Shown: positions 1 to 35,742 of the stretch, one piece after another | How the letters are laid out: every line of letters starts with the position of its first letter | How positions within the stretch are numbered: the first letter of the stretch is position 1 | IMG/VR virus record: IMGVR_UViG_3300036832_002070 | Location: 1 to 35,742 of that record | From: a virus | Direction: 5' to 3' (one strand) | Length of the DNA: 35,742 nt | Notes under the pieces: generated by a model | Database searches by the model: none | Told to the model about the DNA's origin: nothing | Seen by the model: the letters and a program-made list of their open reading frames with translations, nothing else | Program-made: the position numbers and the translations under genes

Positions 1-41
1 TCTCGCCAAATGAACCCTTAAAGATTTGTGAGCGATGCGGG

Positions 42-80
42 AGGCCCCGGAGTTGATTCTCTGGGGCTTTTCTATTTTCT
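42..80 (+). terminator. Rho-independent terminator of an upstream gene
   Basis: The arms at 44-52 and 59-67 form a nine-pair stem with one G-T pair and a 6-base loop. The stem can be extended by G-T and A-T pairs at its base. It is followed by a broken T-tract (68-80). It reads on the plus strand, so it probably ends a gene lying left of the window. One forward frame closes with a stop at 19-21, which would fit the end of that gene. Confidence 0.65.
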
Positions 81-224
81 AGAACTGGCTATAATTACCC
101 TCAGATGGAAGCCAAAAACGCATGGCCCGCAAACGCTCTAGGATTCAATTTGGCGCGCATTGCATGCTTTGAGGTAGATTGTACATTTCTTTGATAAAAG
201 TTTGTCTCCGGTCAAATGTGGAAG

Positions 225-253
225 TTTTCAATAAAAAATAATTATGTTATTCT
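225..253 (+). promoter_or_regulatory. Weak sigma70-like promoter candidate
   Basis: TTTTCA at 225-230 and TATTCT at 248-253 are separated by exactly 17 bases of A/T-rich DNA. Each hexamer matches the consensus at four of six bases. A transcript starting near 260 would carry the 279-304 hairpin in its 5' leader before the gene at 402. The rest of 81-401 holds no gene I can support. Confidence 0.3.
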
Positions 254-269
254 ATCCCATTATCGGGAC

Positions 270-304
270 AAAAAAAGAGGCTCTCCCATTGAACAGGGAG
301 AGCC
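270..304 (-). terminator. Intrinsic terminator facing the minus strand
   Basis: The arms at 279-287 and 296-304 are perfect 9-base inverted repeats around an 8-base loop. A run of A lies directly to the left (270-277). Read on the minus strand this is a G/C-rich stem followed by a T-tract, the classic intrinsic terminator. On the plus strand no T-tract follows. No convincing minus-strand gene lies to its right, so what it terminates is unclear. Confidence 0.6.
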
Positions 305-401
305 CACCTCTCGCGATACAAGAACAACACCAAGTCCCAACAGCCCAGGGTGACACAAAGGCTTGCTGCGAGCAAGGGCGAATGTTACGCTCCCCGCTTA
401 A

Positions 402-875
402 ATGGTCGTTCGGTATCCTCAGATTAGTCCTACGGCATATTCGCAGCAGATCCCTCCGCTCACGAATCTTTCGAATTCGGTAAGCGCTCCCCCCGCTTCC
501 CCGGATCCTTGCGCGTGCGCGTGCGCGAACACTTATAATCTGCAGTGTGAAGCCGGCGCAACGCTGAGTTCGCAGATCACCATCACGCTCAACGCAGCAC
601 CTGTCGATATCACCGGAAGCGAATTCCAATTCACCGCGAAAGTTGATCCTACCTATGCGGACAATGATCCGACCACGATCGAGATCGATTGGCAGGAAAC
701 CAACACGCCGACACTAGGCCAGACCTGGCTGGTAATTCCCGCCGCGACGACTCAGACCATGCAACTGATTGGTTACTCGTATCAGATCCGCATGGTATCT
801 TCGAGCGCTGTAGTGACGCCGATTGTTCGCGGAATGCTCACGATCGTTCAACCGGTTTCGACAAGATTTAGTTGA
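402..875 (+). CDS. Ig-like virion/tail protein, hypothetical
   Basis: 157 residues. An in-frame stop directly precedes this ATG, so it is the furthest possible start; no good Shine-Dalgarno site is visible. A Pro/Ser/Cys-rich N-terminus with a CACACA stretch (about 37-42) is followed by about 100 residues of alternating beta-strand pattern. The pattern resembles the small Ig-like or jelly-roll modules at the N-terminus of phage baseplate and receptor-binding proteins, but I cannot name a family. The stop is 3 bases before the collagen-like fibre gene, so the two are probably co-expressed, and this may be a fibre-base or adaptor protein. The function is inferred from context. Confidence 0.65.
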   Translation: MVVRYPQISPTAYSQQIPPLTNLSNSVSAPPASPDPCACACANTYNLQCEAGATLSSQITITLNAAPVDITGSEFQFTAKVDPTYADNDPTTIEIDWQETNTPTLGQTWLVIPAATTQTMQLIGYSYQIRMVSSSAVVTPIVRGMLTIVQPVSTRFS

Positions 876-878
876 TGT

Positions 879-3032
879 ATGGGCCAGTGTGACAATCTCG
901 TTGCGGACCTCACACCCGTCGCCTTCAACGTCGCCATTTCAACTGACCCCTGCTACGACGTTAAGATCGTTCAAGCCGGCGTCACTATGGCGGCAACGAC
1001 ACTCGCCGGCCAGGGGCCGCCTGGACCGGAAGGTGACAAAGGCGATCCTGGCGATCCTGGAATTCAGGGCAATCCAGGTCCGCCCGGTTCGCAAGGTTTG
1101 CCAGGTGCTGCTGCGACAATCGCAGTTGGCGCTACGGTGACCGGCGCTCCCGGATCAGCGGCAACGGTAAATAATTCTGGTTCGTCATCTGCAGCGACTT
1201 TTGACTTTTCAATTCCGGCGGGAGTTCAGGGTGTTCAAGGCAGTACCGGCCCGACCGGCAACGCGGCGACGATAGCCGTCGGCACTACGACGACAGGCTC
1301 ACCTGGAACCAATGCCGCGGTTATTAATAGCGGAAGCTCGAGCGCGGCCGTCTTCAATTTCACTATTCCGGCAGGTGTCCAAGGGCCACAAGGAATTCAG
1401 GGAATTCAGGGGCCAAGCGGCTCTGGTACCGGCGACATGCTTAAAAGTGTCTATGACACCAACGCCGACAATATCGTAGATCACGCTGCCCTTGCCGACG
1501 CGGCCCCGTGGACCGGAATCACCGGCAAACCGTCGAGCTTCACGCCGAGTGCTCACGAGACCACGCACCTGGACAATGGATCCGACGCCATTCCTCTGGC
1601 CACCACGGCGCGCACGGGATTGTCTCCACAAATTCCTTCCGCGAATCCTACGAAGCAATTTCATCGCGGAGACAATACTTACGCACAAGCCAACTATCCG
1701 GATCTGACCAATATCCCAGTGAGCTTCGCTCCGAGCGCTCATGCTCCCTCGCACATTACCGGGGGCGTGGACATCATCCCGGTAGTGACCTCTTCGGCGA
1801 CCGGGCTGGTTCCAACGCTTCCCGCGGACACAACCAAATTTCTGCGTGGCGACGGAACCTTCGCTCGGACGGCGGTCAGCACGGATGCCGGCAACCTCGC
1901 TACACTCGGAAGCGATTCGCTGATTTCCGTTCCACAAAGTTCGCTCTGGTCGATGCGAATGCGCTCTTTCAATGCCATCGGCAATCCGACCTTTGAGGTG
2001 GATCAGCGTAATGTTAATGCGGCATTAATTAATCCAGCTAGCAGTGTTTTTGCGGCTGATCGATGGGTGTTAGCTAAATCTGCCTTATCAACCGGCACAG
2101 TGAATGTACAAAGCTTACGGAATGCCTTTCAATCCACTATCGTAGTTCCGGGGACAAATTTCGCGATTAGTCAGATGCAGCTGCGTTTTACGCTAACTGC
2201 TCAACAGACCACTTTAGGCGCAAGCGACTATTATATTGTGCGGCAATGGGTTGAAGGCCCGCAACTGCGCGAATTGCAAAGTGATGTCCACTCATTATCA
2301 ATTTTGGTTTTTTCAACAGTGGCCCCGTTAAGTTTCAGTGTTTATTTGCGCGATTCCCCGATCACCAAAACCTTAACCAAGCTGTGCACGGTGCCAACCG
2401 GTAATGTGTGGACGCTGATTCCATTGGCGAATTTACCGGTTTGGCCTAGCGGAAATTTTAGTTGTGCTCCCGGCAACATTGGCTACGAACTCGGAATTAC
2501 GCTAGCCTGCGGCTCAAGTTTGATTGCACCTGCCAACGACACCTGGCAGAACGGTTCGTTTAACGCCGGACCGGGAATTAGTAACTGGTTGGCGAATCCG
2601 GTAAATTCAGGTATTTATTTCGCGTTCGTTCAGCACGAGCCGGGAGCAGTTTGCACGACGCCGATCGATCGCCCGTTTACGCAGAATTATGACGATTGTT
2701 TGCGGTATTATGCCAAAAGCTTTGACTATGATGTTGTTGTTGGTACGGCCAGTGCTATTGGTATCGTTACCGGAATTGGCAACACACCCGTCTCTGTCCT
2801 TAATCCATTAGGTACTCGTTTCCCTAAACCCATGGCTAAAGCTCCGACGGTTACGGTTTATAATCATTCAACGGGCGCCGCTAACAGTATTTATAATAAT
2901 AGTACATCTGCCAGTATAACGCCTACATCAATCACCTCTGGTAAAATGGGGATCAATTATATGGCGCTACCGACTCCAGCGGCGGGCGGTAATATGTATT
3001 CTTTCCACTATACCGCCGATACCGGCTGGTAG
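879..3032 (+). CDS. Collagen-like tail fibre protein
   Basis: 717 residues, predicted distal tail fibre or receptor-binding protein. Residues 46-75 are ten uninterrupted Gly-X-Y triplets, the collagen-like trimerisation motif common in phage fibres. Two tandem copies of a roughly 50-residue module follow (about 79-128 and 129-178), each starting ATIAVG and ending in IPAGVQG plus further Gly-X-Y. The middle part contains repeated SFxPSAH and TKxxRGD motifs typical of fibre shafts. From about residue 370 the protein becomes a beta-rich C-terminal domain of carbohydrate-binding type, and the DNA shifts to more A/T-rich codons there (from about 2000). That suggests the receptor-binding tip was acquired separately. 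Confidence 0.85.
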   Translation: MGQCDNLVADLTPVAFNVAISTDPCYDVKIVQAGVTMAATTLAGQGPPGPEGDKGDPGDPGIQGNPGPPGSQGLPGAAATIAVGATVTGAPGSAATVNNSGSSSAATFDFSIPAGVQGVQGSTGPTGNAATIAVGTTTTGSPGTNAAVINSGSSSAAVFNFTIPAGVQGPQGIQGIQGPSGSGTGDMLKSVYDTNADNIVDHAALADAAPWTGITGKPSSFTPSAHETTHLDNGSDAIPLATTARTGLSPQIPSANPTKQFHRGDNTYAQANYPDLTNIPVSFAPSAHAPSHITGGVDIIPVVTSSATGLVPTLPADTTKFLRGDGTFARTAVSTDAGNLATLGSDSLISVPQSSLWSMRMRSFNAIGNPTFEVDQRNVNAALINPASSVFAADRWVLAKSALSTGTVNVQSLRNAFQSTIVVPGTNFAISQMQLRFTLTAQQTTLGASDYYIVRQWVEGPQLRELQSDVHSLSILVFSTVAPLSFSVYLRDSPITKTLTKLCTVPTGNVWTLIPLANLPVWPSGNFSCAPGNIGYELGITLACGSSLIAPANDTWQNGSFNAGPGISNWLANPVNSGIYFAFVQHEPGAVCTTPIDRPFTQNYDDCLRYYAKSFDYDVVVGTASAIGIVTGIGNTPVSVLNPLGTRFPKPMAKAPTVTVYNHSTGAANSIYNNSTSASITPTSITSGKMGINYMALPTPAAGGNMYSFHYTADTGW

Positions 3033-3036
3033 GCTA

Positions 3037-3420
3037 ATGAATGCACCCGCACCAACCAATAGCAACGGCGGTCGTTCTGCGCTACTCAATACGCTAGCCA
3101 GTTCCGGCAATCAGGTTGTGCAACTTGGCACGCTGGCATTGGTGGGGGTCTCGGGGCTCACTTCTTTCTTTCAAACGAACCAAGTAGGGGAGCAGGGCAG
3201 AGTAGATCGGGACAAAGCGATCCATGAGATTCACCAGCTCTATGATAAGGTGGACGACTTCGAAGCTCGGCAGAAAAAGGTTCTGGAAAACCAGACCCGA
3301 ATGCTGGAAAACCAGAATGGAATGCTGAACAATCAGGATGCCGTGTTGCGCGTATTGCGCGAGAATCAGCAACGCTCTCTGCGTAACATAATTCCACCAC
3401 AAAATCCCGGAGGACCATGA
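3037..3420 (+). CDS. Small membrane/coiled-coil protein, possible holin
   Basis: 127 residues. A polar N-terminus leads into a moderately hydrophobic stretch (about 26-46, VVQLGTLALVGVSGL), then a long charged helix. The helix contains a heptad-like tandem repeat in which EN/NQ..ML.NQ recurs three or four times between residues 83 and 110. One membrane segment plus a coiled coil, directly before a glycoside hydrolase, fits a holin or spanin-like lysis role, but no holin family signature is recognisable. It starts 4 bases after the fibre stop. Confidence 0.55.
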   Translation: MNAPAPTNSNGGRSALLNTLASSGNQVVQLGTLALVGVSGLTSFFQTNQVGEQGRVDRDKAIHEIHQLYDKVDDFEARQKKVLENQTRMLENQNGMLNNQDAVLRVLRENQQRSLRNIIPPQNPGGP

Positions 3421-3421
3421 T

Positions 3422-4123
3422 ATGTCTAATTCAACCGCCGTCGTAATCTTTGGCACTAACTACATCATGCAGCTCGATGACAAGCCGGGCGTGCTGTATT
3501 GGAGCTGTCCGCTCCACGTCGATGCCGACGGCCACCCGAAAGCTTATCATCCCAGTGGGTCACCGCCCGGCCTGGATTATCTGGCTAATGCGGGTTCGAC
3601 GGGAAACTGGTGGGGAATCGCTTGCGATTCGCAAGGCACTCCCTACAGACAGACAGGTGAGCATCCGGCGCCCGGATTCTACGTGTCCACGACCGCGCTG
3701 GAAGACCACACGTTTCAAGATAATAACCCCGCTCGGTACGTTAATTCAGGCGAGGTACCTTTCATTGTACTGCCGTCCAAGCCCAAGTTCTCGGACAAAC
3801 AGCAATTGGGCGATTTGGCCATGTGTTTCAACACGGAGACGGGCAACCAGAGTTGGGCGATCTACGCCGACATTGGTCCGACAAATGAAATCGGCGAAGG
3901 ATCGATGGCATTGTGTGAAGCCATGGGGCTTTCATCCAGTCCGAAGAGTGGTGGCACTGACCGAGAGGTCATCGCGATGATTTTTTGGCCTGGCTCCAAG
4001 GTTGGCTGGCCGCGGAGTAGCGACGAGCTATCAGCAAAAGCGGAGGAACTGTTTCAATCCTGGGGTGGTCTGGATTCCTGCAAGGAAGCAATGCCACAAT
4101 TCGACTGGAGCAAGTTCGCATAG
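3422..4123 (+). CDS. GH75-family chitosanase-like glycoside hydrolase
   Basis: 233 residues. The pattern matches glycoside hydrolase family 75 (fungal-type chitosanase) over most of its length. Visible motifs are DGHPKAYHPSG (36-46), GNWWGIA (61-67), a PFIVLP strand (113-118), the LGD strand (129-131), ADIGP (149-153), IGEGSMAL (157-164) and the FWPGS..GWP end (188-197). D150 and E159 lie in the conserved acidic block where the catalytic pair of GH75 is expected. A GGAGG site precedes the ATG. No signal peptide is present, so export would need the holin-like upstream protein. In a phage this most likely serves as an endolysin or as a depolymerase; the substrate is unproven. The family is mainly fungal, with bacterial members that I recall from Verrucomicrobia among others. 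Confidence 0.8.
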   Translation: MSNSTAVVIFGTNYIMQLDDKPGVLYWSCPLHVDADGHPKAYHPSGSPPGLDYLANAGSTGNWWGIACDSQGTPYRQTGEHPAPGFYVSTTALEDHTFQDNNPARYVNSGEVPFIVLPSKPKFSDKQQLGDLAMCFNTETGNQSWAIYADIGPTNEIGEGSMALCEAMGLSSSPKSGGTDREVIAMIFWPGSKVGWPRSSDELSAKAEELFQSWGGLDSCKEAMPQFDWSKFA

Positions 4124-4127
4124 AACT

Positions 4128-4283
4128 TCATTTGATCAGATCGCGCAGGCTCGTCTTTGCGAGTAGCTCACGTTCCGATCTTCGCTTTTGCGCTTTCACC
4201 TTGGCTAGGTAGCCGCGATTAAAGATTCCGGAAGGCTGTTTGCCCTTGTCTTTCCACTTATCTTTCTCTTTGGGGTCCGTCAT
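4128..4283 (-). CDS. Small basic protein translationally coupled to cytochrome gene
   Basis: 51 residues, rich in Lys and Arg (starts MTDPKEKDKWKDKGK). The ATG overlaps the stop of the di-haem protein as ATGA, which supports translation by coupling, and it is the last gene of the minus-strand cluster. It stops 4 bases from the stop of the convergent chitosanase gene, and I see no terminator between them. No family recognised. Confidence 0.5.
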   Translation of the reverse strand: MTDPKEKDKWKDKGKQPSGIFNRGYLAKVKAQKRRSERELLAKTSLRDLIK

Positions 4284-5485
4284 ATAGATTCGAGAAATGC
4301 GATTAGGGCAGCTTGATCGGCCGCAGGAAGCGCGGCGAATTTGGTTCGGATCGCAGCAGCCTCGCCGTCGTGCTGCAAGATCGCAGATGGGATGGTTGGC
4401 GCTCTCCCATCGTGGAGGTAAGGAGTTCTGAAACGCAAACCCCATAGTGGCGCTGTCCGCATAAAGGTTGGGCCGGCCGCAGCCTGAACAATCCCATCAC
4501 CGAGCGTGGCCATGTCGTGCAAAAGCAGATCCGAATAGAGCGGCACGTTTTTAAAGCCGAGCGCCTGGATGTTGCTGGCAGTGGTCGTCATGCTCGGCTT
4601 ATGGCACGCCACGCAATTAACCGCCGTGAAGAGTTGCTGACCCATCTGAGCCTGCACAGTGAGCGGCAAGGTCGGTGGCGGAGCAAGCAGTCGCATAAAA
4701 TCTGCGAATTCATCGATGTTAGCCGTATGACCGTCGGTCTGTGGCGGTCCGCCGTTCTCGACATCCTGGAGTTGATCAAAGGCAAATCCTGTCAAAGCGG
4801 GTTCAACCGCCAGCAGAGCCGACTGATTGCGTTGACCGGTGATGCTTCCCGAAGGAGCGATGTCCTTATCGAATCCAGGAATGCGCGTGGTAACGCCCAT
4901 TTCGTTCAGATAGGCATCCGCCGCGAAACCCAGTAAACTGGCCTCCTGACACTTCCAGCCGAATCGGCCTACGGCGTTGATGTTCGGCGTGCCATTCTGG
5001 CCGGCAGTCGGATCATTCACGATCGCTACAGTCCCCGTGACGCCGTCAGCAGTTTTCGGTGTATGGACATTGGCCTGAATGGTCTGGTCGGGGATGGCTT
5101 CAATCAAACCCATGCCAAAAAGCGCAGTGGCTTTGCGATGCGCTACCACGGTTGCGTCTGGCGGAACTTGGTCCTGGATTTGGAACCCTCCGAAAGACGG
5201 TACAATGCTCGACTGATGCAAGAGGTCAGAAGCCTGAAAAGCGTTCATATAGCGCGTCTCCGTCACGGTGCTAGCGCCGCCAACCGCCGCATTATTATGA
5301 CATGCTACGCATGACTGATTATTAAAGAGGGGTCCGACTCCCTCGGAGATTTGTTCCACCTGCTGGAATTCAGCAAGGGCCACTTGGAATTGCGCTTGTT
5401 GCGCCGCGGTAAGCCCAGCCAATGGCGCACCGATCTGGCCGTAAGCAGTCCCCGCCATCAGTAAAAGAACGCAGAGCAGCCTCAT
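4280..5485 (-). CDS. Di-haem oxidoreductase (DUF1111/DHOR-type, peroxidase-like)
   Basis: 401 residues. An N-terminal signal peptide (MRLLCVLLLMAGTAYG, cleavage near 16-17) sends it across the cytoplasmic membrane. Two c-type haem sites, CVACH at 59-63 and CVACH at 291-295, lie in the two halves. The surrounding motifs GPLFNNQSC (51-59), GRFGWKCQEASLLGF (173-187) and the C-terminal block with LWGLRFRTPYLHDGRA are those of the di-haem oxidoreductase family (Pfam DHOR), related to bacterial cytochrome c peroxidases. Expected role: periplasmic electron transfer or peroxide reduction, which needs the host cytochrome c maturation system. The length and both haem sites look intact. It starts at the stop of the lipoprotein gene (TAATG overlap). 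Such a gene is unusual in a phage and is treated here as cargo. Confidence 0.85.
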   Translation of the reverse strand: MRLLCVLLLMAGTAYGQIGAPLAGLTAAQQAQFQVALAEFQQVEQISEGVGPLFNNQSCVACHNNAAVGGASTVTETRYMNAFQASDLLHQSSIVPSFGGFQIQDQVPPDATVVAHRKATALFGMGLIEAIPDQTIQANVHTPKTADGVTGTVAIVNDPTAGQNGTPNINAVGRFGWKCQEASLLGFAADAYLNEMGVTTRIPGFDKDIAPSGSITGQRNQSALLAVEPALTGFAFDQLQDVENGGPPQTDGHTANIDEFADFMRLLAPPPTLPLTVQAQMGQQLFTAVNCVACHKPSMTTTASNIQALGFKNVPLYSDLLLHDMATLGDGIVQAAAGPTFMRTAPLWGLRFRTPYLHDGRAPTIPSAILQHDGEAAAIRTKFAALPAADQAALIAFLESI

Positions 5486-5943
5486 TATTGTGATGATTCA
5501 CTTAGAGACTGTTCCGCAGTTCGGAACCGTTTCTGGTCTTCGGGCGAAGTCAGGTTGCCAATGAGGGCGGCTCGCGACTGCTGCAGGATTGCCAGACGCC
5601 GGTTGATCTCCGCTATGTGCGCGGCAATTGCGCTCGGCTCACTCAAGGCCGGAGGCGCCGGCACTGATCTAACGGATTCGAATGAATCTACGTACTGGTT
5701 CCAGGCTTGGTTGGCGGCCGGATTTGAGAAAGCTATCTCTGGAGGGGGAGTTGTAACTGGGGGTGGTGGTGAAGACGATTCGGGGTTTGCTGGACTGTTT
5801 GCCCACCCTGCGGCCGGAGTCGAAGGCGGGTTGGGTGGCTGCTCTTCTTCTTTGGCAAGCTGATGAACGGCAGGCGTGGCCGGAGGCTTGCTGCAGCCGG
5901 CCACGCTCAAGAGTGCAATGAGGATTCCAATTTTAGAATCCAA
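5485..5943 (-). CDS. Pro-rich lipoprotein
   Basis: 152 residues. A short signal peptide ends in the lipobox VAGC, with lipidated Cys at 17. A Pro/Ser-rich linker (about 20-75, with runs of Pro) follows, then a helical C-terminal domain (about 85-150) of coiled-coil character. It is probably anchored in the cytoplasmic or outer membrane by lipid. It sits between the beta-helix protein (11-base overlap) and the di-haem protein (1-base overlap), so the three are one transcript and probably act together in the periplasm. No domain family recognised. Confidence 0.7.
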   Translation of the reverse strand: MDSKIGILIALLSVAGCSKPPATPAVHQLAKEEEQPPNPPSTPAAGWANSPANPESSSPPPPVTTPPPEIAFSNPAANQAWNQYVDSFESVRSVPAPPALSEPSAIAAHIAEINRRLAILQQSRAALIGNLTSPEDQKRFRTAEQSLSESSQ

Positions 5944-6649
5944 GCATCAGTCCTCCGATATGCAGGGTTCCGTTCACGCTCGAGTTAAACCGGAACCGGT
6001 CGCCGCCGTTACCCGCCAAAAAGCCAGCTGCCGCTTCATTGGCAAACAGGCAATCCTCAATTAGGTTGCCTGCAGTGGGCGAACTCACCGACACAATGCC
6101 AAAGGTCTGGTTTTGTGAGTTATCAGCCTGGAACCGATCGCCGCCATCACTCAGAATATCGTAAATGCCGTAGGTGCCCCCATCGAAATTGCAGTGTTCA
6201 ACCTCATCGATAGAACCGCGAACCAAGAGCACTCCGATCCAGTCATTGTCGAAGTTGACGTTCTTGACCAGATTTTTCTGGTTTTGACCATTGGCGTTGC
6301 CGTTGATGTAAATGCCAAACTTATTAGCGGCGCTGAAGTTATCGATATCACCATTCTGAATAGTGACTTCTTCGTGACTGTTTACGAGGATTCCAACATT
6401 GCCACCAGTCGAGTTGAGCGAACGTCCATTCAAATCGATAACCACTTGATTGGCATTGACCGTAATTCCGGTTCCGGTAGCGACATTCAAGTCCGCGGGA
6501 AGATAAAAATTACCTGGCGCCGTGATCGTGAAGGGAACGCTGGTGATTGCCGTTGCGTTAACGGTTTGTGCCGTCTCGAAGGCCCACGTTGTCCGTGCTA
6601 CCGCCCAAAGCGCTGCAAACGCTACCACTGTACACAGAAGTTTTTTCAT
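5933..6649 (-). CDS. Exported right-handed beta-helix protein
   Basis: 238 residues. Signal peptide MKKLLCTVVAFAALWAVARTTWA. The mature part has the repeating short-strand pattern with regularly spaced Asn, Gly and Asp seen in parallel beta-helix proteins (pectate-lyase-like fold). Examples are GITVNANQVVIDLNG (about 60-74), GILVNSHEEVTIQNG (about 85-99) and GIYINGNANG further on. No catalytic residues of a known lyase or hydrolase can be assigned. Cell-surface or periplasmic binding, or polysaccharide processing, is possible. It is the first protein-coding gene after the tRNA-like gene on the minus strand, followed directly by the lipoprotein gene. Confidence 0.75.
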   Translation of the reverse strand: MKKLLCTVVAFAALWAVARTTWAFETAQTVNATAITSVPFTITAPGNFYLPADLNVATGTGITVNANQVVIDLNGRSLNSTGGNVGILVNSHEEVTIQNGDIDNFSAANKFGIYINGNANGQNQKNLVKNVNFDNDWIGVLLVRGSIDEVEHCNFDGGTYGIYDILSDGGDRFQADNSQNQTFGIVSVSSPTAGNLIEDCLFANEAAAGFLAGNGGDRFRFNSSVNGTLHIGGLMLGF

Positions 6650-6696
6650 GGCTCAAGCTCTACCAGATACCCAACAGGCATTCAACTCTGAAAAAA

Positions 6697-6768
6697 AGCC
6701 GGGAGCAGGAATCGAACCTGCGTTTGGAAGCGTTGCGCGCTAACGCCTTACCACTTGGCTATCCCAGC
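6697..6768 (-). tRNA. tRNA-like gene, probably tRNA-Cys(GCA), with weak anticodon arm
   Basis: On the minus strand the acceptor arms GCTGGGA and TCCCGGC pair with one G-T. The D-arm is GCC..GGC around AAGTGGTAA, and the T-arm is GCAGG/CCTGC around TTCGATT. Aligned by position with standard tRNAs the anticodon is GCA (Cys), and the next 3' base after the acceptor is T, matching the U73 discriminator of tRNA-Cys. Oddities: the anticodon stem TTAGC/GCTTC has only three pairs, and position 33 is C instead of the near-universal U. No CCA is encoded, and a run of seven T follows directly. It may be a degenerating or phage-specialised tRNA. Confidence 0.65.
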
Positions 6769-6780
6769 AATCGGCATGGA

Positions 6781-6930
6781 TCAATCGTCTTGACTGAAGG
6801 TTTCTACGTCCGTGTGTTGCGTGCGCTCAATCCCCTCATAAAACTCCCAAGCGCAATACAGGAGAACGCCGGCGATCATCAATATTCCAGAACCGCCAAG
6901 AAGCAGCAGCATGATCAAGAGAGTTTTCAT
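6781..6930 (-). CDS. Tiny single-pass membrane protein
   Basis: 49 residues. The hydrophobic segment is residues 4-26 (LLIMLLLLGGSGILMIAGV), followed by an acidic tail rich in Glu, Asp and Thr. It lies just upstream of the tRNA-like gene on the minus strand. Its ATG overlaps the stop of the preceding tiny frame as ATGA. No family recognised; the coherent membrane segment and coupled start are the support. Confidence 0.45.
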   Translation of the reverse strand: MKTLLIMLLLLGGSGILMIAGVLLYCAWEFYEGIERTQHTDVETFSQDD

Positions 6931-7058
6931 TCGGAGTCGGTGATCAGGGGACGGGAGGCGGCCCGATATTCTTTTTCTGTCGCCAACGTAACCACCACCA
7001 CTGTCGTTTTTTTGCGCTCATGGTTGAGCTTTATCGCGTTTGCCCACGTGCTGGTCAA
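6927..7058 (-). CDS. Possible 43-residue protein with TTG start
   Basis: The frame starts at a TTG directly following the stop of the 28-residue frame at 7059-7145 and ends in an ATGA overlap with the 49-residue membrane protein. The composition looks protein-like (KKTTVVVVTLATEKEY in the middle) but there is no homology signal. A 25-residue frame within the same region (MSAKKRQWWW...) is the alternative. Confidence 0.25.
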   Translation of the reverse strand: MTSTWANAIKLNHERKKTTVVVVTLATEKEYRAASRPLITDSE

Positions 7059-7145
7059 TCACATTGTCCGGACCAGCCAGCAGATCCAGACCGTGGCGAC
7101 GAAGAGCCCGATCGCCAGGGGCCAATCAAAATCCATTTGGCTCAT
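7059..7145 (-). CDS. Possible 28-residue membrane peptide
   Basis: Begins MSQMDFDW and continues as one hydrophobic segment (LAIGLFVATVWICWLV) ending RTM. It is the first of three closely packed minus-strand frames before the tRNA-like gene. It is very short, so it is supported only by hydrophobicity and by its packing against the next frame. Confidence 0.3.
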   Translation of the reverse strand: MSQMDFDWPLAIGLFVATVWICWLVRTM

Positions 7146-7337
7146 TTCTGCTGAGTTCGCTGCTGATGCCTCGAGAGCCGGGTGTAGAAAATTTTTAATA
7201 GCAGAGGATCAGCGATATTGCCTTCCTTGCCATTGTCGAGCCTGTACGAAATCCCGCTTGGCCGGGATGACACGAGGTGCTGCCAGTAAAACTGACTGCG
7301 AGCGGATTTAAGCATGCGGGAACCCTCTTCGCCGCGA

Positions 7338-7366
7338 TTGCTTCTGTCAATATTTTCTGCTATATT
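7338..7366 (+). promoter_or_regulatory. Sigma70-like promoter candidate for the early operon
   Basis: TTGCTT at 7338-7343 and TATATT at 7361-7366 have a 17-base spacer, and a T-rich run follows the -10. It lies 43 bases before the first plus-strand gene (7409) in the divergent region facing the minus-strand cluster. The rest of 7146-7408 shows a short ATCCCG/CGGGAT hairpin (about 7250-7268) and nothing else I can call. Confidence 0.4.
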
Positions 7367-7408
7367 TTTTCAAGATGTTGCCGTATTTGGTTATGCGAAT
7401 GCAAGACA

Positions 7409-7639
7409 ATGAACGCGAACGAAATCAAGATATGGACCAAGCCCCAGCTGGAGGCTAAACGTCTCTGCATCGAGCGATATTATCGCCTCGCTTACGGAGA
7501 GTCAGGAAATCTCAAAGTATGGAAGGATAGCCCACAGACTACTCGATGTCAGGAAGCGGCGTTTGACTGCGATGTCGAGAATGGATGTCTCAAATACATC
7601 GAACCGAAAAACTGCAGACCATACTTCAGAGCTTCTTAA
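7409..7639 (+). CDS. Small Cys-containing protein, unknown
   Basis: 76 residues, starting MNANEIKIWTKPQLEAK. It is mixed-charge with five cysteines (CIERYYR, CQEAAFDC, GCLKYIEPKNC), which could bind metal but match no pattern I know. First gene after the early promoter candidate. The stop is immediately followed by an A-tract and a hairpin. Confidence 0.5.
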   Translation: MNANEIKIWTKPQLEAKRLCIERYYRLAYGESGNLKVWKDSPQTTRCQEAAFDCDVENGCLKYIEPKNCRPYFRAS

Positions 7640-7672
7640 AAAAACCGCTCAAGCCGGTGAAGACTTGAGCGG
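7638..7672 (-). terminator. Intrinsic terminator facing the minus strand
   Basis: Perfect 9-base arms at 7645-7653 and 7664-7672 flank a 10-base loop, with a run of seven A at 7638-7644. On the minus strand this is a clean stem plus T-tract terminator. As at 270-304 it points away from the plus-strand genes just downstream, and no minus-strand gene feeds it. A small antisense RNA from 7673-7780 is one possible source. Confidence 0.6.
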
Positions 7673-7781
7673 CGTCACGCAATGCAACAAAACCCCATCG
7701 AATAAGAGCTATCGAATAAACAATATAACCAGGGGAATCGTATCCGACTCCTCAAGAAAGGCAAGACGCATCTTTCCAAAT

Positions 7782-8672
7782 ATGAATGAATCCACTACGC
7801 CGGCCGCTGAGCCGGTTCTTCCGTTCACTGCGCCGCCCACTACTCAACCAGATGGTGCTAAGGCGACAGTCCCGCCAAACCCCTTCGCGGAACGCGCCGC
7901 AGCCGAAGCAGGCGAACGCGCGAAAAAACCTTCGCTACTATCCGCGGTCATCTACAAGAAACGCAGGCGACCTCTTTATGCCGTGCTCTACGGCCCTCCG
8001 GGCATCGGAAAGTCGACGTTCGGCGCGACATTACCCAAGCCCATTTTCATCCAAACCGAACGGGGTCTCGACCAGCTCACGACGCCGAGATTCCCGATCG
8101 TCCACAGTCTCGATGAGTACAAGCTGCAAATCCAGGCGTTGCTCCACGAAGAGCATGATTACCAGAGCGTGATCATCGATACGATTGACGGACTGGACCT
8201 GCTCGTTCAGGCCGAGGTTTGTCATGAAGGGAAGTGTGATTCGATCGAATCGTATGGGGGTGGATATGGCAAAGGCTGGAACCGCGCGCGTGAGATCTGG
8301 GTGCGGATCCTCGATCGACTGACCGACATGTCGGAACGCTGGAATATCCTCATGATCTCACACGCGCAGATCAAGACGATCACTGACCCGCAAGTAGGAA
8401 CACCATTCGATATCTGGAAAATGCGGGTAGCTGATAGGTCTCAGGATGTCATCAAGCAGAGCGTTGATCTGCTGCTTTTTGTCAATTTGATACGCACGGT
8501 GAGTAAAGACTCACCTCGCGCACGCAAAGGTCGCGCAATTGTTAGTGAAGATCGCGAAATGTGGACGGCACCTACCACGGGAATCGAGTGTAAGAACAGA
8601 TTTAGCCTGCCTAACCCGATGCCGTTCAGTTGGCAAGCATTAGAAACCGCAATTGAAGAATTTCATAAATAA
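7782..8672 (+). CDS. Sak4-like RecA-fold ATPase (phage recombinase/annealing factor)
   Basis: 296 residues from the ATG at 7782; the frame is open further left but that part reads as non-coding. Residues 1-50 are a Pro/Ala-rich tail. A RecA-type NTPase core follows: Walker A GPPGIGKST at 71-79, IFIQTERG (88-95), and Walker B VIIDTIDGLD (130-139). This is the pattern of the AAA_24/Sak4 family of phage ATPases, which work with SSB in single-strand annealing recombination. The context agrees, because an SSB-like gene and an exonuclease gene follow in the same operon. Confidence 0.8.
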   Translation: MNESTTPAAEPVLPFTAPPTTQPDGAKATVPPNPFAERAAAEAGERAKKPSLLSAVIYKKRRRPLYAVLYGPPGIGKSTFGATLPKPIFIQTERGLDQLTTPRFPIVHSLDEYKLQIQALLHEEHDYQSVIIDTIDGLDLLVQAEVCHEGKCDSIESYGGGYGKGWNRAREIWVRILDRLTDMSERWNILMISHAQIKTITDPQVGTPFDIWKMRVADRSQDVIKQSVDLLLFVNLIRTVSKDSPRARKGRAIVSEDREMWTAPTTGIECKNRFSLPNPMPFSWQALETAIEEFHK

Positions 8673-8683
8673 AACCTAATAAA

Positions 8684-8947
8684 ATGATCCATATTCATTA
8701 TAAAGGACACCAAGTGAGCAGTTACGACGGAAAAGTTGCCGTAACGCTAGTGGCTCGTGCCCTTGACGGTAAATGTAATTACGAACTCTATTTGAACGAA
8801 AACGTTTTGAGAGCCATTTCCGCTGATTGCCAGACCGAAAAGGCCAGGGCTTCAGCTAGCCTGCTCGCTGAACGCGACGCGCTTAATGACGAACTTGAAA
8901 AACTGAAAGAAGAAACTGCAACAGCAACCATGAAGGAGCAACTATGA
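8684..8947 (+). CDS. Small coiled-coil protein, unknown
   Basis: 87 residues. An N-terminal beta-type half (1-50) is followed by a charged helix (about 52-87, ERDALNDELEKLKEE). The stop overlaps the ATG of the SSB-like gene as ATGA. It lies between the Sak4-like ATPase and the SSB-like protein, so a role in recombination is possible but unproven. Confidence 0.6.
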   Translation: MIHIHYKGHQVSSYDGKVAVTLVARALDGKCNYELYLNENVLRAISADCQTEKARASASLLAERDALNDELEKLKEETATATMKEQL

Positions 8948-9447
8948 GCAAATATACGTACCAGGGGGATGTTGAGGAGCGGCCGGTTGGAGGACCACTA
9001 CCGGAAGGTGATTACGACTTTGTCGTGACTCGTTGTGGTGAGCCCTACGAATCGAAAGCCGGCAACATTGTGTTGAGCGTGGAACTCGAGATCAAGCCTA
9101 GCGGGCGCACGGTCTTCTACAACCCGTGGGTAGGCACGGACAAGAACGGTGAGAAGCGCGACGGGATCGCCGACTTCTTGCACGCCATCGGGCGGGTGCC
9201 GAAGATTGGCGAAGAGCCGCGCTGGTCGAGCCTGGAAGGTGCCCGCGGCCGTCTGCGCTTGACGACGGAGATTGCCGGTGCCGGCAAATACCAGGGTCAA
9301 AGCGTAAACAAGGTGCACTACCTGTACCGACCGCACGTCGCTGCGGGAAGTGAAGCGGTGACGACTTATTCAGCGGACGAATTTAAACAGGCGCGTGAAG
9401 AGGCTAAGCGTCGAGCAGGTGGCGAGCCTGACACCATTCCTTTCTGA
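8944..9447 (+). CDS. SSB-like protein (DUF669-type)
   Basis: 167 residues. PLPEGDYDFVV (18-28) and the following beta-rich region resemble the phage DUF669/OB-fold single-strand DNA-binding proteins found beside Sak and RecT genes. The protein ends EPDTIPF, very like the acidic DDDIPF tip by which bacterial SSB recruits partners such as RecQ, ExoI and PriA. It is coupled by ATGA overlap to the gene before and lies 3 bases before the exonuclease. Expected role: coat single-stranded DNA during replication and recombination. The family call is from pattern; the C-terminal tip is seen directly. Confidence 0.7.
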   Translation: MSKYTYQGDVEERPVGGPLPEGDYDFVVTRCGEPYESKAGNIVLSVELEIKPSGRTVFYNPWVGTDKNGEKRDGIADFLHAIGRVPKIGEEPRWSSLEGARGRLRLTTEIAGAGKYQGQSVNKVHYLYRPHVAAGSEAVTTYSADEFKQAREEAKRRAGGEPDTIPF

Positions 9448-9450
9448 GTC

Positions 9451-10578
9451 ATGGACACCGACGATCGCAAGAGTCTTCCCAGCGCATCGAGCTGGCGACG
9501 TTACGAGCTTTGCCACGGCAGTTGGCAACTTGAGGCCGAAGCTCGCAAACTCGGGCAGGTGGCGCACACCACCTCGCCTTCGGCTCGCAGTGGAACGCGC
9601 ATTCACGCGTACCTAGCTGGCATCGCCGATGAGGATGGCAAAGAAATCGCGCTAAGTCCGGAAGAACAGGCGGCTGCCGATACCCTGCAAGATCAGGTGC
9701 AACAACAGATTGCGCGCATTTTCGGCGATGCGCCTTACCTCGAGCTGAATGAAAAACGGCTTTGGCTCTCCGATAAAAACATTCCGTGGCTGAGCGGTCG
9801 TTTCGATCGCTGCGTGTATACGCCCGAGACCGCTCTGTTACTGGATTATAAAACATCACACATTGCGCCAGAGCCAGCCGAAATCAGTAGTCAACTCAAG
9901 GTGCTGGCGGTCCTGGTCGCGCTGAACTTGCCGCTGGTAAAGGAGGTCATCGCACAAGTCGTCTCGCCCTACTTTGGAGTGACCGAAGCGCGGTACGATA
10001 TCGCCTCGTTGTCGCAAGCCTACAAGGACATCTTGGACACGCTGGAAGCTATCCACGATAAAAGCGCACCGCTGGTTCCGGGAGTTGTTCAATGCCGTTA
10101 CTGTCCAGCGATCCTGATATGCCAGGCGGTGAAAGATACTATTCGGCCGTTGGTCAGTCTGCAGGTGAGCGAGTTGCCGACTGATGGTGAGCGTGCGGCG
10201 CGACTTCTCGACGAGGTGGAACTTCTGCTTGTACACCTCGAGGAGATCAAGGCCTACTACAAAGGGAGATTGGCACAGGATCCGACTTTGAAGATTCCCG
10301 GGTACGGGCTGGTTCCTGGAAACGCGGTGCGAGAGATCAGCGATTGGCCGAAGGCGCGCGAAATCTTGCGGCGCTACGTGCCGGACGGCGAGTTGGAAGG
10401 GATCCCGACCTTGGCGCAGATCCAGCAGGCGTTGAAAAAGGCATTGAAGCTTTCTTCGCCGAAAACCGCTGCTGAAAAGCTGAACGAACTGCTGGGCGGT
10501 ATAATTATATTAAGCCAAAATCAACCAACATTTAAGAGGGTTTCAGGTGCGTCGTTAATAAAAGAACTTAACAAATGA
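9451..10578 (+). CDS. PD-(D/E)XK exonuclease with Cas4-like Fe-S cysteines
   Basis: 375 residues. RecB-family nuclease motifs: SASSWRRYELC near the N-terminus (C21), GTRIH (48-52, H52), GRFDR with D119, LLDYKTS with D132 and K134, then QLKVLAVL (149-156). Three more cysteines, C215, C218 and C224 (CRYCPAILIC), complete the four-cysteine pattern of Cas4, AddB and DUF2800-type nucleases that carry a 4Fe-4S cluster. It probably resects DNA 5' to 3' to feed the Sak4/SSB pair. The C-terminal 150 residues are helical. Its stop overlaps an ATG (ATGA) at the start of the pentanucleotide array. Confidence 0.8.
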   Translation: MDTDDRKSLPSASSWRRYELCHGSWQLEAEARKLGQVAHTTSPSARSGTRIHAYLAGIADEDGKEIALSPEEQAAADTLQDQVQQQIARIFGDAPYLELNEKRLWLSDKNIPWLSGRFDRCVYTPETALLLDYKTSHIAPEPAEISSQLKVLAVLVALNLPLVKEVIAQVVSPYFGVTEARYDIASLSQAYKDILDTLEAIHDKSAPLVPGVVQCRYCPAILICQAVKDTIRPLVSLQVSELPTDGERAARLLDEVELLLVHLEEIKAYYKGRLAQDPTLKIPGYGLVPGNAVREISDWPKAREILRRYVPDGELEGIPTLAQIQQALKKALKLSSPKTAAEKLNELLGGIIILSQNQPTFKRVSGASLIKELNK

Positions 10579-10580
10579 TT

Positions 10581-10913
10581 TTGGCAAGCTCAGGCAAGGT
10601 GCGGTCCGGTAGTGTTTGGCAAGCTCGGGTGTGGCAGGGCGGGCCACGGTCCGATTTGGTTGGGCAGGGGTTTGGTAGGGTATGGTCCGGCCGGGTTAGC
10701 TTTGGCGGGGTCCGGTCCGGTGAGGTGAGGCATGGTAAGGCAAGGCTGGGTTCGGTACGGTGCGGTTCGCGTCTGGCTGGGTTAGGTCCGGTCGGGTAGT
10801 GTTCGGTAAGGCGGGATCGGGTGGGCTTAGGTAGGGTATGGTGCAGTGAGCTTCGGTGGGGTGGGGCATGGCGAGGCCTGGTCTGGAGAGGTGTGTTATG
10901 GCGAGGGCTTGGT
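10581..10913 (+). repeat. Degenerate pentanucleotide (NNGGY) array, about 66 units
   Basis: 333 bases divide into about 66 consecutive 5-base units with consensus NNGGT or NNGGC. By hand count roughly 53 units have GG at positions 3-4, and nearly all end in a pyrimidine. Register is kept over 18, 19 and 27 units in a row and shifts by one base only at about 10671, 10767-10772 and 10908. Positions 1-2 are almost free. The array begins 2 bases after the exonuclease stop and ends 1 base before the start codon of the RAMP-like gene, and its last units supply a GAGGG that can serve as ribosome binding site. GG every five bases also makes a chain of potential two-layer G-quadruplexes on the plus strand. 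The frame 10575-10799 is open across it but looks like a by-product. Confidence 0.9.
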
Positions 10914-10914
10914 T

Positions 10915-11607
10915 ATGACCGGAATGTCGAAAGCGACACTGCCGCTCTCATCGCAAGATGGAAGCGGCAGCACGCTTATGATAAAAACAAAAACAAACAG
11001 ACTAGAAACAATAGGCTCAGTTTCGGATGGAGGCAATCATGATGTCGAACTTGCGTTGCCGTATGCGGTTTCTTTGCGATTACAGGAATCAACCGATTTC
11101 CTTTTCCATCGGTGGAATAATGACGCAGTTGCAGCTAAAAATGCCGCAGCGAAGGGATCAAAAGCCAAAAAAACAGATAACATAGAATCCTATGTGTACC
11201 GGGCTGACAATGGCAATCTGGCGATTCCCGGCGAGTATTTGCGTTCCTCGATTATCGGAGCGGCGAAGTTTAAGCAGGATCCTAGAAGTCCGCGCAAAAG
11301 TGCTCAGGATTTGTTCAAGGCGGGCGTAGTTAGTATGACGTTGCTGGCAGATCTCGGCGTGAAAGACTGGGATTATCTTGATCGGCGGCGTGTACTTGTT
11401 CAGAGGAGCGCGATTATGCGCATTCGGCCGGCTATAAAAACTGGCTGGAAGGCTGAATTCGTATTGTCGGTATTGGTGCCCGAATATATCAGCGAAGAAT
11501 TTCTTCGTGAAATGGTTGGCCTAGCTGGGCGACTAATTGGTCTTGGCGATTTTCGGCCGACGTTCGGCAGGTTTGACATCATTGAATGGAGACTGTTAAC
11601 AATTTGA
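10915..11607 (+). CDS. RAMP/Cas7-like phage protein linked to the pentamer array
   Basis: 230 residues from the ATG at 10915; 10924 is an alternative. After a variable N-terminus (1-45) come a beta-strand-like segment VELALPYAVSLRL (44-56), the motif NLAIPGEYLRSSIIGAAKF (101-119), a basic block RRRVLVQRSAIMRIRP (157-172), and GLGDFRPTFGRF (209-220) before W225. The 101-119 motif resembles the IPGSSLKGALR motif of CRISPR RAMP proteins (Cas7 group). The 209-220 motif resembles the C-terminal Gly-rich loop of that superfamily. It may be an RNA- or single-strand-DNA-binding protein with an RRM-like fold. The fold is inferred by eye, not proven. It lies inside the recombination operon, directly behind the repeat array. 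Confidence 0.7.
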   Translation: MTGMSKATLPLSSQDGSGSTLMIKTKTNRLETIGSVSDGGNHDVELALPYAVSLRLQESTDFLFHRWNNDAVAAKNAAAKGSKAKKTDNIESYVYRADNGNLAIPGEYLRSSIIGAAKFKQDPRSPRKSAQDLFKAGVVSMTLLADLGVKDWDYLDRRRVLVQRSAIMRIRPAIKTGWKAEFVLSVLVPEYISEEFLREMVGLAGRLIGLGDFRPTFGRFDIIEWRLLTI

Positions 11608-11813
11608 CACCGGAAATCCGCCAGAAATTCAAACGATTGAGCCTGTACTATCTGCGGGTAGCAAACGATTTGGATCGAGACGCTTGGGCGGAAGCGTTAG
11701 CTGATCTTGCCGAGCTGAGCGGATGCTGTCGCCGGCTTTGGCATGAAATTGCGCGGGAACCAAAAAATGAAAAAAGAGAGAATGAAGGAAATGTTACAGA
11801 CAAAAATCATTGA
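11586..11813 (+). CDS. Small helical protein, unknown
   Basis: 75 residues, mainly helical and charged (METVNNLTPEIRQKFKRL start). It overlaps the end of the RAMP-like gene by 22 bases in another frame and overlaps the next gene. No family recognised. Support comes from the packed operon and ordinary protein composition. Confidence 0.5.
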   Translation: METVNNLTPEIRQKFKRLSLYYLRVANDLDRDAWAEALADLAELSGCCRRLWHEIAREPKNEKRENEGNVTDKNH

Positions 11814-12030
11814 ATCGTTAATCGAACAGTCACGCTCGCTATTGGAAGATCACTGGAGCGAAGCTGAACGCATGTTTGGGGCGCAGAAAATTAAGATCGG
11901 CATGGTGTTCAGCGTTGAGCGCGGATCCGCTGAATCGACCTGCAAGGTATCCATTTCCTTCGGGGCACGCGTCAAGGATTCCAATGAGGTACTAGTAAGC
12001 GATCAACCAGAATTAGCGCTGAAGAAATGA
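11767..12030 (+). CDS. Conserved-looking phage protein, unknown
   Basis: 87 residues from ATG 11767; an ATG at 11782 with a purine-rich AGAGAG upstream is a good alternative. An N-terminal helix is followed by a beta-rich half with MVFSVERG, CKVSISFGARVKD and VLVSDQPELAL. I recall similar KVSISFG..VKD...DDP proteins in other phage recombination operons but have no named family or function. It ends in an ATGA overlap with the next gene. Confidence 0.6.
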   Translation: MKKERMKEMLQTKIIESLIEQSRSLLEDHWSEAERMFGAQKIKIGMVFSVERGSAESTCKVSISFGARVKDSNEVLVSDQPELALKK

Positions 12031-12275
12031 CTGAACTGGTTACCGCGGCATTGGCAGCGCTTAAGATGGCTGATGATCCTGAAAATCGGTTAGCGCTCGA
12101 GATCGCGTGCTATTTTCTCTGGGCCGCGCAATGCGATGATTTTGAGTGGATAGATGCACAGATCGAGGAAATGAAGCGGCTTGAAAACCTGGAGACTCTG
12201 GAGCGTCTGCAAAAACTTCATGAATGGTGCCGATCTCATAAGGCAGGACGGAGAGGCAATGGGAATCCGGCCTGA
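12027..12275 (+). CDS. Small helical protein, unknown
   Basis: 82 residues, helical and acidic in the middle (WIDAQIEEMKRLENLETLERLQKL), with a basic tail RRGNGNPA. It starts within the stop of the gene before (ATGA) and overlaps the start of the VRR-NUC gene by 17 bases. No family recognised. Confidence 0.5.
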   Translation: MTELVTAALAALKMADDPENRLALEIACYFLWAAQCDDFEWIDAQIEEMKRLENLETLERLQKLHEWCRSHKAGRRGNGNPA

Positions 12276-12678
12276 ACAGATTACCGAGGCAATGATCGCG
12301 GGCGATCCGAGCGGAGCATTACAGAATTTGCGGGATCAGGCTCTGGGCAATCGCCCGGTGCCGTACACGAGCGTTCTGGAGCGCGAGGAGCAAGCCAAAC
12401 TAGCTACGTGGCTGAATGACCAGAAACGCGCCGGTCGCCTGCAGTTCGATTGGAGTGCTACGCACCGCAAGATAACACGCCGGGTCGGAATGCCGGATTT
12501 CAGCGTGTGGGCGAATGGCTGCGCTCTCCTGGGTGAGATGAAACGCAGGGGCAGCAAGCTTCGTCCCGACCAGGCTGAGGTGCACGCGGAATTCTGGCGC
12601 AGCGGAACGCCGGTTTTTATTTGGTACAGCGCCGCGGAAGCAATCGATTGCATTGAAGCGTGGCTTTGGAGCATATGA
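12259..12678 (+). CDS. VRR-NUC-type nuclease
   Basis: 139 residues from ATG 12259, chosen because GGAGAGG lies a few bases upstream. The C-terminal 80 residues carry the VRR-NUC form of the PD-(D/E)XK fold: RVGMPDFSVW (75-84, D80), LLGEMKRRG (90-98, E93 and K95), LRPDQAEVHAEFWRSG (101-116, Q105), then VFIWYSAAEA. Stand-alone phage VRR-NUC proteins are thought to resolve branched DNA such as Holliday junctions, which fits its place between recombination and replication genes. Confidence 0.8.
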   Translation: MGIRPEQITEAMIAGDPSGALQNLRDQALGNRPVPYTSVLEREEQAKLATWLNDQKRAGRLQFDWSATHRKITRRVGMPDFSVWANGCALLGEMKRRGSKLRPDQAEVHAEFWRSGTPVFIWYSAAEAIDCIEAWLWSI

Positions 12679-12884
12679 ACACACATGGCGGCCGGCGAAT
12701 CGGCAGCGGTCGCAGGAAAAAACCCGACTGGATTACGAAGGGTTTGCGCCTGCAACAGCTGACGATCGAAATGCTGGTCGAGGTAGCGCATCGCTTGCGC
12801 ATGAGCCAAAGCAGTATCGCAAACGATCTTTTAGTAAAAGAATTGAGAAAACTCTTGAGAAAATTCGAAAACTCTCAAAAATAG
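12675..12884 (+). CDS. Small ribbon-helix-helix-like DNA-binding protein
   Basis: 69 residues. The ATG at 12675 overlaps the nuclease stop (ATGA). The Arg/Gly-rich N-terminus GGRRIGSGRRKK (5-16) resembles the tails of many small phage DNA-binding proteins. The pattern LRLQQLTIEMLVEVAHRL..SQSSIANDLLVKEL then fits a ribbon-helix-helix fold. It may be a regulator or an accessory to the nuclease. The family is assigned from pattern only. Confidence 0.6.
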   Translation: MNTHGGRRIGSGRRKKPDWITKGLRLQQLTIEMLVEVAHRLRMSQSSIANDLLVKELRKLLRKFENSQK

Positions 12885-12890
12885 ATCATC

Positions 12891-13253
12891 ATGCTCCAAT
12901 TCACGGATCGAGAGCTTAAGCTCATTCGGCTCATGCTGAATTCAGCGGCAGCCAAAGGCGAGATTGAAAATGCTGCGCGCATGTTTGTCGAGGCCTTACG
13001 CGCGCGCTCGATTAGCGCGCAGGATATTGAGGAATCGTTGAACAAGGTGACCGCGCCGGATTACGGCCACTGGGCACCGGATTACGGTTTATGTACGATG
13101 CCGTGGGGAAAGCATAAGGCGCAACAGTTCAAGGATATTCCGCCCAGTTACTTTCGTTACATCGTGCAGTGGATCGAGGATCCGCAAGGAGACCGATTGC
13201 CGCGCATGGCGGGCATTCTGAGCGACATTAAGGCGTGGCTGGCTCAGCAGTGA
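12891..13253 (+). CDS. DUF3820-like protein (ExoX C-terminal type)
   Basis: 120 residues. The N-terminal half is helical (1-50). The C-terminal half contains MPWGKHKAQQFKDIPPSYFRYIVQW (from about 69), the signature of the DUF3820 domain also found at the C-terminus of ExoX-type exonucleases. No exonuclease domain is attached. Probably a DNA-metabolism accessory protein. It starts 6 bases after the previous stop. Confidence 0.7.
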   Translation: MLQFTDRELKLIRLMLNSAAAKGEIENAARMFVEALRARSISAQDIEESLNKVTAPDYGHWAPDYGLCTMPWGKHKAQQFKDIPPSYFRYIVQWIEDPQGDRLPRMAGILSDIKAWLAQQ

Positions 13254-13308
13254 GGCTTTTGGGTTAAAGCTCGCCAAAACGCAACGTAGAGCGTTTAAAG
13301 GCTATTCC

Positions 13309-13632
13309 ATGAGCACAGACGCATTGTGCCAAGCCCTTGAGGTATTGCCAATTCCCGTCTTGTGGCGCCGGCTAGGGTTGCCTGGCTCGGTCCGCGGCAA
13401 TTGTACGGTCAGGAGCCCACTGCGTTCGGACGACCGAACCCCGAGCTTCTCGATTTACGCGGACGGTCGACGCTATATTGACCACTCAACAAAAGAAGGT
13501 GGCGACGCGTTCGACTTTTTCTGTGCGATCGCTAAGCTCGATAAACGTACAGCCTACCCCCAATTTCTCGAATTGGCTGGGGTCGGTTCCCGCCAGGGGA
13601 ATCGGCGCAATCGGTGGGCGTACCGTCAATGA
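13309..13632 (+). CDS. CHC2-type primase zinc-domain protein lacking zinc ligands
   Basis: 107 residues. The block NCTVRSPLRSDDRTPSFSIY (31-50) followed by RYIDHSTKEGGDAFDFF (55-71) is the CHC2 primase zinc-binding fold (CPFH..K.PSF....C..C..GGD...F). However, only C32 of the usual four ligands is present, and DHS replaces the CxxC. It lies 28 bases before the helicase/primase gene, so the priming enzyme seems split into two proteins. It may recognise template or bind single-stranded DNA. Confidence 0.7.
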   Translation: MSTDALCQALEVLPIPVLWRRLGLPGSVRGNCTVRSPLRSDDRTPSFSIYADGRRYIDHSTKEGGDAFDFFCAIAKLDKRTAYPQFLELAGVGSRQGNRRNRWAYRQ

Positions 13633-13660
13633 AAATGAAAAGTGTTTGGCAAAAAGTAGG

Positions 13661-15325
13661 ATGTCTAACCAACCATTTGTCTGGTTTGATTGTGTCTCGG
13701 ATTTTCGTGAAACGGAGATTATTGGATTGGCCGCTGCGCGCGGATATCGGGTCGAATTTGTCAAGTGGTTGCATCAGCGCGGTGAAATCGGCCGCTATTA
13801 CGTCCCGGGCACCGGCTGGTGCACGGCGCTACCGATTCGCGACGGCAATGGCGACGTGTTTCGATGTCATTGTCGAGGCGAGTCGAAAAAAATCTTCAAG
13901 TATGAACCTGCCGATCCGGACAAGGAATCGATCAGTGCGCTGGTGTTGGGCGATCCTGCTTCGGCGCTTCGCGTGCATCCTCACGAGAGCGAATGGGACG
14001 CATTCGCGCAGATCAGTGCGCTCGGGCTGGAAGAGGAGATCGATCGCGGAGAAGTCTGTGTGATCGCGACGCGCGGCGCTGCGGACAGCAAACGAATAAG
14101 CCCAGACACAATATCGGTAGCCAGTAGAGCGAGCATTTATTTGCATCCGCAAAACGATACGCCAGACCGATACGGCCGAGTTGCCAGTGAAGAATGGTTA
14201 AAGGGTTGTGTAGAGGAACTCGGTGAAGCCTATGTGGTGCGAATACCGTGCATGCACAAAGACCTCAACGATTGGATTCGAGCACCTGATTTCACCACTG
14301 ATCAGCTGGAATACGCCATTGACAACGCGCTGCTCGAAAAGCGCAAAGGGAAGTTTCCGGAGATCGTTACCGGCGATATCATTGAAGCGGTGCATCAGCC
14401 ATTGCCCGCTGAGGTGATCCGCGGAATCCTCGCGATTGGCGAAAAGGGGTCACTGGTTGGCGGCAGCAAAATGTATAAAACCTGGACGCTGCTGCATCAG
14501 GCCTTGGCGATAGCCAGCGGGACAGATTGGTGGGGATTTCCCTGCCCGCAAAATAATTCGTTATTCCTGAATTTGGAATTGCCGCCACCCTATTTTGAGG
14601 AGCGGGTGCGCACGGTAGCATTCGCGATGGGAATTAAGGTACCGGCTAATTTTCACGTCTGGCATTTGCGCCGGTCGAAGCTGGGCGATCCTGAACGCTG
14701 GCAAGATTTTCTTGAGGAACTGCTGAAGTGCGCTCTGGCGATCACCAATCCGTTTATCACGAGCGATCCGATTTACAAGCTGCTGGGTGGCCGCAACGAG
14801 AACGATGCTGGCGATGTCGGCACATTGCTGGAACAAATTGATGATTTAATTGAGTTGACGAACGGGAGCAACTTTTTCGGTCAGCACACGACCAAAGGCA
14901 ATCAGGCAGCAAAGGAAGCTATTGATTTGGCAGCTGGCAGCGGAGTCTTTGCACGCGATCCGGACACCATCTTCCCGATGAGAGCGCACACGAAGGACGG
15001 AGCATTCGTGGTTGAACCGATATTGCGCAATCATGTGCCGATCAGTCCGTTTGTGGTTGAGTGGAAACCGCCACTATTCGTGCGTAACCCGACGCTGGAC
15101 CCAAGCTCTCTCAAAGAGCCTAAAAAGCGCGCCAGCAAATACGACATGCACATGTTGGCGTACTGGCTCGGCAAGAAGCGGCTTAAAAGCAAACAGTTTG
15201 CCATTTTGGTACGCGACGAGACTGGGATGAGCGCAGCGACATTTTACCAATTGCTCAAGGAAGCCGAACAGGCTGGTCTAATTCGGCGCGACCCGGTCGA
15301 TCCGGAATACTGGACAAAGAAATGA
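13661..15325 (+). CDS. Primase-helicase: Toprim-like domain plus RepA-type ATPase
   Basis: 554 residues from ATG 13661. The frame is open to about 13478, but that part overlaps the previous gene. Residues about 90-210 look like a Toprim domain (SALVLGDPAS, HESEWDA at 108-114 as in EGExDA, VIATRGA, then DLNDW). Residues 250-450 are an AAA_25/RepA-like hexameric helicase core: degenerate Walker A GGSKMYKTW (267-275), LFLNLE (301-306), SDPIYKLLGGRNENDAGDV (368-386), QHTTKG (408-413) and AAGSGVF (424-430). The C-terminus (about 480-554) has a winged-helix pattern. This is probably the replicative helicase-primase. Walker A reads K-M-Y-K-T rather than G-K-T. Confidence 0.8.
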   Translation: MSNQPFVWFDCVSDFRETEIIGLAAARGYRVEFVKWLHQRGEIGRYYVPGTGWCTALPIRDGNGDVFRCHCRGESKKIFKYEPADPDKESISALVLGDPASALRVHPHESEWDAFAQISALGLEEEIDRGEVCVIATRGAADSKRISPDTISVASRASIYLHPQNDTPDRYGRVASEEWLKGCVEELGEAYVVRIPCMHKDLNDWIRAPDFTTDQLEYAIDNALLEKRKGKFPEIVTGDIIEAVHQPLPAEVIRGILAIGEKGSLVGGSKMYKTWTLLHQALAIASGTDWWGFPCPQNNSLFLNLELPPPYFEERVRTVAFAMGIKVPANFHVWHLRRSKLGDPERWQDFLEELLKCALAITNPFITSDPIYKLLGGRNENDAGDVGTLLEQIDDLIELTNGSNFFGQHTTKGNQAAKEAIDLAAGSGVFARDPDTIFPMRAHTKDGAFVVEPILRNHVPISPFVVEWKPPLFVRNPTLDPSSLKEPKKRASKYDMHMLAYWLGKKRLKSKQFAILVRDETGMSAATFYQLLKEAEQAGLIRRDPVDPEYWTKK

Positions 15326-15342
15326 AAAAACAGTCCGCGAAA

Positions 15343-15512
15343 ACTGCTCCAACTACTCCAACTACTCCAAATTGGAGTTGCTGGAGCACTGCTCCAACTA
15401 CTCCAATTAAGCCTTATAATTGGAGCTGGAGTACTGCTCTACTCCAGCGCTTCTAAAGAAAAGCGCGCTGGAGCAGGAGAGTAGAGCAGTTTTTACTCCA
15501 GCCTCTAATTGG
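15343..15512 (+). repeat. CTCCA/TGGAG iteron cluster, candidate replication origin
   Basis: ACTGCTCCAACTACTCCAA occurs at 15343-15361, is extended by a further ACTACTCCAA to 15370, and recurs at 15388-15406. Inverted copies lie between and after them (TTGGAGTTGCTGGAGC at 15372-15387, AATTGGAGCTGGAG at 15418-15431, and TCTAATTGGAGC ending at 15514). Palindromes form at several nested scales. TATAAT occurs at 15415-15420. Short iterons in both orientations directly after the helicase gene suggest an origin or a repressor-binding region. Confidence 0.6.
15433..15494 (+). terminator. Large hairpin with T-tract, possible operon terminator
   Basis: A perfect 12-base outer stem (15433-15444 with 15479-15490) encloses a second stem, CCAGCGCTT with AAGCGCGCTGG. 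The 3' side has an unpaired purine-rich bulge. TTTTT follows at 15490-15494. It could end the early operon. Because it is built from the same CTCC/GGAG words as the iterons it may instead be part of an origin. Confidence 0.45.
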
Positions 15513-15551
15513 AGCAATCTTACAACATAACTAAAACCAACACAATGTAAT

Positions 15552-15761
15552 ATGAATGAAATGAATGCCGCAACTGCTCTTCGCCAACTTGTTGACGAGT
15601 GCTTCGTCGCCAGAACCGACAGACCTTTCAGCGACCTGATCAACGCTTTGCTCGCTCAAGGCCAACTCGATCTTGCTATTCAGGTCCTGCTTACCCGGCA
15701 GGTTGATATTGTTGCCAGAACGCTTACTGAAATCACTATCCGACTCGAAAAATCCGAATAA
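15552..15761 (+). CDS. Small helical protein, unknown
   Basis: 69 residues, almost entirely helical and acidic, without Cys-rich or DNA-binding motifs. It starts after the repeat region at the first of two closely spaced ATGs and stops 1 base before the vWA gene ATG, so the two are probably a pair. No family recognised. Confidence 0.55.
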   Translation: MNEMNAATALRQLVDECFVARTDRPFSDLINALLAQGQLDLAIQVLLTRQVDIVARTLTEITIRLEKSE

Positions 15762-15762
15762 A

Positions 15763-16458
15763 ATGGCCAGATTCGTCTCTAAATCGCTACCCCACAGTGG
15801 AGACCTCATCACGAAGTCTCCTCAAAGCGCTATCCCCGAAATCGCCCTGACCCTCGATCGCTCCGGATCCATGCTCCCTAATCGCCTGGCCGCCGTTCAA
15901 GGCGCCAATATTTTCCTCAGCGCTCAACAAACCCTCAATCTCCCCGCTCGCTTCACTTTCACTACCTTCAGTAACCTCATCTCCACCATTCATGACGCCG
16001 TGCCCATCCACCTCGCTCACCCTTTAAGCCCGCAACAATTCGCGCCACTTGGCCCGACCGCGCTTTGCGACGCCATTGGCGACCTTTGCGACCGTATCGG
16101 CCAACGATTTGATTCTACCGAATTCAACGATTCACTCGCAAAGCCTCGCGTGCTTATCGCTATTCTGACCGATGGTCAGGAAAATGCTTCCACCCACTGG
16201 TCTCAATTCAAACTCCAGGAACTCATCATCTTTCGCCAATCCGTGCACCATTGGCAGTTCCTCTTTATTGGCCCAGACGACGAATCGGCCCAGTTCGCTC
16301 GCTCTATCGGTATCCCCGCCGATCATATCACCACCTTCGATCCTTATAACCCACAACTGCTCCAAAATGCCTTGAGCCGCCTCACCATCGCCACTGCTGC
16401 TTTCTTGACCAATGAGCCCGGTTTCGCCAAATTCTTCCAGCTCCCACCCATTTGCTAA
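15763..16458 (+). CDS. von Willebrand factor A (vWA) domain protein
   Basis: 231 residues. The metal-ion-dependent adhesion site is complete: D32-R-S34-G-S36 in LTLDRSGSM, T99 in LGPTAL, and D137 in AILTDGQEN. The spacing and strands (IALTLD, RFTFTTF, LIAILTDG, WQFLFIG) fit one whole vWA domain with no signal peptide or extra domain, so it should act in the cytoplasm as a metal-dependent protein-binding module. It has no MoxR-type ATPase neighbour. The coding strand is C-rich, unlike genes on either side. Its role in the phage is unknown. Confidence 0.8.
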   Translation: MARFVSKSLPHSGDLITKSPQSAIPEIALTLDRSGSMLPNRLAAVQGANIFLSAQQTLNLPARFTFTTFSNLISTIHDAVPIHLAHPLSPQQFAPLGPTALCDAIGDLCDRIGQRFDSTEFNDSLAKPRVLIAILTDGQENASTHWSQFKLQELIIFRQSVHHWQFLFIGPDDESAQFARSIGIPADHITTFDPYNPQLLQNALSRLTIATAAFLTNEPGFAKFFQLPPIC

Positions 16459-16514
16459 AAGTTAAGGTTTTGTTTGACACCTGGAACCCCCATATGCGAC
16501 TACAACAACACACC

Positions 16515-16730
16515 ATGAGCAGACGTTCCCATAAGTTGCTGGTCCTCGTTAGCGATGAAGCACTCGCCGCTAAACTTATCGCTATCGCCGGTCAGCTCGA
16601 TGTTCCCATCTCCCGCCTGGCCCGGCACCTCATCGAAGTCGGGTTGCGTACCGTTAAAGATGCCAATGGCCTGCTCTTCACTACCGCCAGTACCCAGATC
16701 CCAGCCGAATTGCTCCAAGACCTAAAGTGA
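16515..16730 (+). CDS. Small ribbon-helix-helix-like regulator
   Basis: 71 residues from ATG 16515; ATG 16494 is an alternative. LLVLVSDEALAAKLIAIAGQ followed by VPISRLARHLIEVGLRTV fits a strand-helix-helix DNA-binding protein. A TTGACA-like element (about 16474-16479) lies upstream. It overlaps the next gene as GTGA. Possibly a transcriptional regulator of this block. Confidence 0.55.
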   Translation: MSRRSHKLLVLVSDEALAAKLIAIAGQLDVPISRLARHLIEVGLRTVKDANGLLFTTASTQIPAELLQDLK

Positions 16731-17278
16731 ATGCGCCTAGCGACCCGCCAGCCAACCCGTATGAAGCTCTCGCCCTACGCTTCGGCGCTATCTATCAGCA
16801 GGAACGTACCAATGAGGAAATCCGTTCCCCAGCCCTTAGCGCTCAAGCCCAAGCCTTGCTCAAAAATAACCCCAAAGCCTATGGCACCGCTATCGAATTG
16901 CTCCTCGAGGGCGCCACCAGCCTCCAGATCGCTACCCGACTCAAACTCAAACTCCCCCTAGTCAAATTCCTCGCACGCCAACATGCCGAAATCAGAGCCG
17001 CCCGACGCGATCTCGTCGTCGGGAACCTCGAGGAATCTATCCTCTCGCTCTCTACCCGCCTCAGCGATCAAGCCGATCAGGTCCCCATGCGCGATGTCGC
17101 TCGCACCCTGTCCACCGCAGTCGATAAGCTCGCTACCCTTACCGGCAACCCTTCCACTACCGTCGATATCCGCCACCACGTCTCCCGCGAACAGGTCCTA
17201 GCCTTGTATGACAAACTCAAAAATACCGCCCAGCCCTCTCAACCCAAAGATCTGGACGAGCCCGCTATCCCAACCTAA
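16727..17278 (+). CDS. HTH protein, possible small terminase subunit
   Basis: 183 residues with a GTG start overlapping the previous stop (GTGA). Residues about 50-95 contain a helix-turn-helix pattern (AIELLLEGATSLQIATRLKL..PLVKFLARQ). This is followed by a long helix and DKLATLTGNPSTTVDIRHHVS (from about 132), a phrase typical of phage DNA-packaging HTH proteins. It lies about 1.1 kb before the large terminase, so a small-terminase role is possible. The gene at 17749 competes for that role. Confidence 0.5.
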   Translation: MNAPSDPPANPYEALALRFGAIYQQERTNEEIRSPALSAQAQALLKNNPKAYGTAIELLLEGATSLQIATRLKLKLPLVKFLARQHAEIRAARRDLVVGNLEESILSLSTRLSDQADQVPMRDVARTLSTAVDKLATLTGNPSTTVDIRHHVSREQVLALYDKLKNTAQPSQPKDLDEPAIPT

Positions 17279-17748
17279 CTGAACAAAACCCTAAAGCTGG
17301 TTGCCACCACAAGTAGCTTGATGTCAAATTACTTGGCTTCGGCAAGGTGTTAGGACAGAACGATTGTCGCGTGGAACAATCGTGTAAGTGCTTCAGGATC
17401 AATGCTTATAACATCAGACAATATGTGAAGTATCAAGTTGCCCTCGGGTCAAAAAGCGTAAGCTTTATAAGCTTGCAAAGGGGGGTGGGGGTCAGGCCAC
17501 TGGGGGTGCCCCGGTCGCCGAGCGTCCCACGCGTCTGGTGGTTGCAGGAAAATTTTTTAAAAAATTTTAAAATTGAAAAATCGGGTAGCTGCGAAGAAGA
17601 GGAAAAAGGGCAAATGGGTTCTGCTGTACCACGAAGGGGTTAAGGGTACCGACCATTGGGGTTTTTGGGTGAGGTGTCAAGCATAAAAGCGGTTTTTAGG
17701 CCTGATTGTCTTGCTAGCTATTGGCTTTAGAGCTAAGACTTGGGGTTT
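17279..17748. other. Non-coding region with hairpins and A/T tracts
   Basis: About 470 bases without a convincing gene. It holds a perfect hairpin with ACGATTGT arms (17360-17367 and 17376-17383, 8-base loop) and paired AAGCTT sites around TAT (about 17459-17473). It also has three long G-runs (about 17477-17512) and an A/T block built of TTTTTTAAAAAA and TTTTAAAA (about 17549-17574). Placed between the regulatory block and the packaging genes, it is a candidate for the late promoter and/or the terminase recognition site (pac/cos). Confidence 0.5.
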
Positions 17749-18381
17749 ATGGAAGAAGACGCCTTGAAGAGAGCCGAGATACCGGAAGGCTGGCGTTCGG
17801 AAGCGTCGTTGGCGGGTGAATGGGGTTTGAGTCGGATGGAGTTAGCGGATTATCGCCGGTCGCGTCTACGGGAAGGGATCCATTTTGGGAAACCGGGTGG
17901 GTTACAGATTTATTTCACGCCAGATGGGATAGAGCAGGCGATCCGGCACTTCAAGCCGCCGCCGCGCGACGCGGTGATTGCGGCCAAGATGGCGGCTCGG
18001 GCTGAAGAGTTGGCCAAATGGGCGCATCCGCCGATTCCGGGGACACCGTTGGATGAGAATATTGGGCGGGTACTGACGGCGTTAGGCAATCCGCGCATGA
18101 TTCGCGCGGAGACGGGTGAGGGGCAGGTGTTTTATGTGCGGGTACATTCCACAAAGAACTTTCGTAAAGGGATGCTATTAGATTTGCGCAGTTGCCGCAG
18201 GTTTTGGCGCGATGGCACGGCCGGCGGAGACGGCAAGCAGAACGGGATCCCGGTCTACGAATTGATGATTCCCTGTCCTCGATTCCCTGGTCGGTGGGGT
18301 TGGAGCGCGTTAACTAACCCTCATTTTGGCCGAGCGAGAGATTATGCTAGTCGGGTACGGGAAAGTCCGAGGACGCAATGA
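17749..18381 (+). CDS. HTH-containing packaging-associated protein, possible small terminase
   Basis: 210 residues from ATG 17749; an in-frame TTG lies 9 bases upstream. Residues 11-62 (GWRSEASLAGEWGLSRMELADYRR then ..FTPDGIEQAI) look like a winged or MerR-type helix-turn-helix with a start-of-helix sequence-reading pattern. The middle is Pro-rich and helical, and the C-terminal 100 residues are beta-rich with many Arg. It overlaps the large terminase as ATGA, the usual place of the small terminase subunit. No direct family match. Confidence 0.55.
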   Translation: MEEDALKRAEIPEGWRSEASLAGEWGLSRMELADYRRSRLREGIHFGKPGGLQIYFTPDGIEQAIRHFKPPPRDAVIAAKMAARAEELAKWAHPPIPGTPLDENIGRVLTALGNPRMIRAETGEGQVFYVRVHSTKNFRKGMLLDLRSCRRFWRDGTAGGDGKQNGIPVYELMIPCPRFPGRWGWSALTNPHFGRARDYASRVRESPRTQ

Positions 18382-19991
18382 CGCTGGAAGAGTTAGCGCC
18401 GCATCCGTTATATCCGTTACCGAGCAGGGAGGAGTTGACTCTTGATTATCCGAAGGCGCAAGCCTATCTGGACGCTCGGGCTGAGCTAATTCGCGCTGAA
18501 GAAGCCGATCCGTTCCGGTGCGGGTACGTGCCGGCCGTGTGGGCGTTACCGGATACCGCGATTGCGCAAGGCAAACGCGAAGTGCTGATTTTGGGCGGTA
18601 ACCGCTCGAGCAAAAGCTACTATGCGGCTCGCAAATCGGTTGAGGTACTCTTAAGTGGTCCTAAGAAAGTGGTCTGGTGTCTGCAGACTACTTTCAAAAA
18701 CTCGGTCGAGATGCAACAGAAAATAGTCTGGCACTATCTGCCGCCGGAATTTAAGAATTTGGCTCGCGGGCGCATTACTAATGTTAGTTACACGCAGAAG
18801 ACGGGCTTTAGCGAAGCGAAATTTGTGTTACCCAACGCCTCGGAGTGCGTCTTTCGCCATTACTCGCAGGCGATTGAGGTGATTGAAGGCGGCGACGTGG
18901 ATTTGTGTTGGTGCGATGAGTTAGTTCCTCTCTCCTGGATTGAGACGTTGCGGTACCGCACACTGTCTCGAAAAGGTGTCTTGCTCATTACTTTCACGCC
19001 CGTGCAGCAATGGAGCCCGACGGTAGCCGAGTACCTGGAAGGCGCGCGCACGATAGAGTACGCGCCCGCGCCGCTCCTGCCGCCTGGCGCGCGTGGACGG
19101 CGCAATCGTCAGGTGCCTAGGATCCAGCAGCCGTTGCGGCAGAACGCGCAAGTCATCTACTTTCATATCACCGACAATCCGTTTACGAGCGCGGAGACCA
19201 CGGCTGAGACCTTGGATGGCGCGCCGCCTGACGAGATTTTGATGCGGGCCTATGGTGTGCCGGCCAAAAGCGGCGCCAACCGTTTTCCCCGGTTCCGAGA
19301 AACGCTTCATGTGCTGTCGGCCGAAGAGATCGCCAAGAAGTTGGAAGGCGCTACCCGCTATCATTTCACGGACCCGGCGAGTGGCCGCAACTGGTTCATG
19401 CTGTGGGTAGCCGTTGACCCGCAAGGGGTCCATTACGTTTACCGGGAATGGCCGGATTTGGATGCGCACGGCGACTGGGCGGTGGCCGACGGCCGGCTGG
19501 CTGATGGGAAGATGGGCGTAGCCCAGGAAAGTTACGGCTGGGGTATTCGGCGTTATCTGGAAGAGATCGAGCGAATGGAGACTAGCGAGGCCGGGGGTCG
19601 AGAAGAAATTGCTGCGCGCTGGATTGATTCGATTTTTGCCGCGCAACCGACCCAGACGGTCGAGGGTGGCACCACGCTGTTGGAAGAGCTGGCTTCGCTC
19701 GGAGAACCGTTCTCGCCGGCGCCGAAGGAACACATCGACGAAGGTGTATCCCTGATTAATAACCTGCTGGACTTCGAACGCGGCGAGGATGATAAAATTT
19801 CCACTCCCCCGAAGCTTTATCTGTCGGAGACGTGTGGGAACACCATTTTCGCGCTCAAACTCTGGACGGGCCGGGATCATCGGTTTGGGGCCTGCAAAGA
19901 CCCGATCGATTGCCTGCGTTTTATGGCGTGTGCGCGCCTGTGCGGGTTTAGTGACGCCGATCTCATGGTGTCTTATGGAGGGCATTACTGA
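18378..19991 (+). CDS. terL: Terminase large subunit
   Basis: 537 residues. ATPase: Walker A-like GGNRSSKS (73-80) and Walker B DLCWCDE (175-181) with the catalytic Glu. The coupling strand LLITFTP (203-209) fits motif III. The C-terminal nuclease half has the RNase H-like pattern, beginning HFTDPASGRNWFMLW (about 331-345) and ending with CKDPIDCLRFMA. It powers packaging of DNA into the procapsid through the portal and cuts the concatemer. It is coupled to the genes on both sides (ATGA before, TGATG after). Length is typical. Confidence 0.9.
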   Translation: MTLEELAPHPLYPLPSREELTLDYPKAQAYLDARAELIRAEEADPFRCGYVPAVWALPDTAIAQGKREVLILGGNRSSKSYYAARKSVEVLLSGPKKVVWCLQTTFKNSVEMQQKIVWHYLPPEFKNLARGRITNVSYTQKTGFSEAKFVLPNASECVFRHYSQAIEVIEGGDVDLCWCDELVPLSWIETLRYRTLSRKGVLLITFTPVQQWSPTVAEYLEGARTIEYAPAPLLPPGARGRRNRQVPRIQQPLRQNAQVIYFHITDNPFTSAETTAETLDGAPPDEILMRAYGVPAKSGANRFPRFRETLHVLSAEEIAKKLEGATRYHFTDPASGRNWFMLWVAVDPQGVHYVYREWPDLDAHGDWAVADGRLADGKMGVAQESYGWGIRRYLEEIERMETSEAGGREEIAARWIDSIFAAQPTQTVEGGTTLLEELASLGEPFSPAPKEHIDEGVSLINNLLDFERGEDDKISTPPKLYLSETCGNTIFALKLWTGRDHRFGACKDPIDCLRFMACARLCGFSDADLMVSYGGHY

Positions 19992-22177
19992 TGCCCGCTG
20001 CCGCTCCGCAATATGCGGCTCTTGGCCCTCAGCCGGAACCTGCCGGCAAGGCCAGGCCCGCCATGGATATCGAGATCTTAAAAGAACAGTTCAACACGGC
20101 GGTCACCGAAACCAGCGCTTACCTGGCGTTGACCAGGCGTTTGGACGATCTGCGTTATTGCCGATGGAGCGGGCAATCAGAGGATGGGCGCAAATACTCG
20201 CGCAACACCGGCTCTCAAGTGTTCCCGTGGGAAGGCGCCTCTGATATTCGGCCCTACTTTATCGATGACCTGATTGTTGACGACGTCGATCTGATGCGCA
20301 CAAGCGACCGCAATTGTCACATGCAGGTGTTGGGTGCCAACTCTTCCAATGATTCGTTGGCTCGTGCCGCGACCTCGGTTCTGGATTACATCAACCGTAT
20401 GCTGATGGCGGAAGAAGTCGATCGGGAACGGGATCTGGCCGCGGGCTGGCGACAGCATTACGGCTCCAGCGTGTTGGGTATCGATTGGTTGGTCGAAATG
20501 GATTCCGAGCAGGTAACGATCGGCGTGCAGGATCTGATGCAACTGGCTCAAGTGGATCCGGACTTTGGCAACATGCTGCAGTACGTGATGCAGAACCTGC
20601 AAAGCGGGAACACCAATTTTAGCCAAGACGATCAGCAGGCGTTTCTCCAGAAGTTCGGGCAGTATTTCCCGGAAGCTAACCCGATGCAGGCCATTGCTCA
20701 ATTGATGCAAACCGGGCAATTCTCCTATAACAAGCCTTACGTGCGAGTGGATCGCCCCTGTGTGACGGCGCTGAGAACCTTTCAGGACGTCTTCTTTTTT
20801 CGCTCGATTGGCGATATCCAGAAAGCGCCGTGGGTGGTCAGGAGAGACGTTTTACCCAAGACCGATATCGAGGACCGAGCGAAACAGGAACAGTGGGACC
20901 CTGATTTCGCGGATTTTATCCTGCACAGTGCCGGATCCTCCTGGTTGTGGGCGTTTGAGCGCGGCGACACGCTCACTCGATCGGGTACGAGGATTTTTGC
21001 CGACGAAATGGATTTCATGTGCGAGGTCTTCTATGGATATTATCGCGGGCAGGATCCTTCCGGCAACCGACAGACTCAGGTCTGTATTTTCCATCCCGGC
21101 ACCTCCGAAATTGGTCGAGAGCTTCCGTTACCTTATGCGCACGGTTTTTATCCGTTTGTGCTCTGTCGCCGGGAGAATCGGTCGAGAAGCGCTTTTGAAT
21201 CTCGCGGAATAGGGGATATCGCCGATACGGCGCAAACCGAGATTAAAACTCAGCGGGACGCTCGAAACGATCGAACGAGCTTTGCCGTGATTCCCCCGTT
21301 GCTCGTGCCGTTGGGTCGCGGCAAGCAACAATATCGGTTGGGGCCGGCCGCACAGTTAGGGGTGCTCCGCCCGGGAGACATCGGCTGGCTGCCGCCGCCG
21401 CCGCTTGATCAAAGCACGTTCGACACGGAACAAGGCGTTAAGCGCGACGTGTACAATTACTTTGGCCGGAACTTTGACGCGGTTGATCCAAACAAGGTTT
21501 TGCGCAAACAGCAGCGGTTGATTAACAGCTGGCTGGACGAGCAGCGTGCCGTTATGCTGCAGGTGTTCCAGTTGTGCTGCCAGTTTTTACCGATCGAAAA
21601 ATGGCAACAGATCTCTGGCGACCCGGATTTCCAGTTGCCGATCGGTTCCCGGGATTTCATCCAGAATAACCTGACCCTCGTTCTTGAGTTTGATGCCAGA
21701 GATTTGAATCTTGAGTATCTCGAACAGAAGCTTAATCTGATCAATTCGGTGATTGTGGCCTCTGATGCTGCCGGAGTGGTCGATCGAGCAGGTTTGACCC
21801 AGTACGCGCTCTCTGCGCTGGATCCCGCTTTAGGATCGCGACTGATTCAGCCGCAGAGCCAGGTCACACAGCAAGAAATCCAATCGGAACAAGCGGCTTG
21901 CAGCCAGATTGTCAGCGGGGTCGAGCCGCCGCTTTACCAATCTGGACAAAACGCTCAACTGCGGCTACAAGTCATTCAATCCACGATGCAGAGCCCGGAT
22001 TATCAGCATTTTCTCTCATCTAACCCGCTTGCTCAGCAGCGGATGCAGAACCGGGTCAAGAATTTGCAGTTTCAGATTCAGCAACAGCAGAACGCAACGA
22101 TCGGCAAGATCGGCACTAACCCGAGCCCGGTTCAGGGCCTTTCTGGAGTCGGGCCAGCACCTCCGTCAGGACAATGA
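19991..22177 (+). CDS. Portal protein
   Basis: 728 residues, directly downstream of and overlapping the large terminase. Long mixed alpha/beta protein with GSQVFPWEGASDIRPYF (about 74-90) in the N-terminal body and a central helical region. It has a Gln-rich C-terminal helix (about 620-728, with QQQ runs), as in the barrel of podovirus-type portals. It should form the dodecameric ring at the capsid vertex. The assignment rests on position, size and composition. Confidence 0.8.
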   Translation: MPAAAPQYAALGPQPEPAGKARPAMDIEILKEQFNTAVTETSAYLALTRRLDDLRYCRWSGQSEDGRKYSRNTGSQVFPWEGASDIRPYFIDDLIVDDVDLMRTSDRNCHMQVLGANSSNDSLARAATSVLDYINRMLMAEEVDRERDLAAGWRQHYGSSVLGIDWLVEMDSEQVTIGVQDLMQLAQVDPDFGNMLQYVMQNLQSGNTNFSQDDQQAFLQKFGQYFPEANPMQAIAQLMQTGQFSYNKPYVRVDRPCVTALRTFQDVFFFRSIGDIQKAPWVVRRDVLPKTDIEDRAKQEQWDPDFADFILHSAGSSWLWAFERGDTLTRSGTRIFADEMDFMCEVFYGYYRGQDPSGNRQTQVCIFHPGTSEIGRELPLPYAHGFYPFVLCRRENRSRSAFESRGIGDIADTAQTEIKTQRDARNDRTSFAVIPPLLVPLGRGKQQYRLGPAAQLGVLRPGDIGWLPPPPLDQSTFDTEQGVKRDVYNYFGRNFDAVDPNKVLRKQQRLINSWLDEQRAVMLQVFQLCCQFLPIEKWQQISGDPDFQLPIGSRDFIQNNLTLVLEFDARDLNLEYLEQKLNLINSVIVASDAAGVVDRAGLTQYALSALDPALGSRLIQPQSQVTQQEIQSEQAACSQIVSGVEPPLYQSGQNAQLRLQVIQSTMQSPDYQHFLSSNPLAQQRMQNRVKNLQFQIQQQQNATIGKIGTNPSPVQGLSGVGPAPPSGQ

Positions 22178-22452
22178 ACGGACTTATCAATAGCGATTGG
22201 GCCATAAACCAAAACCAGTTGGGTCAACTGCAGTCAGGTTGTTACGGCTATCAGCTTTATCAGTCTGCGCCAGTGGAACGCGAGCCGCGGGCCCGGGAAC
22301 TGGTGATTGAGCGCATCGGCGACGCGCTCATACGTTTGGATTACGGCGCCGAGTTGCGACTCTTGATCGCGGACCCTCTCCGCGGAAGCGATCTCCGAGA
22401 GGCTCTTCAAAAATTAAAGGAAGCACTCCAAAATGCCGGCCCCCACCTATAA
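22174..22452 (+). CDS. Small protein after portal, unknown
   Basis: 92 residues. ATG overlaps the portal stop (ATGA). An N-terminal Asn/Gln/Gly/Tyr-rich stretch is followed by a helical part with LREALQKLKEALQNA at the end. It overlaps the next gene by 20 bases. Probably a minor head protein; no family recognised. Confidence 0.55.
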   Translation: MNGLINSDWAINQNQLGQLQSGCYGYQLYQSAPVEREPRARELVIERIGDALIRLDYGAELRLLIADPLRGSDLREALQKLKEALQNAGPHL

Positions 22453-22912
22453 CGATTATCTTTCGATTCCCGCTCCGGTAACGAGCCAGCCGCCCAATGC
22501 GGCCGAAGCGATGCCGCTGATCGATCCCGCCTTCGTGGCTGTCTGGAACAGTACGAAATACCTGATTCCCGCGGAATGGGAAGGCAACCGGGCACTGATT
22601 ATTGGCATGGCCAACCTGGCTTTTCGCTATAAAAACGCTACGGGCAGCACGACTCCCGTGCTTTCTTCGATCAGCCCGACGACCCAGGTCAATTCGACGC
22701 CGATTGCGACCCTCACGTGCACTGGCACTTCATTTGACGCTGATGCTGCAATTGTGTTTGCCGGAGTTGATCAGACGACTAATCATGTGAGTGGGACTTC
22801 GTTGACTTGCGCGATTGCCGCAACTCAGATTCCGGTCGCGGGCAATTATCCGGTGCAGGTAAGGAACGGAAATAACGTGGTTTCGGCGACAATTAACTTG
22901 GTAGTAACATGA
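22433..22912 (+). CDS. IPT/TIG-like Ig-domain virion protein
   Basis: 159 residues. The C-terminal half (about 80-159) reads SSISPTTQVNSTPIATLTCTGTSF, then VNVxF-like strands and YPVQVRNGNNVVSATINLVV. This is the pattern of an IPT/TIG immunoglobulin-like domain, common on phage capsids and tails as a surface decoration. The N-terminal half (1-70) has helical segments and probably anchors it in the virion. Confidence 0.65.
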   Translation: MPAPTYNDYLSIPAPVTSQPPNAAEAMPLIDPAFVAVWNSTKYLIPAEWEGNRALIIGMANLAFRYKNATGSTTPVLSSISPTTQVNSTPIATLTCTGTSFDADAAIVFAGVDQTTNHVSGTSLTCAIAATQIPVAGNYPVQVRNGNNVVSATINLVVT

Positions 22913-23289
22913 GCACGAAAAAATATCCTTCCACAGAAGAAGTCGAGCATAACGAGAAACATTCCAAACATGACCGGCTTGAGGTGCCCGACTCACCTGA
23001 AGAGGTCAAGGAGAGAGAAAAACATCTTAGACATGACCGGCTCGAGGGCGACAGAGTGCCTGAACCTGCACCTGAACGACCTAAATTTTATCCGATTGGC
23101 AATCCTCAGGATCCAGGTCGGGAAGTAACGCCTGAGCCGTGGGATAACCAGGAGTTCTACGACAAGGTGAGAGCGGCAGGGTTCCCGACATCTTCGTACG
23201 GTGACGCGGCTTTCATGCAGGCGTGTTACAATCTTGCCACTGCCGTTCAGCCTCCGCCTCCGGAAAGGCATGCCGAGAAAGCGCACTAA
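22909..23289 (+). CDS. Charged protein with internal repeat, unknown
   Basis: 126 residues, very hydrophilic. Two imperfect repeats, NEKHSKHDRLE (about 15-25) and REKHLRHDRLE (about 36-46), lie in the N-terminal half. The second half is Pro-rich with one helix-forming segment. ATG overlaps the previous stop (ATGA). May be a disordered minor head protein. Confidence 0.55.
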   Translation: MSTKKYPSTEEVEHNEKHSKHDRLEVPDSPEEVKEREKHLRHDRLEGDRVPEPAPERPKFYPIGNPQDPGREVTPEPWDNQEFYDKVRAAGFPTSSYGDAAFMQACYNLATAVQPPPPERHAEKAH

Positions 23290-23431
23290 GGGCGATCGCT
23301 CGAGCCCGCTGACCGTTATGAAGCAATGGGCCCGACTAAAGAAGACCCGTCCTTCTTGTCATTGGTGGATTCATTATAATGATGACGGACAGGTTGACGC
23401 TTTGATTGTGCCTTCCCAGTTCAAAGAATAA
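23270..23431 (+). CDS. Small basic protein, unknown
   Basis: 53 residues from ATG 23270, with GGAAAGG just upstream. N-terminus MPRKRTKGDRS, then a Trp-rich middle (SCHWWIHYNDDGQVDALIV). Overlaps the end of the previous gene by 20 bases. No family recognised. Confidence 0.5.
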   Translation: MPRKRTKGDRSSPLTVMKQWARLKKTRPSCHWWIHYNDDGQVDALIVPSQFKE

Positions 23432-23512
23432 GTGTTCAAGTGGGAAACGGTTTTATCGGCGGGCGATGAGTATGATGCGAGCACACACAGTATCATTCAT
23501 CATGGAGAACAT

Positions 23513-23878
23513 ATGCCCATAAAACGCACGGAGCAGCCGATGACGGCTCGCTGGAAAAACCGGCGCACGATTGCCGACGATGCTCCTCCCGGTCCGGTTC
23601 CTGTGGTTCGCGTACAGGAACAAAAAGAACTTCCCGGTCAGGAACTGGTGAACGCGTTGCGCGACATGCCGCCTCGGCAATGGCAGGCGACGCTCCAGCT
23701 TTTGATCGAAGCGAAATTTAAAGCCGAATCGATGCTGCGCGATGAAAAGGTTATTTCGAACCCCAGTCAATTGGCCTATTACACGGGGTGGGTGACCTAC
23801 AGCGATTTCGTGTTGGCTTCCTTCGAAGGGCTCCGGGCCGGTAACACCGCAGGCCGGCCCGAACAAGAAGAGGATTGA
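23513..23878 (+). CDS. Virion-region protein, unknown
   Basis: 121 residues from ATG 23513, chosen for the GGAGAA site upstream; a GTG at 23432 extends the frame by 27 residues. Pro/Val-rich middle (PPGPVPVVRVQEQ), then a helical C-terminus (QWQATLQLLIEAKFKAESML). It lies before the scaffold gene, possibly a head assembly factor. Confidence 0.55.
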   Translation: MPIKRTEQPMTARWKNRRTIADDAPPGPVPVVRVQEQKELPGQELVNALRDMPPRQWQATLQLLIEAKFKAESMLRDEKVISNPSQLAYYTGWVTYSDFVLASFEGLRAGNTAGRPEQEED

Positions 23879-23963
23879 CTTTTCGCGTTATTAGGAGTTT
23901 CCTCCCTCCCCAAAGGTTCCCTGCGATTAATCCGTCTGAAAAGTAAAAAGTCGTTGCCTTGCC

Positions 23964-24986
23964 ATGGCAGACGTTGAAAATGCCTCAGCACAGCCTGCGG
24001 GTTCCGAGCCCGCCCAGCACGCTCTGACCGAAGCGACTTCTGAGTCTTCGATCGACGCCATGCTGGCGAACGTTGAAGGGCTTGATAAATATTTCGGTGC
24101 AGACTCAGAAACTCCGGATAAGCCTGTAACAGAGAAGGCAAGCGCCTCTCCAGGTCCGAGTCCGGACACTGCCGATGCCGTTACGGATGAAATTCTAGGG
24201 CAAGGGCAGGTAGAGGAGAAAGAACCTGAGAAAGTCTCTGAGGAATTGCCGGCGGCAATTCAGCAGCGGATCGATCGTCTGACCGCGCAAAAGCGCGAAT
24301 TTGAGGAATCGGTTTCGTCTCTCCAACAGGAGAACGCGAAGTTGAAAACTCAATTGGAAGCGGGTCCGCCGCCAGCACCGACACCGGAAGATCCTCTCGG
24401 GGGAGTATTAACTTATCAGGAGCTGGAAGAGCGGTTGGCGGGTGCGAAGGTGACTCGCGACTGGGCTTGGCAGAATCTGGATGGCGGCCTTGTTCAGACC
24501 GATAAGGAATCCGGAACCACGCGTGAGCTTTCCGGGCAGGAGGTTAAACAGCTCCTGTCCTTAAGCGAGCGGATGATCGAGGAACATATTCCTCGGCGTA
24601 AGGCGTACTTGGATGCGCGTATCGATTTCGATCGGCAAGCCGATACGTATTATCCGGACCTTAAGAAACCGGAGAGCATCCTGTCCCGGACGCTGGCTGC
24701 CTGGGTAAAGGCGGCGCCGGAAGTGACCCGATTCCCGGATTTCCGATTAATTATCGCTGACGCGCTAGTGGGGCAAAAGCTCCGCATGAGCCGGTTAGCG
24801 ACCAAGACGAATGGTTCGACTGGTTCAAAATCTCCTACCCTGGCTGCCCCTAGTCCTTCTTCCGCACCGCGCACACCGGCAAAGTCTGTGCTATCGAAAG
24901 ATCTACTTGATCGCATGGCAACGGACCGGTCTGCACTGGACGTGTTTAGCGAAAGCTTGATTGGTACGGGGTCGCGGAAAAAGTAG
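23964..24986 (+). CDS. Capsid scaffolding-like protein
   Basis: 340 residues. Acidic, disordered N-terminus (1-95), then a coiled coil (about 97-135, AIQQRIDRLTAQKREFEESV and following heptads). A helical middle and a Ser/Pro/Thr/Lys-rich C-terminus (about 275-340) complete it. Immediate upstream neighbour of the major capsid protein; composition and position are those of a scaffold. No protease domain is seen. Confidence 0.7.
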   Translation: MADVENASAQPAGSEPAQHALTEATSESSIDAMLANVEGLDKYFGADSETPDKPVTEKASASPGPSPDTADAVTDEILGQGQVEEKEPEKVSEELPAAIQQRIDRLTAQKREFEESVSSLQQENAKLKTQLEAGPPPAPTPEDPLGGVLTYQELEERLAGAKVTRDWAWQNLDGGLVQTDKESGTTRELSGQEVKQLLSLSERMIEEHIPRRKAYLDARIDFDRQADTYYPDLKKPESILSRTLAAWVKAAPEVTRFPDFRLIIADALVGQKLRMSRLATKTNGSTGSKSPTLAAPSPSSAPRTPAKSVLSKDLLDRMATDRSALDVFSESLIGTGSRKK

Positions 24987-25033
24987 CTCTGTAATCGAAT
25001 AGCACGGACGTAACTGTAATTACGTTTAGTGTT

Positions 25034-26041
25034 ATGGCAGGGCTTTTAGAAATCAATCAGGTCGGCAAACGTGAGGACTTTGCCGATGTCATTTCGGTAG
25101 TTGACGCGAAATCACTACCAGTTACCTCCATGCTGCCCAAGGGGTCGGAGCCGGCGAATAGTATTTTTGATTGGCAGGCCGATTCGTATGATGACGCTTT
25201 GTTAGGCGGTATTGTGGACGGCGTTGACGTGCTCAGCACCGACTATGTAAACGAAGCTAGTCATCGTGCGAAACTGCACGGGCGCATTCAGAAATTCAGA
25301 AAACCGTTCTCGGTCTCGGATATCGCTCAGAACGTGTCTGATGTTGCCGGGGTGGGTAAACGAGGTGAAATGAAGCGCGCGATTTCGCACGCGATCGTTG
25401 AACTCAAACGTAACATGGAGGCGACGTTTTGCTCGGATCAAGATAGCCAGGCAGACAACGGCACGCTGCCTTATCTGACGCGTGGAATTGGTAAATGGAC
25501 TGCTAGCGCCGCGCAGACCGACCTGCCGGTACCGGCGACTTATTTGACGCCGGCTACCTCGATCCTGACCAAGACGACAGCAACCACGTTGGAAACTGAC
25601 ATCAATGCGCTCTGTCAGAGCGTCTATCAGCAAACCGGCCAGCAAGGCGAGTTTGACCTGATTTGCGGAGTAGCTTTGAAAGCGCTCTTCTCGAGCTTCG
25701 CGGCCTGGGTGCCTTCTGCAGTGACTACCGTGCCGTTGCGGCGCTTCAATCAGGACGCGAACGACAAGGCGATCATCAATACAGTCGATTTTTGGTCCGG
25801 GGATTTCGGATCAGTCAAGTTGATCCTGTCTCTCTGGCTGGCGTACGACAGTGCGGCTGGCCCGATTCGCAACGGTAGGGGGTACTTGATGAACTGGGAT
25901 CTTTGGGAGCTGCGTTACAACCGGCAACCGGCGTTTTCTGAAAACCCAGACTTGGGTGGAGGCCCGAGAGGCTACGTAGACGCTATTGCAGGGCTCGTGT
26001 GCTACAACCCACTTGGCTGCAGTAAAATCGTGGGTTCGTGA
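25034..26041 (+). CDS. Major capsid protein (SU10/DUF5309 type)
   Basis: 335 residues. HGRIQKFRKPFSVSDIAQNV (about 82-101), then KRGEMKRAISHAIVELKRNMEATF (about 109-132) are hallmark stretches of the SU10-type major capsid family (DUF5309, HK97 fold). VDFWSGDFGSVKLI lies near 250, and a C-terminal domain ends the protein. It forms the icosahedral shell. It sits between the scaffold-like gene and the head-completion genes, with its stop in a GTGA overlap with the next gene. Confidence 0.85.
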   Translation: MAGLLEINQVGKREDFADVISVVDAKSLPVTSMLPKGSEPANSIFDWQADSYDDALLGGIVDGVDVLSTDYVNEASHRAKLHGRIQKFRKPFSVSDIAQNVSDVAGVGKRGEMKRAISHAIVELKRNMEATFCSDQDSQADNGTLPYLTRGIGKWTASAAQTDLPVPATYLTPATSILTKTTATTLETDINALCQSVYQQTGQQGEFDLICGVALKALFSSFAAWVPSAVTTVPLRRFNQDANDKAIINTVDFWSGDFGSVKLILSLWLAYDSAAGPIRNGRGYLMNWDLWELRYNRQPAFSENPDLGGGPRGYVDAIAGLVCYNPLGCSKIVGS

Positions 26042-26385
26042 GTAACGAATGGCATAATTTCGTGGACGATTTGGCTAGGTGTTACGGCACCGATTTCGTC
26101 CGCGATTTATGCACAAAGTTTACGGACTACCAGCGTGCCGAAGAGGAGATGACTGCGTCTCGTCAGCGTAAAATTGCCGAGGCGAATGCGCGCATTGAAC
26201 GCAGCTGGCTCGAGGGTTTCGGCGAACATTATATGAGTGTGGACGCCGAGTCTTTCTTTTATTGGGCTCGTCGGCTTGGGAAGGAGTGCTGGAACGATAA
26301 GAAATTTCTTGCTGAATTCCGTAGGGACAACCCGGAAACCATTGTAAAAAATAGGCCCAAGAAGGAGACAATCATTCGACCATGA
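26038..26385 (+). CDS. Small head-region protein, unknown
   Basis: 115 residues with a GTG start overlapping the capsid stop (GTGA) and a stop overlapping the next ATG. Helical, charged, Trp/Tyr/Phe-rich (FFYWARRLGKECW). May be a head-completion protein. No family recognised. Confidence 0.6.
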   Translation: MSNEWHNFVDDLARCYGTDFVRDLCTKFTDYQRAEEEMTASRQRKIAEANARIERSWLEGFGEHYMSVDAESFFYWARRLGKECWNDKKFLAEFRRDNPETIVKNRPKKETIIRP

Positions 26386-27242
26386 ATCCTCCTGTCTCAA
26401 CTCAATCTATCCTTTTCGCGGTTGCGCGTCGGATGGGTCTTGTTCCCGACGAGAATCTTGCTCCCGATCAGGCGATGGAGATCCTCCTGTCTATGGACGA
26501 CCGTTTGCGGGAAGGCTGGGAGATGTACGACTTTGTCGAAAACACCACAATTGAGGAACGAGCGTTCCGGGATGATTACAATTCGAGTCTTTGTTATAAT
26601 GCTGGCGATATCGTGTGGGACGCTTGTTCTCGCATGTATTACACAGCGAATCAATCGGGAGTCGGCGGACCGCTATCGAATACGGCTCTCTGGACCTCGT
26701 CGAGTACGGTTGCGCCTCCAGCGTTTGTTCCTTGGTTCCAGACCGGTAAGACACCCATAGGCACGGCTTTCGAGGCGTACACCGGCGATCCTTACGCGAC
26801 CTTAACCGCGAAGAAAGTCCAGTTTGCGGTTTCTTCACGCGGGCTTGAGTTTGTGGTCACCCAAGTGCCCGCCACCATCTGGCTGTATTTCCGTTTGCCT
26901 TATCCCGGGCTCGGACAGGAGAACTGGGATGCTACCATTAATTACATGGCCGGAGATCAGGTGTTGGGTTCCGACGGGCATACCTACGTCAGTCTTTCGG
27001 ACAATAATCTCGGGGTTAACCCGTTAAGCGCGGGCCAGATTGCCTGGCGGAAATTTCCGATTCCCTACGTGTTCTCGCGTTTCGTGATTACCGCGGCGTT
27101 CAGTGACACGCTGGTGACGAACGGGCAGAACGAGAAAGCGGGAATCGAGGTTCAGAAAGCGTATGCTTATCTGAACAGTGAGTTTGATAAACAGCGATTG
27201 CAACAAAGCCAAGTAGAAAGGTTTAGCGTTTTTGTCAGTTAG
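26382..27242 (+). CDS. Head-tail adaptor-like protein with chitin-binding-like modules
   Basis: 286 residues. An N-terminal helical part (RRMGLVPDENLAPDQAMEIL..MDDRLREGWEMY) resembles podovirus tail-tube adaptors. Two short modules follow: YNAGDIVWDACSRMYYTAN (from about 71) and WDATINYMAGDQVLGSDGHTYVS (from about 187). Each pairs aromatic residues with a GD turn, as in CBM5/12 carbohydrate-binding modules. A helical C-terminus with EKAGIEVQKAYAYL closes it. Probably a neck protein displaying sugar-binding modules. Confidence 0.6.
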   Translation: MNPPVSTQSILFAVARRMGLVPDENLAPDQAMEILLSMDDRLREGWEMYDFVENTTIEERAFRDDYNSSLCYNAGDIVWDACSRMYYTANQSGVGGPLSNTALWTSSSTVAPPAFVPWFQTGKTPIGTAFEAYTGDPYATLTAKKVQFAVSSRGLEFVVTQVPATIWLYFRLPYPGLGQENWDATINYMAGDQVLGSDGHTYVSLSDNNLGVNPLSAGQIAWRKFPIPYVFSRFVITAAFSDTLVTNGQNEKAGIEVQKAYAYLNSEFDKQRLQQSQVERFSVFVS

Positions 27243-27882
27243 AAAAACATGGCGGTGGTGGGCATCCCGGTTCCCGGCGGAACATTGGGAATACCGGATG
27301 CAGAAGGAGGCGGAAGCATTCCGAAAAGTCAGCGGGCGACTGAAGGAAATTGAGCCTGCCGGAAGTAACAAGCAAGGCTTGCCGCGAGTACTTTGTCTGT
27401 GCGCCTGTGGGAAAACTAAAGTGGTTCTGAAGAAGGATCTTATGCAGGAAAGAGCGTCCCGCTGTCATACAGATTGTACGCGGGACCGGGGTATCCGGCA
27501 CCCCCATCGGAGCGACCAGGAGATTCTCAATAACAAGGGTGAGGTGATTCAGCGAGGACCGCCGAAATGGGATCCGGTGTTGCGGATAGGCGTCTTTACA
27601 AATCAGGAGAAAAATATGGCAACAAGTGCAAAGAAGAGTGTCCCCTCAACGGGGGCGAAGAAGAGTTATGGCAAGGGGCACGGCGGCGGCCAGGTACCCA
27701 CTGCAAGTGGCAAGGGTATGGATCCGTCTGCCGCGGCGGATCACGCCAAGATGACGATGCCTGCACAGCAGAAGGGTCGTTATCAACAGATACCAGCGCC
27801 TCAAGCACCCCCAGCACCTCAAGCGCCCGATCCGCCGATACTTCAGGGCGATCCGCTTTATCAAATGTCGGGGGAAGAGTAA
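27232..27882 (+). CDS. Zinc-ribbon protein, possibly fused to a small virion protein
   Basis: Open frame of 216 residues from TTG 27232 (ATG 27298 is an alternative). Residues about 52-83 carry CLCACGKTKVVLKKDL then CHTDC, a zinc-ribbon pattern found next to or inside phage homing endonucleases. From about residue 129 the composition changes to Lys/Gly/Ser and then Pro/Gln-rich, without any stop. An internal ATG with a strong AGGAG at 27616 suggests that two proteins are read from one frame. The ORF lies directly before an HNH gene, so the zinc-ribbon part is probably part of the same insertion. Confidence 0.5.
   Translation: MSVRKTWRWWASRFPAEHWEYRMQKEAEAFRKVSGRLKEIEPAGSNKQGLPRVLCLCACGKTKVVLKKDLMQERASRCHTDCTRDRGIRHPHRSDQEILNNKGEVIQRGPPKWDPVLRIGVFTNQEKNMATSAKKSVPSTGAKKSYGKGHGGGQVPTASGKGMDPSAAADHAKMTMPAQQKGRYQQIPAPQAPPAPQAPDPPILQGDPLYQMSGEE
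27616..27882 (+). CDS. Small Lys/Pro/Gln-rich protein from an internal start
   Basis: 88 residues. ATG preceded by AGGAGA at optimal spacing, in the same frame as the zinc-ribbon reading frame. Lys/Gly-rich first half (SGAKKSYGKGHGGG style), then repeats of APQAP in the second half. Could be the original virion gene whose upstream part was overrun by the zinc-ribbon insertion. No family recognised. Confidence 0.5.
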   Translation: MATSAKKSVPSTGAKKSYGKGHGGGQVPTASGKGMDPSAAADHAKMTMPAQQKGRYQQIPAPQAPPAPQAPDPPILQGDPLYQMSGEE

Positions 27883-27900
27883 GGAGGAAATACGCCTAAT

Positions 27901-28365
27901 ATTTACGCACAACGGTTCAAGGATATCGACGAGCGTTTTTGGGAGAAGGTGTCTCTTCAGGATGCCGTCTTTCCCGAGAACGGCTGCATGATCTGGATGG
28001 CCGCGAAGCAGAGCGATGGTTATGGCACATTTTGGGCTGATCGCAGAAATTACATTGCGCATCGATGGATCTACGAAAGATTGCGCGGGCCAATTTCAAG
28101 AGAACTAGAGATTGATCATTTGTGTCGCAATCGCGCGTGCGTCAATCCAGATCATTTGGAACCAGTGACTCGTGGTGAGAACCATGATCGTTCTGATCTG
28201 ACAATGTCCGCTGTTTGGCGCGAAGCTACGCATTGCAAGCGTGGTCATGAATTGACTCCAGAAAATACCTATCGCCACGACGCGGATCCTCGTTGGAGGC
28301 GCTGTCGAATCTGTCGGTTGACTACAAACGCCAATGGCGTAGCAAGGAGGCGACTTGCCCGGTAA
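27901..28365 (+). CDS. HNH endonuclease, probably homing type
   Basis: Nuclease core: IAHRWIYERLRGPI, then EIDHLCRNRACVNPDHLEPVT, the HNH signature (D-H...N...H). A C-terminal zinc ribbon follows, CKRGHE..C..C. A GTG at 27949 gives 138 residues but removes the conserved RFWEKV start of the family. The frame continues left through ERFWEKV to an ATT at 27901 or an ACG at 27892, the latter just after an AAGGAGG at 27881-27887. An unusual start codon is therefore likely. It lies between virion genes, a typical place for a free-standing homing nuclease. Confidence 0.7.
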   Translation: MYAQRFKDIDERFWEKVSLQDAVFPENGCMIWMAAKQSDGYGTFWADRRNYIAHRWIYERLRGPISRELEIDHLCRNRACVNPDHLEPVTRGENHDRSDLTMSAVWREATHCKRGHELTPENTYRHDADPRWRRCRICRLTTNANGVARRRLAR

Positions 28366-28570
28366 AGCAAAGGGGACAATTGGAGGTCACAAGGCCACTT
28401 CGAAGCAGCAGAAGCTGATGGGCATCGCTCGCGGAATGCAGGAGGGGACTGTACCGAAATCCTATTCGAAGGAAGCCGCGGGGATAGCGAAATCCATTGC
28501 TCCTGAGGATCTTCACAACATCGCCAAAAAGCCGAAAAGCGGCTATCGGCGCGGACTTATGAACAAATGA
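28355..28570 (+). CDS. Small Lys/Gly-rich protein, TTG start
   Basis: 71 residues. AAGGAGG sits 4 bases before the TTG at 28355, deciding the start inside the end of the HNH gene. Basic throughout (MPGKAKGTIGGHKATSKQQKLM), it resembles small DNA-binding or assembly factors. No family recognised. Confidence 0.6.
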   Translation: MPGKAKGTIGGHKATSKQQKLMGIARGMQEGTVPKSYSKEAAGIAKSIAPEDLHNIAKKPKSGYRRGLMNK

Positions 28571-28571
28571 T

Positions 28572-28763
28572 TTGGAGGTATATATCATCTCGGCCCTGAT
28601 TTATTGGTTGATTCTGGTGATCATCGTCTGCCTGCTCTATTGGGTGCTGTCGATGTTTGCGCCTCCACAGATCATGAAAATTGTCTTGGTTGTCTGCGTG
28701 GTGGTGATTGTGCTCTCCCTGATTTTTCTGCTCCTTCCGCTAGCCGGAGTGCACCATCTCTGA
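28572..28763 (+). CDS. Two-segment membrane protein, holin-like
   Basis: 63 residues in the reported frame, with two long hydrophobic segments (about 5-28 and 36-57) separated by a short FAPPQIMK loop. It resembles the small two-TM phage membrane proteins annotated as Thivi_2564 family. The TTG at 28572 starts inside the GGAGG site itself. By spacing the true start would be the ATC at 28584, so either an unusual start codon is used or the TTG is correct. Candidate holin or host-membrane protein. Confidence 0.6.
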   Translation: MEVYIISALIYWLILVIIVCLLYWVLSMFAPPQIMKIVLVVCVVVIVLSLIFLLLPLAGVHHL

Positions 28764-28766
28764 TTT

Positions 28767-30431
28767 ATGGCTAGATGGCAGGTTGAGCAGCAGTTAGAAG
28801 AACAGTTAACCGTTGCTGGAGATACGGTTTATCTCGGGCTGGATATGAAAACGCCTGACCCCACGGCTATCAAACCTGGGTTCGTGCCCGAAGCGTACAA
28901 TGTCCGCAGTGAGAATGGCGGCCTGGAAGGTCGCTTGGGAAGCGTTGCTCCGGGCTATTTTAATTACATCTCCTTCGGCCGGATTTATGGCGAGGGATCC
29001 TTTAGTGATCCCAATGGTTTGGAATGGGAGGTAATCGGAACGGCCAGCGGTGCCTGGTTTATTGCGGATGGGGTCTTTCCTCAGTTCATCCCTTATGTGA
29101 CCTGGACCTGCGATTATCCCGTCGAATTTGTTCAAGCTTTCGATGTTCTATTTCTGTTTCGTGGGCCTGACAATCCTGAGTTAGTCTGGCACGGCGCCTG
29201 GAACCAGTTCTGGGTAACTATGCCAGCGCCGACTCCGCCCCGGCAGACTATTCCCCAGACGGATACCGCTGAATATTACAGTAATCGACTGATTGTTCCC
29301 TATCAGAAGGATCGGCTCGCGATTTCCGATATTCTCGATTATACCGAATACGATTGGAACCTGGACGATTTCCAAATTAACACGGGCCAGTCGGATTCAC
29401 TGGTGCGGGTCTTTCCTTGGGTTAATTCGATGGTTCTGGTGTTCAAACAGCACTCGATTTTTAAGATTTCGAATGTCACTGGAGATCTGACCCAGACTTC
29501 ACTCGATCAGATTTCTTCTTCTCGCGGGTTGGTCAGCCGCCGAGCGGTGGTCGATGTCGGCGGCGACATCATGTTCATGGATTATTCCGGCGTGTACGCA
29601 ATCAGCCAGGAACTGGTCAATACGCCCCAGGTGCAGGCGTTGCCGTTGAGTGACATGATCAAGCCGGTTTTCAATGGCATCAACTGGACGTACGGTTCCG
29701 GGATCGTTGCGAATACTCGTCGTGAACGGGTGTATTTTGCGGTGCCGTTACGAAACGCCAGCCGCAATAATTCTCTGCTGGTCTATAATCTGATTCTGAA
29801 CAGTTGGGAATCAGTTGATACCTTTGACGATCCCGATTTCCGCATTGATCGACTGGTAAAGATGAATTTTAACGGTGAACGGCGCCTCTTCGCCATCGAT
29901 ATGGTGCAAGGCCTTATCGTCCTTTTAGAGCAAGGCAAGACCGATATTCTGGGCATGACGACAGCTCATGAGCGGCAAATTCAATCAGCCGTCCTTACCC
30001 GAGGGTACGCTGGGGCGGGTCCGCGCAACCGGTTCGAACGAGTGGAAGTTGATGTCGCTACCTGGAACCCGTCCTTTTCCGTCGAGGGGTATGTCGATGG
30101 CAGCAATATGAAGGCACTCTCTCGAACGGAGACGGCCGATCGTACCAAATATGAGGTCTGGAACCGGCCTGCCTGGGATCGTCAGAATTCGAACAATGAT
30201 CACGCCACCGAGTTTCGGCAGGATTATAGTGTGCAATTGCCGGTTGTTTTGGGTACAAACGGCATTCAGATTGAGCGCCAGCAAGAGACGAGCTACCGGT
30301 ACACCGCGAGGATGAAAGGGCGCTATCTGCAGTTGCGCATTCAATCGACCCAAGGACATCTTGGGATTCGGTCGATCATGGTGGAATCTTACGAAGACCA
30401 GAGAGCGGTCCGGGCGATGACTAGCGGGTAA
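28767..30431 (+). CDS. Large virion protein, tail nozzle/beta-propeller-like
   Basis: 554 residues, almost all beta-strand pattern. Repeats of hydrophobic strand, Asp-Gly turn and Trp (FNYISFGRIYGEG.., WEVIGTASGAWF.., ILNSWESVDTFDDPDF) recur along the chain, as in beta-propeller-like tail nozzle proteins (T7 gp12-type) of podoviruses. It lies between the neck-like gene block and the tail fibre gene. Family not confirmed. Confidence 0.6.
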   Translation: MARWQVEQQLEEQLTVAGDTVYLGLDMKTPDPTAIKPGFVPEAYNVRSENGGLEGRLGSVAPGYFNYISFGRIYGEGSFSDPNGLEWEVIGTASGAWFIADGVFPQFIPYVTWTCDYPVEFVQAFDVLFLFRGPDNPELVWHGAWNQFWVTMPAPTPPRQTIPQTDTAEYYSNRLIVPYQKDRLAISDILDYTEYDWNLDDFQINTGQSDSLVRVFPWVNSMVLVFKQHSIFKISNVTGDLTQTSLDQISSSRGLVSRRAVVDVGGDIMFMDYSGVYAISQELVNTPQVQALPLSDMIKPVFNGINWTYGSGIVANTRRERVYFAVPLRNASRNNSLLVYNLILNSWESVDTFDDPDFRIDRLVKMNFNGERRLFAIDMVQGLIVLLEQGKTDILGMTTAHERQIQSAVLTRGYAGAGPRNRFERVEVDVATWNPSFSVEGYVDGSNMKALSRTETADRTKYEVWNRPAWDRQNSNNDHATEFRQDYSVQLPVVLGTNGIQIERQQETSYRYTARMKGRYLQLRIQSTQGHLGIRSIMVESYEDQRAVRAMTSG

Positions 30432-30435
30432 AAAT

Positions 30436-32658
30436 ATGAGCGAGGAGTTGATTGTCCATCCCAGCATCGTCCTCGGACCAGACGACATTCTGACCGCGGA
30501 CAAGCTCAACTTGTTGGGTACTCCGATCGTTGAACTGGCGGTTGCCGATACCTCGATTTCAGATCAAAACTTTTGCCGGAATGGGAACTTCTATTCGAGT
30601 TTTTGGACAACGCCTGCGGGAATTAATTGCCCCGTCGGGGTGCGTACGACGAACGCGAGTTATTGGCAAGTGTTGCCGATTGGTGGAACGAGCATCGCTA
30701 CGACCGGCACAACCGCAGCTACGATCCATGTCACGGCGATTCCCTCTACGACTGGCATGCTGGCTGGCATGCAGGTGGTCGGTCCCGGCATTCCAGCGGG
30801 CGCAACGATTGCCACGGTTGTTTCCTCGACTGCTATTGATCTGAGCGCGCCGGCGACCGCGAGTGCTTCGGGAGTTGCTTTGACGGTTGGCAACATGGTG
30901 ACCTATCTGCGGTCCAATTCGGTGCCGGACACCGACTCGCTGTTCAGCGCCGAGATTCAAGGCAACGTCGGTGTCACCAGTGTTCGGTTTTCCCAAGACA
31001 TTCAAGGAGACCTTGCAGCCACGTTAAGGAATCCCTGCACGTTTTCAGGGTATCTGTACAACGGCACGGGCGTTACTATGTCGCCGCAGTTGATCATCTC
31101 GAGCGCGAACGCGTTCAACAATTTTTCTGCGCGCACGGACGTGTCCTCGACCAATCTGCAGAGCTGTCCCGCAGCTCAGTGGACATACGTGACCGATACC
31201 GTGGACTTGACCAGTCTCGCCAATATCGCCAACGGATTCTCGGTTGTGGTGAGTTTCAGTGGAACGGACACGCCGACTAAAAACGTGTTTTTCTCGCGGC
31301 TAAAATTTCAGGCAGGTACGGTCTCCACGCCGTTCACTGATGATGTTTCGCTCTTCGTGCAAGCGCCGAGCGTTGACTCGACGATGCTGCAGGATGGTTG
31401 TATTGCGCGCACTGGCCTGTTTCTGTCGAACGTGATTCCGCTCGGGGCGTACACCGCGAAGTCGATTGTCGATGCGAATCTCGCGGATAACACGATCCTG
31501 GCGCGTTCCCTATCGACCGGAAAAATCATCACGATCGGCAACACCAATTCCACGATTAATGTCACTAATATTCCCAGCACGACTGGCATGTCGGCTGGTA
31601 TGCCGATCTCGGGCTCGGGCATTCCAGCCGGGGCAACGATCGCTTCCGTTGTTTCTGGTACCGCTATTACTTTGAGCGTGGCCGCGAGCACGTCAGTGAG
31701 CGGGGTCACCTTGACCGTTACGGCGGGAACTAGCGCGACGGTTGGGAACCTTGGGTACACTCCCGAGAATAGAGCCGGGGATACCTGTACCGGTGTCCAC
31801 ACCCATAACCAGGACACGGTGGTTAATACTGCCAGCGGTCTTAGCGCTGCGGTGAGCATTCAGGTGTCCAGCGCGAACGCTAATAATACCGGTTATATGC
31901 CGTCTTTGGGTTTTTGGAGGCCGAACATAATTGGCCGAGCCCTTGGATTGCATACTGATGGACGTCTTAAAACTGTCGATTCCAATGGCACGATCGGCTA
32001 TTTGCTCGACACGGTGACGGGCGTTGATACGAACTCGTATCAGAACAGTTCAATTACTTACGCCAAGCTGGCCCAATCGCTGATTAATACGATCTGTCCG
32101 ACAGGGATGGTGATCTGTTTTGCGGGCGGCGGGCCGCCGGCAAACTGGCTGGTGTGTAATGGGCAAGCGGTGTCGCGCAATACGTATTCGGCGCTTTTTA
32201 CCGCGATCGGTGTCTACTGGGGGACTGGCAATGGAGTTGATACGTTTAATGTGCCGAATTTCCAGGGGCGCGCGCCGATCGGGTACGTTAATCTTGCGAA
32301 TCAAGGCGGAATCACTTCTCGCGCTTTTGGTGCTCTAGGTGGCGAAGAAAGTCATCAGTTGTTAATTGGGGAATTAGCCAGTCACAGTCACGGGCTGGCC
32401 GCAGACAGTCACAATCACCCATTTAATCAAAGCCCTCACTCACACACTTATGTTAATCCGCTGGGCGCTCTAGTGGGAATTCCTCCTGGAGGCAGCGGTT
32501 ACACAGGTTCCGGCGGGACGCAGACTTCTGCGGATAACATTGTCGCTAATGTTGGTTATGCGGCCTCTGGTATTCAAATTGCGGCAACCGGGAATAATGG
32601 CGCGCACAACAACATGATGCCCTTTGCCGTGGCTTACTACATCATAAAGGCGGTATGA
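30436..32658 (+). CDS. Tail fibre protein with C-terminal tail-collar-like domain
   Basis: 740 residues. A roughly 65-residue module occurs twice (about residues 90-155 and 365-430), both with IPSTTGMxAGM, GxGIPAGATIA and V...TAI, as a tandem-type duplication. The C-terminus (about 555-740) has GMVICFAGGGPPANWLVCNG, then FNVPNFQGRAPIG and a His-rich loop HSHGLAADSHNHP, the pattern of the phage tail-collar/T4 gp12-like tip that binds metal and contacts host receptors. A second receptor-binding fibre besides the collagen-like one. Confidence 0.8.
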   Translation: MSEELIVHPSIVLGPDDILTADKLNLLGTPIVELAVADTSISDQNFCRNGNFYSSFWTTPAGINCPVGVRTTNASYWQVLPIGGTSIATTGTTAATIHVTAIPSTTGMLAGMQVVGPGIPAGATIATVVSSTAIDLSAPATASASGVALTVGNMVTYLRSNSVPDTDSLFSAEIQGNVGVTSVRFSQDIQGDLAATLRNPCTFSGYLYNGTGVTMSPQLIISSANAFNNFSARTDVSSTNLQSCPAAQWTYVTDTVDLTSLANIANGFSVVVSFSGTDTPTKNVFFSRLKFQAGTVSTPFTDDVSLFVQAPSVDSTMLQDGCIARTGLFLSNVIPLGAYTAKSIVDANLADNTILARSLSTGKIITIGNTNSTINVTNIPSTTGMSAGMPISGSGIPAGATIASVVSGTAITLSVAASTSVSGVTLTVTAGTSATVGNLGYTPENRAGDTCTGVHTHNQDTVVNTASGLSAAVSIQVSSANANNTGYMPSLGFWRPNIIGRALGLHTDGRLKTVDSNGTIGYLLDTVTGVDTNSYQNSSITYAKLAQSLINTICPTGMVICFAGGGPPANWLVCNGQAVSRNTYSALFTAIGVYWGTGNGVDTFNVPNFQGRAPIGYVNLANQGGITSRAFGALGGEESHQLLIGELASHSHGLAADSHNHPFNQSPHSHTYVNPLGALVGIPPGGSGYTGSGGTQTSADNIVANVGYAASGIQIAATGNNGAHNNMMPFAVAYYIIKAV

Positions 32659-33017
32659 AAGACGTTGGATTGATCGCGAAAGAATGGTTTGAAGCGCATC
32701 GTGAGGATCTGCCTCATGCGCTCCTGCGCTGTTTTCTGCGAGGGGTCATTGTCAAACATCACGATTTCCTGTTGATGGGTGAGCCCTGTCGGACCGAAGG
32801 GGGCACGGAATTTCTGGTCGGCGAACCTGACACCTGGTGGGTGTACTATTGGGGAACGAGCCCTCCTGGCAAATTCACCTGTTTTGACGTCGCCTCGAAT
32901 GCTCCCTACTATTTGCCCTTCATTGCGTTCAAGCGCCGGGGAAAAATTAAGATCCGGAAATGGGAAGCCTTTCTTCGTGAGCCAATCAGATCCGCTGAAT
33001 TACAGGAGGTAGCATAA
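32655..33017 (+). CDS. Small protein between fibre and internal virion gene, unknown
   Basis: 120 residues, Trp/Phe-rich alpha/beta protein (TWWVYYWGTS, YYLPFIAFKRRGK). The ATG overlaps the fibre stop (ATGA), and its stop shares a base with the next ATG (TAATG). Possible tail-assembly chaperone; no family recognised. Confidence 0.6.
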   Translation: MKDVGLIAKEWFEAHREDLPHALLRCFLRGVIVKHHDFLLMGEPCRTEGGTEFLVGEPDTWWVYYWGTSPPGKFTCFDVASNAPYYLPFIAFKRRGKIKIRKWEAFLREPIRSAELQEVA

Positions 33018-34480
33018 TGGGAGGGGGTGCGCCATCAGTACCTATCACGAAGCCACCCGATACCGGCCAGGAATATACCTCGGCCATGAACGCCTATACC
33101 AAAGGCGCTCCGCAACTCTTTTCCGAGGAGAGCCAGTATCAGCCGATGTACAACGCTCTGCAGGCGCAGATGACGCAGAGCAATGTCAATCAATTCGCGC
33201 AGATGGCTCCCGGGTTGCAGAAAACTGCTAATCTGACGAATCAAATAGCTGCGTCGGGGGGATTGCAGACGTTGCAGGGGATGGGGGGACCAGCGGCTCA
33301 GGCTATGCTTAACGCTAGCCCGTACGCCAACCAGATCGGGCAGTTCAGCCAAAGCCAGTTGGGTGCGGGGTTTGATCCCACCCTGCAGGGACTGCTCGGA
33401 CAGGTTCAAGGGGCGATTCCCGGGCAAATGGGCGCGTTCCAGAATCTGCAGACGCAATTCGGGCAAGGGATGAGCCCGATTAATACGCAGCTTTCGGCGT
33501 TAAGCCAGCAGGCGGGAACTGATCCGAGCGGGGCCCAGGCTTACCTTACGGGCATGCGCAATCAGATCGGGGCCGATCCGCGCAGTGCCATGTTCAATCA
33601 GCTGTCCGGTAATATCATGGGCAACTTAGGGACAACCACTCCCCTGCTCGGACAATTGCAGGGCATGGCGCAGCAGCAGTTGGCGCTCGGAGGGCAGCTC
33701 TCCCCCTCTGAGATGGCGGATGCTACTCAACAGGCCCGAGCGGCTTTCGCTTCGCGCGGCATGCTGGGAAGTAACGCAAGCGTAGCTGCGGAACTGCTTA
33801 ACCGCAGCCAATTGCAGGAACAGCGCCTGCAGGGACGCGAGCAGTTTGGAATGGGCGTTTACGGTGCATCAGAGGCCGCTTCTCAGCAACAGGTGGCCAA
33901 TGCGATGGGCCTTAACCAGATGGATATCGGAGCCACTCAGGCTAATCAGCAGATGGCTGCGGGCATAGCGCAAGTGATTCCTGGATTGCAACAGGCCCAG
34001 ATTAATCAGCAGGCAGGTTTGCAGGGACAGTTAGCGCAGAATGTGTTGGCTGGCAGCCAGCAGCAGGCGGCTTTGCAGCAATATGCGAACCAGGCGCAGA
34101 TGGGTGGTTACCAGCAGGCCGCAGGCTTACAGCAAGCCCTGCTGGGTCAGCAGCAGCAACAACAGGCGATGGGCGTTCAGGGGTTGCAGTATCTGAACCA
34201 ATTGGGGACCCAGGGCATCTCCAGTATTCTGGGATTGCAGGGAGAAACCATGAACCCGATGCTGTCGATTGGCGCGAATCTCCCCTTCCAAGGTCCGCAG
34301 CTTTTCCAATCCAGCGGCCTACTAAACCTGGCGGCACAGAACGCTATGGCGGGTTATAACCAGATGAATCAAGCCAATGCGATGAACGCGCAATCCAAGG
34401 GTGCAGCCAGTGGTGCGATGATCGGCGCGGGGGCCGGTATTGCGGGAGCTGCTATAATGGGGGGTGCAGCAATATTTTAG
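33017..34480 (+). CDS. Gln/Ala-rich internal virion (ejection) protein
   Basis: 487 residues. Extended helical protein with many Gln, Ala and Gly; long Gln runs in the C-terminal half. The last 26 residues are Gly/Ala-rich with GAMIGAGAGIAGAAIMG, a hydrophobic glycine-zipper tail able to insert in a membrane. Composition and the position after the tail genes fit a podovirus DNA-ejection protein that is released into the host envelope. The overlapping TAATG couples it to the gene before. Confidence 0.7.
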   Translation: MGGGAPSVPITKPPDTGQEYTSAMNAYTKGAPQLFSEESQYQPMYNALQAQMTQSNVNQFAQMAPGLQKTANLTNQIAASGGLQTLQGMGGPAAQAMLNASPYANQIGQFSQSQLGAGFDPTLQGLLGQVQGAIPGQMGAFQNLQTQFGQGMSPINTQLSALSQQAGTDPSGAQAYLTGMRNQIGADPRSAMFNQLSGNIMGNLGTTTPLLGQLQGMAQQQLALGGQLSPSEMADATQQARAAFASRGMLGSNASVAAELLNRSQLQEQRLQGREQFGMGVYGASEAASQQQVANAMGLNQMDIGATQANQQMAAGIAQVIPGLQQAQINQQAGLQGQLAQNVLAGSQQQAALQQYANQAQMGGYQQAAGLQQALLGQQQQQQAMGVQGLQYLNQLGTQGISSILGLQGETMNPMLSIGANLPFQGPQLFQSSGLLNLAAQNAMAGYNQMNQANAMNAQSKGAASGAMIGAGAGIAGAAIMGGAAIF

Positions 34481-34517
34481 AGCCTGCGGAGAGGCTTTGG
34501 TATCTCCGACAAAACCT

Positions 34518-34946
34518 ATGATGCGAGTCAGATGCAAGGTGGGTGATTCCCCAATTCACAACCAGGGGTTGTTTGCGGTGCAATCGATTCCTGCCGGAAC
34601 CGTCGTTTGGTCGTTTTCTACCGTCTTTGACAGATCGGTCAACGAGCATGTGTATAGTCACGCGAGCAAGCCCGAGCAGGTCAAGCTCTTCACCAGAGGA
34701 TTTCGCAATCCGCATGCACCCAACGTGTTGGTGTGTTGTGGGGACGAGGCACAATTTCTTAATTTTCCCCTGTCCGAGCATGAGCCCAACGTCGTCGTCT
34801 CTGGATCAATCGATGGGTATGACGTCCTGGTTGCGGCTCGCGATATCGATATCGGCGAAGAACTGCTAGTCGCTCCTGAATCCGATTACGATTACCTGAC
34901 CAAGGTGATGCAGTATGACGCTGGAAGAAAAGATAAAGGAGACTGA
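34518..34946 (+). CDS. SET-domain protein (lysine methyltransferase-like)
   Basis: 142 residues from ATG 34518. SET-domain landmarks: NQGLFAVQSIPAGTVV (15-30) matches the N-terminal GxGLFA..I..GT motif. FLNFPLSEHEPNVVV (80-94) stands where the NHxxxPN cofactor-binding motif belongs, with N82 and the PN kept but the following His-Ser altered. ARDIDIGEELLVAPESDYDY (107-126) is the GEEL..DY catalytic end. Predicted to transfer methyl groups from SAM to a lysine of a host or phage protein. It overlaps the PP-loop gene by 32 bases, so the two are co-translated. SET proteins are rare in phages. Confidence 0.75.
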   Translation: MMRVRCKVGDSPIHNQGLFAVQSIPAGTVVWSFSTVFDRSVNEHVYSHASKPEQVKLFTRGFRNPHAPNVLVCCGDEAQFLNFPLSEHEPNVVVSGSIDGYDVLVAARDIDIGEELLVAPESDYDYLTKVMQYDAGRKDKGD

Positions 34947-35742
34947 AGACTTTCTCGCCAAGCTCTGTTTGCGGTATAAGCAACCAGTGCTCATGTGTTC
35001 CTTTGGCAAGGATTCCATGGTGCTCTTATGGATCCTGAAACGGATGGGTGTGTTGTTGCCGATCCTCTTTTTTAAAGAGCCCAAGTTCCCCAGGAAATTC
35101 GCTTTCGCTAACTCGATTATCGAGCGCATGAACTTGGAAGTCCACGATTACCCACCGATTCGCATGTCTATGCTATACGGACGTAACGGAATCCCTTCGC
35201 ACGTTGCCGAGTATCACACGGGCTCCAGGTACACAATCATTTTGCCGCGCAATATCATTGAGTACGAGGACGGCGAGGAGGAGTATTTGTGCGGCTTAGA
35301 GTTTTTGTCCCGGCCCACTACCACTTACCCCTTCCCGTGGGACCTCATTCTTATTGGGCACAAGGATTGCGACGAAGATCAAATCTTCGGCAAGGTACCC
35401 TTGAAGACCCGGGTAGTAGTGCGAGACGAAGGGCCAGCTTACGCTTTCCCCCTGCGTTATTGGACCCATGACGACGTGTGGGATTATACCGAAACCTACG
35501 ACGTCCCTGTTCAGCAGTCTCGTTATGATCAGGCGCATCGCACCGAGTGGAAAATTAAGTATTTTAATTCTGACTATTTCCCTCTGTGCATACGTTGTGT
35601 GGACGCTCGTCGAAAGGGAGACACGGTGTTTTGTCCCAGATTTAAGCGAGATCTGGTGAACATTGCTGAGCGCGTCCGAGTGTTTAACGAGAAACTTGAT
35701 TACTTGAATTTGGAGGAAGAAGAAAATGCCAGTGCCACAGCA
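34915..35742 (+). CDS. PP-loop (PAPS-reductase-like) ATPase, 3' end beyond window
   Basis: 276 codons from ATG 34915 stay open to the last base. CSFGKDSMVLLWIL (28-41) is the SGGKDS-type PP-loop that binds ATP in PAPS reductases, tRNA thiolases and DndC. Further on, LILIGHKDCDEDQIFG, YWTHDDVWDY and a CIRC pair plus FCPR fit the PAPS-reductase/DndC branch. Expected to adenylate or handle sulphur on a nucleotide or nucleic acid. A GGAGG followed by ATG at 35726 lies inside the frame and could be the start of a further gene, in which case this one ends soon after the window. Confidence 0.75.
   Translation, partial: MTLEEKIKETEDFLAKLCLRYKQPVLMCSFGKDSMVLLWILKRMGVLLPILFFKEPKFPRKFAFANSIIERMNLEVHDYPPIRMSMLYGRNGIPSHVAEYHTGSRYTIILPRNIIEYEDGEEEYLCGLEFLSRPTTTYPFPWDLILIGHKDCDEDQIFGKVPLKTRVVVRDEGPAYAFPLRYWTHDDVWDYTETYDVPVQQSRYDQAHRTEWKIKYFNSDYFPLCIRCVDARRKGDTVFCPRFKRDLVNIAERVRVFNEKLDYLNLEEEENASATA

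What the first reader, a model, noticed from the sequence alone, without database searches (positions are those of the whole stretch)
10581..11607. Pentanucleotide array plus RAMP/Cas7-like protein inside a recombination operon
About 66 units of NNGGY keep 5-base register for over 330 bases with only three 1-base slips. The array fills the exact interval between the exonuclease stop and the RAMP-like start codon. The protein carries an IPG-x-x-L-R motif (103-110) and a GLGDFRPTFGRF loop (209-220) that resemble RAMP-superfamily nucleic-acid-binding proteins. A filament-forming protein that binds about one subunit per pentamer, on the transcript or on single-stranded DNA, would explain conserved spacing with free bases between. 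I recall G-rich low-complexity ORFs of this type annotated in other phages but cannot check whether the pair is conserved. The functional link between array and protein is inference.
Basis: partly seen in the sequence, partly recalled or inferred. Interest (0 to 1): 0.92.

Follow-up and report, generated by a model that had tools for sequence, protein, structure and literature searches.

The report
Phage VIPR RNA-guided DNA-binding system
This virus carries a recently described 'VIPR' system, in which a small CRISPR-like protein is steered to rival phage DNA by an RNA made of five-letter repeats whose two free letters per repeat spell out the target.

Summary
Window 10580-10906 (+) holds 65 in-register GGY-NN pentamers, far beyond chance (HMM score 105; best of 1000 shuffles 17). 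The next gene (10978-11607) folds as a Cas7/Csm3-type RAMP (AlphaFold pLDDT 92.5; top 50 structural hits all CRISPR RAMPs, Z about 12). It is homologous to SUSP1 Vipr, PDB 36pp (E 9e-7 alone, 7e-50 as profile). This is the VIPR system described in a 2026 preprint (PMC13142463).

Array and gene are linked in both directions. Of 120 virus loci found by the array alone, 90 carry the gene nearby. Of 33 cellular relatives found by the gene alone, 31 carry an array, all 58 arrays on the gene's strand. Of 95 control contigs, none has either. The published one-base-skip code is reproduced in the window's own clade: seven guides match phage genes with score 20 or more at skip 1, none at skips 0, 2 or 3.

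The window's own target was not found. Its unbroken 65-unit array exceeds the 9-16 units per guide given in the preprint, so how it is divided into guides is open.

The parts
10580..10906 (+). GGY/NN pentanucleotide array (65 units): vrRNA guide region, probably several guides in register; slips split it into runs of about 18, 20 and 27 units
10907..10980 (+). structured RNA segment 3' of the array, candidate 3' tail of the vrRNA; overlaps the likely vipr start codon
   Evidence: -38.1 kcal/mol for 10895-10985, z -4.75, 0 of 200 shuffles as stable; role inferred
10978..11607 (+). vipr gene (209 aa): Cas7/Csm3-fold RAMP protein, homologue of SUSP1 Vipr (PDB 36pp); PHROG 4652
11088..11129 (-). 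stretch of this vipr gene (coding STDFLFHRWNNDA) that a rival's guide (locus L015:3902-3972) matches at 24 of 28 letters under the 1-base skip
9451..10578 (+). PD-(D/E)XK (Cas4/DUF2800-like) exonuclease directly upstream; neighbour, not shown to be part of VIPR
7563..8672 (+). Sak4-like AAA recombinase; neighbour, a relative also lies near vipr in L135, L032 and L017
11586..11813 (+). 75-aa ORF overlapping the vipr stop; no homologue found, not a recognisable vap1

Best explanation
This is a VIPR locus of an uncultivated phage. The array is transcribed on the + strand with the vipr gene into guide RNA (vrRNA). Vipr subunits coat the RNA, gripping the conserved GGY of each pentamer by RAMP thumb and G-loop contacts and exposing the NN letters. 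The NN letters pair with double-stranded DNA as NNxNNx, one target base being skipped per unit, usually the wobble base of a codon. Bound to a competitor's gene, the complex blocks transcription. Targets in this clade look like replication and recombination genes and vipr genes of rival phages. Shown here: array, fold, homology to SUSP1 Vipr, two-way linkage, strand bias, and the skip-1 code in relatives of the same clade. Taken from the preprint for SUSP1: RNA expression, RNP formation, dsDNA binding and repression. Inferred: that this particular array works the same way, and what it targets.
For: Homology to SUSP1 Vipr, PDB 36pp: E 9.3e-7, profile E 6.9e-50. AlphaFold model pLDDT 92.5, top structural matches all CRISPR RAMPs, Z about 12. 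Array first: 90 of 120 loci carry Vipr in the fetched DNA; 6 of the 30 records without one carry it elsewhere or cut at an end. Protein first: 14 of 14 viral loci show GGY/NN arrays and 31 of 33 cellular ones, 58 of 58 arrays on the gene's strand. Strand in the viral set: 210 same, 8 opposite. Control: 0 of 95 unrelated contigs with Vipr or array. Skip rule: 7 guides with score 20 or more at skip 1, 0 at skips 0, 2, 3, for example the L247 guide matching 31 of 34 letters of a gene in L265, the L243 guide on a helicase Walker-A region in L135/L032/L077, the L015 guide on vipr genes including the window's. Preprint.
Against: No convincing target of the window's own array: six 8-pair tile scans of IMG/VR gave only chance-level extensions. 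The array is one run of 65 units, not separate 9-16-unit guides each with a tail. No vap1 homologue beside the gene. No expression data.
Confidence: 0.93

Rival explanations
1. Autoregulatory binding site: the protein binds its own leader transcript at 5-base steps, like TRAP on its (G/U)AG repeats, to control its translation or that of the operon, with no external target.
For: Array abuts the gene on the same strand; a stable hairpin covers the likely start codon.
Against: Arrays often lie downstream of the gene or in several separate copies. NN letters match foreign phage genes at skip 1 in relatives. A regulatory site would not need variable, code-like NN letters.
Confidence: 0.04
2. ssDNA-binding/recombination element: the protein filament loads on single-stranded array DNA as a recombination hot spot or replication origin, consistent with the Sak4, SSB and exonuclease neighbours.
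For: Recombination genes beside the locus; Sak4-like gene near vipr in L135, L032, L017.
Against: Neighbourhood is not conserved across the family (Medea1: tail genes; wV8: DNA ligase). SUSP1 array RNAs are expressed and co-purify with Vipr (PMC13142463). Guide-target matches.
Confidence: 0.02
3. Low-complexity or coding artefact: a G-rich repeat tract without function.
For: Short spurious ORFs run across it.
Against: Only GGY is constant while NN varies, and no long-period tandem repeat is seen. Linkage to one gene family in 90 of 120 loci against 0 of 95 controls.
Confidence: 0.01

Closest known systems
VIPR system of Escherichia phage SUSP1 (type II; PMC13142463; PDB 36pp)
   Same: Homologous Vipr protein, GGY/NN arrays on the same strand beside the gene, phage genome, 1-base-skip code in the window's clade.
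   Different: Vipr is only distantly related; SUSP1 has four separate ~100-nt vrRNAs with conserved tails and a vap1 gene, the window one unbroken 65-unit array with one structured 3' segment and no vap1 homologue.
CRISPR Cas7/Csm3 RAMP backbone (types III-A, VII)
   Same: Same fold over residues ~25-209, Z about 12; protein oligomer on a guide RNA with periodic bases not paired to the target.
   Different: No CRISPR repeats or cas operon; sequence identity 7-19% in the listed alignments; period 5 with two read letters instead of period 6 with five.
TRAP (trp RNA-binding attenuation protein)
   Same: Reads short G-rich motifs repeated about every 5 bases in RNA (own knowledge).
   Different: A regulator with about 11 repeats, not RNA-guided (own knowledge); the window protein's structural matches are RAMPs.

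Membership tests
VIPR | Vipr protein: small RAMP homologous to SUSP1 Vipr | tested here: met
   (PDB 36pp)
VIPR | Flanking noncoding array of alternating constant GGY and variable NN | tested here: met
VIPR | vrRNAs of 9-16 repeats followed by an invariable structured 3' tail | tested here: inconclusive
   One 65-unit run with 2-3 slips; one structured 3' segment that has no second copy to compare with
VIPR | NN letters specify DNA with a 1-base skip | tested here: inconclusive
   Met for relatives in the same clade; no target found for the window's own array
VIPR | vipr-accessory (vap) gene, typical but not universal | tested here: inconclusive
VIPR | Array RNA expressed and bound by Vipr; dsDNA binding and repression | not testable with these tools
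   Shown for SUSP1 in PMC13142463 only
CRISPR-Cas class 1 | CRISPR repeat-spacer array and cas genes | tested here: not met
   No such repeats among the tandem repeats of the window; the vipr protein has no PADLOC match
CRISPR-Cas class 1 | Cas7-type RAMP fold | tested here: met
TRAP | TRAP fold and ring | not tested
   The model's strong matches are RAMPs; TRAP itself was not compared

The most novel reading that the evidence does not exclude
The window's clade uses very long in-register guide arrays (65 units here; 141 in L032, 182 in L077) that are read as overlapping or serial guides from a single precursor with one tail, a guide architecture not described in the main text of the preprint (its fig. 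S18, 'staggered arrays with overlapping vrRNAs', could not be read and may already cover it).
Probability: 0.25. Interest if true: 0.6.

Novelty: new member of a known kind. Interest (0 to 1): 0.52.

Why it matters
VIPR is a new kind of RNA-guided DNA recognition proposed to predate CRISPR, and the only paper on it found here is one preprint. This locus and its relatives give an independent check: the array-gene linkage, the RAMP fold and the gapped one-base-skip code all reappear in data collected differently, in a clade far from SUSP1. Its long unbroken arrays raise a question that can be tested directly, namely how such a precursor is divided into guides.

Tried and rejected
Tandem Repeats Finder reports only short pieces, because just three of five positions are constant. 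Rfam finds only a tRNA in the window, so no described RNA family such as a hammerhead covers the array. blastn of the region against phages found one weak array-to-array match. tblastn with decoded peptides from the window array gave nothing usable. Six IMG/VR scans with 8-pair NNx patterns from the three runs of the array gave 59, 3, 21, 12, 2 and 0 hits. The best extension was 19 letters in a primase-like gene (L184), about what 59 hits give by chance, so I do not claim it as a target; a resemblance of the last units to a DUF5662-like peptide (L194) was dropped for the same reason. A test on the first 1.2 Mb of held loci with shuffled guides gave only a slight excess at skip 1. The clear result came after the 33 cellular loci were added; that larger set was compared with other skip lengths, not with shuffled guides. 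The skip-test score thresholds were chosen while looking at the data. NN dinucleotides resemble codon positions 1-2 read in sense best (r 0.47), a weak supporting sign only. The 8 opposite-strand arrays (4 in L078) were not explained.

Full report
What was checked. The window is a virus record from IMG/VR, 35,742 bases. The array lies at 10580-10906 on the + strand. A six-state HMM (background plus G-G-Y-N-N) finds 65 units and two internal 1-base slips, with a third at the 3' end. Its score is 105, against at most 17 in 1000 dinucleotide-preserving shuffles. The five positions in the window are G 95%, G 86%, T/C 98%, then two nearly even positions.

The protein. ATG 10978 is the likeliest start: close homologues align from about residue 10 and the conserved domain starts near 11008. 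Pfam and PADLOC have no match for it and PHROG 4652 is of unknown function. phmmer against the PDB finds a single sequence, 36pp 'SUSP1 Vipr protein', E 9.3e-7. A profile of 86 relatives gives E 6.9e-50 to the same chain and nothing else significant. The AlphaFold model (83 sequences, pLDDT 92.5, pTM 0.84) matches Csm3/Cas7-type RAMP subunits, Foldseek E down to 2.7e-7 and VIA-align Z about 12 over residues 25-209; the first 50 rows of each list are all from CRISPR effector complexes or their RAMP subunits.

Array and gene belong together. Starting from the protein, 14 viral loci were fetched and all show GGY/NN arrays directly beside the gene (HMM segments). Of 30 loci without one (29 or 30 from this scan, plus one Felixounavirus record), 6 have a full or partial match in their whole record. 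Ninety-five contigs fetched for other patterns contain neither. A third, independent set of 33 Vipr genes from cellular assemblies (43-63% identical) has arrays in 31; in the other two the gene starts at the edge of the contig. Arrays lie on the gene's strand in 210 of 218 cases in the viral set and in 58 of 58 in the cellular set (counted). Strand bias points to RNA, or to one DNA strand, not to a duplex site.

What it is. A literature search found preprint PMC13142463 (bioRxiv 2026.04.26.720920), which describes VIPR: a phage-encoded RAMP, Vipr, with vrRNAs of 9-16 YNNGG repeats and a 3' tail, whose NN letters pair with double-stranded DNA with one skipped target base per unit. It was the only paper on VIPR found in the library. 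The window has the defining protein and array, so it is a member of this kind. It differs from the SUSP1 prototype in having one unbroken array and no vap1 homologue.

Independent test of the code. I decoded the NN letters of all held arrays and looked for matches in the held DNA with 0-3 skipped bases, with the arrays masked. In the first 1.2 Mb the excess at skip 1 was small against shuffled guides. With the cellular loci added (2.4 Mb), distinct guides scoring 20 or more number 7 at skip 1 and none at skips 0, 2 and 3 (the window's own guides were left out because some loci had been fetched with them). Examples: L247:4826-4974 matches 31 of 34 letters of the sequence coding KRDDNGEFTNVIKGYAK in several Phycisphaerales loci; three related guides match the Walker-A-like region VVIPTGGGKTPV of a helicase-like gene in phage contigs L135, L032 and L077; guides from L251, L254 and L243 fall in one ParB/methylase-like gene of L109; L015:3902-3972 matches vipr genes antisense at the FHRWN stretch, including the window's own vipr (24 of 28 letters, 11088-11129). 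In the cases displayed where the gene is read in the guide's sense, the skipped base is codon position 3. The gene names here rest on motifs seen in the sequence, not on a family search. Related loci and related guides are not independent of each other, so the seven guides represent perhaps four or five independent events.

Guide length. In several arrays of 20-30 units the match begins at unit 1 and covers 13-23 units, so a guide can start at the 5' end of an array, and guides longer than the published 9-16 units are possible. The window's slips split its array into runs of about 18, 20 and 27 units, which could be separate guides. This is inference. Other members of the clade hold 141 units without a slip (L032) or 182 with one or two (L077).

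The 3' segment. Bases 10895-10985 fold with z -4.75. Hairpin-like or otherwise distinct sequences also follow arrays in relatives such as L017 and L135 (read by eye). It is a candidate vrRNA tail that overlaps the start codon of vipr. Covariation was not tested.

Target of the window. Not found. Six scans of IMG/VR with 8-pair patterns gave no match clearly beyond chance. These patterns cover only part of the array and require exact matches, so this says little.

Verdict. A VIPR locus, new as an instance and already explained as a kind. Interest lies in the independent support for the code in a clade distant from SUSP1, and in the long unbroken arrays.

Noticed in passing
loci L036, L044, L065 and others (list): 24 of the 30 array loci without Vipr in the fetched DNA have none anywhere in the record, some records being 50-105 kb long: possible orphan guide RNAs that would borrow Vipr from another element, as the preprint reports for satellites; a few (L047, L129) are low-complexity.
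   Followed up: partly
L139 (Escherichia phage SSBS18_WS_10_728), 5967-6180: A Felixounavirus record with two arrays but no Vipr match in its 86 kb.
   Followed up: partly
L136 (phage wV8), 5356-6946: The record's unexplained 58-base repeats 'DR_4' flank the Vipr homologue and lie at the 3' ends of arrays: probably vrRNA tails.
   Followed up: no
L078, 2739-3050: Four short arrays on the strand opposite to vipr, the main exception to the strand rule.
   Followed up: no
L017, 639-1200: Five separate 13-17-unit arrays, four of them followed by a repeated GCCTTATTGC..GGAATA(A/G)GGCGG hairpin: the separated-guide form in the window's close clade.
   Followed up: partly
window 6697-6768 (-): A tRNA gene (Rfam), upstream of the recombination genes and on the opposite strand.
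   Followed up: no
window 15342-15439: A short tandem repeat (9 and 45 bases) just after the primase-like gene.
   Followed up: no

Follow-up and report, generated by a model that had tools for sequence, protein, structure and literature searches.

The five-base repeat in the viral DNA analysed here, a stretch of 35,742 nucleotides (hereafter the window), is very probably an array of guide RNAs (vrRNAs) of the Viral Interference Programmable Repeat (VIPR) system, which would work together with the Vipr protein encoded downstream of it. Its first guide would be directed against sister phages that are free of the cassette, with a diverged allele of the target gene sparing the carrier. VIPR has been described in a preprint (PMC13142463; bioRxiv 2026.04.26.720920, April-June 2026), the only report retrieved by a search of the open literature for vrRNA, the Vipr protein and the full name of the system. 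According to this work, which presents VIPR as predating CRISPR, a phage RAMP protein, Vipr, acts with vrRNAs composed of YNNGG repeats (9-16 per vrRNA), in which the NN pairs recognise double-stranded DNA and one target base is skipped between successive pairs; seven VIPR types are mentioned, as are staggered arrays and guides directed at other VIPR loci, and the mechanism of target repression has been published for the VIPR of SUSP1 (PMC13142463). Since the window Vipr is homologous to that system and its code holds on the present data, we infer a corresponding mechanism for the window. The array would be transcribed into RNA, with one Vipr subunit gripping each GGY and the two free bases of each unit being presented to DNA; successive NN pairs would read the target with one base skipped between them, and the bound complex would repress the target gene. 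The 65 units would comprise several guides in tandem, the first of which (17 units) would aim at the 3' end of a recombination exonuclease gene in close relatives without a VIPR cassette at the same site. The carrier would be spared by its own copy of this gene end, which adjoins the array and is diverged at the guide-read bases. As guide and spared allele are neighbours, recombination should transfer both at once, in the manner of a weapon with linked immunity.

The periodicity of the repeat is pronounced. Its period-5 Fourier power (positions 10581-10913) amounts to 7.63, far above the 0.69±0.42 (maximum 3.00) obtained for 2,000 dinucleotide-preserving shuffles, and, over the entire record of 35.7 kb, the windows with the highest period-5 power all overlap this region, with GG-GG coincidences peaking at lags of 5, 10, 15 and so on up to 30. 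The consensus is GGY, more than GG alone, and the base composition at the two free positions is approximately flat. In a count from the unit listing, GGY starts 50 of the 65 units; among the others, GCT is the most frequent start (5/65). The period proposed in the initial annotation is thus real, but its description as strict is slightly too strong because 15 units deviate from GGY, and the register is broken twice, by one extra base at 10668 and by six bases at 10769-10774, yielding blocks of 17, 20 and about 28 units (Table 1). Stop codons are present in all three forward frames (7, 1 and 4), so the array is non-coding, which rules out a coding repeat and agrees with the earlier argument that protein coding could not maintain such a period; the accompanying claim that the repeat did not arise by slippage expansion was also judged right. 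CRISPR arrays consist of identical repeats of about 24-48 bases with unique spacers between them, whereas a tandem repeat search of the window array gave only short partial arrays with periods of 10, 11 and 15.

Table 1. Features of the VIPR locus and its surroundings in the window.
Feature	Position	Strand	Remarks
Di-haem oxidoreductase/cytochrome c gene	4280-5485	-	Pfam DHOR 3.5e-45
DUF2800 / PD-(D/E)XK exonuclease gene	9451-10578	+	Pfam DUF2800 4.7e-12; phrog_69 exonuclease 2e-30
Diverged AT-rich exonuclease 3' end	10499-10578	+	Own allele; left edge of the cassette relative to L265
Array	10583-10914	+	About 65 five-base units, GGY plus NN
Guide block 1	10583-10667	+	17 units; target is the exonuclease 3' end of L265
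Guide block 2	10669-10768	+	20 units, new register; no target found
Guide block 3	10775-10914	+	About 28 units, last two weak; no target found
Possible guide-RNA 3' tail	10915-10977	+	Two hairpins, predicted fold only
vipr, RAMP/Cas7-like	10978-11607	+	209 aa; alternative start 10915; PDB 36pp match, Csm3/Cas7 fold
Small gene right of the cassette	11586-11813	+	Directly follows the exonuclease gene in L265; right edge, alignment resumes at 11612

The identification of the downstream gene rests on a PDB sequence and the predicted fold, since no Pfam or NCBIfam family was matched by the Vipr alignment. A 16-member profile of the protein retrieved exactly one PDB sequence, the entry 36pp annotated as 'SUSP1 Vipr protein' (E=3e-12), which was also found in a search with the single sequence (9.3e-7). 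Structure comparison of its AlphaFold2 model (mean pLDDT 79.5) returned Csm3/Cas7 chains, with an E-value of 6e-7 in Foldseek and a Z score of up to 12.8 in VIA (over 164 residues, at an rmsd of 4.1). That both lists, which have entries to April 2026, contain CRISPR RAMPs and not 36pp is no evidence against the Vipr identity. Judged by homology and modelled fold, the gene therefore encodes a Vipr protein; the alignment shows it to be intact and conserved. The segment between the array and vipr possibly constitutes the 3' tail of the guide RNA: the predicted fold of 10895-10980 has an energy of -34.1 kcal/mol (z -3.25). Alternatively, the segment could be a vipr leader, because the frame is open from the ATG at 10915.

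The association between array and vipr extends to the relatives of the window Vipr, which comprise 49 loci (15 viral loci and 34 genome loci). In 46 of them, vipr has an array on its own strand no more than 1.5 kb away, as compared to none of 100 control viral loci (880 kb), the exceptions by this criterion being L012, L022 and L164; by the criterion used, no array was found on the opposite strand in the 49 relatives or the window. Across 1,812 units, the arrays of the relatives show G at frequencies of 0.97 and 0.86 at the first two positions and C or T at 0.94 at the third, followed by two near-flat positions. This conserved spacing with variable NN bears out the view of the initial annotation that selection acts on the GG spacing while the NN positions are free. 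Departures of single units from the consensus are thus common everywhere, as evident from the value for the second G, and it appears improbable that the window array has decayed to an inactive state and persists by chance, as its 15 off-consensus units and two register breaks might indicate: vipr is intact and conserved, and guide 1 retains 29 matches in 34 bases to a sister phage, off-consensus units included.

Several of these and further loci deviate from the common arrangement. L012 (6601-7050) and L022 (6559-6680) contain sub-threshold arrays with many units that have GGA or are devoid of GG, perhaps reflecting a variant consensus. In L016, a single vipr is flanked by two arrays of about 146 (5240-5978) and 84 (6646-7065) nearly unbroken GGYNN units, which greatly exceed the guide length of 9-16 units given in the preprint (PMC13142463), and the final 12 units before vipr aim at the vipr of another phage. 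L142 has its array (814-873 and 936-1529) on the strand opposite vipr, unlike the 49 counted relatives, and this array targets the vipr of L092. A Stenomitos contig (JAHHIE010000002.1) carries two VIPR loci (L166 and L167), about 100 kb apart, with the same identity and array positions.

The published one-base-skip code holds on these data. Every 12-unit stretch of all arrays in 170 loci was decoded and searched for on both strands of these loci (1.63 Mb). Skipping one base yielded 18 guide-target pairs at no more than 3 mismatches of 24, whereas the controls (skips of 0, 2 or 4, or guides in reversed or shuffled form) produced between 0 and 2 pairs each, all of them with 3 mismatches; the matches at a skip of 3 were the array matching itself. 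The targets are codon-aligned, such that the skipped base corresponds to the wobble position. Among them are the vipr genes of rival loci, recognised at the motif KKTDNIETYVYR (L142 against L092, L016 against L028), a DUF669 gene, a DEAD-type helicase gene and ParB-methyltransferase genes, the Pfam names being taken from the guide-bearing loci's own copies. Vipr homology, GGY/NN repeats, the skip code and carriage by a phage are all found at the window locus.

For the window array, candidate targets were sought by exact scans of the viral_contigs collection with six seed patterns and by a scan of all 12-unit windows over the loci collected. The 10-unit patterns (units 25-34 and 54-63) had no match in viral_contigs, and the 8-unit patterns found 59 (units 56-63), 21 (units 26-33), 12 (units 3-10) and 8 (units 40-47) stretches in this collection. 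Among the 101 sites of the 8-unit patterns, only one extends beyond the seed. It lies in L265, a contig of a sister phage, in which positions 4318-4368 match guide block 1 at 29 of 34 NN bases with one skipped base. Of the bases outside the seed (units 1, 2 and 11-15), 11 of 14 match, with an estimated probability of about 4e-5 per site, or about 0.004 over the 101 sites. Consistently, the best 12-unit window in 5.08 Mb (both strands counted) was again that of L265, with one mismatch, and the next best in any other locus had four. Agreement with the target tails off in units 16-17, where the register shifts by one base, consistent with a guide boundary at 10668. The remaining 11 sites found with units 3-10 are located in different genes or reading frames. 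Because the off-consensus units in guide 1 still match the L265 target, such units may be tolerated or even mark positions. Blocks 2 and 3 had no target in the seed scans of viral_contigs or in the 12-unit scan of the loci collected, which also covered the final 6 kb of the L265 record (L281) and gave nothing there among the matches listed, so that most of the window array is unread. A 9-unit near match to the array in L053 proved no better than chance.

These results bear on the proposal that the array is a G-quadruplex or R-loop DNA element that loads recombinases, which had been put forward in the initial annotation to explain the spacing and now seems extremely improbable. GG does recur every five bases, one strand is biased towards G and T, and the array contains 12 non-overlapping two-layer quadruplex motifs; however, there are no four runs of at least three G and thus no three-layer motif, GG is followed by a fixed C or T that a quadruplex would not need, the association with vipr is strict, and the series of NN pairs corresponds to a gene in a sister phage. 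In addition, the predicted folding of the last block with its putative tail barely exceeds that of shuffled sequences (z -1.28). Such readings are unnecessary because a Cas7-like Vipr, with its published GGY/NN ladder RNA, explains the spacing and because the NN pairs carry readable target information.

The target in L265 is the C-terminus (KRNAPSFKRVSGEPLRK) of an exonuclease, a homologue of the gene abutting the window array. L265 is collinear with positions 7054-21758 of the window, at 73-95% nucleotide identity per aligned block, and its DUF2800 exonuclease gene is directly followed by the homologue of the window gene located 3' of vipr. Neither an array nor vipr was found in the 14 kb examined. 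L265 is thus the empty site of the VIPR cassette, represented by this single contig. The window locus gives a first readable target, and it adds a natural target read from sequence together with an empty-site sister phage that marks the borders of the cassette. As a separate observation, L265 contains an extra gene at 1737-2465, between its Sak4-like and SSB-like genes, which looks like an HNH endonuclease by eye and is possibly a second selfish element in the same operon.

The window's own exonuclease allele differs sharply from that of L265 next to the array. The blastn alignment of the two ends at 10498, and at the place of the target the own allele reads SQNQPTFKRVSGASLIK; just 22 of the 34 bases of guide 1 agree with this allele, as opposed to 29 in L265. 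The segment beyond this point (10499-10578) has a GC content of 0.30, the 8th lowest among 3,567 windows of 80 bases, as compared to 0.57 in the rest of the gene and 0.537 at this place in L265. At codon positions 1-2 its identity to L265 is 0.62, while the remainder of the gene reaches 0.82, and even at two conserved residues (R and S), the window codons differ from those of L265 in guide-read bases. The own allele thus presumably escapes guide 1. Rather than providing such an escape, the segment may serve to carry the promoter of the array, since it abuts the array and contains a TATAAT-like sequence. We regard this alternative as unlikely: no promoter-like pair was detected at consensus thresholds within 10400-11000, and the two roles would be compatible in any case.

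A similar relationship between guide and neighbouring gene emerges for seven other guide sets. In 8 of 8 guide sets with an identified target, the guide aims at a homologue of the gene adjoining its array and is matched less well by the own allele. The DUF669 gene just upstream of the L153 array, for instance, matches its guide at 16 of 24 bases, whereas six relatives match at 23 and three more loci (L148-L150) at 19. The corresponding values for relative and own allele, again out of 24, are 23 and 19 for the ParB-methyltransferase gene just upstream in L157 (in frames one unit apart), 22 and 18 for that just downstream in L160, 22 and 19 for the helicase gene just downstream in the L148 group, 23 and 19 for the exonuclease gene just upstream in L165, 21 and 16 for the vipr just downstream in L016, and 21 and 17 for vipr in L142, which lies 63 bases away from an array on the other strand. 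L171, with a self match of 18/24 and no tested relative, was left out of this count. The better fit of relatives is partly a matter of selection, because they were found by searching. In 298 genomes of its class, the L165 guide matched 29 at no more than 3 mismatches, as compared to 0 for a backwards control; ten translated matches all read [IV]A[VI]EKxEPFRCG, whereas the own copy reads IGVEKIEPYRAG, and at least one further class-wide match (G208) is chance-like.

Self-matches were also located relative to the arrays. At no more than 6 mismatches, 9 of 11 lay within 600 bp of the own array, as opposed to 4 of 24 in pooled controls (reversed, 3/13; skip 2, 0/5; skip 0, 1/6), a difference that corresponds to a Fisher probability of 0.0004, or of 0.005 with the four L148-type loci collapsed. 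Proximity alone is not decisive, because at no more than 5 mismatches the self sites (4/4) and those of the reversed control (2/2) were all near the array.

It is conceivable, with about even chances, that the VIPR cassettes of this clade act as selfish elements, combining guides against the neighbouring allele of rivals or empty sites with an own copy altered at the guide-read bases. The case for such linkage rests on the neighbour targets, the six relatives matched by the L153 guide, the class-wide result for L165 and the sharp AT-rich edge in the window. If it is true, recombination at the flanking gene would deliver the guide together with the immune allele and drive the cassette through the phage population, so that it would spread like a homing element or a toxin-antidote pair. 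Keeping a diverged copy of the target beside the guide could also be an answer to the question of how self-targeting is avoided when the rivals are close relatives, and a general neighbour rule would predict that unread arrays target their adjoining gene. The VIPR array may nevertheless be real and its neighbour targeting a mere by-product of rivals sharing genes and own alleles drifting, without any logic of weapon and immunity. We consider this possible, if rather doubtful. Targets necessarily lie in related elements, and the reversed control likewise places its closest self-matches near the array; yet phage and rivals have dozens of genes in common, and all eight targets are array-adjacent homologues. 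Moreover, the excess of array-proximal self-matches at up to 6 mismatches and the confinement of the window's divergence to an AT-rich island at the edge of the cassette speak against a by-product.

Compared with the VIPR of SUSP1, the window shares a RAMP-fold Vipr gene in a phage with an adjoining GGY/NN array, a DNA-reading code that skips one base, placed at the wobble position, and the targeting of competing elements, other VIPR loci among them. It differs in that its Vipr is only distantly related to that of SUSP1, its array has 17, 20 and 28 units without clear internal tails, whereas the preprint mentions staggered arrays, and guide 1 has 17 units rather than 9-16 (PMC13142463). In addition, the locus has no obvious vap gene; none stood out in a clustering of neighbour genes, which was noisy as spurious ORFs were kept, and the neighbours of the window vipr are recombination genes. 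The target, an empty-site allele of the adjoining gene with a diverged own copy, is absent from the main text of the preprint. While VIPR itself is already known, the linkage of a guide to a diverged own allele, likewise absent from that text, thus looks new (PMC13142463).

Among other systems, Class 1 CRISPR offers a structural parallel. Its backbone subunits, Csm3/Cas7, grip the guide RNA periodically. The window Vipr is predicted to share their fold, but the array has a period of 5 instead of 6, with two of five bases informative, and the window contains no repeat-spacer array; no cas genes were recognised among the window proteins searched. In phage PhiPA3, an intron-encoded homing endonuclease reportedly leaves its carrier protected at its own site. 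The likeness to this case (PMC11620839) is one of analogy only, in that an element interferes with a co-infecting relative; the window system would recognise its target through an RNA guide instead of endonuclease cleavage, and its protection would come from diverged adjoining sequence and not from an insertion.

The window belongs to a tailed phage, as it contains terminase, major head and tail genes, and Sak4-like, SSB-like and DUF2800 exonuclease genes lie upstream of the array. Its lineage is barely sampled, because the terminase gene (18378-19991) encodes a TerL that is at best 30% identical to those of deposited phages (Phage C75C1). Positions 10300-11700 had no DNA match in deposited phages. 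An Rfam scan of the window detected a tRNA-Cys only. Together with the DHOR gene and two unnamed genes, this tRNA gene lies on the minus strand at 4280-6768, between the tail/lysis and the recombination genes, a composition that suggests host-like cargo or an integration scar.
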